From Lunularia cruciata (lineage: Eukaryota > Streptophyta > Marchantiopsida > Lunulariales > Lunulariaceae): a DNA stretch of 64,000 bases. This document shows, piece by piece, positions 1 to 64,000 of the stretch (the first letter of the stretch is position 1; the number at the start of each line of letters is the position of its first letter). The translations under genes and the position numbers were made by a program. The notes beneath the pieces were generated by a model that was not told where the DNA came from, ran no database searches, and was given only the letters and a program-made list of their open reading frames with translations. The DNA is taken from assembly GCA_948567375.1 (NCBI GenBank), contig OX419760.1, forward strand, positions 18,724,001 to 18,788,000, written 5' to 3'.

Positions 1-1780
1 GGGTACGTACCCCATTTGTCGTCTTGGCTCCGGACAATTTGGAGACCAATGTCCCATTGAGCCACAATTGTAACAAGCACCTGGTGCCACATTTTGAGGT
101 CTATTCTGACCACCCATCGGGGGTCTTCGTGGAGGAACAGTAGGATTGTACTCCCCGTGGTCCAAACCTGGGACCTTGATATGATGGGCTTGATGGAGGC
201 TGTGTATCTTGGGTTTGATATACCGTATCTTCTTCTTCGCCTTGATCCCATCCAGGAACCCAATCTATTTGTTGCACTGGAAATGCCGTGCAAGTTAAAC
301 ATTCCGTATTAGTGTGGCCGGATTTACCACACGCCATGCACCATACGTTTGGTCATCCAAATGACGGGGGTTTTCTTCGGTCCTTCGCCCCAATCATCTG
401 AATTTTAAAATCCGCAAACTCTTTAATCAGAGTTTCCAACTTGTGATCCGCCTTGGATGTACTCTTTACTGGCGGTGTTACGGGCTTCTTTCCCCCACGT
501 CTTTGTATCTTTTTCTGCTTGGGTTCTTCGTCGGATTCCAAAGAAGAACTAGAAGAAGTGGAGGATTCTTTCGAAGAAGGAGAAGTACTACGTGAAGCTC
601 TTCGTCTTGGCTTTTTGCCTTTCTTCTCACGATTTCTTTGATTATTGGACGAGTTAGAATGAGCCGCCTAATATCGGGCAACATGTTTGAGGACTTTGTC
701 CAGAGAGGTTACATTTCTCTCCTTGGCAAAGATTTGAATCTCCGGTGAAAGTCCACCGAGAAACCAAGTAATGGCTTGGGCATTGGAATACCCCACCACC
801 CCGGATTGCTTCAGAACTCGGTTTAATAAGGCCATGAACCGCTCAGAGTAATCTCTCAATTTTTCCTTCTTTCCTCGATCCAAATCATTTAGTGCCGCGA
901 AGACACTTGTGTCATCCCAAAATCGTTCTAGGAAGCCATTCCGTAAGTCTGCCCAATCCGCTGGGGTAAATCCCTTCTGCGTTACATGAGTATACCAGCT
1001 TCGAGCCTTCTTTTGGAGCAGACTTGGAAAAATCCGCAGTCGATCCGCAAAGTCATGTTCCTTGTTGGCAAAGGAAATGACTTCGAATTCCTCAATGAAT
1101 TTGTCAAGATCTTCTTCTTGCTCTGTACCTTTGTACTTTTGATAAGCATGTCGGGTCACGGGTAACGAAGACATTGTTTGGTGCGGCAGATTTGGTTGTG
1201 GTAAGTTTGAACTTATAGGAACCACAGAGCTACTTGGTATGGACGCCGTGTTGTCTGCCCACGGGTTCCAATTTGTTGAGTTCAAATTGGGGTTGTCTTT
1301 GACAATTTCTTCTTCTCTGGTGGTGTCGACTTCAACCCAATCAGAAGTAAGAGGGTCCACAGCTTCCGTCTGATCTTCAAATCTTTTTCGGGATAACCGA
1401 GGAATTTTTCATACCAAATGTTGACACTCTTCCTCCGTAAGTGTTTGAGCTATCTTTTCTCAAACAAAATTCTTAATGAAATCGACTTCCTTTACAGCTT
1501 TAGGGGAAGTCGGTGTACTGGGTCGTAGCACGTATGTCTACCCGCTTGAGTCTTTCTTGGTCTTGGCAGACGGGGATGAAAAGTAGCCTAGCCAACCTGC
1601 TTCACGTTTCTTTTGATCAAGTTCGCACAGGGCTGCTTGTACTTTGTGCAGAAGTTGAAAGTCCAATTCTTCTCGTTCAATTTCATTTGAAGTGTATAGG
1701 GCTTTCAACTGTTCATCTTTCTCACGCTGCACCACTCGTCTTCGAGCACTCTCATCTCGTTGTTCTCTCGATGCAGACAT
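1..1780 (-). pseudogene. Gag polyprotein of B0 (decayed, truncated by window edge)
   Basis: Gag forms the particle that packages element RNA. The N-terminus (1780 to 1538) starts MSASREQRDESARRR and is charged and probably helical. The capsid-like core (1360 to 668) has the Ty3/gypsy gag pattern, for example RSWYTHVTQKG and LRDYSERFMALLNRVL. A basic, Ser-rich linker follows (about 684 to 353). Two CCHC knuckle regions follow: CGKSGHTNTEC near 330-300 (first Cys altered or out of frame) and CYNCGSMGHWSPNC near 85-35. At least two in-frame stops lie between 1538 and 1360, and frameshifts fall near 350-480 and 150-200, so this copy is dead. The first ATG after the primer site was taken as the start. 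Family B gag is seen only here. Confidence 0.75.
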
Positions 1781-1844
1781 TCATATTGCATGAACACCCA
1801 GTTTTGAATTTGGCTTCGTATTCTTCCACTTCCGAGATTTGTAT

Positions 1845-1861
1845 CCCCGGCAGTGGCGCCA
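1845..1861 (-). other. Primer-binding site of B0 (tRNA-Asp type)
   Basis: On the minus strand this reads TGGCGCCACTGCCGGGG, seven bases inside the 5' LTR. From established knowledge, plant tRNA-Asp(GUC) ends in CCCCGGCAACGGCGCCA, so the match is 15 of 17. The site fixes the LTR/internal boundary and shows that gag lies downstream of this LTR. Confidence 0.75.
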
Positions 1862-2196
1862 AAAATCATGTGACAACCCGGCAAATATCACTTTTGCGGT
1901 AATCGGGTAAGTAAAGTTTGTTCCCGCAGAGATACGATCCAGAATTGGTCAAATACAAAGTCAAAAGTCACAATTGCAGTTCTTCTTGATTGCTTCTTTA
2001 ATCTCTCAGGTAGAAACTACACCCAGAAGAGAGTAACAAGCTCACAATCTTGACAACTTGTCACGAATACACACACATAATCACAACATAGTAAATTCTG
2101 TCCAAACAACTCTTGATTGTGATGATTCAGATTCTCCCGAAGACAGCACTTCACTACAAAGACCGATTTTGCCTCAGAATTGTGTTCCACCCCTCC

Positions 2197-2458
2197 ACTA
2201 AAGGCACAACTTCCTCGATTGAAATTGCTTCACATCAACTTCGTGTTGCACTCACAAATGCAGAATACTAACAGCACTACAATTCCTCTCAGATCTGTCA
2301 AGGCATTGCTCCAATGCACTTCACTCAGGCACTAAAGGCACAACTTCCTCGATTGAAATTGCTTCACATCAACTTCGTGCTGCACTCACAAATGCAGAAT
2401 ACTAACAGCACTACAATTCCTCTCAGATCTGTCAAGGCATTGCTCCGATGCACTTCAC
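2197..2458. repeat. 134-bp tandem duplication in the B0 LTR
   Basis: Two adjacent copies start at 2197 and 2331 (both actaaaggcacaacttcctc), with only a few differences. Other B LTRs (near 11745, 35180, 54785, 61560) carry one copy of this segment, so the duplication is private to B0 or its subfamily. It lies downstream of the second TATA-like site. Confidence 0.85.
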
Positions 2459-2669
2459 TTCAAACACACAAAATGAAGATCAAGGCTGCAGATTCCAACA
2501 TCCACAAGCGCATTGACTTGCTCTTCGGAATTCTCCACACACTCACAAACACAAACACAAAATTGACAATCGGAATTAAGCTTAAGCGACGAGTACTGAG
2601 AACAGTACTTTGCTTTATCTATCTTCAGAAAGTTGAATACTGAATAACATTGTATTGCAAATGCTCCAC

Positions 2670-2676
2670 TTAAATA
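2670..2676 (-). promoter_or_regulatory. Second TATA-like site in the B0 LTR
   Basis: The minus strand reads GTATTTAAGTGG. The same block, CACTATTTAAGAGTG, recurs at matching positions in B1 and the 28895 solo LTR, and as CACTACTTAAGAGTGG in B2, B6 and B5. It lies after the LTR reading frame and about 800 bp before the LTR end, so it could drive the genomic RNA. This is inferred from sequence only. Confidence 0.45.
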
Positions 2677-2796
2677 CTGAAGCAAACGGTAGACTTTCCT
2701 ACATAGGCACCACTTCCTAACATCTCTTCCTACCTGCAAATCCTAAGTGATAGTGTATCTCTTCATATCTGACTCTTCCTATCTCAAAATTGACTT

Positions 2797-5312
2797 CTAT
2801 TCTAATCCGATGACAACCTCATCATCGGCTTCCAGCCCCGATGATCTTCCGATTACTTCACCTTCTTCGGGTATGACTGATTCTACTAATTTCTTTACTA
2901 ATTCTACGACTTCTTCACTACAATCTCCAATTGAACTCCGGGTTACTCCATCTACACTCTTATTTCCCGACCCACTCTTCTCTAATGTGTCAATTCTCCA
3001 GTCCGATGACACTTGAATTCCTACTTTTGCAACATTGGGTTTCTTCTCTACTGTCACACTATTCCGAATCTTCTCTTATTCAGAATTGACTAGATCTAAT
3101 CTAAGACTAACATTATTCTCTACTTCCAACATTTTCCTATCTACTCGTTCTCTCAACCGAATCAGCAAGGTGTTCATGTCCACATCCTTGGCTCTTTGCT
3201 TCCAAGTTTCCTGCACAAGTAACTTCAACTCATGCAAACGAGCTTCTTCCAATCTTCCTTCAGCCTCCGTGCTTAAAATTGCTCGTAATCTCCCAGCAAG
3301 GTCCCCTACTGATTCCGATACATATCCTTGAGAACGCTCCACCTTCAACTCCACCCGATACATTTGCAACTCGTCTTTGTACTCTACAGCAAGCATCTTC
3401 TTCTCCTCTGCATACTGCACTTTCTGCTGCTCCGCACTCTTGACCAGTTCACGCAAATGCTCTTCTTCTTCTTGCCTGGACTCCAATTCTCTCTGCCATG
3501 CTTGATCTTTTGCGGTGGCACTCTCCTTCAAGCTGTCCAATTCTTGCTCCATCACAATGTTCATCGCCTTAAAATGGACATTCTCAACGTGCACATTACT
3601 CACCTCCTCCTGCATCTTGCTGAGCCACATCGCCTGCTCCTTCAACTCTCCGGCTTGCTTTTGCAGGTCCTTCTCCTTCGCTGTACAACTCTCTTGTAGC
3701 TCGCTCAACATTTTCTTCCTCGAGTCTTCCCTCCTTCAAAGATCATCAATTTCCGCACTTCTTTGGATTTGACGCGCCTGGAGCTCTTTCACTTCCTTCA
3801 GCAGATGCTTTACCACTTGCAACTCATTCATCCCCTTTTTGTGATCTTGGGGAATTCCTCTCTGATGTTCCTTCAACATTTCCAGCAATGGTGTGACCAC
3901 CTTCGTAAAATATGATATCCCGCCAAAAGTTTCTTCTTCATCATTGCCTCCTTTGTCTGGAGTCTTTTCCTGTGTCATCGGCTCCTTCATCCAAAGTCTT
4001 GACCTTTGTATCTTCATAGTGTCAGCACTATCTTTGTCTTGGCCTCTTGAACTCGGGCCCGTGGGATATTCCTTCTTTGCTTTGGGTTTTGGCTTGTTCT
4101 CCACCATTACCTCGCCAGTGTCACTCACCACCACCAATTGCTGGACTTTGGGCTCTCCCTCACTTTCACTACCCGACTCCCCACTCTTCAACGTGAGCTC
4201 TTCTTTGTCTGAGTCTTCTTTGTGCGACTAGTCTCTTCATCTGACTCCAATCCCGAAGATGCTCTTCTCATGACGTTAGTGGTCTTCAACATCAGCCTCC
4301 GAGTCTTACGTTGGATGGGCGATGGTTTAGCTTCTTTGGGTTTACTTCTCTTCTTTTTCTTTGGACTGGCGACATCTTTGATCTTCCACTGTCCCGTTCT
4401 CGCAAAGTATTTGTCATTCGCCCTCAGCTGAAGCATGTACTGTCGCTCCTCTTCATCGGCTTTTCTTCTCAAATCAGGGTGCATGTGGGAGACCATACGA
4501 TGCCGCTCATCTTCAGAGAGCAAGTTTAGGCCAAAGTAGAAATGTGCTGCAAATGGCGCAAAATAATGCGGTGGTGAGCTCATTTGCCAATTCACTACCA
4601 TCTGCCTGGTTTGGTGATGGTAACACTTTGCCCAATTCACAGGTACCCTTGCAAACATCTGGTGGAAGAAGACCGCCTACTGCATGGTTACGTACGTTGT
4701 TCACTCCGGCTTGAACATGGCCATCATCGCCCCTACAATACTTCTTCGGATCAGGTCTTAATAGGACTCCACCTTGTACCCATTCGTAGTTCTTGGAGCG
4801 AGAAACAAATTACAAATTTCCGCCGTCTCCTCTGCAGCATCACACTTTCGATAGAAGGTGACTCTTATTGGCTCTCCTGCTTCTCTCCCCAGGACCAACT
4901 TCCAATCCGACTCAGTCCATCGAGCCGGATTGCCTCTCTTCCCCTCCACTTCAAGACCCTCCTCACAATTACTGGCAGCGATTTCTGCCATTACTCCCGA
5001 GAAACTGAAATTCCAGTTCCAGGCTAAAAAGGTGATACGAAGTCTCACCAAGACTTCGATCCTTGCTACTACATCTACCCTTTGAATTGCAAAACCTCTC
5101 ACTGCCAGCGCGTTGGCCACCTTCTTTGCCATGATTTGTTCTCTCGTTCTATGCTGTTGGAAGATCAGCCCCTCTCTTGGACGAGACACTCTAACTCCCT
5201 CAAGGTTTTGGAAAATTTCACTCTTGACGGGCTTTCGGACACGCATTCCTGTAGGATGACTACTCAAAGGAATTGGAAATTTACTCAGCAAATTCAACTT
5301 CCCCCTGCGCAT
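2797..5312 (-). pseudogene. LTR-encoded protein of family B, copy B0
   Basis: I do not recognise this protein. It is read in element sense inside the LTR. Segments in order: a basic N-terminus (5312 to about 5060, with FPIPLSSHPTGMRV); a conserved globular part (about 5060 to 4300) with RWTESDWKLVLGRE, NGYKVESY, PVNWAKCYHHQTRQMV and AAHFYFGLNLL; a Lys/Ser and acidic stretch (4300 to 3950); a long coiled coil (about 3930 to 3300, with MEQELDSLKESATAKDQ); then LHELKLLVQETWKQR and a C-terminal acidic tail with DTLEKSGSGNK (to 2797). Frame breaks occur near 4750, 4190, 3720 and 3070. The same domain order in B2, B6, B1 and B7, despite strong divergence, argues that it once coded. It may be a captured host gene; no function can be assigned. 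Confidence 0.7.
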
Positions 5313-5318
5313 TCACAA

Positions 5319-5325
5319 TTTTATA
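5319..5325 (-). promoter_or_regulatory. TATA box ahead of the LTR-encoded frame, B0
   Basis: The minus strand reads CAATATAAAATTG, 373 bp inside the LTR and 13 bp before the ATG at 5312. B2 (38258-38264, TATAAAA) and B6 (58519-58525, TATAAAA) have a TATA box at the same LTR position, 386-389 bp from the LTR start. Position and conservation suggest a real core promoter. Confidence 0.6.
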
Positions 5326-5698
5326 TTGCCCCAAATTGTAGTCATTCTTCAGTCAATTTCATCTGTGAGTTTCTTTCTTCTGCGTGCTCTCCTGGTCATT
5401 ATCAAGACATGCTTCTTCTGCCCCCGCCGTTTCTTGAAATGTACTTTCTTGCCACGTACCAAGGTTGTTAAATGGTTTTCATCATTCCTGCGTTTTCCAA
5501 CCCGAAGATGATGATCTTCGGCCTGCTTCCGGTGTACTCCTCTTCCGAGTACCTCCATCATCGGATCTGATGTCAGCTTCTTTGGCTTTCTTCCGAAGTT
5601 ACTTTCACCTCTTCTTTGTTTGCAATTCATCTTTTCCGTGGTTACTTCATCTCTTAAACACTACTAACCATAAAAAAACAAAAAATGTGGGTACCACA

Positions 5699-6254
5699 AC
5701 TACTCTATCTTTGGATCTCATAACTCCTAACTTTTCTATCAATTCTAATACTTCTTCACTCTGATCTACAATTGAGGTCTTGGGTAACCTTTCTACTACA
5801 TTATCTTCCAACCCACTCTTCTCTAAAGTGTCAAATGTCAAATCTGAAGACATTTGCACTCCTACTTCTGCAACTTTGGGTCTTTGTACTTCTTCTACCT
5901 CACTACAAAGTTTAGCTAACTCTGTCCTAATCAAGTCTAGTCTAAGACACACATTGTCTCCCAGCTCTAGCATCTTCCTATCTACACGATCTCGCAGCCA
6001 GATTAACAGATTATTCAACTTGGTGTCCTTCACCTTCCTCTTATGTGCTTCCTGCACTAGCAACTTTAACTCGTGCAGCCTCACTCTTTGAGTTTACACT
6101 CCACCTCCGTACTTATGACCCAAAGCAACTTTACCTTAGGCTTTATCATGAAGACTGTTTTCTTTGCCTTCTTTGGTCATATAGGCGCAATCCAACTTCT
6201 CTATACACTTCTTCTTCTCCATTTCAAAAAAAAACAAAAAATGTGGGTACCACA
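5699..6254 (-). mobile_element. Older family B LTR fragment, host of B0
   Basis: It ends at 6254 with GTGGGTACCACA, the family B LTR terminus. It holds the C-terminal end of the LTR-encoded frame (6084 to about 5700, with LHELKLLVQEAHKRK and DTLEKSGLEDN) joined near 6085 directly to LTR-start sequence. Most of the frame is therefore deleted, as in the short B LTRs. B0 is inserted at its left edge; its remainder lies beyond the window. It interrupts C2 just after the PHD finger (next bases tacat). Confidence 0.75.
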
Positions 6255-6255
6255 T

Positions 6256-6390
6256 ACATCTAGGACATAACCATTGTCCCTAAGGAACCACCGTGAAGAG
6301 AGGAGTCATACATACCATATGTCATCCTCTCAAACAGCCATCACACACTAACATAGTAGCAGCTCCACCAGAAGAGCCACATAACATACA
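6256..6390 (-). other. PHD finger at the C-terminus of the C2 integrase
   Basis: Read on the minus strand in the integrase frame, this gives a full C4HC3 zinc pattern: C-X2-C-X11-C-X2-C-X4-H-X2-C-X14-C-X2-C, with the typical Trp two residues before the last Cys pair (GQWLCPRC). Visible pieces are RCMLCGSSGG, LVCDGCLRG and HMVCMTPLF. Two stops interrupt it: a TGA where the pattern expects Trp before the His, and a TAG that fits a former CAG. PHD fingers usually bind histone H3 tails, so here it could guide integration. It follows NCAPCHLPNID. Confidence 0.8.
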
Positions 6391-7530
6391 CCTCAAGCTT
6401 GCACGTACAAGTGCCAAGCTTGGGTCCATAGTACCATCAATGTTTGGGAGGTGGCATGGCGCACAATTGTGCACATGATCCTTCTAAACAACACCATCAC
6501 ATCCTTCTAACACACGGACTCTAGATGGCAAAACCTCACGGACTCTCAAGATAGTGCGGCCTGTCAAAACATCAAGTGTCATTGGTGCTATTTGCTATAG
6601 ATATACATAGTTGCTTGGATGAAATTGACGGATTGAGGGTCTATAACCTCCTCCTCAAATGGTAGCATAGCGTAAAGGATCTCTATGCTAAGCAATTGCC
6701 AAGTTCTCAAAGGCCATTGGCATCACTCTCCAAAAGATCTTTGCCCGTTGAGAACATGCGCTCATCCATATATTGGGGTCATCCAAGTCCAAAACTATAG
6801 TAGCATCTCGACAAATGGTTGTAGGTAAATCTAGATCTCCTCCATAGAGTATAAAGTATGGAGAGAAGGATGCTAAGGAGGCTTGCCGGCTGAACCGATA
6901 GGCCATGGCCAACCGAGGTAACTAGAGATCTCAATCTCCCAAGTGGCCTCTCTGCAAACCATACTTTTGCAACTTTCTCTTCACCGTCTGAACCACTCTC
7001 TCTACTAAGCCATCTACCTCAGGGTGATCTTGGGATGTAGTACAATGATCAATCAAAGCCTTGTCACACAAGACCTAAAACTCCCCCAAGAACTCTGTAC
7101 CTTGATCAATCAAAACCTCAATTGGTGCACCAAAATGACTAGGAACTCGATCCAAGAATGAGTAAGTTGTCCCTTCACAAGACTTGTCCAAGAAGTGCCA
7201 CCAACTCAATCCACTTGGAGAACTAATCCACCATCACCAAAACATACCGATGATGTCTCACAATCAACAGTAAAGGTCTAGCAAAGTCCAAACTCCAATG
7301 GTAACCCAATCCCATGATAGGTAATAGGTGTAATTGTGGCATAGGAACATTGAATGATGCTCTAACTTGGTCACAAACCACATATCTGAACTGCTATACC
7401 TCGGTCTGCATACCACGCCACCAATAATGACTCTAAAGTAAGCTATACGTACGCTTTACTCCAAAATGTCCTAGCTCCTCATGAGCATGACGGACCAACG
7501 GTGGTCTCTAAGATGGAAGTGGTACTACTC
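6391..7530 (-). pseudogene. Integrase of C2 (decayed)
   Basis: Integrase joins element cDNA to host DNA. In order on the minus strand: an H2C2 zinc-binding region (HAHEELGHFGVKRTYSLL, near 7470), the catalytic core start (GLGYHWSLDFARPL, near 7300), the core end (PASLASFSPYFILYGGDL, near 6860), a C-terminal region (GGGYRP, then TLDVLTGRTILRVREV) and CHLPNID leading into the PHD finger. Stops include TGA for CGA near 6655 and TAG for CAG near 6590 and 6485. The part around the second catalytic Asp is frameshifted. C1 keeps the same core more cleanly. Confidence 0.75.
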
Positions 7531-7914
7531 ACACTCTACCATCCTCCCATACATGCAAAAGGTGTCTACCCTCCAACCTGAACCGTCTGGCTTGCTGAAG
7601 GACACAGTCTCTCTCCTTGGCCCCAACTGTGCCACCCACAACACCAATGCAAAGATAGTCCATCAATAAAACATCAACATGAATGTCTCGTTGAACTATA
7701 CCAATATCTTCACTCTTTGGATCTATGACCTCAATAACTCCTCCTATATGCACTGAGAGAGATACCACCAAAGCCTTTGAAAATATACACAAAAAGGTCA
7801 ATGCATGCCAACCTGGCACCATCTCCTCATCTGTCTCACCATGCCAACATGCTCCAGTCTGATCCTGCTAGCTGGGACATGGATTTCTACTATCACAGTT
7901 CATCACCCCAGGTC
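7531..7914 (-). pseudogene. RNase H tail and RNase H-integrase linker of C2
   Basis: This continues the C2 polyprotein interrupted at 25631. It has the end of RNase H (NPCPS, after VNCDSR) and a linker rich in Val and Asp (DYLCIGVVGGTVGAKERD, QARRFRLEGRHLLHVWEDGR) that matches C1 at 21050-21370 closely. Its edge at 7914 is the insertion point of A2. Confidence 0.75.
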
Positions 7915-8600
7915 TATGAGCCAGCCTGTCTTTCACTCAAGATGAACCTTTGATAGCTATTATGGCAGCGCACCATGGACTCAGAAGGCAAGGAACTCCA
8001 ACTCCATCATACTCCTCCAAGGCTAACACTTCAAGACTCAAGACATTGCTCACTAGAGAACTCAATGAGAGAGAGATAGTTGCAAATGAAAGGATGATGA
8101 CTACCTCCTCATCCTATATACTTGTGAAATAGTTAAGTACCAAAATTACTAATTACCGTAGTAACTCAAGTTACTAGACTAAAAGTCAAGTAAAGTCAAA
8201 AAGTAGAAAGGAATATCCATTCACATTTGCCTATTCCTCTAAGCATGTGGTCTTATCTTGACCCAACCACTAAGTCAAGGATTCCTTCACATGGGCTATC
8301 CTTGGACTTAAGAAGAATCCAAAACAAAAAGGCTTGCGGGCCCAAAAGTTCTCAACTCTTTCCTCAAAGCCAAACACCTAGGAATAATACCAAGTCAACA
8401 CACTAAAATCCAAAATAGTGGTGCTCATCTTTTCCACTTCCTCTAAAGTAAGGTCCCCTCTATCTTAGCTATGACTAACTTTAGCTAACCATGACTAATA
8501 TAGAACCATCCTTTATCTCTATATAAATAATATCTCGTAAGTACTTGTAATACCAAGCTAGATATCACAATACCACACACATGCACAAATGGGTGTTACA
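7915..8600 (-). repeat. A2 3' LTR
   Basis: 686 bp matching A1's LTRs. The outer end reads TATGAGCC instead of TGTGAGCC, a G-to-A change in the terminal dinucleotide. The inner end GGGTGTTACA is followed by tttacccccgg, the polypurine tract on the other strand. TATA motif at about 8519-8529 (ctatataaata on the plus strand). Confidence 0.9.
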
Positions 8601-8648
8601 TTTACCCCCGGACTAAGTTTTCACTTTGTCCTCAAATTGAAGGTCTCT

Positions 8649-9757
8649 CTACCTTCTATGATACATCTTCAACTTATCATGGTTAATCCTATCAAAGTGT
8701 CTTCCTCCCAACTCCTTGAGATCATAGGTGTAATTGCCCTACACCTTCTTCACTATGAATGGTCCAAAGTACTTAGGCAAAAACTTCTTTTGCACTCTCT
8801 TGAATCGAATGGAATCAAACAACATTACCCCATCACTGTCCTTGAAAGGCTCCACCTTTTTCTAACCTTGCCTCTTGTCACAGCTTTCCTTTTGTTTCCT
8901 TTGGGCTTGCTCCACTCGAACCATAGCAACTGCTCTTGCCTTTTCCAACTCCATGAGTTGTTCCTTCCTTGACTTCTCTGCATCACCTCCTTGTGCTTTC
9001 TTCAATCTCCTATGAATGCTTTGGAAGGTAGGAAGATCAAAGTGAATAGGTAGGGTAGACTCAATACCATATACCAATTGAAATGGAGAATATCTTGTGG
9101 AGGTCTTCATGGTTGTCCTATACTCCCACAAAATTGCATGAATCCTCTTGTCCCAATGATGTTTAGCCCCCTCCATTTCTGCATCTTTGGCCAACATCAT
9201 GCACGAGGTCTGATTGGTTCTCTCTGCCAAGCCATTGGAATTTGGCTTATAGGATGTAGTTACTCTATGTGTGATAGAGAAATGTCGTAGCATGGCTGTA
9301 GTAATGCTTCCTGTAAACTCTCTTCCTCTATTAGAAACCAACTCCAAAGGGCATCCAAACCTAGTGATAATGCGTTCATAAAGAAATCTATCCACTTCAT
9401 CTTCATTCTTGTCCCTCAATGGTCTAGCCTCAACCCACTTGGTAAGGTAATCAGTAACCACCACAATGTACCAATTGTTCCTTGGGGTTTTATTGAGAGG
9501 ACCTACAAATCAATTCCCCACTTCTCAAAAGGTCCTAGCAATGGAATTGATCTAAGTGGTGGAGTGGATGTAGACTTTCTAGCAAAAGCTTGAAAAACAT
9601 GACAAGTTTTGCAATAATCAAGACAATCCTTGAAAATCCCTCTCCAATGGTAACCTGCATCTAGAATCTTGAAAGCAGTCACCTTTCCAAAATGTCCTCC
9701 ACATACTAAACCTTCATGGAAATCCTTCATGAGTAGGATAGACTCTTCCTTACTCAC
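8649..9757 (-). pseudogene. Integrase of A2 (decayed)
   Basis: Matches the intact A1 integrase. The H2C2 region (HEGLVCGGHFGK, CKTCHVFQ) has its last Cys changed to Phe. The catalytic core has EYRTTMKTSTRYSPF. The second catalytic Asp is Asn (LVSNRGREF against LVSDRGGEF in A1), from GAT to AAT. A one-base deletion near 9500 shifts the frame, and a TAG ends the frame after KRQG near 8862, before the C-terminal module. It is not functional. Confidence 0.85.
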
Positions 9758-9763
9758 TGCTCT

Positions 9764-11424
9764 TCAAAGTAGACCATCTGCTCCGTGGTGAAAAAGAATA
9801 TCCTCCACCATTGTGTAAGGTCTAGATCTTGCTGCAAGGGCCTTCCTCTCCCTAGCATGCATCCCTTCTGGATAGTTACCTCTTGTCACAAAATCCACAA
9901 TCTCCTTGTACTCCATTGGAACCTCTTGAGTGATTGAGATTGTCATGAGCTCCTCATCCGGGAAGGAATCATCCACAGGCTCATCTCCATCATGATCATA
10001 GGCTCTAGATAACAAATCAGCATTTGCATGTTTCTTTCCTTGCCTATCCTCAATGGTGTAGTCATACTCAGACAAGAGTATCATCCACCTTGCTAGTCTC
10101 CCTTCAACATTAGGCTTGTTGAAGATGTACTTCAAACCCTTGTGATCCGTGACAATGGTGGCTTTCCCTCCAATCAAGTAGTGTCTAAACTTCTTGAGAC
10201 CAACGATCACTGCCAACCCTTCTCTCTTCGTGACAGAGTAGTTTTTCTCTGCTGAAACCATCTGCCTACTAGCATAAGCTATTGGATGATCATGCCCATC
10301 TTGGTCTAATTGACTAAGAGTGCATCCTATAGCTACATTAGAAGCATCAGTGTAGAGGATGAAAGGCTTACTCCAATCAAGTTTAGCAAGAATTGGAGCT
10401 ACAACAAGGGATTGCTTGAGCTCCACAAAATCTTTGAGAGCCTCCTTGTCTTCCAAAATCACCATGTAATCTACACCCTTCTTCATGTAGATGGTCAATG
10501 CATAAGCCTTGTTAGAAAATGAGAAGATGAACCTCCTATAGTACCCAACCATCCCCAAGAATTGGCGTAACTTTGTCAAGCTTGAAGGGAATGGAAGGTC
10601 TAAGATTTTCCTCACCTTCTCAGGATCAAGTACTATTCCATCCTTGGAGATGATGTGCCCCAAAAGTAGACCTTCTTCACATCCAAAAATGCACTTCTTT
10701 AGGTTGAGTGATGCATTTGCCTCATCCAAGCGTTGCAAGACTTTGATTAGGTGTTCAAATTGCTCTTCCTTGCTCCCATAGACATAAAAGTCATCAATGA
10801 AGTCTCTCACAAATTTCCCAATGAAAGTTTCAAATACCTTGTTCATGAACCGTTGGAATGTGGCTGGAGCATTGCAATGCCCAAAAGGCATGACCTTGAA
10901 AGCGTAAGTTCTCCAAGGTGTGGTGAACATGGTGAGTTGTTGATGCTCTGGTGCAATCTTGATTTGGTTGTATCCACTATAACTATCTCCAAAAACTGTA
11001 CCTCTCAGGACCTGCAACCTCCTCCAAGATTTCATCAATGAATGGCAATGGGTAGTAGTCCTTCTTGGTAACAACATTGAGCTTCTTGTAATCTACACAT
11101 ACCCGAAGCTTGCCATTCTTTTTCTTCACAATGACAATTGGAGATACCCATTCTGAATTCTCCACCTCAAAGATAAATCCGGCCACCTTGAGCTTATCAA
11201 TCTCCTCCTTCACAACCAAGATATTGGTGGGCTAATGCGACGTTGCTTTTGGCGGATTGGTCTTGCATGTGACTCCACCTCTATCTTGTGCTCCTCCAAG
11301 GTGACTTCCTTTGAATCCTTGTAACTAAAGGCAAACACATGGATGACCTTGCAAAAAATCTCCTCAAATCTCACCTTCTCCTCCTTGGTAACATTTGGGC
11401 CATACTTGAGGGTAGCTAACCTTC
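9764..11424 (-). pseudogene. Reverse transcriptase-RNase H of A2 (truncated)
   Basis: RT copies element RNA to DNA and RNase H removes the RNA. RT has YPLPFIDEILEEV and FIDDFYVYGSKEEQF (the IDD catalytic pair); RNase H has ILYTDASNVAIGC and VTDHKGLKYIF. The frame breaks near 11000 and 11215, and the 5' end is cut at 11424 by B1. A TGA at 9764-9766 separates RNase H from integrase at the same codon as in A1. The tract resembles A1 closely but carries more substitutions. Confidence 0.85.
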
Positions 11425-13548
11425 TATGACAACCCGGCAAATATCACTTTTGTGGTAATTGGGTAAAGTTTGTTCCCGTAGAGATACGAGTCAGAATTGG
11501 TCAAATACAAAGTCAAATAGTAACATGTAGTTCTTCTTGGTTGAGTCTTTAATCTCTCAGGTAGAAACCACACCCAGAAGAGAGTAACAAGCACTGACTC
11601 GCAGTCTTGTCACAAATTAACACTCCTTAATCACAACTCCTTCAATTCTTTCCAAACAATCTTGATTGTGATGATTCAGGCTCTCCCAAAAATGGCACTT
11701 CACTATAAAACAACTTCACCTCAGAATGGTGTTCCATCCCTCCACTGAAGGCACAACTTCCTCGATCAAAATTGCTTCACATCAACCTCACACTGCACTC
11801 ACAAATGCAGAATACTACCAACACTAGAATTCCTCTCAGATCTATCAAGGCATTGCTCCGATTGCACTTCACTCAGGATCAAACACACAGAATGAAGATC
11901 AAGGTTGTGGAATCCAACATCCAACAAGCACTCTGACTTGCACTTCGAATTTCTCCAAACACTCAAAAACACAATCACAAAGTTGATACTTGGAATCAAG
12001 CTTAAGCGACGAGCACTGCTTCACAGCACTTTGCTTTATCTATTCTCAAAAATTATGAGCACTGAACAACATGATACTACAAATGCCACTCTTAAATAGT
12101 GAAGCAAATTGACAGTTAACAACTATACCGTTCTACAACAACTCTTCTAACCTACAGATCTAAAATGACAATGCACCTCTTCATATCTGCCTCTTCAAAT
12201 CTCAAAACTATTACTACTCCGATCTGATGTCTACTTCTTCCTTGGCTTTCAAACCCGAACCCAAAGTAACTTTACTTCCTAATATTTTGTCCTCGGGTTT
12301 CATATCTTCCACCTCTTCTACCAGATCCAACAATTCTCTTTCCTGATCTGAAATTGCACTAGGGGGTAATCTTTCTAACTCTTCATCTCTCGATCCACTC
12401 TTCTCTAATGTCTCCAATGGTAACTCTGAAGACATTTGTACTCTTATGTTATCTACTTCGGGTTTTGCTCTAACATCTTTCTGAAGCTTTTCTATCTCTA
12501 TTTTCACTAACTCTAATCTAATCGCAATATTATCTTCTACCTCTAAGATCTTCGTGTCTACATGAGTTCTGAGACTAATTAACAAGGCATTCATATTTGT
12601 ATCCTTTGCTTGTCTTTGCCTTGTCTCCTGCACCAACAACTTCAACTCGTGCAGCCTCGTCTCTTCAATCCGAATGTTGGCTTTTGTACTTAACATTGCA
12701 TTCATTTGGAGGACTATCTCCTTCAATGGCTCCAATCTTGTCTTCCTCTCATGTTCACGATCTGCAAGCCAATCCTCTTGGTACATCGTCAACTCTGCCT
12801 CGAACTCGGCTTTCCGACTCCTTCTCCTTCTCCTTCTGAACAACCTTCTCCTCCTGATTACAAAGTAACTCTTGTAATCGGTCTTCTTCTCTGTATCGTG
12901 CCGCCAACTCTCATTGCCAAAGTTGCTTCTTCTCCTTGACACTCTCCATCACCCTATCGAGCTCCTGATCCTTTGCAGCTACTCTTGCCATAGCATGGAT
13001 TACCTCTACTCTTGAATCAGCAAACTGATGCTTCAAGATCTCATACTCAGCTACTTGTCTCTCCCTTGCTATGTCACTCTTCTTCACAAGATCCTCTCGA
13101 TAACTGACTTCTCTTGTCAGGTCTTCAATTACTTGACTTCTCACCACTGCCTCCGCTTGCAGCAGTTCCCTTTCTTCCTCACCTCGGGTTATACTTTTCT
13201 TCAACTCCAAGTTTTCTTCTTCTAATCTAGTCAATACCTGTAATATAGTCTTTACCTCCGGACATGTTGACTGCATCTCCTTCTTCTTGTACTCTAGTTT
13301 TACCAATTGAGAACATACCACATCCCGCAAGTACTCCACTCCATCGCTCGGGTTACTTCTTCTTGCGTGGCCACTTCTCTTCGTACTTTGTGTTCATCCG
13401 ATACTCGCCTTCTTCTCTTCAGTCTTTGTATCGGAATCGATGCCTCACTTCCCGAGCTTTCACTTACCTCTTCTTTTGCCTTACTCGGCCCCGCTTCACA
13501 CTTTGCCTTACATCTCAAGCGAACTCCTCTCTGCACTACGATCTTCTT
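11425..13548 (-). mobile_element. B1: family B LTR, 3' half, cut by C1
   Basis: It starts with TATGACAACCCGGC at 11425 (TGTGACAACC with a G-to-A change), the LTR end nearest gag, so it inserted in A2 at that point. It continues through the leader, the second TATA-like site (near 12095-12102) and the LTR-encoded frame. It stops at 13548 after gatcttctt, where C1 begins. The rest of B1 (compare B2 from 36984 on) is absent to the right. Confidence 0.85.
12214..13548 (-). pseudogene. LTR-encoded protein of family B, copy B1 (C-terminal half)
   Basis: The coiled-coil half is present: KKSDIARERQVAEYEILKHQ, MARVAAKDQELDRVMESVKE, then LHELKLLVQETRQRQ, LETLEKSGSRDEE and the acidic end at 12214. It is close to B2 and B6, so it belongs to their subfamily. 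Frameshifts lie near 12930 and 13320. The N-terminal globular part is missing because C1 interrupts the frame. Confidence 0.75.
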
Positions 13549-13928
13549 TGTCACACCATTTGAAGTTCCGCATCTAGATGCTCGGACACTAGAGTTCCAA
13601 TGATAGCAATTAGAGTTATTCTAGTAGTTTCTCAAAGACTACTTTCCGATGGTAGATTTCGTGTTCAGGGTACTGACTTCACAGTAGGGCCCACAGTCAC
13701 TTTGCACCGTTTGCACCGTTGAGTGTGCCATCAGCGGGACCGTTAGGGTTTTAGTGCTAGCTTGAGTCCAGGAGGTATAGTTTTGAAGTGAGCTCTAGAG
13801 AGCTCACTTCTCTGATGTTGAGCCTTCAAGTTCTTGGCTATGGTGGACAGAGGCCGGCGAGCGTCACCTGGATTCTCTATGCTTGAGTGGGTGTGGCTTG
13901 ACTGTAATCCGTGCCCAATTGTTGGCAG

Positions 13929-13935
13929 TTTATAG
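13929..13935 (+). promoter_or_regulatory. TATA-like site of the family C LTR
   Basis: TTTATAG in GGCAGTTTATAGAGTG. C2 has GGCAATTTATAGTGAG at the matching place (minus strand, near 34435). It lies about 380 bp into the LTR and is the best candidate core promoter. Confidence 0.45.
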
Positions 13936-14599
13936 AGTGACAGATCAAGTACTGATCTGAGGTGAGTTGAGTTGAGAGTGTTAAGCAATCTGATTACATT
14001 AGAGAAGTGAGGTCAGGGGGAAATTGGGTGCAGGAACTGTTGGTGGTATCTCCAAGCTTGGTGGATCGTTGGTAGCTCGATTCAAGTTCAGTGTTTCCCT
14101 AGTGTGCAGAAGCTTGTTCAGTTGATGCAGATTTGGCAGTTAGGCAGATGGTGTGCGGAAGTGCTGGCCAAATTTTGAGCAAAGAAGGAGCAATTTTTGA
14201 GCAATGTTGTGATTTTGAGCTCAGGAGGTGAAGGCAAGACCAATTTGCTGTGATTTGGGCTCAAAAAGTCAAATTGAAGGTGGAGTTGGAGAGCTCTTCT
14301 CATGAAATTGTGATTTGGAAAAACCCATTTTGTCAATTTGGCTCGAGTGGAAAGTTAGCGGGGGATTTGGCGGACAAACATCTTTAGGGTTTACGTCAGA
14401 TTTTGGTTGGGATTTACATCAGATTTTGGCCAGATTTGGAGGAGTTTTGCTAGTTTGGATGACTTTTGCAGATTTGGAGAAGTTTCATCAATTTTGGAGG
14501 AGGTTAGAAATGGCAACAAGAAAGGCCTCATTTGGCTGAATTTTGGCGTTCTGAGGCTTTGAGGCATAGGGCTATGAGAGGCTACAAAGGCCTAGAATG

Positions 14600-14621
14600 G
14601 CCAGCAAGCCAGCTTGCTGGC
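14600..14621. other. Conserved hairpin in the family C LTR (C1)
   Basis: GCCAGCAAG, loop CCAG, CTTGCTGGC: a perfect 9-bp inverted repeat. C2 keeps both arms unchanged with a different loop (33781-33802). It lies downstream of the TATA-like site, so it would be in the leader or R region of the RNA. Confidence 0.7.
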
Positions 14622-14894
14622 GTGAGGCTAGCTAGTTTAGAGTAGATCTTGGTCATTGGTTGGCAAAATCTGCCTTTCCTGCTAGATTGTGCGCAATAAG
14701 GTTTGACCCCTAGATCTCTTGTTCCTAGACTTGTACCCTAGCCAACTGGTCGACCCTCACTTGTTGTCCTAGTGACTGTGCCACTGTTATCTATACACAT
14801 GTAGCTTTGGCTAGGAGAGGCAGTTTGATCCCATTCTTGGTGATCTTGGTAGCTTAGGACTTAGATACGAACTCCTCTTATGTCAAATGCCAAA

Positions 14895-14907
14895 TGGTGG
14901 CAGAGTC
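14895..14907 (+). other. Primer-binding site candidate of C1
   Basis: TGGTGGCAGAGTC, close to the initiator-Met primer site TGGTATCAGAGCC known in many plant elements, with four mismatches. C2 reads TGGTGACAAAGTC. This is a weak match, supported mainly by its position next to the LTR end. Confidence 0.4.
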
Positions 14908-15302
14908 AATCCCATGTTATGTTATGAGATGGAGGGTTTGTTTAGATTTCTTGTGATTGGACTCCCTCCATTCTCTGCTTCCTATTTGTGCACCACGTTT
15001 GTGTGAGGTGCCCTGATTTTTGAGCGTTGGTGCTCTAGTGTGCTCTCGGTGGTGAGGCTGGAGTGATGACCAGTCAGACTACCTTTGTTTCTCTCCGGTG
15101 AGGCAGGAAGTGATGACCTACAGACCGTGAGAGTGCATGTTATGATGGCAAGTTACAGGTTGCCCTTCCCCTAGTGTAGTTATCTTGGTTAGAGTTACAT
15201 TAGTGGGTGGTGCTTAGTTGGTATTGGCATTTGGTGGTGTTGGCACGTGGTGGTGGTGTTGGCACTTAGTGGGGTACTTGCGGTTGCGACTTGCGGTAGC
15301 AG
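14908..15302 (+). other. C1 leader between primer site and gag
   Basis: About 400 bp without a clear reading frame. It is G/T-rich, with repeats of ggtggtgttggca near 15230-15265. The C2 counterpart is 33023-33500. I see nothing else in it. Confidence 0.5.
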
Positions 15303-16855
15303 TTGGTGGTTCAGGTTTGCTGTTGTGGTTACTTTGTCACGACGGAGTTCTTTGGAGAATCTAGAGGAGTTAGCCCTGCAATACGCTGTGGGTTTACTCG
15401 GAGTGGTGCTTGGTATCAGCCTGTATCTCAGGTCCTAGTGAGGGAGGAGATTGACTCTAAGTTGGAGTTTGACACAGGAGCTGATTCAGTTGAGAGTGCA
15501 CTTGGTGTGTCCCCACCGTTGTTGTGGGACATGGACGAGATTTATGGGGCCTCCAAAGGCCCTAGGCGTTACTCTGGTACAGTGGGTACCATTGAGTTGG
15601 ATGACTTCATCTAGGAGTTTGATAGTTGGTGTGATCTATAGCAGATGCGGAACCCGACTTTGTTCACACCCTTCATGGCATGGAAGGGGTTGTTTCAGCA
15701 TCTGGAGGGTCCGCCGATGGATGACTACCATGAGTTCAGGAGAGCTCATTTAGAAGAGATTGAGTTATGGAGACAGTATTGGTCTCCACACTATGTCTCT
15801 ATCACTTCAGGCTCGGTGGCCGGGAGTAGATCGGCTGTACCCACGAGTTCTAGCTCGAGTAGTGTTGGTGGAGCTAGTGGAGGTGCACTAGCTGGAGATA
15901 GTGCTACTAAGAGTGGAGGTACCGCTGCAAGAGGTGGTGTGGTACCGGGGTTTAACCCCATGGTGGAGTTCTTTCTATGTTTGAGGCAGAACTACCAGGG
16001 AGTGCGGACTGACAAGCTGAGGAGCTTGCAGGAGTTCCAACGGAAGGCTGGAGAGAGAGCCTATGCAAGGCATACACTTGCATGAGGCGGCTGATCAGTT
16101 TCACTTAGGGAGTTACTGAGGCCCAGGCAGTCCAGTTTTGGTATGGGATACTAGACAAGGAGTTGCGAGGTAGAGTTCGTGATGCTATGTTGTAGGCTAC
16201 TTTGCCCACTTTGGTAGTAGTCTTTGGTTTGGCTGAGCGTATTGAGCTCAACATGGTGGAGGAGAGAGTGGTGACATCTAGATTTGGTAGGGAGACCTCA
16301 TCCACGGTTGTGACTTCTTCTAGAGTGCAGTAGAGTGCACCACGCCCAGTTGGTTTTTGAGGACAGGGTGGACAACCAAAATCTTGGAGGGCCTAGTGGA
16401 GTTAGACCCTTACCCTCATTTTTGAGTCAGCAGCAGCCAGTGAGTGGTGGTGTTGCTTGTTGGAATTGTGGTGGACCTAACCATAAGAGAGAGTGTACTC
16501 AAGGCAGCGGACCTGATACCTCTGGTGCATCATAGCCAGCATAGAGGCAGTGTGAGCATTGCCACAAATTTGGTCACACTAGTGACCGGTGTTTCAACCT
16601 ACACCCAAAGTTACGGAGTGGTAGGGCTGCTATGGCAGGTAGTAGAGGAGCTCTAGTTCATGGAGGACGAGGTGGTAGAGGTGGTGGTAGAAGATCTACA
16701 CCTAGTAGGGGTGCAGTACCTGCCCTTACTTCGGACACAGCTATGGCTACTCGGATTGAGCAGTTGGAGCAGAGATTGGCTAGTATGGCTATTGCTCAGA
16801 GGAGATCAGATTCAGGTGCTGAGGCTTCCACCATATGCTGGTGATAGAGATGCTT
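15303..16855 (+). pseudogene. Gag of C1 with two zinc knuckles (decayed)
   Basis: N-terminal part with EEIDSKLEFDTGADS and a conserved FTPFMAWKGLFQHLEGP block; a Ser/Gly-rich linker (about 15835-15945); a capsid-like end with LRQNYQGVRTDKLRSLQEF and VQFWYGILDKELRGRV. Then come two knuckles: CWNCGGPNHKREC (near 16460, X3 instead of X4 before the last Cys) and CEHCHKFGHTSDRC (near 16550, normal spacing). A Gly/Arg-rich stretch (GGRGGRGGGRR) and a short coiled segment (RIEQLEQRLASM) follow. Stops at 15612-15614 and 15640-15642 fit CAG-to-TAG changes. C2 helps to confirm the frame. Confidence 0.8.
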
Positions 16856-17034
16856 TGGACTTCAAGTACGGAGTAGCACATGTGGATGCATCTGTAGCAG
16901 TGACTAGGAGTGCAATACGTGCTCCAAAGCCTAGAGGAGCATCAATGGAGTTGGACCCACAGAGAGGAGAGGTTGGGAGACAGGTCAGACTTCCCCAGTC
17001 CTTCACGCTATCTGAGGCATTGTAGACAACATCC

Positions 17035-17870
17035 ATGGTTCCTAGACGTCCCAATGCAGGTGTGGTAGGTGGTGATGGAGTACATGATGGACTACCTGCT
17101 AGTCAGCCACTTGCTACTACACAGATTGAGTCTAGTATGATGTTGGGGGCGGCTCAACTAATTATGCGGCATCCTTTGTTTTCAGCCAGTGACATGTTTA
17201 CATTGGGAGTTGACCCAGCCCCAGTATTCCGGTTGGCTGCCCCGTTGTGTGAGAGTAGGGATGGTGCAGTTCCTACTACTAGAGCAGAGGTGGTTGGTAG
17301 TGGAGCTGACTTGGTTGAGGAGCATGGGATCCGTTCAACGACCAGTGGTTTATGGCAGGCAGCAGCGGCTAGACTAGAGGAGTTGCCATCTAGACCGGCC
17401 TTTGAGAGAGCACGGTTTACACCTGCTGTTGTCCTATTGGATAACCAAAGGGGGATTTTTTGTTTGGTGGGACCTTCAAGGAAAGTCTATACACCACAGA
17501 GAGTCTTGTTAGACTCTGGTGCACAACCCCTTATGTTGGGGAAGGCTGCAGTTGTCGGTCTGCAGTTACGGAAGACCAATGTGGAGAGGTGTCCATTTCA
17601 GATCTAGACATCTCTTGGTGGTGGTTCGACATAGTACATCACACGTGGAGAGCTTGTTGTCCAGGTTCAGCCTGGTCATCCGATTGATAGCTTGGTGGTG
17701 AGAGCTCAGGCTATTGCAACGATAGCCGAGTCATATGATGTGCTGGTTGGGGGAGCAGTGTTATACCCCATGGGTTTCAGCATTGACTATTGGGAGGAGA
17801 CAGCCTCTTATAGACCTAGTTGGCAGTCTGGTGAGGGACGGGTATGTCGCCTACCAGTACGCTTTAGTAG
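17035..17870 (+). pseudogene. Protease of C1
   Basis: Aspartic protease that cuts the polyprotein. The active-site motif is RVLLDSGAQPLMLGKA (17499-17546, DSG). The second half has ESYDVLVGGAVLYPMGFSI near 17725-17785 and a conserved end near 17870. An N-terminal linker of about 130 residues precedes it, with LIMRHPLFSASDMFTLGVD. A frame change occurs near 17607. In C2 the active-site Ser is Cys and the domain is split by a B solo LTR. Confidence 0.7.
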
Positions 17871-19260
17871 TGGCAGTCTTGGCTCACTACAGTCCGGGAC
17901 CATGGCAGCATCAGTTTTAGCTTTTAGTGGTGCAGTTACTTGGCCTGGTGACTTGTTGGAGAGGAACGCCCATGCAGAGGATACTCCAGTACCATAGGAG
18001 ATCACTCGGCTTTGGAGTACGAGTGGGATTGTTCCATCCACCTTGGATGTTCCATTGCGGAGTTCAGAGGAGGCATTGCAGCAGCATGCAGATCAATTGG
18101 TGCAATAGGCTTGGAGTGGAGCCTTCGTACCATCAAGAGATGAGTGTGAGGATGAGCCTCTAGAGGCAATTGCTTTTACACTACTAGATACCACACTCAT
18201 TGCTTGGCAGTATCCAATAGAGGGGATATGCCTATTGGAGTTGTTTGGTGGGATTAGCACCAGACTAGCTACGGTGTTACAGGCGGGTATATGAGTACAG
18301 AGGTACTTATATATAGAGAGAGATCAGACTGCTAGGCAAGTCTCTCTACATCATGTGGCACACTTGGCCTATCGGTATCCGGAGTTATTACCGATGTCAG
18401 CAATTAGAGGTTACCAGAAGGCCCTACCAAGAGACATTTCCTTACTGGGGGCGCATGACCTAAAGAGACATGGGCCTATTCACTTGGTGATTTCTGGATG
18501 GCCATGTTAGGGACATACACGTGTTGGTAGAGGATTGGGTCTTCAGGATCCTTGTTCTGGTGCGTTTTAGGAGATGTTACGGATATTACAACATCTCCAA
18601 GTTCATCAGTCTATTTCTCTAGCTTACCTTCTGGAGAACGTTCCTTTGATGTGTGATTCTCGCACTAGAGTGGTGGCGAGTACACATCAGGTCCATTCTT
18701 GGATGGGACCTACTGTATTGTTAGATACAGCCAGAGTGGGATCACGGGCTCATCGTCTTCGTCTTTGGTGGATGAACCTCTTACTCAGAGAGGTTCTACA
18801 GCGCGCTTATGATGGGATTCAGCGACTTGACCACATCCTGGTTGATGATATCTTGGATGTTGGGCATCAGTCTCAGACAGTGGTAGTGGCTGATAGGTCA
18901 CCTATGGCAGTGGTGAACCTAGTTGGACAGCCTAGAGCTGCATTTCCCACACTCATGAGTTTCCCAAGCTCTCATGCTTTTTGAGAGGGAGGACCTGGAC
19001 TTGTTTGGGACTCACAGTTGCAGCAGTTGGTGGAGCCCAACGCTGATGAGAGAGAGCGGGCAATGGGTTTTCGCACCGGTATTACCACTATTCCAGCAAT
19101 GTCAGAGGCATCCAGGCATCAGGTGTTAGGACAAGCTATGGACTTGAATTGTTTGACTTGGATTGTGAGCCTTGGCTTGGCAGAGTAGCATAGGATGCGC
19201 TTGATAGGCATCACCACTCAGACACTTGTGAGCCCTATGCCTATCGAGACGATTCAGGCA
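17871..19260 (+). pseudogene. DNMT3-like cytosine-5 DNA methyltransferase of C1
   Basis: It lies between protease and RT. C5 methyltransferases move a methyl group from S-adenosylmethionine to cytosine in DNA. The motifs occur in the ordinary order I to X: I, LLELFGGI (18232-18255, cofactor loop); II, RYLYIERD (near 18300); IV, the Pro-Cys with the catalytic Cys at 18505-18507, preceded by GPIHLVISG; VI, LENVP (18631-18645); VIII, GSRAHRLRLWW (near 18738-18770); IX-X, ERERAMGF (near 19050) and VLGQAMDLN (near 19125). AHRxR plus W and the unpermuted order favour DNMT3 over DRM. Stops: TGA near 18292 where C2 has CGA; TAG at 18508-18510, just after the catalytic Cys, where C2 has CAA; TAG at 18108. 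There is no N-terminal reader domain next to it. Dead here. Confidence 0.85.
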
Positions 19261-19740
19261 CATGTTGGGGGCGATGGACCAAGTGGACATGGTATTCTTG
19301 GGGCACATCCAGTAGCTACTAGGGAGAGTGGTCTACTTGGAGTCCATCCAGGTGAGCGTGGGCTACTTGGATTACACCCTTGGTCCACATGGGATGCAGC
19401 CAGAGGACGTGTGGAGCTTGCAGCCAGAGTGGAGGGAGTTTTTTGCATAGAGGTTGGGACCTCTAGTGGTCCGGAGCATGACACTATTGCTCCCAAGAGC
19501 CCAGTGTAGCAATCAGTCAGTACGTCTTCCACTCCTACTACAGTTACAGAGGATACTTGGGAGCCAGATCTTGGACCCAAGCTTACTGGAGAGGAAAGAC
19601 AGAGGGTTTGGAGGTTCTTGAGGAGTCACACGAGTTGTTTTGCCTTCAGTTTGAAGGATTTGGGTGCTCTGAAGGGACCTGGTATATGGATTGAGCTGAC
19701 TAGCGACACACCAATTTTCCGACATCCTTATTAATATAGT
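19261..19740 (+). pseudogene. Methyltransferase-RT linker of C1 with short repeats
   Basis: A polyprotein spacer of about 160 codons. It begins with three copies of a short G-[IL]-L-G-x-H-P unit (19291-19311, 19331-19351, 19361-19381), repeated likewise in C2 (about 27160-27270). It ends with TGEERQRVWRFLRSH, which leads into RT. Function unknown; possibly a flexible joint or a protease cleavage region. Confidence 0.6.
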
Positions 19741-19743
19741 GAT

Positions 19744-20577
19744 ATGGAGAGGACATTGATTCAGAGCCGGAGTAGTGATCTTTTTGAGGCTGGTTTGGTG
19801 GAGATTTCACATGTAGAGTATGCATCAGCGACAGTGATGCCAGCCAAGAAAGATATGCATGGCAACTATACAGATAGGCGGATGTGTGGAGATTACCGTC
19901 CTATCAACCGACATACCAAGGCTAATCGGTATGACATACCTACACCAGAGGAGATTTTTGATGCAATTGGGCATGCAAAGGTCTTCAGTACTTTGGATCT
20001 TCAAGCGGAATATCATCAGTTGCCAATCAAGGAGGAGGATAAGTCCAAGATAACATTTTGGGCTATTGATCCTCACGGCAAGGATGTGTTATATCAGTGG
20101 AGGTTCTTACCATTTGGGTTAAAGAATGCTCTTGCTGAGTTCCAGAGGGTCATGGATAGGATCCTAGCTGGATTGGATTTTGCTCATTGCTATATTGATG
20201 ACATTTTGGTTTATAGCACTACTGTAGAGGAGCATGAGAGACAGTTGTTGGAGGTGTTTGAGAGGTTGAGATCTCATGGACTCAAACTACATCTTGGGAA
20301 GTGTAGGTTCTTCCACGAGCAGGTTGAGTATTTGGGTCACACTATCTACCCCGGAGGACTTGGTGTTCAGCATACCAAGGTAGAGGCTATTGCACGTATT
20401 CCTTGGCCTACGGATGTGAGTAGAGTGTGAGCATTCCTTGGGTTGGCGAACTTCTATTGCCGCTATGTTAGAGGATTTAGTGCCATTGCCAAGGCCTTGA
20501 CAAAGCTGACCAAGCTTACATAGGAGTGGTGTTGGGGAGATGAGCAGGAGAGAGCTTTTGTAGAGCTCAAGGAGAGG
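19744..20577 (+). pseudogene. Reverse transcriptase of C1
   Basis: Ty3/gypsy RT. Visible: RRMCGDYRPINRHT, the first catalytic Asp in FSTLDLQAEYHQL, LPFGLKNALAEFQRVMDRIL, CYIDDILVYST (the YIDD catalytic pair, near 20190) and EYLGHTIYPGGL. A TGA at 20428-20430 precedes AFLGLANFY; C2 has CAA at that codon. A TAG follows at about 20521. The catalytic residues are intact, so only the stops mark it as dead. Confidence 0.85.
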
Positions 20578-21126
20578 TTGACATCTGCTCCTATTTTGAG
20601 GAGACTGATCAAGGGACGACCATTTCAGGTTCACACTGATTGGAGTATGTTGGGGCTTGGAGCGGTGCTCACCCAACATGATGATGAGGAGAAGGAGTTT
20701 GTGATGGCCTATGCTAGTTGCTCCAACAATTCAGCGGAGGCGGAGTATAGTTCATATGAGGGAGAGTGCTTGGCAGCAGTTTGGGCACTAGCACATTTCC
20801 AATGTTACCTATTTGGTAACCCCTTCACTCTCATCACTAATCATCAGCCGCTGAAGTGGTTGATGGAGTCCGACAAGCTTTCAAGGAAGCTTGCACAATG
20901 GGCTCTGATTTTACAGGAGTATGATTTCACGGTTGTTCATAGACCTGGAGTGGTGAACCGTGATGTAGATGGGTTGAGTAGAAACCCATGTCCCAGCCAG
21001 CAGGATCAGACCGGAGCACGTTGGCATGGTGAGACAAATGAGGAGATGGTGCCAGGTTGGCATGCATCGGCCTTTCTGTGTATATTTGTAGAGGCTTTGG
21101 TGGTATCTCTCTCAGCGCATACATGA
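20578..21126 (+). pseudogene. RNase H of C1
   Basis: It follows RT directly. Conserved pieces are VHTDWSMLGLGAVLTQ (first catalytic Asp), SSYEGECLAAVWAL (catalytic Glu) and LITNHQPLKWL (Asn in place of the Asp usual in ITDH, a likely G-to-A change). DGLSRNPCPS marks the end and a linker toward integrase follows. The frame is open for 182 codons, the best-preserved stretch of C1. Confidence 0.85.
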
Positions 21127-22234
21127 GGAGTTATTGAGGTCACAGATCCAGAGAGTGAAGATATTGGTACAGTTCAGCAAGACATTCATGATGATGTCTT
21201 AGTGATGGACTATCTTTGCACAGGTGTTGTGGGTGGCACAGTTGGGGCCAAGGAGAGAGACCGTGTTCTTCAGCAAGCCAGGCGGTTCAGATTGGAGGGT
21301 AGACACCTTTTGCGTGTATGGGAGGATGGTAGAGTGCGAGTAGTACCACTTCCATCACAGAGACCACAGTTGGTCTGACATGCTCATGAGGAGTTAGGAC
21401 ATTTTGGAGTAAAGCGTACGTATAGCTTACTCCAGAGTCATTATTGGTGGCGCCGTATGCAGACCAAGGTATAGCAGTTTATTGCCAGATGTGTGGTTTG
21501 TGATTGAGTTAGAGCATCATTCAATGCTCTTATGCCACAGTTACACCCATTACCTATCATGGGATTGGGTTACCGTTGGAGTTTGGACTTCGCCGGACCT
21601 TTACCGCTGATTGTGAGACATCATCGGTATGTTTTGGTGATGGTGGAGCACTTCTCCAAGTGGATTGAGTTAGTGGCACTTCCTGACAAGTCTAGTGAAG
21701 GGACAGCTTACTCGTTCCTGGATCGAGTTCTTAGTCATTTTGGTGCACCAGCTGAGGTTTTGACTGATCAGGGTACAGAGTTCTTGGGGGAGTTTCAAGT
21801 CTTGTGTGACAAGGCTTTGATTGATCATCGTACTACATCCCGAGATCACCTTGAGGTAGATGGCTTAGCAGAGAGAGTGGTTCAGACGGTGAAGAGAGGA
21901 TTGCAAAAGTATGGTTTGCAAAGAGGCCACTTGGGAGATTGGGATCTCCAGTTACCTTGGTTGGCCATGGGCTATTGGTTCAGCCGGCAAGCCTCCTTAG
22001 CATCCTTCTCTCCATAATTTCTACTCTATGGACAAGATCTAGATTTACCTGCAGTCATTTGTCAAGATGTTACTGTAGTTTTGGACTTGGATGACCCCAA
22101 TGTATGGATGATCGCATGTTCTCAGCGAGCAGAGATCTTTTGGAGAGTGATGCCGTGGCCTTTGAGAACTTGGCGATTGCTCAACATAGAGATACTTTAC
22201 GCTATGCTACCATTCAAGGAGGAAGTTATAGACC
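21127..22234 (+). pseudogene. Integrase of C1 (C-terminus cut by A5)
   Basis: H2C2 region HAHEELGHFGVKRTYSLL (near 21380) with CVVCD (near 21490). The catalytic core has all three acids: LDFAGP (near 21585), LTDQGTEFLGEF (near 21760) and DGLAERVVQT (near 21865). It ends at GGSYRP at 22234, where the A5 LTR starts; the CHLP region and PHD finger seen in C2 are lost. Stops lie near 21127, 21378, 21472, 21506 and 22016. Confidence 0.8.
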
Positions 22235-22708
22235 TGTAACACCCATTTGTGCATGTGTGTGGTATTGTGATATTTAGCTTGGTATTACAAGTACTTACGA
22301 GATATTATTTATATAGAGATAAAGGATGGTTCTATATTATTCATGGTTAGCTAAAATTAGTCATAGCTAAGATAGATGGGTCCTTACTTTAGAGGAAGTA
22401 GAAAAGATGAGCACCACTATTTTAGATTTTAGTGTGTTGACTTGGTATTATTCCTAGGTGTTTGGCTTTGGGGAAAGAGTTGAGAACTCTTGGGCTCGCA
22501 AGCCTTTTTGTTTTGGATTCTTCTTTAGTCCAAGGATAGCCCATGTGAAGGAATCCTTGCTTTAGTGGTTGGGTCAAGATAAGACTACATGCTTAGGGGA
22601 ATATGCCCATGTGAATGGATATTCCTTTCTACTTTTTAACTTTACTTGACTTTTAGTCTAGTAACTTGAGTTACTACGGTAATTAGTAACTTTGGTACGT
22701 AACTATTT
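22235..22708 (+). mobile_element. A5: family A LTR stub in C1
   Basis: Plus-strand family A LTR starting TGTAACACCCATTTG right after gttatagacc of C1. It matches A3's LTR up to aactattt (22708), then jumps straight into A2 gag-protease sequence on the other strand. The last 210 bp of the LTR, all A5 internal sequence, the C1 and B1 remainders and about 430 bp of A2 are missing. The junction shares T or TT with both sides, which fits end joining after a deletion. Confidence 0.8.
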
Positions 22709-24072
22709 GTTGCTTGTTTGCCATGCTCACCACAAATGTTGAAGGTCTTGAGGGTATCATACCCAACTTTTTCATCAACCTTTCTGACATGGCATTCACT
22801 ACTGATCCTCCATCAACCAATGCATTCTTGATGTTGTGACCATTCACTCTCACGTCAATCTTGGAGGCATATTCACAAGCCTCCCATGGTGCAAGCTTGG
22901 CATCCACCACCTCCATTGATACTTGAGCTTTTGCCTTCTTCTTCTTCTTGCTCCTTGTAGAACTCAAACCACCTCTAAGCTACTTTCTCAAGGTAGGGTT
23001 CAAAGCAATCAATTGGCCCACTATGATGTTAGCCTTGTGACTACCAACATCCTCTAACACATTGTAGTTCCATTGTTGCTTTGAAATCAAGAAATCTTCC
23101 ATCCCCAACTTCTTCCTTTGAGTCTTTGTTGTTGATGGTGTTGAGGTGCAAGAGCTCCTAGTAGACATAGGAGTATCCTTGCTTAGAGTTAAATCCTTGA
23201 GAAGAATGAACATCCTCTGCAAAACAAGCTCTCTTCTTCTCTTGTGCCAAAAGCTCCAAATTAAGACTCTTGGAGTTTGAGCACTCTCCCTTCTCATACT
23301 TGCTCTCAACCACATCCACCTCTCTCTTCTCCCATAGTTGCACCACATTGATCTTGAGATCCGCAAGTTATTCTGTGATGGTTTGAAGTGGATCCTTTGG
23401 TGGAGGTGCAAGAATTGGAGCAACTACTACTTTTGGTGCAACCCTTGTCACCAAAGTATCAGAAGTTCCACCATACTTGTAGCCTTGCGGAGGATGCACA
23501 ACCTCCTTCACCACCAAATCCCTCTCATCCCCTTCCAAACTCTCCTCCATACAAATTGCAATCTTGATAGCTTCAACCTTGGAAGAAGGTTTCTCATATC
23601 TCACCTTGCTTCTAATTTGTGGTCTCAACCCTCCCACAAAATTCTTGGTGAGCATGGCCCCTATGCCAATCATTGTAGTCTCCACATCATCCCCACCCTT
23701 CCTCAACACTATGCAAAGTCTGGACTCTAACTTTTTCACTCTTTCCACATAGACTCTCACTTTCTCTCCATCTCCTTGCTTGAGAAATGTAGCCTCACTC
23801 ATTAATCTCTCATAACTCTCATCAGGAAGAAAGTTCTCAATGAGTGTTGAAGTCAAAGTCTCCCAAGACTCCTCTTCCCCATCTCTCCTCTCTCTCTTTT
23901 GGTATTCTGACTCATACCATGTAAGTGCTACATCCTCAAAGAAATCTGGTAATAATGAGGCCCACTCATTCTTCCTCCTATCATTGTTTCCTATGCAAGC
24001 TCTCTTGAAGTCTCTCACAAAGGCCTCCACATCTTCTCCATCCTTGCTAAAGAAAATTGGAAATTTCCCCAT
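22709..24072 (-). pseudogene. Gag-protease of A2 (truncated, knuckle deleted)
   Basis: Gag starts at 24072 with MGKFPIFFSKDGEDVEAF and matches A1. It covers the capsid-like core (TWYESEYQKRERRDGEEE, TKNFVGGLRPQIRSKVRY). Compared with A1, about 270 bp that include the CCHC knuckle are deleted near 23315 (REVD joins VVESKYEKGE). Frame changes lie near 23370 and 23160. The protease part has DALV-type NALVDGGSVVNAMSERL (22800-22850) and is cut at 22709. Confidence 0.8.
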
Positions 24073-24313
24073 CTTAAGTCCTCACTATCTTTCTTTTCTC
24101 TCAATTTTTTTTTTCTTTTTCTCTTTTCTTTTCTCTCACTCTATTACTAATAGAGTATATACATGACTAACACCATCTGAGAATAATCCACTCTATGGAG
24201 CACAAAAGGTTCAGGTTGCTCCAAGATTTCTATAGCAACATCAAATCCTAGAGTACATATTAATCTAAGTCTCATGGATAGTTTATCCATAAGTTGAAAC
24301 ATTATCTCCATCA

Positions 24314-24697
24314 CTAATCTTGAGAACTAGCTAATGAAGGTGATAATATTTCTGTAGCTGTACTAAGACTCTCTCCAAGATCCTTCACCAAAGTTTCCAA
24401 AAGTGCTTTTACTCCACTACACTCATGTCCTTTTGAAAGTCCTTCCACTCTACAAACCGCACACAACTCCTTGGTCTTAGATCTTCTCCCTCCCAATCTT
24501 GGTGAAGAAGAGCAGTTGCGGGAGCACTTTACCCTATCAACTTTCAAAAACTCTAGCCTAGTGCACATAGTAGCTTTCACAATAATTTCAAGTGTGCTAA
24601 CTAAAAGATAACCCAAGCTATCATATGTAGAAATTTCAATTTCACATCTCAACCTTGAGATTTTGCCCAAAATCACTTTAATCCCCAAAATCTGCAA
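24314..24697 (-). pseudogene. Leader reading frame of A2 (internally deleted)
   Basis: Matches two leader frames of A1 (50791-50558 and 50196-49699) fused by a deletion near 24505: KVDRVKCSRNC joins SPRLGGRRSKTKE. The CFLCGEKGHKASSC knuckle of A1 is lost; CAVCRVEGLSKGHEC and the LLETLVKDLGESLSTATE end remain. Upstream, 24727-24960 matches the A1 frame that begins at the primer site. Confidence 0.6.
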
Positions 24698-24916
24698 TCC
24701 ACCTCACACAATCTCTCCAATTCCTCTCAAGTGTACAAGATGTACAAAATCACCTCAAAGATATCATAATGAACTACAGGGTATACAAATGGATCTTGGT
24801 TCTCTAACATAAGTTCAGCACTCTCTTCTCCTAATGTTCTCTCCAAGTGAGCTCTCATAGCCTCCTTTTGCCTAATGTTGAATTGAACGCGTAATATTAT
24901 CTTGCCTTCTAGAGAG

Positions 24917-24934
24917 GTCCCGGCAACGGAACCA
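24917..24934 (-). other. Primer-binding site of A2
   Basis: The minus strand reads TGGTTCCGTTGCCGGGAC, four bases inside the 5' LTR, identical to A1. It resembles the tRNA-Asp site but has TTCC for CGCC; I cannot assign the tRNA. Confidence 0.65.
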
Positions 24935-24938
24935 AAAA

Positions 24939-25630
24939 TGTGAGCCGGCCTGTCTCTCACTCAGGATGAACCTTTGATGGCTATTATGGTAGCACACCAT
25001 GGACTAAGAAGGCAAGGAACCCTAACTCCATCATACTCCTTCGAGGCTAACACTTCAAGACTCAAGACATTGCTCACTAGAGAACTCAATGAGAGAGAGA
25101 TAGTTGCAAATGAAAGGATGATGACTACCTCCTCACCCCTTGTTTATATACTTGTGAAATAGTTATGTACCAAAGTTACTAATTACCGTAGTAACTCAAG
25201 TTACTAGACTAAAAGTCAAGTAAAGTCAAAAAGTAGAAAGGAATATCCATTCACATGGGCATATTCCCCTAAGCATGTGGTCTTATCTTGACCCAACCAC
25301 TAAGTCAAGGATTCCTTCACATGGGCTATCCTTGGACTTAAGAAGAATCCAAAATAAAAAGGTTTGCGGGCCCAAGAGTTCTCGACTCTTTCTTCAAAGC
25401 CAAACACCTAGGAATAATACCAAATCAACACAATAAAATCCAAAATAGTGGTGCTTATCTTTTCCACTTCCTCTAAAGTAAGGTCCCCTCTATCTTAGCT
25501 ATGACTAACTTAAGCTAACCATGACTAATATAGAACAATCCTTTATCTCTATATAAATAATATCTTGTAAGTACTTGTAATACTAAGCTAAATATCACAA
25601 TACCACACACATGCACAAATGGGTGTTATA
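24939..25630 (-). repeat. A2 5' LTR
   Basis: 692 bp from TGTGAGCC to GGGTGTTATA; the outer CA is changed to TA. Next to it C2 resumes with ggtct. TATA motif on the minus strand near 25549-25559. Confidence 0.9.
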
Positions 25631-26880
25631 GGTCTATTAACAACCATGAAATCATACTCCTATAAAATCAGAGCCCATTATGCAAGCTTCCTTGAAAGCT
25701 TGTCGGACTCCATCAACCACTTTATTTGCTGATGATCAGTGATGAGAGTGAAGGGGTTACCAAATAGGTAAATCGGAAATGTGCTACTGCCCAAATTGTT
25801 GCCAAGCACTCTCCCTCATATGAACTATACTTTGCCTCCACTAAATTGTTGGAGCGACTAGCATAGGCCACCACAAACTGTTCCCCTCATCATCATGCTG
25901 GGTGAGCACCGCTCCAAGCCCAAACATACTCCAATCAATATGAACCTGAAACGGTCATCCTCTAATTGGTCTCCTCAAAATAGGAGCAGATGTCAACCTT
26001 TCCTTGAGCTCTACAAAAGCTCTCTCTTGCTCATCTCCCCAACACCAATCTTGTGTAAGCTTGGCACTAAATCGTCTAACATAGCGGCGATAGAAGTTTG
26101 CCAACCCAAGGAATGCTTGCACTCTGCTCACATCTACAGGCCAAGGAATACGTGCAATAATCCCCACCTTGGTTTACTGAACACCAAGTCCTCTAGGGTA
26201 GATAGTGTGCCCAAATACTCAACCTGCTTGTGGAAGAACCTACACTTCCCAGGAAGTAATTTGAGTCCATGAGATCTCAACCTTTCAAACACCTCCAACA
26301 ACTATCTCTCATGCTTCTCCACAATAGTGCTATCGACCAAAATATCATCAATATAGCATCGAGCAAAATCCAATCCAGCTAGGATCCTATCCATGACCCT
26401 TTGGAACTCAATAGGAGCATTCTTTAACCCAAATAGTAAGAACCTCCACTGATATAACACATCCTTGCCATGAGAATCAATAGCCCAAAATGTTGTCTTG
26501 GACTTATCCTCCTCCTTATTGGCAATTGATGATATCCCACTCAAAGATCCAAAGTACTGAAGACCTTTGCATGCCCAATTGCATCAAAAATCTCCTCTAG
26601 TGTAGGCATGGCATACCAATCAGCCCTAGTCTGTCAATTGATAAGACGGTAATCTCCACACATCCGTCTATCTGTGTAGTTGCCATGCATATCTTTCTTG
26701 GTTGGCATCACTGTTGCTGATGCATACTCTCCATGTGAAATCTCCACCAAACCAGCCTCAAAAAGGTTACTACTTAGGCTCTGAATCAATGTCCTCTCCA
26801 TCCCACTATATTGATAAGGACATCGGAAAACTGGTGTATTGCTAGTCAGCTCAATCTATATACTAGGTCCTTTTGGAGCA
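25631..26880 (-). pseudogene. Reverse transcriptase-RNase H of C2 (interrupted by A2)
   Basis: Matches C1 RT-RNase H. Visible on the minus strand: RRMCGDYR (near 26665), KVFSTLDL followed by TGA near 26555, FQRVMDRILAGLDFARCYID then DILVDST (26400-26330) and VQAFLGLANFYRRYVRRFS (26120-26060). CAA at 26117-26119 is the codon that is TGA in C1. RNase H is cut at 25631, inside the VVNRP region, by A2, and resumes at 7914. Confidence 0.8.
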
Positions 26881-27259
26881 CCCAAATCCTTCATACTGAA
26901 GGCAAAATAACTCATGTGGCTCCTCAAGAACCCTCCAAAACCCTCCGTCTTTCCTCTCCAGTAAGCTTGGGTCCAAGATCTGGCTCCCAAGTATCCTTTG
27001 TAAGTATAGTAGGAGTGGAAGACGTACTAACTGGCTGCTACATTGGGCCCTTGGGAGCAATAGTGTCATGCCCCCGCCCATTAGAGGTCCCAACCACTAT
27101 GTGAAAAACTCCTTCCACTCTGGTTGCAAGCTCCACACGTCCTCTAGCTGCATCCCAAGTGGACCAAGGGTGTAATCCAAGTAGCCCACGCTCACTTGGA
27201 TGGACTCCAAGAAGACCACTCTCCCTAGTAGCTACTGGATGTGTCCCAAGAATACCATG

Positions 27260-28640
27260 TCATCTTGGTCCATCGCCTCCAGCATGTGCTTGAATCGTCT
27301 CAATAGGCACAGGGCTCACAAGTGACCAAGTGGTGACGCCTATCCAACACATCCTATGCTGCTCTACCAAGCCAAGGCTCACAATCCAGGTCAAACAGTT
27401 CAGGTCCATACCCTGACCTAACACCTGATGCCTAGATGCCTTTGACACTACTGGAATAACGGTAATATTGGTATGAAAACCCATCGCCCGCTCTCTCTCA
27501 TCAGCATTGGGCTCCACCAATTGCTATAACTGTGAGTCCCAAACAAGTCCTGGTCTTCCCTCTCAAAAAGCATGAGAGCTTGGGAAACTCATGAGTGTAG
27601 GAAATGCGGCTCTAGGCTGTCCAACTAGGTTAACCACTGCCATAGGTGACCTATCAGCCACTACCACTGTCTAAGACTAACGCCCAACATCCAAGATATC
27701 ATCAACAAGGATGTGGTCAAGTCATTGAATCCCATCATAAGCACAATGTAGAACCTCTCTGGGTAAGAGGTTCATCTACCAAAGACAAAGACGATGAGCC
27801 CGTGATCCCACTCTAGCTGCATCTAACAATACAGCAAGTCCTATCCAAGAATGGACCTGATGTGTACTCGCTACCACTCTGGTGTGAGAATCACCCATCA
27901 AAGGAACATTCTCCAAAAGGTAAGGTGGAGAAATGGACTGATGAACCTAGAGATGTTGTAGTATCCGTAACATCTCCTAAACACACCAGAATGAAGATCC
28001 TGAAGACCCAAACATCTACCAACATGTGTATGTCCTTGACATGGCCATCCAGAAATTGCCAAGTGAATAGGCCCATGTCTCTCCAGATCATGCACCCCCA
28101 ATAAGGAAATGTCTGTTGGTAGGGCCTTCTGGTAACCTCTAACTGTTGACATCGATAATAACTCCAGATATTGATAGGCCAAGTGTGCCACATGATGTAG
28201 AGAGACTCACCTAGTAGTCTCATTTCTCTCTATATACAAGTACCTCTGTACTCGTATACCTGCATGTAATACCGCAGCTAGTCCGATGTTGATCCCACCA
28301 AACAACTCCAATAGGCATATCCCCTCTATTGGATACTGCCAAGCAATGAGTGTGGTATCTAGAGGTGTCAAAGTAAGTGACTCTGGCGGCTCATCCTCAC
28401 ACTCATCTCTTGATGGTACGAAGGCTCCACTCCAAGCTTGCTGCATCAACTGATCTGCATGTTGCTGCAATGTCTCCTCTGAACTCCACAATGGAACATC
28501 CAAGGTGGATGGAACAATCCCACTCATACTCCAAAGCCGAGTGATCTCCTCTGGTATTGGAGTATCCTCTGCATGGGTGTTCCCCTCCAACAAGTCACCA
28601 GGCCAAGTAACTGCACCACTGAAAGCTAAAACTAATGTTG
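27260..28640 (-). pseudogene. DNMT3-like cytosine-5 DNA methyltransferase of C2
   Basis: Second copy of the methyltransferase, better preserved in its first half. Motif I, LLELFGGINIGLAAVL (about 28312-28265); RVQRYLYIERN (near 28245); motif IV, ISGWPCQGHT with an intact catalytic Cys-Gln (28050-28036); LENVPLMGD (near 27915); VLLDAARVGSRAHRL (near 27830-27790), where the next residue, Arg in C1, is Cys; ERERAMGF (near 27500) and VLGQGMDLN (near 27425). An upstream region of about 100 residues (AVTWPGDLLEGN, LDVPLWSSEETLQQHAD) is shared with C1 and has no family I recognise. Stops occur after NETTR, after HSGVF and in the target-recognition part. The order PR-methyltransferase-RT is the same as in C1. 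Confidence 0.85.
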
Positions 28641-28894
28641 CCATGGTCTCGGACCGTAGTGAGCCAAGACTGCCACTACTGAAGCGTACTGGTAGACGAC
28701 ATACCCGTCCCTCACCAGACTACCAACCAGGTCTATAGGAGGTTGTCTTCTCCTAATAGTCAGTGCTGAAACCCATGGGGTATAACACTGCTCCCTCAAC
28801 TAGCGCATCATATGACTCAAACTATTGTCGCAATGACCTGAGCTCTCACCACCGAGTTATCAGTCGGATGACCAGGCTGAACATGGACAACAAG
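28641..28894 (-). pseudogene. Protease second half of C2
   Basis: Carries VVHVQPGHPTDN and VVRAQVIATIV, then GRVCRLPVRFSSG, as in C1 17640-17880. It is separated from the active-site half at 30845-31213 by the B solo LTR. Stops are frequent. Confidence 0.65.
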
Positions 28895-30788
28895 TGTGGT
28901 ACCCACATTTTTCATTTTGGACAAGTTTAGAAGAAGAAATGCCTTGCTGAAACCAAATTGAAACCAAATGGAGAAGAAATGAGTGGAAACTTGTGTTTTG
29001 ATCAGACCTACGGAAGTCAATTTCATGTAAGAGGAAGAAGGATTTGGACTGGATCCAACCCGAAGAAGCTTACTTCGTGTCAGAGAAGGGAAAAACTCGG
29101 ATCAAACGTTAAGGAGTGCAAACCCGAAGGAGAAATATAAGTTACAAGTCAGGATTTTTGCGGGGGCCATATCTCAATGCACACAAGTCCAAATCAAGCG
29201 TGATATATCTCGTTGGAAGCGTCTCGTTCAGGGCTTTCCATTGCCACCAAAATCGCAAAGTTTAGAGGTTTGTAGAAGAAGTTACAAGCATTTGAAGTTT
29301 TTGGAGTAAGTGTACTTCGGGTCAATGTGACTTCGGATTTCGTACTTCGTACTTCGGGTTTACATGACTTCGGGTCTAAAGACTTCGCCTCAAGATGAAG
29401 ATGACTAAATCAGAGGTAGCCGGACCTCGGAGTGCAGTGAAGGTGTTTTTGGGAGTTTTGCCAGAGGGATCAGAGGAAGTTAAGAGTAGAGAAAGAAGAT
29501 AGTTATGATACACATGACTTCAATTTCAGTTCTAATTGAAGATGGAACCTGAATTGAAGGAGAAGTAGCAGTAGTGAATAAACCCGAAATGCAAGATTAG
29601 ACTGTAAGTGTCTTTGGGTTAGTGACATGAGTGATTAGGAGAAAATGGATTACAAATTGAAGGTGTAGATAGTATATTCATGGTTTCAATTACAATTCTT
29701 GATGATGACACAATAGAATTAGTAAAGGAATTGATAGTAGTTAAACCCAAGGTAAGAGAGATAGGAGTGCAGGTGTCTTCGGATTTGACATTTGACACTT
29801 TAGAGAAGAGTGGGTTGGGAGATAGAGATTTAGAAGGCTTAACTATGATAGGAATTTCATATCAGGAAGGAGAAATGTTAGAATTAGTGGAGGAAGTAGG
29901 AGATGTGAAACCCGAGGACAGAGTAGTAGGAAGTAAGATTACTTCGGGTTCGGGTTTGAAAGCCGAGGAAGAAGTAGACATCGGATCGGATTAGTAACCA
30001 ATTTGAGATTTGAAGGGGCAGATATGAAAGGTTGCATTGTCATTTCGGATCTGCAGGTTAGAACAGTTTATGTAGAAACGGTATAGTTGTTAGAATTGTC
30101 GATTGCTTCACTATTTAAGAGTGACATTTGCAGGAAATTGTTGTTCAGTGCTCATTATTTCTAAGAATAGATAAAGCGAAGTGCTGTGAAGCAGTGCTCG
30201 TCGCTTGAGCTTGATTTCGAGTATCAACTTTGCAATTGTGTTTGTGAATGTTTGGAGAAATTCGAAGTGCAGTCAGAGTGCTTGTTGGATGTTGGATTCC
30301 ACAGCCTTGATCTTCATTCTGTGTGTTTGATCCTGAGTGAAGTGCAATCGAAGCAATGCCTTGACAGATCTGAGAGGAATTGTAGTGTTGGTAGTATTCT
30401 GCATTTGTGAGTGCAGTGCGAAGTTGATGTGAAGCAATTTTGATCGAGGAAGTTGTGCCTTCAGTGGAAGGGTGGAACACAATTCTGAGGTGAAGTCGTT
30501 TTGCAGTGAAGTGCCATTTTCGGGAGAGCCTAAATCATCACAAATCAAGATTGTTTGGAAATAATTGATGGAGTTGTGATTTTGGAGTGTGAATTTGTGA
30601 CAAGACTGCGAGTCAGTGCTTGTTACTCTCTTCTGGGTGTGGTTTCTACCTGAGAGACTAAAGAAGAACTCAAGAAGAACTGAAATTGTTACTTTGCTTT
30701 GTATTTGGACATTTCTGACTCGTATCTCTGCGGGAACAAACTTTACTTACCCGATTACCGCAAAAGTGATATTTGCCGGGTTGTCACA
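28895..30788 (+). mobile_element. Short family B solo LTR in C2
   Basis: 1,894 bp from TGTGGTACCCACATTTTTC to GCCGGGTTGTCACA, flanked by the perfect 5-bp duplication acaag (28890-28894 and 30789-30793). It has no internal sequence, so it is a solo LTR made by recombination between two LTRs. It is half the length of B2 or B6 because most of the LTR-encoded frame is absent. TATTTAAG at 30112-30119 is the second TATA-like site. Confidence 0.95.
29680..29994 (+). pseudogene. Remnant of the LTR-encoded frame in the short B LTR
   Basis: Only the C-terminal part remains: KVREIGVQVSSDLTFDTLEK, then VKPEDRVVGSKITSGSGLKA and an acidic end. It is still open for 104 codons. Its upstream neighbour is unrelated to the globular and coiled-coil parts in B2 or B6. 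Confidence 0.6.
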
Positions 30789-30844
30789 ACAAGCCTCCCA
30801 CGTGTGATGTACTATGTCAAACCACCACAAAGAGATGTCTAGAT

Positions 30845-31230
30845 CTAAAATGGACACCTCTCCACATTGGTCTTTTGTAACTCTAGACCAACAATTGCAG
30901 CCTTCCCCAACATAAGGAGCTGTGCACCACAGTCTAACAAGACTCTCTGTGGTGTATAGACCTTCCCTAAAAGTCCAACCAAACGGAAAATCCCCCTTTG
31001 GTTATCCAATAGGACAACACCATGTGTAAACCACGCTCTCTCAAAGACTAGTCTAGCTGGCAACTCCTCCAATCTAGCCATTGTTGCCAGCCACAAACCA
31101 CTAGTCGCTGAACAGATCCCATGCTCCTCAACCAAGTCAGCTCCACTACCAACCACCTCTGCTCTAGTAGTAGGAACTGCATCATCTCTACTCTCACAAA
31201 GTGTGGTATCCAACTAAAACACTGGGACTA
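30845..31230 (-). pseudogene. Protease first half of C2
   Basis: Active-site motif RVLLDCGAQLLMLGKA: DCG instead of the DSG of C1, so the catalytic Asp remains and the next residue is changed. The upstream segment GSGADLVEEHGICS matches C1. It is interrupted downstream by the solo LTR at 30788. Confidence 0.75.
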
Positions 31231-31439
31231 GGTCAACTCCCAATGTAAACATGTCACAGGTTGAAAACAAAGGATGCCGCATAATCAGTTGAGCCGCCCC
31301 CAACATCATGCTAGACATAGTCTATGTAGTAGTAGGTAGCTAAGTAGCATGTAATCTATCATACACTCCATCACCACCTACCACACCTGCACTGAGACGT
31401 CTAAGAACCATGGATGTCGTCTGCAATGCCTCAGATAGC

Positions 31440-33022
31440 ATGAAAGACTAGGGAAGTTTGACCTGTCTTCCAACCTCTCCTCTTTGTGGATCGAACTCCA
31501 TTGATGCTCCTCTAGGCTTTGGATCACGTACTACACTCCTAGTCACTGCTGTAGATGCATCCACTTGTGCTGCTCCACACATGAAGTCCAAAGCATCTCT
31601 ATCCCCAGCATATGAGGTAGAAGCCTCAGCACCCAAATCTGATCTCCTCTGAGCAATAGCCATACTAGACAATCTCTACTCCAATTGCTCAATCTGAGTA
31701 GCTATAGCTGTGTCAGAAGTAAGGGCAGGTACTGCATCCCTACTAGGTGTAGATCCTCTACCACCACCTCTACTACCTTTTCCTCCATGAACTGGAGCTC
31801 CTCTACTACCTGCCATAGCAGCCCTACCACTCCGTAACTCTGGGTGTAGGTCAAAGCACCGGTCACTAGTGTGACCAAATCTGTGGCAATGCTCACACTA
31901 CCTCTGTGCTAGTTGTGATGCACCCAAGGTATCAAGTCCACTGCCTTGAGTACACTCTCTCCGATGGTGAGGTCCACCACAAGTCCAACAAGCAACACCA
32001 CCACTCACTGGCTGCTGCTGACCCAAAAATGAAGGTAAGGATCTAACTCCACTAGGCCCTCCACTTGCTCCATAGGATTTGGGCTCTCCACCCTATCCTT
32101 GAAAACCAACTGGGCATGGTGCACTTTGCTGCACTCTAGAAGAAGTCACAGTCGTAGATGAGGTCTCCCTCCCAAATCTAGATGTCACTACTCTCTCCTC
32201 CACCATGTTGAGCTCAATACGCTCAACCAAACCAAAGACCACTGCTAAAGTGGGCAAAGTAGCCTGCAACAATGTAGCATCATGAACTCTATGTCGTAAT
32301 TCCCTATCTAATATCCCATACCAAAACTAGACTGCTTGGGCCTTAGTAACTCCCTAAGTAAAACTAATCAACCGCCTCATGCGAGTGTATGCCTCGTGTA
32401 AGCTCTCTCGAGCCTTCCGCTAGAACTCTTGCAAGCTCCTCAACTTGTCAGTCCGCACCCCTTGGTAGTTCTGCCTTCAACATTGGAAGAACTCCACCAT
32501 GAGGTTAAATCCCGGTACCACACCACCTCCTATAGCGGTACCTCCACTCATAGTAGCACTATCTCCAGTGAGTGCACCTCCACAAGCTCCACCAATACTA
32601 CTTGAGCTAGAACTCGTAGGTACAGCCAATCTACTCTTGGCCACCAAACCTGAAGTGATAGAGATATAGTTCAGAGACCAGTACTGTCTCCATAACTCAA
32701 TCTCCTCCAAATGAGCTCTCCTGAACTCATGGTAGTTGTCCCTTAGTGGACCCTCCAAATGCTGAAACAACCTCTTCCATGCCATGAAGGGTGTAAACAA
32801 AATCAAGTTTTGCATCTGCTGCAGATCACACCAACTATCAAATTCATGGATGAAGTCATCCAACTCAATGGTACTCACTATACCAGAGTAACATTTTGGG
32901 CCTTTGGAGGCCCCATAAATCTCGCCCATGTCCCACAACAATATTGCGGACACACCAAGTACACTCTTAACTAAATCAGCTCCTGTGTCAAACTCCAACT
33001 CAAAGTCAATCTCCTCCCTCAC
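31440..33022 (-). pseudogene. Gag of C2 with two zinc knuckles (decayed)
   Basis: Matches C1 gag and is open from 33022 to 32477 (EEIDFELEFDTGADL, FTPFMAWKRLFQHLEGP, EFRRAHLEEIELWRQYW). Further down are NYQGVRTDKLRSLQEF, then knuckles CWTCGGPHHRREC and CEHCHRFGHTSDRC, and the RSDLGAEAST end. It keeps His and Gln codons at sites where C1 has TAG. Stops lie near 32475, 32420, 32330 and 31885. Confidence 0.8.
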
Positions 33023-33516
33023 TGGGACTTGAGATACAAGCTGATACCGAGTGGCACTCTAAGTAAACCCACTATGTATTGTAGGGCTATCTCCTCTGGA
33101 ATCCCCAAAGAACTCTGTCGTGACAAAGTAACTGCAACCGTAACCAGAACCACCAACTGCAACCGCAAGTACCCCACCAAGTGCCAATACCAACTAAGCA
33201 CCACCACTAATGTAACTCTAATCAAGATAACTACACTATGGGAAAGGGAAACCTATAACTTGACATCATAATATGCACTCTCACGGTCTGCAAGTCATCA
33301 CTTCCTGCCTCACCGGAGAGAAACAAAGGTAGTCTGACTAGTCATCACTCTAGCCTCACTACCAAAGCACCAAAGCTCAAAAGTCAGGGCATCGCACACA
33401 AACGTGGTGCACAAACAAGAAGTAGAGAATGGAGGGGGTCCAATCACAAGAAATCTAAACAAAAACCCTCCATCTCATAAAATAACACGAGATTGACTTT
33501 GTCACCATTTGGCATT
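33023..33516 (-). other. C2 leader and primer-site region
   Basis: Counterpart of C1 14886-15300. The minus strand has TGGTGACAAAGTC near 33506-33494 as a degraded initiator-Met-like primer site. No convincing reading frame. Confidence 0.5.
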
Positions 33517-34821
33517 TGACATAAGAGAAGTTTGTATCTAAGTCTTAAGCTACCAGGACCACCAAGAATGGGATCAAACTGCCTCTCCTAGCCAAAGCTA
33601 CATGTGTGTAGATAACAGTGGCACAATCACTAAGACAACAAGTGAGGGTGGACCAGTTGGCTAGGGCACCAATCTAGGAGCAAGAGATCTAGGGGTCAAA
33701 CCCTATTGCGCACAATCTAACACAAAAGGTAGATTTTGCCAACCAATGACCAAGATCTACTCTAAACTAGCTAGCCTCACGCCAGCAAGCTGACTTGCTG
33801 GCCCTTCTAGGCCTTCATAGCCTCTAAACGCCAAATGAGGCCTTTCTTCTTGCCACTTCAAACCTCCTCCAAAATTGGCAAAACTTTTCCAAACTTGCAA
33901 AAGTACTCCAACCTAGCGAAAGTCTTGCAAATCTGGCCAAACATCAAAACTCCTCCAAATCTGGCCAAAATCTGACATAAACCCTAAAGTTGGTTTTCCA
34001 TCAAATCCCCCGTTAACTTTCCACTCGAGCCAAATTTACAACACCAAATCACAAATTCATGAGAATAGCTTCCCAACTCCACTTTTAATTTGACTTTCTA
34101 AGCCCAACTCGTAACAAATTATTCCTGCCTTCACTTCTTGAGCTCAAAATCACAACCATTGCTCAAAATTTGCTCCTTCTTTGCTCAAAAATTAGCCAGC
34201 GCTTCCGCACACCATTTGCCTTACTGCCAAATCTACATCAATTGAATGAGCTTTTGCACACTAGGAAAAAGCTAAACTTGAATCAAGCTGCTAACAATCA
34301 TTAAGCTTGGAGATACCACAAACACTCAAAGTTCCTACACCCGATTTCCCCCTTACTTCACTTCTTTGATGTAATCATATTGTTTACCACTCTCAACTCA
34401 ACTCAACTCAAATCAGTACTTGATCCGTCTCACTATAAATTGCCAACAACTGGGCATTGATTACAGTCAAGCCACACCCACTCAAGCATAGAGAATCTAG
34501 GTGATGCTCGCCGGCCTCTATCCACCATAGCCGGGAACTCAAAAGCTCAACATCAGAGAAGTGAGCTCTTTGGAGCTGCACTTTGAAAGTATACCCCCTA
34601 GGCTTGAGCTAGGTCTGAACCCTAATGGTCCCACTGATAGCACACTCAATGGTGCAAATGGTGCAAAGTGACGGTGGGCTCCACCGTGAAGTCAATACCC
34701 CAAACACAAAATCTGACCATCGGAAAGTAGTCTCTGAGAAACTGCTGGAATAACTCTAACTACTATCACTACAACTCCAATGTCTAGGCAATCTAGATGC
34801 GACACTACAAATGGTGTGACA
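33517..34821 (-). repeat. C2 5' LTR
   Basis: About 1.3 kb; its outer end, ggtgtgaca on the plus strand, ends at 34821 and is followed at once by A3 sequence (agaggaagaagaagg). It matches C1's LTR over its whole length, with many transitions. The 9-bp hairpin arms at 33781-33789 and 33794-33802 are unchanged. Confidence 0.8.
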
Positions 34822-35653
34822 AGAGGAAGAAGAAGGCACAAGCTCCATTATCAATGGATATGACAACCCAGCAAATATCACTTTTACGGTAATCGGGTAA
34901 GTAAAGTTCGTTCCCGCAGAGATACGAGTCAGAAATGTCCAAATACAAAGTAAAAAGTAACAATGTAGTTCTTCTTGAGTTCTTCTTTAGTCTCTTAGGT
35001 AGAAACCACACCCAAAAGAGAGTAACAAGCACTAACTTGTAGTCTTGTCACAAATTTCACACTCCTTAATCACAACTCCATCAATTCTTTCCAAACAATC
35101 TTGATTGTGATGATTCAGGCTCTCCCAAAAATGGCACTTCACTGCAAAATGACTTTGCCTCAGAATTGTGTTCCACCCCTCCACTGAAGGCACAACTTCC
35201 TCAATTCAAATTGCTTCACATCAACCTTGCACTGCACTCACAAATGCAGAATACTACCAACACTACAATTCCTCTCAGATCTACCAAGGCATTGCTTCGA
35301 TTGCACTTCACTCATGATCAAACACACAGAATGAAGATCAAGGCTATGGAATCCAACATCCAACAAACACTTTGACTTGAACTTCAAATTTCTTCACACA
35401 CTCATAAACACAAGTACAACATTGATACTTGAAATCAAGCTCAAGCGACGAGCACTACTTCACAGCACTTTGCTTTATCTATTCTCAGAAATTATGAGCA
35501 CTTAATAACATTTCTTTGCGAATGCCACTCTTAAGTAGTGAAGCAATCGACAGTTTTAACAACTTTACTGTTCTACAACAACTTTTCTAACCTGTAGATC
35601 TGAAATGACAATGTACCTCTTCATATCTGCCTCTTCAAATCTCATAACTGTTA

Positions 35654-38245
35654 CTAGTCCAATCCGATGTCTACTTCTTCCTTGGCTTTCAAACTTGAAC
35701 CCAAAGAACTCTTACTTCCTAATACTCTATCCTCGGGTTTCATATCTTCTACCTCTTCTACCAATTCCAATAATTCTCTTTCCTGATCTGAAATTCCACT
35801 AGTGGGTAATCTATCTAAATTTTCATCTCTCGACCCACTCTTCTCCAATGTCTTCAATGGTAACTCAGAAGACATTTGTACTCTTATGTTATCTACTTTG
35901 GGTTTTGCTCTAACATCTTTCCGAAACTTTTCTATCTCTATTTTCACTAAGTCTAATCTAATTGAAATGTTATCCTCTACCTCTAAAATCTTTCTGTCTA
36001 CACAAGTTTTGAGACTAATTAACAACACATTCATATCTGTATCCTTTGCTTGTCTTTGCCTTGTCTCCTACACCAACTTCAACTTGTGTAGCCTCGTCTC
36101 TTCAATCCAAATGATGGCCTCTGTACTTAACATTGCATTCATTTGGAGGACTATCTCCTTCAATGGCTCCAATCTTGTCTTTCTTTCACGTTCCTGATCT
36201 GTGAGCCAATCCTCTTGGTACATCGCCAACTCCACCTTGAACTCAGCTTTCACCGACTCCTTCTCCTTCTCCTTCTGGACAACCTTCTCCTCCTGATTAC
36301 GAAGTAACTCTCGTAATTGGTCTTCTTCTCTATATCGTGCCGCCAACTCTTGTTGCCAAAGTTGCTTCTTCTCCTTGACACTCTCCATCACCCTATCGAG
36401 CTCTTGATCCTTTGCAGCTACTCTTGCCATAGCATGGATTACCTCTACTCTTGAATCAGCAAATTGTTGCTTCAAGATCTCATACTCAGCTACTTGTCTC
36501 TCCCTTGCTATGTCACTCTTCTTCACAAGTTCCTCTTGATAATTTACTTCTCTCTTCAGGTCTTCAATTACCAGACTTCTCACTATTGCCTCTGCTTGCA
36601 ATACTTCCTTTTCCTCCTCACCTCGGGTTATACTCTTCTTCAACTCCAAGTTCTCTTCTTCTAATCTGGACAACACCTGCAATACAGTCTTTACCTCCGG
36701 ACAAGTCGACTGCATCTCCTTCTTCTTGTACTCCAGCTTAACCAGTAGAGGACATACCACATCCCGTAGGTACTCGACTCCATCACTCGGGGTTACTTCT
36801 TCTTGCGTGGTCACTTCTCTTCGTACTTTGTGTTCATCCAACACTTGCCTTCTTCTCTGTAGTCTTTGTATCGGAATCGACGCCTTGCTTCCCAAGCTTT
36901 CAATTACTTCTTCTGTTGCTTTACTTGGCCCTGCTTCACATTTTGCCTTACGTCTCGAGCGAACTCCTCTCTGCACTATGATCTTCTTCTCTTCGGGCAC
37001 AATTACTTTGTCTTCCAACTTTGTATAATCTTTGGCTTCAATTTCTGCTTGCACTTCGTCTTCTTCATCTTCTTCAGCCACCGGAGCCAATGTCATTTCT
37101 CCCCCTTCATCGCTATCACTACTCGTATCTCCACTTTGCAGCATTAGCTCAGGCTCCTCCTCGTGTTCCGAGTCTTCAGTCTTCAATCTTCAGCTCGGCA
37201 TCTCCTTCCGAGTCTTCATCCTCCAACTCGATCACCACCATACCTCACCTCGGGTTGCCTCTTCGTGTCTTCCGAGGTTTCTTCATGTCTTCGGCTTTGC
37301 CTTGCCGACTCCTCTTCTTTGTATTCAAGGTACTCACTACGACCTCCACGTTCTTCCTTGTCTTTGTGTAGTAGTCGTCGGTGCTCCTGATTTGCAATAT
37401 GTATTGTTGCTCCTCAACATTGACCTCCTTTTGCAAATCAGGATGGAAGTGCGACACCATCCAAGTCCGCTCCGCCAAGTCTAGCAAATTTAGCCCAAGG
37501 TAGAAATGCACTACAAATGGCACAATGTAGTGTGGAGGCGACTTATCCCGCAAATTCCACACCATTTGCCTTGTTCTCCCGTGGAAACACCTCGCCCAAT
37601 TGATCGGTTCTCCTTCGAATAGCTTGTGAAAGAACACCGCTTGGTGTTTCATCACATAAGTGGTTCTCTCCGGCTTCAGGATGGCCATCAGTGCACTCAC
37701 GATTCCTCTCTTCATAGGGTCCTTGTAGCTCTCAACCTTGTACCCATTCTTTGTCTGCTTTGACGAGAAGGCATCTCTCACCTCCTGGGTTTCTTGAGCT
37801 ATCTCTCCCTTTCCCAAGAACGTGGCTTCCTGCTTCGAGCCTGCTTCCTTCTCGAGTACGAGTCTCCAATCTGACTCTGTCCAGCGAGCCGGATTTCCTC
37901 TCTTCCCTTCTTCCTCGGGTCCATCGAGACACTTGCTCTCGATGATTTTTGTCATGAAACCTGGAAAGCTCACATTCTAGTTCCATGCTAGAAAAATGAT
38001 CCAAAGTTGGCTCAAGACTTTGATCCTAGCGATTACATCTAACCTCCAAATTGCATGATTTCTCACTGCAAATTCAGAGTTCTTCTTTCCTCCTCCTATC
38101 TCTTCTGCCTTCTCACTATCTCTCGATTTCACTCTTGCGACTTCTCCTTTACGCACTACCACGATTCCAACTCTCTTTCCCTTCCCACGATCATCTGCAA
38201 GATGACTTCTCAACGGCAAAGGAAAATTACTTGACATTTTGTCAT
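35654..38245 (-). pseudogene. LTR-encoded protein of family B, copy B2 (nearly complete)
   Basis: Read leftward: start near 38237 (MSSNFPLPLRS), a basic region (RNHAIWRLDVIARIKVL), one TAG in a W-N-W run near 37977 (a Trp codon by comparison with B0), then a globular part (37973-37245) with NPARWTESDWRLVL, NGYKVESYKDPMKRG, ERTTYVMKHQAVFF, EPINWARCFHGRTRQMVWN and VHFYLGLNLL. A TGA at 37245-37247 is followed three bases later by ATG (37241). The second part (37241-35654) has an acidic stretch, RSRRKAKCEAGPSK, a coiled coil of roughly 200 residues, KLEIEKFRKDV-like segments and an acidic end. The family is unknown to me; no enzyme motif is visible. A coiled-coil adaptor is the most that can be inferred. 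Confidence 0.7.
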
Positions 38246-38257
38246 TGCGAGTTTGAT

Positions 38258-38264
38258 TTTTATA
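38258..38264 (-). promoter_or_regulatory. TATA box ahead of the LTR-encoded frame, B2
   Basis: The minus strand reads CTCTATAAAAATC, 389 bp inside the LTR and 27 bp before the ATG at 38237. B6 has CTCTATAAAAAGT at the same spacing. Confidence 0.65.
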
Positions 38265-38651
38265 GAGTTGCGCTTCTTTGTCTTTCTTCACTTTGAGTTT
38301 CTACCAAGAAATCACACCTCCTGCATGCAACTGTCACTGTCAATCAACCTTTGCGCGTATGGGCCACCGGTTTTTGAACGGTCTCTTCTTGAATTTCTTG
38401 CCCCGACAAAAAGTTGTTAGAGTGTCTTCACCTCGGGTTGAGCTCTCCTTGATACAAAAACATTTTACTTTGGGTTGTATGCTGATAGGGCATTTCCAAG
38501 TACTTTGCCTTATGACCCAAAGTCACTTTACTTCGGGTTTCATCCCGAAGACTCTTTTCTTCACCTTCTTCGGCCATACAGGCGCAATCCGACTTCTCTA
38601 TACAGTTCTTCTTCTTTATTTTGAAAAAAACAAAAAAATGTGGGCACCACA

Positions 38652-40966
38652 ATGGAGGTGGTCGATGCCAAGCCAACACAATGGGAGGCTTGTGAATATG
38701 CCTCCAAGATTGATGTGAGAGTGAATGGTCACAACATCAAGGATACATTGGTTGATGGAGGATAAGCAGTGAATGCCATGTTAGAAAGGTTGATGAAGAA
38801 GTTGGGTATGATACCCTCAAGACTTTCAACATTTGTGGTGAGCATGGCAAACAAACAAAAAGTTCAACCAGTAGGAGGGGTGGATAAAATGGTAGTTTTA
38901 GTTATGACTCAAAATCTCATGACTTTCCAAGTCTTGAAGGATTCAAGCTATGACTTACTTCTTAGGAGGCCATGGTTGAGAGCAGCATGCACAATTGATT
39001 GATGGCACAAAGGGTTCTTGAGGATTAGGCCATCAAACCTAGAGTCATAGTTCCTATGACTAATACCACCAACACTTCACATTCAAATAGACCATCTTTT
39101 GGTTATTGGGAACCAGATTCTGAAGAAGGAGCCTCAAGTGTGGACACAAGCATGGAAGAGAAGACTTCCACAGAGGAGGATGAATCTGACTCTTATTTAG
39201 ATGTGTATCCCTTGTGTGCTATGGATTTTTCACCTCAGCCAGAGGTTTTAGAGGACCTAGATAAATCACCATTGACACTTGAGGAGATAGAGATGAGGTT
39301 ATCTACCCTCAAGTATGGCCCAAATGTTACCAAGAAGGAGAAGGTGAGATTTGAGGAGATTTTTTGCAAGTTCATCCATGTGTTTTCTTTTAGTTACAAG
39401 GATTTGAAGGAAGTTACCTTGGAGGATCACAGGATAGAGCTAGAGTCACATGCAAGACCCATCTTCCAAAAGCAACATTGCATTAGCCCACCAATATCTT
39501 TGCTTGTGAAGGAGGAGATTGATAAGCTCAAGGAGGCTGGATTTATCTTTGAGGTGTAGAATTCAGCATAGGTGTCTCCAATTGTCATTGTGAAGGAAAA
39601 AGAATGGCAAGCTTTGGGTATGTAGGGATTTACAAGAAACTCAACACTATTACCAAGAAGGACTACTACCCATTACCATTCATTGATGATGTCTTGGAGG
39701 AGGTTGCAGGTCATGAGAGGTATAGTTTTGGAGATGGTTATAGTGGATATAACCAAATCAAGATTGCACCAAAGCATCAACAACTCACCACATTCACCAC
39801 ACCTTGGAGAACTTATGCTTTCAAGGTCATGCCTTTTAGGCTTTGCAATGCTCCAGCCATATTCCAATGGTTCATGAATAAGGTACTTGAACCTTTCATT
39901 GGGAAATTTGTGAAAGACTTCATTGATGACTTTTGTGTCTATGGGAGCAAGGAGGAGCACTTGAGCACCTTATCAAGGTCTTGCAATGCTTGGATGAGGC
40001 AAATGCATCACTCAACACTAAGAAGTGCATTTTTGGATGTGAAGAAGGTCTACTTTTGGAGCACATCATCTCCGAGGATGGAATAGCAGTTGATCCTAAG
40101 AAGGTGAGGAAAATCTCAGACCTTCCATTCCCTTCAAGCTTGACAAATTTATGCCAATTCTTGGGCATGGTTGGATACTATAGGAGGTTCATCTTCTCAA
40201 TTTTTTTCTCAACAAGGCTTATGCATTGACCATCTACATGAAGAAGTGTGTAGATTACATGGTGATTTTGGAAGACGAGAAGGCTCTCAAAGCTTTTGAG
40301 GAGCTCAAGCAATCCCTTGTTGTAGCTCCAATTCTTGCTAAACCTTATTGGAGTAAGCCTTTCATCCTCTACAATGATGCTTCCAATGTTACTATGAAAT
40401 GCACTCTCAATCAATTAGACCAAGATGGGCATGATCATCCAATAGCTTATGCCATTAGGCAAATGGTTTCAGTAGAAAAGAACTACTTTGTCACAGAGAG
40501 AGAAGGGTTGGCAGTGATCTTTGGTCTCAAGAAGTTTAGACACTACTTGATTGGAGGGAAAGCGGCCATTGTCACGGATCACAAGGCCTTAAAGTACATT
40601 TTCAACAAGCCTAATGTTGAAGGGAGACTAACAAGGTGGATGGTACTCTTGTCTGAGTATGACCACACCATTGAGGATAGCCAAGGAAAGAAACATGCAA
40701 ATGTTGATTTGTTATCTAGGGCCTATGATCATGATGGAGATGAGCCTATGGATGATTCCTTCTCGGATGAGGAGCTCATGACAATCTCAATCACTCAAGA
40801 GGTTGCAATGGACTACAAGGAGATTGTGGATTTTGTGACAAGAGGTAACTATCTAGAAGGGATGCATGCTAGGGAGAGGAAGGCCCTTGCAGCAAGATCT
40901 AGACCTTACACAATGGTGGAGGATTTCTTTTTCACCAAGGAGCAGATGGTCTATTTTGAAGAGTAG
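38652..40966 (+). pseudogene. Protease-RT-RNase H of A3
   Basis: Protease has TLVDGG followed by TAA where A1 has TCA (Ser), then VNAML. The linker includes TSMEEKTSTEEDESDS. RT has PLPFIDDVLEEV (near 39670), AYKFV-type AFKVMPFRLCNAP and FIDDFCVYGSKEEHL (near 39920). RNase H has FILYNDASNV (catalytic Asp changed to Asn) and IVTDHKALKYIF. Frame breaks lie near 39000, 39560-39600, 39960 and 40200. A TGA at 40957-40959 matches the A1 stop codon. Confidence 0.8.
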
Positions 40967-41142
40967 TGGGTAAGGAAGAGTCTACTACCATAGAGTGGAG
41001 AAGGGACAATTACACTTATGATCTAAAGGAGTTGGGAGAAAGAAACTTTGATAGGATTAACCATGATAAGTTAAAGATGTATCATAGAACATAGAGAGGC
41101 CTTCACTTTGAAGACAAAGTGAAAACTTAGTCCATGGGTAAA
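40967..41142 (+). other. A3 integrase remnant and polypurine tract
   Basis: Only the first few codons of the H2C2 region (VGKEES-like) and the last about 25 codons (NYTYDLKELGERNFDRINHD) remain. About 1 kb of integrase is deleted between them near 40985-41005. The tail ends ccatgggtaaa just before the LTR. Confidence 0.75.
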
Positions 41143-41829
41143 TGTCACACCCATTTGTGCATGTATGTAGTATTGTGATATTTAGTTTGGTACAACTAGT
41201 ATTTGAAAGATATTATTTATATAGAGATAAAGGACAGTTCTACATTTGCCATGATTAGCTAAAGTTAGTCATAGCTAAGATAAAGGGGACCTTACTTTAG
41301 AGGAAGTGGAAAAGATGAGCACCACTATTTTGGATTCTAGTGTGTTGACTTGGTATTATTCCTAGGTGTTTGGCTTTGAGGAAAGAGTTGAAAACTCTTG
41401 GGCCCGCAAGCCTTTTTGTTTTGGATTCTTCTATAGTCCAAGGATAGCCCATGTGGAGGAATCCTTGACTTAGTGGTTGGGTCAAGATCACATGCTTAGT
41501 GGAATATGCCCATGTGGATGGATACTCCTTTATACTTTTTGACGTTATTTGACTTTTAGCCTAGTAACTTGAGTTACTCCAATAATTAGTAACTTTGGTG
41601 CGTAACTATTTCACAAGTATATAAACTAGGGGTGAGGAGGTACCCATCATCCTTTCATTTGCAACTATCTCTCTCTCATTGAGTTCTCTAGTGAGTAATG
41701 TCTTGAGTCTTGGAGTGTTAGCCTTGGAGGAGTATGATGGAGTTTGGGTTCCTTGCCTTCTTAGTCCATGGTGCGCTACCATACTAGCCATCAGAGGTTT
41801 ATCCTGAGTGAGAGATAGGCCGGCTCACA
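41143..41829 (+). repeat. A3 3' LTR
   Basis: 687 bp, TGTCACACCC...CTCACA; the start differs from TGTAACACCC at one base. TATA motif TATTTATATAG near 41214-41224. It ends inside B3. Confidence 0.9.
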
Positions 41830-42346
41830 ATTTGCTCTGGCTTAAACATTTCCATCATTGTGCTTACAATCCCTCTCCGCTTAGGATCTTTATAGCTTCT
41901 ACCTTATACCCATTCTTAGTGCAAGGTTGATTGAAAGAATTTCTCACCTCGGTAGTCTCTTCTGAGGCATCACACTTCTGATAGAAGGTGGTACCTCCTA
42001 TCTCTCTTGCTTCTCTCCCTAGGACTATTCTCCAATCCAACTCAATCCATCAAGGTGGATTTCCTCTCTTCTCTTTATGCTTTGGCCCATCCTTGCAATC
42101 ACTTGTTGCAATTTCTACCATGAAACTTGGAAAATTGAAGTTCCTATTCCATGCTAGGAACGTGATACAAAGTCTTGCTAAGACATCAATCCTTACCACT
42201 ACATCTAATCTACGCATTGCAAATCCTCTCATTGCACTCTGCTTACTCACTTTCATGGCCATTGCATGTTTCCTCACTCTCTTCTTGTGAAAGGTCATTC
42301 TCGAGAGCCTAACCCACTCATCTTCTTGCAGATTTGCAATTTGCAT
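41830..42346 (-). pseudogene. LTR-encoded protein of family B, copy B3 (N-terminal part)
   Basis: Fragment with RGFAMRRLDVVVRIDVLARL, FLAWNRNFNFPSFMVEIA and, after a stop, the LDWRIVLGRE and GYKVE blocks. It is closest to B0 and B7. It is cut at 41830 by A3. Confidence 0.65.
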
Positions 42347-42814
42347 TACTTCAGGTCAACTATGAATAAGGACAGGGTAGCATCTGGACATTGCATTGCT
42401 TCCTTGCATAAATCTCAATTTTATTTTCCTTTGCTGATTGGTCATTCTTCAATTGCTTCTTTGCTCCAATCACCAATTTTGTGAGGTTGTTTCATGTCAC
42501 TATCAAGAACTTCTTGATCTCAAGGTCATCACTTTCTTCCTGCGTACTATCTTGAATGGCAAACCTCAAAGAAGTTTGTTATAGGTTCTTTGGATTAGGC
42601 TACACTACTTGATACAAAGTCCCCTTCTTTGTCTTTCTCTCTTGTCCATCTCGGGTCCTTTGGACTTGACCCAAGGTTGACTTTGGGTTTGGCCCAAACA
42701 CATGCTTCTTCACATTTTCCGTCTCGTTTAGTCCTCCTTTGGCTTTACTAATGTACTTCTTCTTCAAAACTTTATGAAAACCATCCAAAACCAAAAGATG
42801 TGGTGGGTACTACA
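41830..42814 (-). mobile_element. B3: family B LTR fragment, host of A3
   Basis: It begins in mid-frame of the LTR-encoded protein at the A3 junction and ends at 42814 with GTGGGTACTACA, a changed B LTR terminus. The next base starts B7 only 22 bp ahead of its ATG, so B3 appears to be inserted in B7. The U3-like part (42350-42814) holds no supported frame. Confidence 0.7.
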
Positions 42815-43890
42815 ACTTCATCAAGGGAAATCCAAAATGCCAAGAAGATATCTTGTTCCTCTTAATATTCATCCTAAAGGAATGCAAGTCACGGGGCCAA
42901 ACAAGAGTTTAATTTTCCAAAGACCTGAGGGAGTTAGAATTTAGGACAGGAGATAGTGTTCCAATGACCTAGAATTCATGAGAGCATGATGCCAAAGAAG
43001 GGTGGTAGGAAGGGATCCTCACTTGCAATGAGAAGTCTATCAATTCAGAGATTGGATGTAGTGGCAAGGATCAAAATCATGAGTAGACTTTAGATCATAT
43101 TTCTAGCTTGGAATTAGAAGGGCTGTTTTATAGGGTTCATGGCAGAAATAGCTACAAATAATTGTGAGGATGGTCCCAAAGTGGAGGGAAAGAGAGGCAA
43201 TCTAGCTCAATGGACAGAGTCAGATTGGAGATTAGTCTTGGGAAGGGAAGTTAGAGATGCGGCCGGAATCATCTTCTATCAGAAGGGTGAGTCTTTGGAA
43301 GAGATTGCAAAAGTAAGAAATTCCTTTAGTGCTCCTTGTACCAACCATGGTTACAAGGTGGATACCTATTGGGACTCAATAATGCAAAGAATCATCAAGG
43401 CTCTAACCAAGCAAACCATGTACATGACAAGAATCAGGCAATGTTCTTTTATCAAATGTTTGCAAGAGAAAAGGTGAATTGGGCACAGTGCTTTCACTAG
43501 CACACAAGACAAATGGTTGTAAATTGGAGGATAGATATGCCACCCCACTACTTCATGCTATTTATGGCACATTTTTATCTGGGTTTAAACTTGCTGACTT
43601 TGGTGGAGAAACAAAGAACAGTTTCTTATTTCTACCCAGATCTACATCAAGAGGTGGATGTAGATGAGCAATAGTATATCATGAAAATTTAAGGGAGCAA
43701 TGAACACTTTGCCATGACAGGACAGAAGAGGATAGTGGTAGTGACCATTCCAAAGGTGAAGAAGTGGAATAGACCTAAAGAAGTGTTGTCACCAATTCAG
43801 CCACAAAAGACACAAAGATTGAACCCAAGAGGCAAGGTAGCAATGATGGACTTGTCTTTGGGGGCAGAATTTGAAGTTGAGGTTGAGTCC
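42815..43890 (+). pseudogene. B7: LTR-encoded protein of family B, N-terminal segment
   Basis: Oldest visible layer, plus strand. The ATG at 42837 starts MPRRYLVPLNIHPKGMQV, aligned with the B0 N-terminus (FPIPLSSHPTGMRV). The globular part (43139-43667) has AQWTESDWRLVLGRE and HGYKVDTYWDS; the Lys-rich part runs to 43890. Several stops fit TGG-to-TAG changes. A1 is inserted after agtcc; the frame continues at 51725. Confidence 0.7.
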
Positions 43891-44582
43891 TGTGAGCCGG
43901 CCTGTCTCTCACTCAGGATGAACCTCTGATGGCTATTATGTTAGCGCACCATGGACTAAGAAGGCAAGGAACCCCAACTCCATCATACTCCTCCAAGGCT
44001 AACACTCCAAGACTCAAGACATTGCTCACTAGAGAACTCAATGAGAGAGAGATAGTTGCAAATGAAAGGATGATGAGTACCTCCTCACTCCTTGTTTATA
44101 TACTTGTGAAATAGTTACGTACTAAAGTTACTAATTACCGTAGTAACTCAAGTTACTAGACTAAAAGTCAAGTAAAGTCAAAAAGTAGAAAGGAATATCC
44201 ATTCACATGGGCATATTCCCCTAAGCATGTGGTCTTATCTTGACCCAACCACTAAAGCAAGGATTCCTTCACATGGGCTATCCTTGGACTAAAGAAGAAT
44301 CCAAAACAAAAAGGCTTGCGGGCCCAAGAGTTCTCAACTCTTTCCCCAAAGCCAAACACCTAGGAATAATACCAAGTCAACACACTAAAATCCAAAATAG
44401 TGGTGCTCATCTTTTCTACTTCCTCTAAAGTAAGGTCCCATCTATCTTAGCTATGACTAACTTTAGCTAACCATGACTAATATAGAACCATCCTTTATCT
44501 CTATATAAATAATATCTCTTAAGTACTTGTAATACCAAGCTAAATATCACAATACCACACACATGCACAAATGGGTGTTACA
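43891..44582 (-). repeat. A1 3' LTR
   Basis: TGTGAGCCGGCC...GGGTGTTACA on the plus strand. The inner side is followed by tttacccccgg, whose complement ends GGGGGTAAA, the polypurine tract for plus-strand priming. Confidence 0.95.
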
Positions 44583-44630
44583 TTTACCCCCGGACTAAGT
44601 TTTCACTTTGTCCTCAAAGTGAAGGTCTCT

Positions 44631-45743
44631 CTACCTTCTATGGTACATCTTCAACTTATCATGGTTAATCCTATCAAAGTGTCTTCCTCCCAACTCCTTC
44701 AGATCATAAGTGTAATTTCCCCACACCTTCTCTACTATGAAAGGTCCAAAGTACTTAGGCAAAAACTTCTTTTGTACTCTCTTGAATCGAATGGAATCAA
44801 ACAACATTACCCAATCACCTTCTTTGAAAGGCTCCACCTTCTTCTTGCCTTGCCTCTTGTCATAGCTCTCCTTTTGTTTCCTTTGGGCTTGCTCCACTCG
44901 AACCATAGCAACTGCTCTTGCCTCTTCCAACTCCATGAGTTGATCCTTCCTTGACTTCTCTGCATCACTTCCTTGTGCTTTCTTCAATCTCCTATGAATG
45001 CTTTGGAAGGTAGGAAGATCAAAGTGAATAGGTAAGGTAGACTCAATACCATACACCAATTGGAATGGAGAATATCCAGTGGAAGTCTTCATGGTTGTCC
45101 TATACTCCCACAAAACTGCATGAATCCTCTTGTCCCAATGATGTTTAGCCCCCTCCATTTCTGCATCTTTGGCCAACATCATGCACAAGGTCTGATTGGT
45201 TCTCTCTGCCAAGCCATTGGAATTTGGCTTATAGGATGTAGTTACTCTATGTGTGATAGAGAAATGTCGTAGCATGGCTGTAGTAATGCTTCCTGTAAAC
45301 TCTCCTCCTCTATCAGAAACCAACTCCAAAGGGCATCCAAACCTAGTGATAATGCGTTCATAAAGAAATCTACCCACTTCATCTTCATTCTTGTCCCTCA
45401 ATGGTCTAGCCTCAACCCACTTGGTAAGGTAATCAGTAACTACCACAATGTACCGATTGTTCCTTGGGGTTCTATTGAGAGGTCCTACAAAATCAATTCC
45501 CCACTTCTCAAAGGGTCCTAGCAATGGAATTGATCTAAGTGGTGGAGTGGATGTAGACTTTCTAGCAAAAGCTTGACAAACATGACAAGTTTTGCAATAA
45601 TCAAGACAATCCTTGAAAATCCCTCTCCAATGGTAACCTGCATCTAGAATCTTGAAAGCAGTCACCTTTCCTGCAAAGTGTCCTCCACATACTAAACCTT
45701 CATGAAACTCCTTTATGAGTAGGATAGACTCTTCCTTACCCAC
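44631..45743 (-). CDS. Integrase of A1
   Basis: Intact integrase frame, 370 codons from the first Met after the TGA; the real product may begin upstream by readthrough. Zinc-binding H2C2 region: His14, His22, Cys53, Cys56. Catalytic triad: Asp84 (GIDFVGPL), Asp144 (LVSDRGGEF), Glu180 (GLAERTN), a D-D-35-E spacing. The C-terminal GPF-type module is KYFGPFIVEKVWGNYTYDL. It ends KMYHRR, 48 bp before the 3' LTR. There is no chromodomain, so this is not a chromovirus. It is in the same frame as the gag-pol frame upstream. Confidence 0.95.
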   Translation of the reverse strand: MGKEESILLIKEFHEGLVCGGHFAGKVTAFKILDAGYHWRGIFKDCLDYCKTCHVCQAFARKSTSTPPLRSIPLLGPFEKWGIDFVGPLNRTPRNNRYIVVVTDYLTKWVEARPLRDKNEDEVGRFLYERIITRFGCPLELVSDRGGEFTGSITTAMLRHFSITHRVTTSYKPNSNGLAERTNQTLCMMLAKDAEMEGAKHHWDKRIHAVLWEYRTTMKTSTGYSPFQLVYGIESTLPIHFDLPTFQSIHRRLKKAQGSDAEKSRKDQLMELEEARAVAMVRVEQAQRKQKESYDKRQGKKKVEPFKEGDWVMLFDSIRFKRVQKKFLPKYFGPFIVEKVWGNYTYDLKELGGRHFDRINHDKLKMYHRR

Positions 45744-45749
45744 TGCTCT

Positions 45750-48700
45750 TCAAAGTAGACCATCTGCTCCTTGGTGAAAAAGAATATCATCCACCATTGT
45801 GTAAGGTCTAGATCTTGCTGCAAGGGCCTTCCTCTCCCTAGCATGCATCCCTTCTGGATAGTTACCTCTTGTCACAAAATCCACAATCTCCTTGTACTCC
45901 ATTGGAACCTCTTGAGTGACTGAGATTGTCATGAGCTCCTCATCCGGGAAGGAATCATCTACTGGCTCATCTCCATCATGATCATAGGCTCTAGATAACA
46001 AATCAGCATTTGCATGTTTCTTTCCTGGCCTATCCTCAATTGTGTAGTCATACTCAGACAAGAGAATCATCCACCTTGCTAGTCTCCCTTCAACATTAGG
46101 CTTGTTGAAGATGTACTTCAAAGCCTTGTGATCCGTGACAATTGTGGCCTTCCCTCCAATCAAGTAGTGTCTAAACTTCTTGAGACCAAAGATCACTGCC
46201 AACCCTTCTCTCTCTGTGACAGAGTAGTTCTTCTCTGCTGAAACCATCTGCCTACTAGCATAAGCTATTGGATGATCATGCCCATCTTGGTCTAATTGAC
46301 TAAGAGTGCATCCTATAGCTACATTAGAAGCATCAGTGTAGAGGATGAAAGGCTTACTCCAATCAGGTTTAGCAAGAATTGGAGCTACAACAAGGGATTG
46401 CTTGAGCTCCTCAAAAGCTTTGAGAGCCTCCTTGTCTTCCAAAATCACCATGTAATCTACACCCTTCTTCATGTAGATGGTCAATGCATAAGCCTTGTTG
46501 GAAAATGAGAAGATGAACCTCCTATAGTACCCAACCATTCCCAAGAATTGGCGTAACTTTGTCAAGCTTGAAGGGAATGGAAGGTCTGAGATTTTCCTCA
46601 CCTTCTCAGGATCAACTGCTATTCCATCCTTGGAGATGATGTGCCCCAAAAGTAGACCTTCTTCACATCCAAAAATGCACTTCTCTGGGTTGAGTGATGC
46701 ATTTGCCTCATCCAAGCGTTGCAAGACTTTGATTAGGTGCTCAAAGTGCTCCTCCTTGCTCCCATAGACACAAAAGTCATCAATGAAATCTCTCACAAAT
46801 TTCCCAATGAAAGGTTCAAATACCTTGTTCATGAACCGTTGGAATGTGGCTGGAGCATTGCAAAGCCCAAAAGGCATGACCTTGAAAGCGTAAGTTCCCC
46901 AAGGTGTGGTGAATGTGGTGAGTTGTTGATGCTCTGGTGCAATCTTGATTTGGTTATATCCACTATAACCATCTCCAAAACTGTACCTCTCATGACCTGC
47001 AACCTCCTCCAAGATCTCATCAATGAATGGCAATGGGTAGTAGTCCTTCTTTGTAACAGCATTGAGCTTCTTGTAATCCACACATACCCGAAGCTTGCCA
47101 TTCTTTTTCTTCACAATGACAATTGGAGACACCCATTCTGAATTCTCCACCTCAAAGATAAATCCAGCCTCCTTGAGCTTATCAATCTCCTCCTTCACAA
47201 CCAAAGATATTGGTGGGCTAATGCGACGTTGCTTTTGGCGGATTGGTCTTGCATGTGACTCCACCTCTATCTTGTGCTCCTCCAAGGTGACTTCCTTCAA
47301 ATCCTTGTAACTAAAAGCAAACACATGGATGAACTTGCGGAAAATCTCCTCAAATCTCACCTTCTCCTCCTTGGTAACATTTGGGCCATACTTGAGGGTA
47401 GATAACCTTCTCTCTACCTCCTCAAGTGTCAATGGTGATTTATCTGGGTCCTTCAAAACCTCTGGCTTAGGTGCAAAATCCATAGCACACAAAGGATACA
47501 CATCTGAATCAGATTCAGATTCATCCTCCTCCGTGGAAGTCTCCTCTTCCATGCTTGTGTCCACACCTGAAGCTCCTCCTTCAGAATCAGATTCCCAATA
47601 ATCAGAAGATGGGGTATTTGAATGTGAGGTGTTGGTGGTGTTAGTCACAGGAACAGTGACTCTATGGTTTGATGGCCCAATCCTTAAGTACCCTTTGTGC
47701 CATCGATCAGTTGTGCGTGCTGCTCTCAACCATGGCCTCCCAAGAAGTAAGTCATAGCTTGAATCCTTCAAGACTTGGAAAGTCATGAGATTTTGAACTC
47801 CCATAACTGAAACTACCACCTTATCCATCACTCCTACTGGTCGAACTTGTTGCTTGTTTGCCATGCTCACCACAAATGTTGAAGCTCTTGAGGGTATCAT
47901 ACCCAACTTCTTCATCAACCTTTCTGACATGGCATTCACTGCTGATCCTCCATCAACCAATGCATCCTTGATGTTGTGACCATTCACTCTCACATCAATC
48001 TTGGAGGCATATTCACAAGCTTCCCATGGTGCTGGCTTGGCATCCACCACCTCCATTGATATTGGAACTTTTGCCTTCTTCTTCTTCTTGCTCCTTGTAG
48101 AACTCAAACCACCTCTAAGCTCCTTTCTCAAGGTAGGGTTCAAAGCAATTAATTGGCCCACTGTGATGTTAGCCTTGTGACTACCAACATCCTCCAACAC
48201 ATTGTAGTTCCATTGTTGCTTGGAGATCAAGAAGTCCTCCATCCCCAACTTCTTCCTTGGAGTCTTTGTTGTTGATGGTGTTGAGGTGCGAGTGCTCCTA
48301 GTAGACATAGGAGTATCCTTGCTTGAAGTAAATCCTTGAGAAGAGTGAACATCCTCTGCAAAACGAGCTCTCTTCTTCTCTTGTGCCAAAAGCTCCAAAT
48401 TAGGACCCTTGGAGTTTGAGCACTCTCCCTTCTCATACTTGCTCTCAACCACATCTATGGATGCTATCCCCTTACCTTTGTTGGGATTAGGAGCCACTTG
48501 GGTTTCACTACCTCCCTCTTTCCCTCTATTGGCTCCCTCATAACCCCTTCCTCCATGGTAAGTGGAATTTGGGCAATTCCTTTGGATATGGCCTCTTCCC
48601 CCACAACCAAAACAATTTCTATCATTGAAATTGTTGGCTGGTTGGCCTCCTCTATATGGATGGTTTCCATAACTCCTAGGCCCTCTCCCTACATTCTGAT

Positions 48701-49457
48701 CCACCTCTCTCTTCTCCCATAATTGCACCACATTGATCTTGAGATCCGCAAGTTGTTCTGTGATGGTTTGGAGTGGATCTTTTGGTGGAGGTGCAAGAAC
48801 TGGAGCAACTACTACTTGTGGTGCAACCCTTGTCACCAAAGTATCAGAAGTTCCACCATACTTGTAGCCTTGAGGAGGATGCACAACCTCCTTCACCACC
48901 AAATCACTTTCATCCCCTTCCAAACTCTCCTCCATACGAATTGCGATCTTGATAGCTTCAACCTTGGAAGAAGGTTTCTCATATCTCACCTTGCTTCTAA
49001 TTTGTGGTCTCAATCCTCCCACAAAATTCTTGGTGAGCATGGCCCCTATGCCAATCATTGTAGTCTCCACATCATCCCCACCCTTCCTCAACACTATGCG
49101 AAATCTGGACTCCAATTTTTCCACTCTTTCCACATAGACTCTCACTTTCTCTCCATCTCCTTGCTTGAGAAATGTAACCTCACTCATCAATCTCTCATAA
49201 CTCTCATCAGGAAGAAAGTTCTCAATGAGTGCTGAAGTCAAAGTCTCCCAAGACTCCTCTTCCCCCTCTCTCCTCTCTCTCTTTTGGTATTCTGACTCAT
49301 ACCATGTAAGTGCTGCATCCTCAAAGAAATCTGGTAATAATGAGGCCCACTCATTCTTCCTCCTCTCATTGTTTCCTATGCAAGCTCTCTTGAAGTCTCT
49401 CACAAAGGCCTCCACATCTTCTCCATCCTTGCCAAAGAAAACCGGAAGTTTCCCCAT
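45750..49457 (-). CDS. Gag-protease-RT-RNase H polyprotein of A1
   Basis: 1,235 codons from ATG at 49457. Gag core (residues 1-180; TWYESEYQKRERREGEEE); CCHC knuckle CFGCGGRGHIQRNC near residues 281-294; a Lys/Ser-rich linker; protease with ALVDGGSAVNAM near residue 502, where the usual D-[ST]-G is D-G-G; an acidic linker (SMEEETSTEEDESESDSD); RT with YPLPFIDEILEEV (near 805) and FIDDFCVYGS (near 890, catalytic Asp pair); RNase H with FILYTDASNVAIGC (near 1037) and TDHKALKYIF. Gag and pol are fused with no frameshift. The frame stops at a TGA at 45750-45752, after DGLL, and reopens in the same frame as integrase. Confidence 0.95.
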   Translation of the reverse strand: MGKLPVFFGKDGEDVEAFVRDFKRACIGNNERRKNEWASLLPDFFEDAALTWYESEYQKRERREGEEESWETLTSALIENFLPDESYERLMSEVTFLKQGDGEKVRVYVERVEKLESRFRIVLRKGGDDVETTMIGIGAMLTKNFVGGLRPQIRSKVRYEKPSSKVEAIKIAIRMEESLEGDESDLVVKEVVHPPQGYKYGGTSDTLVTRVAPQVVVAPVLAPPPKDPLQTITEQLADLKINVVQLWEKREVDQNVGRGPRSYGNHPYRGGQPANNFNDRNCFGCGGRGHIQRNCPNSTYHGGRGYEGANRGKEGGSETQVAPNPNKGKGIASIDVVESKYEKGECSNSKGPNLELLAQEKKRARFAEDVHSSQGFTSSKDTPMSTRSTRTSTPSTTKTPRKKLGMEDFLISKQQWNYNVLEDVGSHKANITVGQLIALNPTLRKELRGGLSSTRSKKKKKAKVPISMEVVDAKPAPWEACEYASKIDVRVNGHNIKDALVDGGSAVNAMSERLMKKLGMIPSRASTFVVSMANKQQVRPVGVMDKVVVSVMGVQNLMTFQVLKDSSYDLLLGRPWLRAARTTDRWHKGYLRIGPSNHRVTVPVTNTTNTSHSNTPSSDYWESDSEGGASGVDTSMEEETSTEEDESESDSDVYPLCAMDFAPKPEVLKDPDKSPLTLEEVERRLSTLKYGPNVTKEEKVRFEEIFRKFIHVFAFSYKDLKEVTLEEHKIEVESHARPIRQKQRRISPPISLVVKEEIDKLKEAGFIFEVENSEWVSPIVIVKKKNGKLRVCVDYKKLNAVTKKDYYPLPFIDEILEEVAGHERYSFGDGYSGYNQIKIAPEHQQLTTFTTPWGTYAFKVMPFGLCNAPATFQRFMNKVFEPFIGKFVRDFIDDFCVYGSKEEHFEHLIKVLQRLDEANASLNPEKCIFGCEEGLLLGHIISKDGIAVDPEKVRKISDLPFPSSLTKLRQFLGMVGYYRRFIFSFSNKAYALTIYMKKGVDYMVILEDKEALKAFEELKQSLVVAPILAKPDWSKPFILYTDASNVAIGCTLSQLDQDGHDHPIAYASRQMVSAEKNYSVTEREGLAVIFGLKKFRHYLIGGKATIVTDHKALKYIFNKPNVEGRLARWMILLSEYDYTIEDRPGKKHANADLLSRAYDHDGDEPVDDSFPDEELMTISVTQEVPMEYKEIVDFVTRGNYPEGMHARERKALAARSRPYTMVDDILFHQGADGLL

Positions 49458-49698
49458 CTTAACCCCTCACTATCTTTCTTTTCTCTCAAATTTTTTTTTT
49501 TTTTTTTCTTTTCTTTTCTCTCACTCTATTACTAATAGAGTATATACATGACCAACACCATCTGAGAATAATCCACTCTAGGGAACACAAAAGGTTCAGG
49601 TTGCTCCAAGATTTCTATAGCAACATCAAATCCTAAAGTGCATATTAATCTAACTCTCATGGATAGTTTATCCATAAGTTGAAAGATTATCTCCATCA

Positions 49699-50196
49699 CT
49701 AATCTTGAGAACTAGCTGATGAAGGTGGTAGTATTTCTGTAGCTGTACTAAGACTCTCTCCAAGATCCTTCACCAAAGTTTCCAAAAGTGCTTTTACTCC
49801 ACTACACTCATGTCCTTTTGGAAGTCCTTCAACTCCACAAACCTCACACAACTCCTTGGTCTTAGATCTTCTCCCTCCCAATCTTGGTGAAGAAGGTCCA
49901 ACATGCAAACCCAAGTCAAGTAAGCCTCTCCTTTCCCTCAATCTCTTGCTCTCAAAGGTCAATGGACATGAACTTGCCTTATGTCCCTTCTCTCCACATA
50001 GAAAGCACTTAGACTCACTCTTTCCTCCAAGTGGTGTAGGTTTTTGGATCCTCTCAACACTCTCTTCAAATTCTATTGTAAACTCTCTTTTCCTCAAATC
50101 CACCCCTACAATCACCTCAAACCCTTGGGGAACCTTGCATAATCTCAATTTCCACTCTTGATGACTCTCCATGTTCCCCAAGATGAATCTAAACAC
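49699..50196 (-). CDS. A1 leader reading frame with zinc knuckles
   Basis: 165 codons between the 5' LTR and gag, in sense. Contains EWKLRLCKVPQGFEVIVGVD, a CCHC knuckle CFLCGEKGHKASSC, a Cys/His cluster CEVCGVEGLPKGHEC and a C-terminal LLETLVKDLGESLSTATE. It resembles the zinc-knuckle tail of plant DUF4283-type proteins only in general form. A2 keeps parts of it. It could be a nucleic-acid-binding accessory protein or a remnant of an earlier gag; its start is uncertain. Confidence 0.6.
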   Translation of the reverse strand: MFRFILGNMESHQEWKLRLCKVPQGFEVIVGVDLRKREFTIEFEESVERIQKPTPLGGKSESKCFLCGEKGHKASSCPLTFESKRLRERRGLLDLGLHVGPSSPRLGGRRSKTKELCEVCGVEGLPKGHECSGVKALLETLVKDLGESLSTATEILPPSSASSQD

Positions 50197-50557
50197 TCAA
50201 ACATGCTTTTTGTTGATCTCAAACTTCTCATGCATGAGATCTCCACTCTGCAGAATTGACCCTTCCTCACAATGTCACTCAAATCTCCCAACTAATATGT
50301 CACAGTCCTCTGAAATTTTCCACACTTGATCACAACTCTAGGGCGTCCCTCCCTGCAAAATTTTAGATCTTTTCATCGAGCCATTTGGCCTAGACACCTT
50401 TCTATTCAGCACCCATATTTCAGATTTGGTCTGAAAACCACCCCCCTCACTTCAAAAACTCATAACGCACTGCGCAAAAATGATCTCTCTCTAATTTTTG
50501 TGGCACCAGGTAGGATACAATGCACTGAATTTTCTTGGAAATTTTCAGGACAATTCA

Positions 50558-51054
50558 CTAAACATTGAAGAAATGGCAGACTCTGTACAATTTTCCAGAG
50601 AGCATGCAATTGCGGGAGCACTTTACCCTATCAACTTTCAAAAATTCTAGCCCAGTGCGCATAGAAGCTCTCTCAATAATTTCAAGTGTGCTAACTGAAA
50701 GATAACCCAAGCTATCATGTGTAGAAATCTCAAGTCCAGATCTCAAACTTGAGATTTTGCCCAAAATCACCTTAATCCCCAAAATCTGCAATCCACCTCA
50801 CACAATCTCTCCAATTCCTCTCATGTGTACAAGATGTACAAAATCACCTCAAAGACATCATAATGAACTACAGGGTATACAAATGGATCTTGGTTCTCTA
50901 ACATAAGTTCAGCCCTCTCCTCTCCTAATGTTCTCTCCAAGTGAGCTCTCATAGCCTCCTTCTGCCTAATGTAGAATTGGACGCGGAACATTATCTTGCC
51001 TTCTAGAGAGGTCCCGGCAACGGAACCAAAAATGTGAGCCGGCCTGTCTCTCAC
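50558..51054 (-). CDS. A1 leader frames next to the primer site
   Basis: Two short frames: 51054-50821 is open through the LTR end and primer site and has its first ATG at MRAHLERTLGEERAELM; 50791-50558 has LGIKVILGKISSLRSGLEIS and RVKCSRNC. A2 keeps both with few changes (24960-24727, 24697-24500), which suggests selection or recent common origin. Together with 49699-50196 they may be exons or pieces of one former protein. Confidence 0.45.
51011..51028 (-). other. Primer-binding site of A1
   Basis: The minus strand reads TGGTTCCGTTGCCGGGAC, four bases from the 5' LTR. It shares the GTTGCCGGG core with the plant tRNA-Asp primer site but has TTCC for CGCC. Confidence 0.7.
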
Positions 51055-51724
51055 TCAGGATGAACCTCTGATGGCTATTATGTTAGCGCACCATGGACTA
51101 AGAAGGCAAGGAACCCCAACTCCATCATACTCCTCCAAGGCTAACACTCCAAGACTCAAGACATTGCTCACTAGAGAACTCAATGAGAGAGAGATAGTTG
51201 CAAATGAAAGGATGATGAGTACCTCCTCACTCCTTGTTTATATACTTGTGAAATAGTTACATACTAAAGTTACTAATTACCGTAGTAACTCAAGTTACTA
51301 GACTAAAAGTCAAGTAAAGTCAAAAAGTAGAAAGGAATATCCATTCACATGGGCATATTCCCCTAAGCATGTGGTCTTATCTTGACCCAACCACTAAAGC
51401 AAGGATTCCTTCACATGGGCTATCCTTGGACTAAAGAAGAATCCAAAACAAAAAGGCTTGCGGGCCCAAGAGTTCTCAACTCTTTCCCCAAAGCCAAACA
51501 CCTAGGAATAATACCAAGTCAACACACTAAAATCCAAAATAGTGGTGCTCATCTTTTCTACTTCCTCTAAAGTAAGGTCCCATCTATCTTAGCTATGACT
51601 AACTTTAGCTAACCATGACTAATATAGAACCATCCTTTATCTCTATATAAATAATATCTCTTAAGTACTTGTAATACCAAGCTAAATATCACAATACCAC
51701 ACACATGCACAAATGGGTGTTACA
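51033..51724 (-). repeat. A1 5' LTR
   Basis: 692 bp, one visible difference from the 3' LTR. In element sense it starts TGTAACACCC at 51724. Confidence 0.95.
51643..51653 (-). promoter_or_regulatory. TATA box of A1
   Basis: The minus strand reads TATTTATATAG, 71 bp inside the 5' LTR. The same block is present in all family A LTRs here. It implies a short U3 of roughly 100 bp. Confidence 0.65.
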
Positions 51725-52055
51725 GTCCAAAGGAGAAGACTCAAAAGAGGAAGAAGATGAGCTCACATTGTAAAGTAGAGAGTCAAGCAATGGGAGTGAT
51801 GGAAAACCCAAAGTTCAATAGTCAGTAGACAAAGTGGCTAAAGAAGAGGATGAGGAGTTCCATGCGATGATTGATCATATGGATGGAGGAGATGCCCTAT
51901 GTTTGGAATTACCTACAATAAAGATGGAAGAAGACTCAAGGTTGGTGTCCCCAAGGGAAGTGAGATCAAAGCAAGGATTGCAGATTGCAACTATAGGATT
52001 GAGTCAAGTGAAGGATGAAGAAGACAGCTCGGAGGGGCTCAATGTGAGATACAAA
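51725..52055 (+). pseudogene. B7: LTR-encoded protein, acidic middle segment
   Basis: Continuation of B7 between A1 and the non-autonomous B element. It is rich in Glu, Lys and Ser (KEEDEEFHAMIDHMDGGD), matching the acidic stretch after the globular part in B0. Stops at about 51769 and 51829. Confidence 0.6.
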
Positions 52056-53942
52056 TGTGACAACCCGACAAATATCACTTTTGCGGTAATCGGGTAAGTA
52101 AAGTTTGTTCTCGCAGAGATACGAGTCAGAAATGTCCAAATACAAAGTCAAACAATAACACTAAAGTTCTTCTTGGTTGCGTCTTTAATCTCTCAGGTAG
52201 AAACCACACCCAGAAGAGAGTAACAAGCACTGACTCGCAGTCTTGTCACAAATTAACACTCCTTAATCACAACTCCATCAAATCTTTTCAAACAATCTTG
52301 ATTGTGATGATTTAGGCTCTCCCAAAAATGGCACTTCACTGCAAAATGACTTTGCCTCAGAATTGTGTTCCACCCCTCCACTCAAGGCACAACTTCCTCA
52401 ATTGAAATTGCTTCACATCAACTTCGCACTGCACTCACAAATGCAAAATACTACCAACACTACAATTCTTCTCAAATCTGTCAAGGCATTGCTTCAATTG
52501 CACTTCACTCAGGATCAAACACACAGACTAAAGATCAAGGTTGTGGAATCCAACATCCAACAAGCACTCTGACTTGCACTTCAAATTTCTCCAAACACTC
52601 ACAAACACAATTGCAAAGTTGATACTCGGAATCAAGCTCAAGCGACGAGCACTGCTTCACAACACTCACTTTATCTATTCTCAAAAATTATGAGCACTGA
52701 ACAACATTAGACTGTGAATGCCACTCTTAGGTAGTGAAGCAATCGACAGTTATCTTCTTAATGTACCTCCTCCTAACAACTCTACAAACTTGCAGATCTG
52801 AAATGACAATGCAACCCTTCACATCTGCCTATTCAAATCTCAAAACTGTTACTACTTTGATCCGATGTCTACTTCTTCCTTGGCTTTCAAACCTGAACCC
52901 GTAGTAACTTTACTTCCTAATATTTTGTCCTCGGGTTTCACATCTTCTACTTCTCCACTAATTCTAACACTTTTCCTTCTTGATCTGCAATTCTTATCAT
53001 AATTAAGCCTTCTAAATCTCTATCTCCCGACCCACTCTTCTCTAAGGTGTCAAATGTCAAATCCAAAGACACTTGCACTCCTATCTCTCTTACTTTGGGT
53101 CTAACTACTATCAATTCTTTTACTAATTCTACTGTGTCATTGTCAAGAATTGTAATTGAAAGCATGAATACACTATCTACACCTTCAATTTGTAACCCAC
53201 TTTTCCCTACTCATGTAACTGACCCAAAGACACTTACTGTTTGATCCTGCACTTTGGGTTTATTCACTACTGCCACTTCTCTTTCAATTCATGTTCCATC
53301 TTCAATCAGAACTGAAATTGAAGTCATGGGTATCCTAACTATCTTCTTTCCCTACTCTAACTTCCTCTTATGCTTCCCGTAAGATTCCCAAAGTCACCTT
53401 CACTGCATTCCGCAGTCTGACTTCCTCGGATTTAGTCAGTCATCTTAGTCTTGAGGCAAAGTCCAAAGTACGAAGTCCGAAGTCTGAAGTCACATTGACC
53501 CGAAGACACTTTGACTTGAAGAACATCTACTCCAAAAACTTCAAATGCTTGTAACTTCTTCTACAGACCTCTAAACTTTGCGATTTTGGTAGCAATGGAA
53601 AGCCCTAAACGAGATGCTTCTAACAAGATATAGCACGATTGATTTGAACTTGTGTGCATTGAGATATGGCTCCCGCAAGAATCCTGACCTACAACTTCCA
53701 TTTCTCTTTCGGGTTTGCCCTCCTTCAACGTCTGATCCGAGTTTTTCCCTCCTTTGACACAAAGTAAACTTCTTTGGGTTTGATGCAGTTCGAGTCCTTC
53801 TTCCTCTCACACAATGTAGACTCCCTCGGGTCTGATCAAAACACAAGTTTGCACTCATTTCTTCTCCATTTGGTTTCAATTTGGTTTCAGCAAGGCACTT
53901 CTTCTTCAAAACTCGTCCAAAATGAAAAATGTGGGTACCACA
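52056..53942 (-). repeat. 3' LTR of the non-autonomous B element
   Basis: TGTGACAACCCGAC...GTGGGTACCACA, same short type as the 28895 solo LTR. It holds a remnant of the LTR-encoded frame (about 53165-52860, VSLDLTFDTLEKSGSGDRD). Beyond it at 53943 the minus strand reads GAGGGAGTGGGTA, a polypurine tract. Confidence 0.9.
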
Positions 53943-54469
53943 TACCCACTCCCTCAAATGTGAGTGTCCATGCAAACACACAGCAAGGATTTTTGTCTTT
54001 CAATTCAAGTTTTGCTCAGAGAACCATAGTCTTCCTTCCCTTTATTGTAAACTAATTTTTTTCTTTTTCTTTTTCTTTTGGACGTGGAGAATTGCAAACC
54101 AAACAAGGCGACTGCCACTCCTGATCACTCCAAGGTTTAAATTCATCGTTTGTGGCCCAAAAACTGAAGGTAACAATTGGGACTCAAGGAAAGGTGTCTT
54201 TGGATTCACTTTCTCATGAGATGGGAGTTCAAAAATGCTAAACGCTGGTGACCCACACAGTCTCGTGACCATTGTATGCTCCAACTCACTCCAAAAACAT
54301 GATTCCTTGTCTGACTCCTCAGAGGAAGTAGACTCCTTCAAATCTTGATTTAATTCTTGAATAGTCTTGAAAATTCTCCTCATTCTTCTCCCCTGTTACG
54401 ACATACAAACAAAACTTCGTATGCATCCACTTCTGAAGATTGTATCCCCGGCAGCGATGCCAAAAATCA
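53943..54469 (-). other. Internal region of the non-autonomous B element
   Basis: 527 bp. A frame of 113 codons (54383-54042, MRRIFKTIQELNQDLKES) ends in a Lys run encoded by an A-rich tract at 54056-54078. I do not recognise it and it may not be coding. A gag start comparable to B0 is absent. Confidence 0.6.
54446..54462 (-). other. Primer-binding site of the non-autonomous B element
   Basis: The minus strand reads TGGCATCGCTGCCGGGG, seven bases from the LTR as in B0; 14 of 17 match the tRNA-Asp primer site. Confidence 0.7.
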
Positions 54470-55423
54470 TGTGACAACCCGGCAAATATCACTTTTGCGG
54501 TAATCGGGTAAGTAAAGTTTGTTCCCGCAGAGATATGAGTCAGAAATGTCCAAATACGAAGTCAAACAGTAACAATGTAGTTGTTCTTGGTTGCGTCTTT
54601 ATACTCTCTGGTAGAAACCACACCCAGAAGAGAGTAACAAGCACTGACTCGTAGTCTTGTCACAAATTAACACTCCTTAATCACAACTCCATCAAATCTT
54701 TTCAAACAATCTTGATTGTGATGATTCAGGCTCTCCCAAAAACGGCACTTCACTACAAAACAACTTCGCTTCAGAATTGTGTTCCACCCCTCCACTCAAG
54801 GCACAACTTCCTCGATCAAAATTGTTTCACATCAACTTTGCACTGCACTCACAAATGCAAAATACTACCAACACTACAATTCTTCTCAAATCTGTCAAGG
54901 CATTGCTTCAATTGCACTTCACTCAGGATCAAACACACAGACTAAAGATCAAGGCTGTGGAATCCAACATCCAACAAGCACTCTGACTTGCACTTCAAAT
55001 TTCTCCAAACACTCACAAACACAATTGCAAAGTTGATACTCGGAATCAAGCTCAAGCGACGAGCACTGCTTCACAACACTCACTTTATCTATTCTCAGAA
55101 ATTATGAGCACTGAACAATATTAGACTGCGAATGCCACTCTTAAGTAGTGAAGCAATCGATAGTTATCTTCCTAATGTACCTCCTCCTAACAACTCTACA
55201 AACTTGCAGATCTGAAATGACAATGCAACCCTTCATATCTGCCTATTCAAATCTCAAAATTGTTACTACTCCAAGTCCTTCTTCCTCTCACACAATGTAG
55301 ACTCCCTCGGGTCTGATCAAAACACAAGTTTGCACTCATTTCTTCTCCATTTGGTTTCAATTTGGTTCCAGCAAGGCACTTCTTCTTCAAAACTTGTCCA
55401 AAATGAAAAATGTGGGTACCACA
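54470..55423 (-). repeat. 5' LTR of the non-autonomous B element (954 bp)
   Basis: It carries both LTR termini and the leader with CACTACTTAAGAGTGG. The sequence from about 55270 jumps to the part that follows 53785 in the 3' LTR, so the LTR-encoded remnant is gone. Confidence 0.85.
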
Positions 55424-56170
55424 ACAAAGATCACAACTTCAGGGTAAGGTACTGAGAGAGGACTTGCCTGTCCAAGCTTTGTACATAGATAATGAAGATG
55501 AGGTGAAAGAGTTCAATGGAGTAGATTATTTATCAAACATCATTTGTCCTTTGTTATCACATCTAAAGAAGAAAAAGGAGAAAATGCAAAAAGATCATCC
55601 GGAGGCAAAGGATGAGTTGCAAGCAATGATGTATCTAAGTGAAGAAGCTCGGGAGTTGAAGTAGAGATTAACCTGAAGAGAAGAAGAAGCCAAAGAACTT
55701 TGAGTAGATGCAGTACTTTGGAAGAAGACCTTATATAACTTGTAAGAGAAATTTGAAAAGCATGAGAGAGATCTTGAATATCAAGCCAAAGAAGTGAAGA
55801 GTTAGAAGGCAGCATTCAAGAAGTTGAAGAGAAAATTTGATGAAGCACGACTTGAAGTGATATAATCAAAGGCCATTGCAATAGTAATGGAGCAAGAGTT
55901 GGAGAGCTTAAGATTGAGTATGGTGGAGAAAGATCAAGCATAGCAGAGGGGGTTGAAAAGTAGAAATCAGGAGGAGGAATGATTGCACAATCTGGTAAGA
56001 AGTGTAGAAGGCCAAATGGCTCAATATGCAAAGGAGAAGAACACACTAAAGGTTCAGTACAAAGATGAATTGCAAATGTATTATGAAGAGTTGAAGGTGG
56101 AGAGCACTTGTGGGTATACATCATAATTGGTAGGAGAGATCATCATGAGGATGAAGGTGATGTTGAGTAC
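55424..56170 (+). pseudogene. B7: LTR-encoded protein, coiled-coil segment
   Basis: Continuation of B7. GVDYLSNIICPLLSHLKKKK, then a coiled coil with IVMEQELESLRLSMVEKDQA, AQYAKEKNTLKVQYKDELQM and YEELKVE, which aligns with B0 3600-3350. Several TAG codons match Trp or Gln in B0 (for example TAG for the Trp in DQAWQRE). It is cut at 56170 by A4. Confidence 0.75.
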
Positions 56171-56852
56171 TATGAACTGGCCTGTCTCTCACTTAAGATG
56201 AACCTCTTATGGCTATTATGGTAGCGCACCATGGACTAAGAAGACAAAGAACCACACCTCCATCATACTCCTCCAAGGCTGACACTCCAAGACTCAAGAC
56301 ATTGCTCACTGGAGAACTCAATGAGAAAGATAGTTGCAAATAAAAGGATGATGAGAACCTCCTCACCCCTAGTTTATATACTTGTGAAATAGTTATCCAC
56401 TAAAGTTACTATTTACCGTAGTAGCTCAAGTAACTAGGCTAAAAGTCAAGTAAAGTCAAAAAGTATAAAGGAATATCTATCCATATGGGCATATTCCACT
56501 AAGCATGTGATATTATCCTGACCCAACTACTAAGTCAAGGATTCCTCCACATGGACTATCCTTGGGTTATAGAAGAATCCAAAACAAAAAGGTTTGCGGG
56601 CCCAAGAGTTCCCAACTCTTTCCTCAAAGCCAAACACATAGGAATAATACCAAGTCAACACACTAGAATCCAAAATACTGGTGCTCATCTTTTCCACTTC
56701 CTCTAAAGTAAGGTCCCCTCTATCTTAGCTATGACTTACTTTAGCTAATCATGACTAATGTAGAACCATCCTTTATCTCTATATAAATAATATCTCTCAA
56801 GTATTTGTAATACTAAGCTAAATACCACACACATGCACAAATGGGTGTTAAA
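56171..56852 (-). repeat. A4 3' LTR
   Basis: 682 bp; the outer end TATGAACTGG shows several changes from TGTGAGCCGG and the inner end is TGTTAAA. It is the most diverged family A LTR here. TATA motif near 56781-56791. Confidence 0.85.
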
Positions 56853-56899
56853 TTTACCTCCAAACTAAGTTTTCACTTTGTCTTCAAAGTGAAGGTCTC

Positions 56900-58019
56900 T
56901 CTAACTTCTATGATATATCTTCAACTTATCATGGTTAATCCTATCAAAGTGTCTTTCTCCCAACTCCTTGAGATCATAAATGTAATTGCCCCACACCTTC
57001 TCCACTATGAAAGGTCCAAAGTACTTAGGCAAAAACTTTTTTTGCACTCTCTTGAATCAAATGGAATCAAACAACATTACCCAATCACCTTCTTTGAAAG
57101 GATCCACCTTCTTCTTGCCTTGCCTCTTGTCATAGCTCTCCTTTTGTTTCCTTTGGGCTTGCTCCACTCACACCATGGCAATTGCTCTTGCCTCTTCCAA
57201 TTCTTGGAGTTGATCCTTCCTTGACTTCTCTGCATCACCTCCTTGTGTTTTCTTCAATCTCCTATGAATGCTTTGGAAGGTAGGAAGATCAAAGTGAATG
57301 GGTAAGGTAGACTCTATACCATATACCAATTGAAATGGAGAATATCTGGTGGAAGTCTTCATGGTTGTCCTATACTCCAACAAAAATGCATGAATCCTCT
57401 TATCTCAATGATGTTTAGCCCCCTCCATTTTTGCATCTTTGGCCAACATCATGCACAAGGTCTGATTGGTTCTCTCTGCCAAATGATTGGAATTTGGCTT
57501 ATAAGATGTAGTTACTCTATGTGTAATAGAGAAATATCATAGCATGGCTGTAGTGATGCTTCTTGTAAACGCTCCTCCTCTATCAAAAACCAACTCCAAA
57601 GGGCATCTAAACCTAGTGATAATGTATTCATAAATAAATCTCTCAACTTCATCTTCATTCTTGTCCCTCAATGGTCTAGTCTCAACCCACTTGGTAAGAT
57701 ATTCAATAACTACCACAATATACCAATTGTTCCTTGGGGTTCTATTGAGAGGACCTACAAAATCAATTCCCCACTTCTCAAAAGGTCCTAGCAATGGAAT
57801 TGATCCAAGTGGTGGAGTAGAAGTACACTTTCTAGCAAAAGCTTGACAAAAATGAGAAGTTTTGCAATAATCAAGACAATCCTTGAAAATCCCTCTCCAA
57901 TGGTATCCTTCATCTAGAATCTTGAAAGCAATCACCTTTCATGCAAAGTGTCTTCCACACATCAAACATTCATGAAACTCCTTTATGAGTAGGATAGACT
58001 CTTCCTTACCCATTGCTCT
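56900..58019 (-). pseudogene. Integrase of A4 (decayed)
   Basis: Contains YHWRGIFKDCLDYCK with SHFCQ (first Cys of the pair changed to Ser), KWGIDFVGPLNRTPRNN, VFDRGGAFT (the Glu near the second Asp changed) and STRYSPFQLVYGIES. Stops lie near 57536, 57405 and 57166. Confidence 0.8.
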
Positions 58020-58518
58020 TTGAAGTAGACCATCTGCTCCTTGGTGAAAAAGAAAATCCTCCACCATTGTGTAAGGTCTAGATCTTGTTGCAAGGGCCTT
58101 CCTATCCCTAGCATGCATCCCTTTTGGATAGCTGTGGTGCCCTCATTTTCTGTTTTTTTTAAATAGAGAACAAGAAGTGTATAGAGAAGTCGGATTGAGC
58201 CTGTATGGCCAAGGAAGGCAAAGAAAAGAGTCTTCGGGATGAAACCCAAAGTAAAGTGACTTTGGGTCATAAGGTGAAGTACTCGGGAATGCCCTATCAG
58301 CATACAACCTGAAGTAAGGAGTCTTTGTATCGGGGGGGAGCTCAACCCGAGGCAAAGTCAGTATAACAACCTTTCATCGGGGCAAGAAATTCAAGAAGGG
58401 ACCGTTCAAAACCAGCGGCCCATACGCATGAAGTACAATTGACAATGACAAGCGCATGCAGGAGGTGTGATTTCTCAATAGAAACTCAAATTGAAGAGAG
58501 ACGAAGAAAGCACGACTC

Positions 58519-58525
58519 TATAAAA
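58519..58525 (+). promoter_or_regulatory. TATA box ahead of the LTR-encoded frame, B6
   Basis: CTCTATAAAAAGTGG, 386 bp from the LTR start and 27 bp before the ATG at 58546. It matches B2 in sequence and spacing. Confidence 0.65.
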
Positions 58526-58545
58526 AGTGGGCTCACGACGAAGCA

Positions 58546-61108
58546 ATGTCGAGCAATTGTGCTTTGCCATTGAGAAGTTGTCCTGCAAGTGATCGTGGGA
58601 AGGGAAATAGAGTTGAAGACGCGCTAGTGTGTAAGAGAGAAGTCAAGAGAGTGAAACCGAGAGACAGTGAGAAAGCAGGAGAGATGGGAGGAGGAAAGAA
58701 GAACTCTAAATTTGTAGTGAGGAATCATGCAATTTGGAGGTTAGACATAATTGCAAGAATCAAACTCTTGAGCCGACTTCGGATTACGTTCTTGGCCTAG
58801 AATTGGAATGTCAGTTTTCCAAGTTTCATGACTAAGATTATCAAGAGCAAGTGTCTCGATGGCCCCAAGGAAGAGGAGAAATCCGACTCACTGGACAGAG
58901 TTGGATTGGAGATTAGTGCTCGGGAGAGAAGCAAGCGCAAAGCAGGGTGCCACATTCTTGGGTAAGGGAGAAGTAGCAGAAGAAACTCAAGAAGTGAGAG
59001 ACGCTTTTTCTTCAAAGAGAACAAAGAACGGATACAAGGTTGAGAGTTACAAGGATCCAGTGAAGAGAGGGATTGTGAGTGCTCTCATGGCCATCTTGAA
59101 GCCGGAGAGAACGACATATGTGATGAAACACCAAGCAGTGTTCTTTCACAATTTGTTTGCAGGAGAACCAATCAATTGGGCAAGGTGCTTCCATGGAAGG
59201 ACACGACAAATGGTGTGGAATCTGCGAGATAAGTCGCCTCTACATTACATTGTGCCGTTTCCAGCACACTTTTACCTTAGGTTGAATTTGCTCAACTCGG
59301 CGGAGCAAAATCGAATGGTGTCGCATTTCCATCCCAACTTGAGAAGAGAAGTCAACGTAGAGGAGCAGCAGTATATCCTTCAAATCTGGAGCACAGACAA
59401 GTACTACAAGAAGACGGGGAAGAACATAGAGATAGAAGCAAGTACTCCAAAGTCAAAGAAGCAAAGTTGGCAGGGCAAAGCCGAAGACAAGACAAGACCT
59501 CAAAAGACCAAGAGAGGAAACCCGAGGTGAGGCATGGTGGTGATCGAGTTAGAAGATGAAGACTCGAAAGGTGCAGCCGAGTGCAAGTCCAAAGACTTGA
59601 AACGCAAGGAAGAACCAGAGCTAACGCTGCAAAGTGGAGATATGAGTAGCAAAAGTGATGAAGGTGGAGAAATGATGTCGGTACCAATTGCTACGGAGGA
59701 GGAAGAAGAAGTTCAGGTAGAGCTCGAGCCAGAAGATAACACGAAGTTGGAGGATGAGATACCTGAGCCCGAAGAGAAGAAGATTGGAATTCAGAGGGAA
59801 GTTCATTCAAGATGTAAGGCAAAGTGTGAAGCGTGGCCGAGTAAGGCAAAAGAAGAAGTGAATGAAAGCTCAGGAAGTGAGGCGTCGATTCCGATATGAA
59901 GACTGCAGAGATGAAGGCAAGTATCGAGCAAACAAGAAGTGAGAAGGGAGATTGCGACGCAAGAGGAGGTAGTTATGAGTGATGGAGTGGAGTACTTGTG
60001 GGAGATTGTGTGCCCATTGCTGATGAAGTTGGAGCACAAGAAGAAGGAAATGCAGTCGACTTGTCTAGAAGTGAAGACTGTCTTGCAGGTGTTATTGAGA
60101 TTAGAAGAAGAGAACTCGGAGTTGAAGAAGATTACAACCCGAGGTGAGGAGGAAAGGGAAGTACTACAAGTGGAGGTAGTAGTGAAAACTCAAGTAATTG
60201 AAGACTTGAAGAGAGAAGTGACGTATCAAGAGGAGCTTGTGAAGAAGAGTGACATAGCAAGGGAGAGACAAGTAGCAGAGTATGAGATTTTGAAGCAGCA
60301 ATTTGCTGATTCAAGAGTAGAACTTATCCATGCTATGGCAAGGGTAGTAGCAAAGGAACAAGAGCTCAATAGAGTCATGGAGAGCGTAGACAAGAAGAAG
60401 AAACTCTGGCAAAGGGAGTTGGTAGTAAGATATAGGGAAGAAGAGAGATTACAAGAGTTACTTCGTAATCAAGAGGAGAAGATTGAACAAAAGGAGAAGG
60501 AGAAAGAAACGGTGAAAGCCGAGTTTGAAGCGGAGTTGGCAATGTATAGAGAGGATTAGCTTGCAGATTGGGAGTGAGAAAGAAAGATGCAATTGGAGCC
60601 ATTGAAGGAGATTGTCCTCAGGATGAACGCAATGTTAAGTACAAAGGCCAGTATTCAGATTGAAGAAATGAGGTTGCACAAGTTGAAGTTGTTGGTGCAG
60701 GAGACAAGGCAAAGACAGGTGAAAGATATAGATTTAAATGCCTTGTTGATCAGTCTAAGAACTCATGTAAATAGGAAGATACTAGAGGTAGAAGATAATA
60801 TCACGATTAGATTAGACTTAGTAAAGTTGGAGATAGACAAACTTCGGAAGGATGTTAGAGCCAAACCCAAAGTAGACGAAGTAGGAGTACAGATGACTTT
60901 GGAGTTAGCAATAGAGACATTAGAGAAGAGTGGGTCAAGAGATAAGGAGTTAGATAAGTTACCCACTAGTGGAATTTCAGATCAGGAAAGAGAATTGTTG
61001 GATCTGGTAGAAGAATTAGAAGTTGTGAAACCCAAAGACAAGGTAGTAGGAAGTAAATTTACTTCGGGTTTGAAAGCCGATGATGAAGTAGACATCGGAT
61101 TGGATTAG
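58546..61108 (+). pseudogene. LTR-encoded protein of family B, copy B6 (nearly complete)
   Basis: Best plus-strand copy. The N-terminus is MSSNCALPLRSCPASDRGKG, then RNHAIWRLDIIARIKLL and a TAG for Trp near 58798. A one-base deletion precedes the globular part (58859-59530; HWTELDWRLVLGRE, NGYKVESYKDPVKRG, GEPINWARCFHGRTRQMVWN, HFYLRLNLL). TGA at 59528-59530 is followed by GGC and ATG (59534), exactly as in B2. The second part has an acidic stretch (59534-59899), a coiled coil (59939-60559; KKSDIARERQVAEYEILKQQ), LHKLKLLVQETRQRQ (near 60670) and an acidic end at 61108. I know no family for either part. The spacing hints at two adjacent proteins or one protein split by a CGA-to-TGA change. Confidence 0.7.
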
Positions 61109-61903
61109 AAACAGTTTTGAGATATGAAGAGGCAGATATGAAGAGGTGAATTGACATTTCGGATCTGTAGGTTAGAAGAGTTGTTGTAGAACGGTATAGT
61201 TGTTAGAACTGTCAATTGTTTCACTACTTAAGAGTGGCATTTGTAGTTTTATGTTGTTCAGTGCTCATTATTTTTTAGAATAGATAAAGCAAAGTGTTGT
61301 GAAGTAGTGCTTGTTGCTTGAGCTTGATTCCAAGTATCAACTTTGTGCTTGTGTTTGTGAATGTTTGGAGAAATTTGAAGTGCAAGTCAATGTGCGTGTT
61401 GGATGTTGGATTCCGCAGCCTTGGTCTTCATTCTGTGTGTTTGATCCTGAGTGAAGTGCAATCGGAGCAATGCCTTAACAGATCTGAGAGGAATTGTAGT
61501 GTTGGTAATATTTTGCATTTGTGAGTGTAGTGCAAAGTTGATGTGAAGCAATTTTGATCAAGGAAGTTGTGCCTTCAGTGGAGGGGTGGAACACAATTCT
61601 GAGGCAAAGTTGTTTTGCAGTGAAGTGCCATTTTCAAGAGAGCCTGAATCATCACAATCAAGATTGTTTGATAAGAATTGATGGAGTTGTGATTAAGGAG
61701 TGCTAATTTGTGACAAGATTGCGAATCAGTGCTTGTTACTCTCTTCTGGGTGTGGTTTCCACCTGAGAGATTAAAGACGCAACCAAGAAGAACTATAGTA
61801 TTACTTTTTGACTTTGTATTTGGACATTTCTGACTTGTATCTCTGCGGGAACGAACTTTACTTACCCGATTACCGCAAAAGTGATATTTGCCGGGTTGTC
61901 ACA

Positions 61904-63193
61904 ATACCACTTCTTGTCACAAAATCCACAATCTCCTTGTACTCCATTGCAACCTCTTGATTGATTGAGATTGTCATGAGCTCCTCATCCGGGAAGGAAT
62001 CATCCATAGGCTCATCTCCATCATGATCATAGGCCCTAGATAATAAATCAACATTTTCATGTTTCTTTCTTAGCCTATCGTCAATGGTGTAGTCATACTC
62101 AGACAAGAATATTATCCACCTTGCTAGCTTCCCTTCCACATTAGGCTTGTTGAATATGTACTTCAAAGCCTTGTGATCCATGACAATTGTGGCTTTCCCT
62201 CCAATCAAGCAGTGTCTAAACTTCTTGAGACCAAAGATCACTGCCAACCCTTCTCTCTCTATGACAGAGTAGTTCTTTTGTGCTAAAACCATCTACCTAC
62301 TAGCATAAGCTATTGGATGATCATGCTCATCTTGGTCTAATTGACTTAGAGTGCATCTTATAGCAACATTAGAAGCATCAGTGTAGAGGATGAAAGGCTT
62401 ACTCCGATAAGGTTTATCAAGAATTGGAGCTACAACAAGGAATTGCTTGAGCTCCTCAAAAGCTTTATGAGCCGCCTTGCCTTCCAAAATCACCATGTAA
62501 TCTACACCCTTCTTCATATAGATGGTCAATGCATAAGCCTTGTTGAGAAAAATAAGAAGATGAACCTCCTATAATACCCAACCATCCCTAAGAATTGACA
62601 TAACTTTGTCAAGCTTGAAGGGAATGGAAGGTCTAAGATTTTCCTCACCTTCTTAGGATCAACTGCTATTCCATCCTTGGAAATGATGTGCCCAAAAAAT
62701 AGACCTTCTTCACATCCAAAAATGCACTTCTTCAGGTTGAGTGATGCATTTGCCTCATCCTAGCATTTCAAGACCTTGATTAGGTGCTCAAAAGTGCTCC
62801 ACCTTGCTCTCATAGACACAAAAGTCATCAATGAGGTCTCTCATAAATTTCCCGATTAAAGGTTCAAGTACCTTGTTCATGAACCATTGGAATGTGACTA
62901 GAGCATTGCAAAGCCTAAAAGGCATGACCTTGAAAGCATAAGTTCTCCAAGGTATGGTGAATGTGTTGAGTTGTTGATGCTCTGGTGCAATCTTGATTTG
63001 GTTATATCCACTATAACCATCTCCAAAACTATACCTCTCATGACCTGCAACTTCCTCCAAGACGTCATCAATGAATGGTAATGGGTAGTAGTCCTTCTTG
63101 GTAACAATATTGAGCTTCTTGTAATCCACACATACCCAAAGCTTGCCATTCTTTTTCCTTCACAATCACAATTGGAGACACCCATTCTAAATT
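61904..63193 (-). pseudogene. RT-RNase H of A4 (decayed)
   Basis: RT (63129-62560) has KDYYPLPFIDDVLEEVAGHE, AFKVMPFRLCNA and DLIDDFCVYES (catalytic pair kept). RNase H (62529-61904) has FILYTDASNVAIRC, IVMDHKALKYIF (catalytic TD changed to MD) and DDSFPDEELMTIS. Frameshifts lie near 62780, 62540 and 63185. Confidence 0.8.
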
Positions 63194-63947
63194 CTACACC
63201 TCAAAGATAAATCCAGCCTCCTTGAGCTTATCAATCTCTTCCTTCACAACCAAAGCTATTGGTGGGTTAATGCAACATTGCTTTTGGCAGATTGATTTTG
63301 CATATGACTCCACCTCAATCTTGTGCTCCTCCAAGGTGACTTCCTTTAGATCCTTATAACTAAAAGCAAACACATGGATGAACTTGTGGAAAATCTCCTC
63401 AAATCTCACCTTCTCCTCCTTGGTAACATTTGGACCATACTTGAGGGTAAATAACCTCCTTTCTATCTCCTCAAGTGTCAACGGTGATTTATCTGGGTCC
63501 TTCAAAACCTTTGGCTGAGGTGCAAAATCCATAGCACACAAAGGATACACATCTGAATCAGATTCAGATTCATTCTCCTCCATGGAAGTCTCCTCTTCCA
63601 TGCTTGTGTCCACACCTGAAGCTCCTTCTTTAGAATCTGATTCTCAATAATCAGAAGATGGTCTATCTGAATGTGAAGTGTTGGTGGTGTTAGTCACAAG
63701 AATTGTGACTCTATGGTTTGATGACCCAATCCTCAAGTACCCTTTGTGTCATCTATTAGTTGTGCATGCTCCTCTCAACCATGGCCTCCCAAGAAGTAAA
63801 TCATAGCTTGAATCCTTCAAGACTTGGAAAGTCATTAGATTTTGAACTCCCATAACTGAAACTACCACCTTATCCATCACCCATATTGGTCAAACTTGTT
63901 GCTTGTTTGCCATGCTCACCACAAATGTTGAAGGTCTTGAGGGTATC
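63194..63947 (-). pseudogene. Protease-RT linker and protease end of A4
   Basis: Linker with SMEEETSMEENESESDSDV and ERRLFTLKYGPNVTKEEKV, then protease C-terminal sequence (63613-63947) up to the B8 insertion. The protease active site lies outside the window. Confidence 0.75.
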
Positions 63948-64000
63948 TGTGGTATCTACATTTTTGTTTTTTTTTCCTATTTTTTAAGAAGAAGTGTACA
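63948..64000 (+). mobile_element. B8: start of a family B LTR
   Basis: TGTGGTATCTACATTTTTG followed by a T-rich run, the start of a plus-strand family B LTR inserted in A4 after ggtatc. It continues beyond the window. Confidence 0.75.

Follow-up and report, generated by a model that had tools for sequence, protein, structure and literature searches.

Why should a Ty3/gypsy retrotransposon carry a cytosine-5 DNA methyltransferase (DNMT), of what type is the enzyme, and at which step of the element's life would it act? These questions arise from a 64,000-nt stretch of the genome of the liverwort Lunularia cruciata (GCA_948567375.1, OX419760.1:18,724,001-18,788,000, equivalent to C10:18724001-18788000 of the 566-Mb genome), hereafter the window, for which a preliminary description had proposed a DNMT3-like domain within a gypsy polyprotein. 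It had also named a precedent in charophyte algae, and such a precedent exists in KnitGypsy-Dnmt3 of Klebsormidium nitens, the closest described element (PMC5890265). The kind of element is already known from charophytes and dinoflagellates. The new aspects are its occurrence in a land plant at such abundance, the Gag-side DNMT, a PHD finger, and evidence on integration. The conserved TAG codon that places the DNMT in the gag-protease frame, the PHD finger, and A-coding-B-A-B repeats combined with DDE-type insertion are additions to the preliminary description.

The window contains two copies of the element. Copy 1 lies on the forward strand at 13549..22234, as delimited by homology with 19 fetched copies, and its 3' end is truncated, with foreign transposon sequence from 22235 on. 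Comparison with the fetched copies identified the 448-bp 5' terminal repeat A at 13549..13996, which stands here without part B, known from 3' ends. The sequence after repeat A (13997 onward) does not begin with TGG. Homologous open frames in L013 and L015 served to place the gag region with zinc knuckles (approximately 15260..17390); the gag frame is broken in copy 1, and the knuckles were read by eye in L015. Neither the gag region nor the gag-protease frame of L013 matched any Pfam family. The protease (PR) is marked by the active-site DSG at 17512..17520 in the translated motif LLDSGA; it had a Pfam match in relatives but none in the Lunularia copies. Downstream follow, on the same strand, the DNMT domain (18220..19185), an in-frame stop (19507..19515), reverse transcriptase (RT) with YIDD plus RNase H (RH; approximately 19735..20985), and the H2C2 and DDE (rve) integrase (IN; approximately 21350..22100), the last two regions being assigned from the translation and from Pfam matches in other copies. 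The PHD finger after the integrase is lost in copy 1 and present in other copies. The proposed gypsy polyprotein is therefore supported by Pfam for RT, RNase H, H2C2 and rve and by motifs for PR and the zinc knuckle, both of which Pfam recognised in relatives, and the DNMT does lie between the LLDSGA protease and the YIDD reverse transcriptase.

Copy 2 lies on the reverse strand in three parts: the 5' part with gag and the protease side (30786..34822, repeat A at 34372-34821), the middle with DNMT (about 27247-28445), linker and RT (25630..28894), and the 3' part (6638..7919), which is separated by a nested insertion. With four stops in the DNMT domain of copy 1 and eight in that of copy 2, both are dead, decayed pseudogenes in this domain. 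We rejected a 474-bp piece at 22235-22708 as the LTR of the element, because elsewhere the element continues beyond that point and the piece sits at other places. The window also holds element D (43891-51724), a gypsy element of the classical LTR type with LTRs 99.86% identical over 692 bp; no DNMT motif was seen in its long gag-pol frame (45750-49466, reverse strand).

The six DNMT motifs of copy 1 all lie in one forward frame: LLELFGGI (motif I, 18232-18255), GWPC (IV, 18496-18507), LLENVP (VI, 18628-18645), GSRAHRLR (VIII, 18739-18762), and the IX/X motifs ERERAMGF (19048-19071) and LGQAMDLN (19126-19149). The same order had been claimed for copy 2. This holds for the four motifs LELFGG (28294-28311), GWPC (28039-28050), ENVP (27902-27913) and ERERAMG (27479-27499) on its reverse strand, while AHRLR and GQAMD were not found there. 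A Pfam search of the window domain, with stops written as X, gave no match, and the check by a DNA_methylase profile succeeded only with less decayed copies, three open frames of which exceeded the PF00145 cut-off (E 3.8e-8, 5.3e-9 and 3.3e-8). Across the open frames of Lunularia copies, Pfam reported PF00145, RVT_1, RNase H, H2C2, rve and PHD. In a PDB search, a single sequence found DNMT3A first (2.5e-9), and a profile of the clade found DNMT3A best (6.5e-23), followed by DRM (2.9e-12), HaeIII (2e-9) and DNMT2 (1.4e-5), with no DNMT1 or CMT among 56 rows at 0.001. The profile matches of the less decayed copies and of the clade indicate that the methyltransferase assignment is not due to chance. 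An AlphaFold2 model of the relative P0054, which is 72% identical to the Lunularia copy L015, reached a pLDDT of 88.9; its best PDB match was DNMT3A-3L (E 7.1e-19, target TM 0.83), and the best 50 rows were all DNMT3 entries. Judged by profile and modelled fold, the domain appears closest to DNMT3 rather than to DNMT1, CMT, DRM or DNMT2. The unpermuted motif order, as read from the translation, is likewise consistent with DNMT3, unlike the rearranged order of DRM, so that the DNMT3-like, unpermuted type proposed at the outset is upheld. The element enzymes share motif order and best profile and fold match with animal DNMT3A/B and plant DNMT3, but have GWPCQ where the latter have GSPCN. Neither ADD nor PWWP appeared in the Pfam results for the Lunularia frames scanned.

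We surveyed the genome to see how widely the domain is distributed, comparing single copies of the element rather than a consensus. A PF00145 profile search yielded 2161 candidates and 123 scored matches, from which 24 loci were inspected: 19 are copies of the DNMT-bearing element, and five (L001-L004 and L019) resemble host methyltransferase genes. With motifs judged by eye, the latter include DNMT3 (L001, L004) and DRM (L002, L019), so the host possesses DNMT3 and DRM genes of its own besides the DNMT of the element. A probe for RT gave 5838 first-look candidates, of which 40 were scored. As a sample blind to the domain, 20 of the 39 other RT matches were chosen without regard to DNMT, and the kilobase upstream of each was fetched. 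At least 900 of the 1023 bp of the DNMT domain were present at an identical offset in 18 of them, and the other two retained 897 bp and 423 bp. The DNMT domain is a family-wide feature of the element, and the absence from most other copies that the preliminary description had named as a counter-indication was not seen. With thousands of candidate matches in the genome, the family is very abundant. Long open frames also survive: with a related protein as the query, 12 of the 81 matches listed have PR and DNMT in stop-free frames of 1402-1448 codons, six of them of exactly 1428 codons. The family was apparently active recently. When the two A repeats within each of 13 elements were compared and the results pooled, untidy alignments among them, 88 differences were counted in 2465 aligned bases, which makes this activity recent only in a relative sense.

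Protein searches for relatives returned Marchantia, Riccia, Calypogeia, Sphagnum, Closterium and Dunaliella as well as many environmental proteins; none of the matches listed bore the name of K. nitens, and a scan of viral contigs found no relatives. The relatives fall into two domain orders, type I with gag and PR followed by DNMT-RT-RH-IN, and type II with RT-RH-DNMT-IN-PHD, which rules out a single fixed DNMT position across the clade. In a tree that set the retrotransposon DNMTs against just two outgroup rows, both of them DNMT3 and one partial, all retrotransposon rows fall together in a clade separate from the host and human enzymes (100/99). The L001 exons cluster with human DNMT3A. Rows from Marchantia and Calypogeia join the Lunularia copies in one group (100/100), and the type II rows all fall within one 27-row clade (100/99) that includes rows of unknown order. 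For 12 elements a DNMT tree was matched with an RT tree; the main groups coincide, and the split between the two types has support of 81/96 and 100/100, respectively. An RT tree bearing an outgroup had a single outgroup row, weakly placed. The PHD finger at the integrase C-terminus (L009:8477-8611, PF00628, E 1.8e-11) occurs also in L023 and in type II relatives. One relative showed a Tudor match below the cut-off.

How such elements integrate can be addressed from their termini. The element starts 5' with the 448-bp repeat A (TGTCACGCC) and ends 3' in B-A-B, terminating with CGCACGACA. The fetched copies therefore have the layout A-coding-B-A-B; the domain order is shared with Ty3/gypsy LTR elements, but the two identical terminal LTRs of the latter are lacking. 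Inserted copies begin with TG and end with CA, and 10 of the 12 with both ends seen are flanked by 4-bp target duplications; the exceptions are L025 and L017. In the five copies displayed, a G-rich tract precedes the first B. The joint B|A reads CAGCTG or a point-mutated form of it and is constant in length in 16/16 copies, with 473 exact matches in the genome. The joint A|B deviates in 3 of 15 copies. It has 1634 genome matches, which include solo repeats, if present; the first 100 listed (all on C1) contain 10 deviating ones. Eight of those ten have a single additional base (G three times, A three times, T twice) and two have ACATC. ACATC is the sequence that follows GATT at the 5' A copy in L009, L012 and L028, and among the fetched copies L025 alone shows this joint. 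The TG...CA ends and 4-bp duplications, together with a variable A|B joint beside a B|A joint of fixed length, suggest that the DDE integrase inserts an end-joined circular cDNA rather than a linear copy. Retroviral two-LTR circles are generally regarded as dead ends, and no circle was seen here. An alternative explanation is accordingly that linear cDNA is integrated and that some other process, for instance a modified strand transfer or the formation of head-to-tail concatemers, creates A-coding-B-A-B. However, this explanation sits poorly with the A|B joint, where either the post-GATT letters of the 5' A or one additional base occurs, a pattern to be expected of ligated cDNA ends, and with the constant length of B|A. 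We consider linear integration rather doubtful for these reasons, and the circular substrate seems to be the better reading.

The position of the in-frame stop bears on how the enzyme is made. At 19507..19515 copy 1 reads TAG CAA TCA, which fits the readthrough motif UAG-CAR-YYA. TAG was found between DNMT and RT in all 21 copies (19 fetched and two from the window), 19 of them with the CAR-YYA context, and at 646 of 663 genome-wide sites with exact flanks; four of the first 100 sites listed differ (TAA twice, CAG and TTG). Past the TAG, the pol frame continues in phase, and the first Met follows 48 codons downstream in 15 of the 19 copies with a matched site. The in-frame TAG-CAR-YYA separates gag-PR-DNMT from RT-RH-IN, and the DNMT is therefore predicted at the Gag level; apparently it is made there, upstream of a leaky stop. 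Conservation of TAG among near-identical copies would also be expected from common descent, and the codon might instead be an old founder mutation without programmed readthrough, pol being expressed by re-initiation or from a second RNA. An older, decayed copy (81% identical) indeed has GTG CAA CCA at the stop site, and 5 of the 31 long type I relatives continue into RT. In the other 26, however, the frame ends 13-166 residues past the DNMT without RT, although some of these ends are perhaps contig edges. The Marchantia proteins P0003 and P0005, which are gene models rather than DNA, end 36 residues after HPWS[LS]WD, as compared with the window stop 37 residues after HPWSTWD. Together with the retained CAR-YYA context, these shared ends make a founder mutation unlikely in our judgement, and a leaky stop behind a Gag-level DNMT is the reading that we carry forward.

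We propose the following life cycle for this DNMT-bearing gypsy family, an explanation combining Gag-level DNMT, a circular integration substrate and pre-methylation of cDNA, which we hold as a whole to be probable without being secure. Ribosomes would mostly halt at the TAG, so that the DNMT is synthesised together with Gag and PR and enters the particle in large amounts; occasional readthrough would provide RT-RH-IN-PHD. If reverse transcription starts at a primer site behind A and runs as far as the G-rich tract that precedes B, it could produce a linear cDNA with B+A repeats, whose ends would be ligated into a two-LTR circle. The integrase would then cut the joined molecule at the palindromic CAGCTG (B|A) and insert the cut molecule. 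The packaged DNMT may methylate the double-stranded cDNA or the circle before or at integration, and the new copy would arrive pre-methylated, which could serve as a self-mark, as protection or as self-limitation. The role in camouflage or copy-number control suggested in the preliminary description is still hypothetical. A single capture of the DNMT could have taken place in a common ancestor of the broad clade now found in algae and bryophytes, with a later relocation within pol.

Selection tests were carried out within this genome, other species being represented by proteins alone. Pairwise dN/dS was 0.33 for PR, 0.43 for DNMT, 0.71 for the linker, 0.31 for RT, 0.53 for RNase H and 0.43 for IN. 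Among shared variants, an omega-like ratio against a context-matched null was 0.78 for DNMT, 0.48 for RT, 0.52 for IN, 0.64 for PR, 0.67 for RNase H and 1.80 for the linker; the shared DNMT variants include 14 stops, and DNMT singletons gave 1.13. Changes private to the window copy gave 0.58 for DNMT and 0.66 for RT. The dN/dS check thus shows pairwise constraint on the DNMT, but the shared variants and singletons, the latter looking neutral, indicate that constraint within the genome is mild. CpG observed/expected was 0.44-0.49 in eight copies and 0.36 in copy 1, as compared with 0.33 in the window and 0.14 in the DNMT-less element D. No CpG depletion of the family beyond that of the window or element D was found, so there is no sign of long-term self-methylation.

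The weak constraint and the lack of CpG depletion are what one would expect if the DNMT were a passenger, or a nucleocapsid-like binder of nucleic acid without catalytic use, persisting by chance in an active lineage. Element D, which by its LTRs also inserted recently, manages without a DNMT, and motif IV is GWEC instead of GWPC in P0030, P0046, P0047, P0048 and P0052, relatives that include both types. Conservation of the presumed catalytic motifs speaks against this view. Among 40 Lunularia copies (L042 was dropped for coverage), GWPC was found in 38 and ENV in 37. Among 27 rows of relatives, 32-76% identical to the first row, EN of motif VI never varies, and at least 90% retain the cysteine of motif IV; all three residues are invariant in an 8-row alignment. 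The concordance of DNMT and RT trees in their main groups, from liverworts to algae, also argues against a passenger, which we judge to be unlikely. Action in trans on host chromatin or competing elements instead of the element's own cDNA would profit from the large amount of enzyme predicted by Gag-level synthesis, and effects on the host methylome are discussed by de Mendoza et al. (PMC5890265), but fusion within the gag-PR frame would be expected to place the enzyme in the particle and no sign of a free nuclear form was seen here, making this the least probable alternative. We therefore retain pre-methylation of cDNA as the preferred explanation.

The Lunularia element can be compared with several known systems. 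As far as the available text of PMC5890265 describes it, without the place of the DNMT in Pol, KnitGypsy-Dnmt3 combines Gypsy domains and an unpermuted Dnmt3-type domain in Pol with the A-coding-B-A-B structure of DIRS (Figure 4 legend) and a host in the streptophyte line; our comparison relies on this description rather than on K. nitens sequence. The present element differs in its probable land-plant host and thousands of candidate matches, in the DNMT preceding a conserved TAG in the gag-PR frame, in the PHD finger that ends the integrase, and in the documented 4-bp duplication and variable A|B joint. SymbioDIRS-Dnmt3 of Symbiodinium also has a polyprotein DNMT3, split repeats and a pre-integration cDNA, but with a tyrosine recombinase and a DIRS RT instead of a DDE integrase and a gypsy-type RT (PMC5890265). 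In yeast, the SymbioDIRS DNMTs methylate CG; the K. nitens DNMT produced no methylation, a result that its authors call inconclusive (PMC5890265). DIRS/PAT elements share the A-coding-B-A-B split direct repeats, but use a tyrosine recombinase without target duplication, unlike the rve integrase and 4-bp duplication here; no tyrosine recombinase was found in the Lunularia open frames scanned with Pfam. Methyltransferases are found repeatedly in split-repeat elements: adenine methylases in DIRS, and further enzymes in SymbioDIRS, KnitGypsy and this clade. What unites these cases might be methylation of the circle, with a DDE integrase here inserting circular cDNA via the palindrome inside the repeat and a Gag-level DNMT serving that circle. 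We offer this generalisation tentatively, as a possibility somewhat short of an even prospect.

A 2025 survey mentions LTR Copia and DIRS elements that carry DNMT3 (PMC12344493), and methyltransferase-bearing transposons have been called absent from land plants such as tracheophytes in the available part of PMC6338049. A literature search covering titles, abstract openings and open-licence text found no liverwort or moss element of this kind, and the available portions of PMC6453930, PMC9033089 and PMC12477816 contain nothing on such bryophyte elements. The relatives in Marchantia, Riccia, Calypogeia and Sphagnum extend methyltransferase-bearing retrotransposons to land plants. A Gag-side DNMT before a readthrough-type stop, a PHD reader and the indications of a circular substrate make the idea of self-methylation concretely testable, both in the timing of enzyme action and in the form of DNA acted upon. 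The Lunularia genome also contains a second, decayed PR-DNMT lineage (G000 C11:48964782-48966194 and C1:64965349-64966818), whose two loci share 51% and 45% identity, respectively, with a protein of Calypogeia fissa. At the other end of the range, P0167 from Dunaliella salina is an RNase H-DNMT fragment in a chlorophyte, which implies that the clade extends beyond streptophytes.
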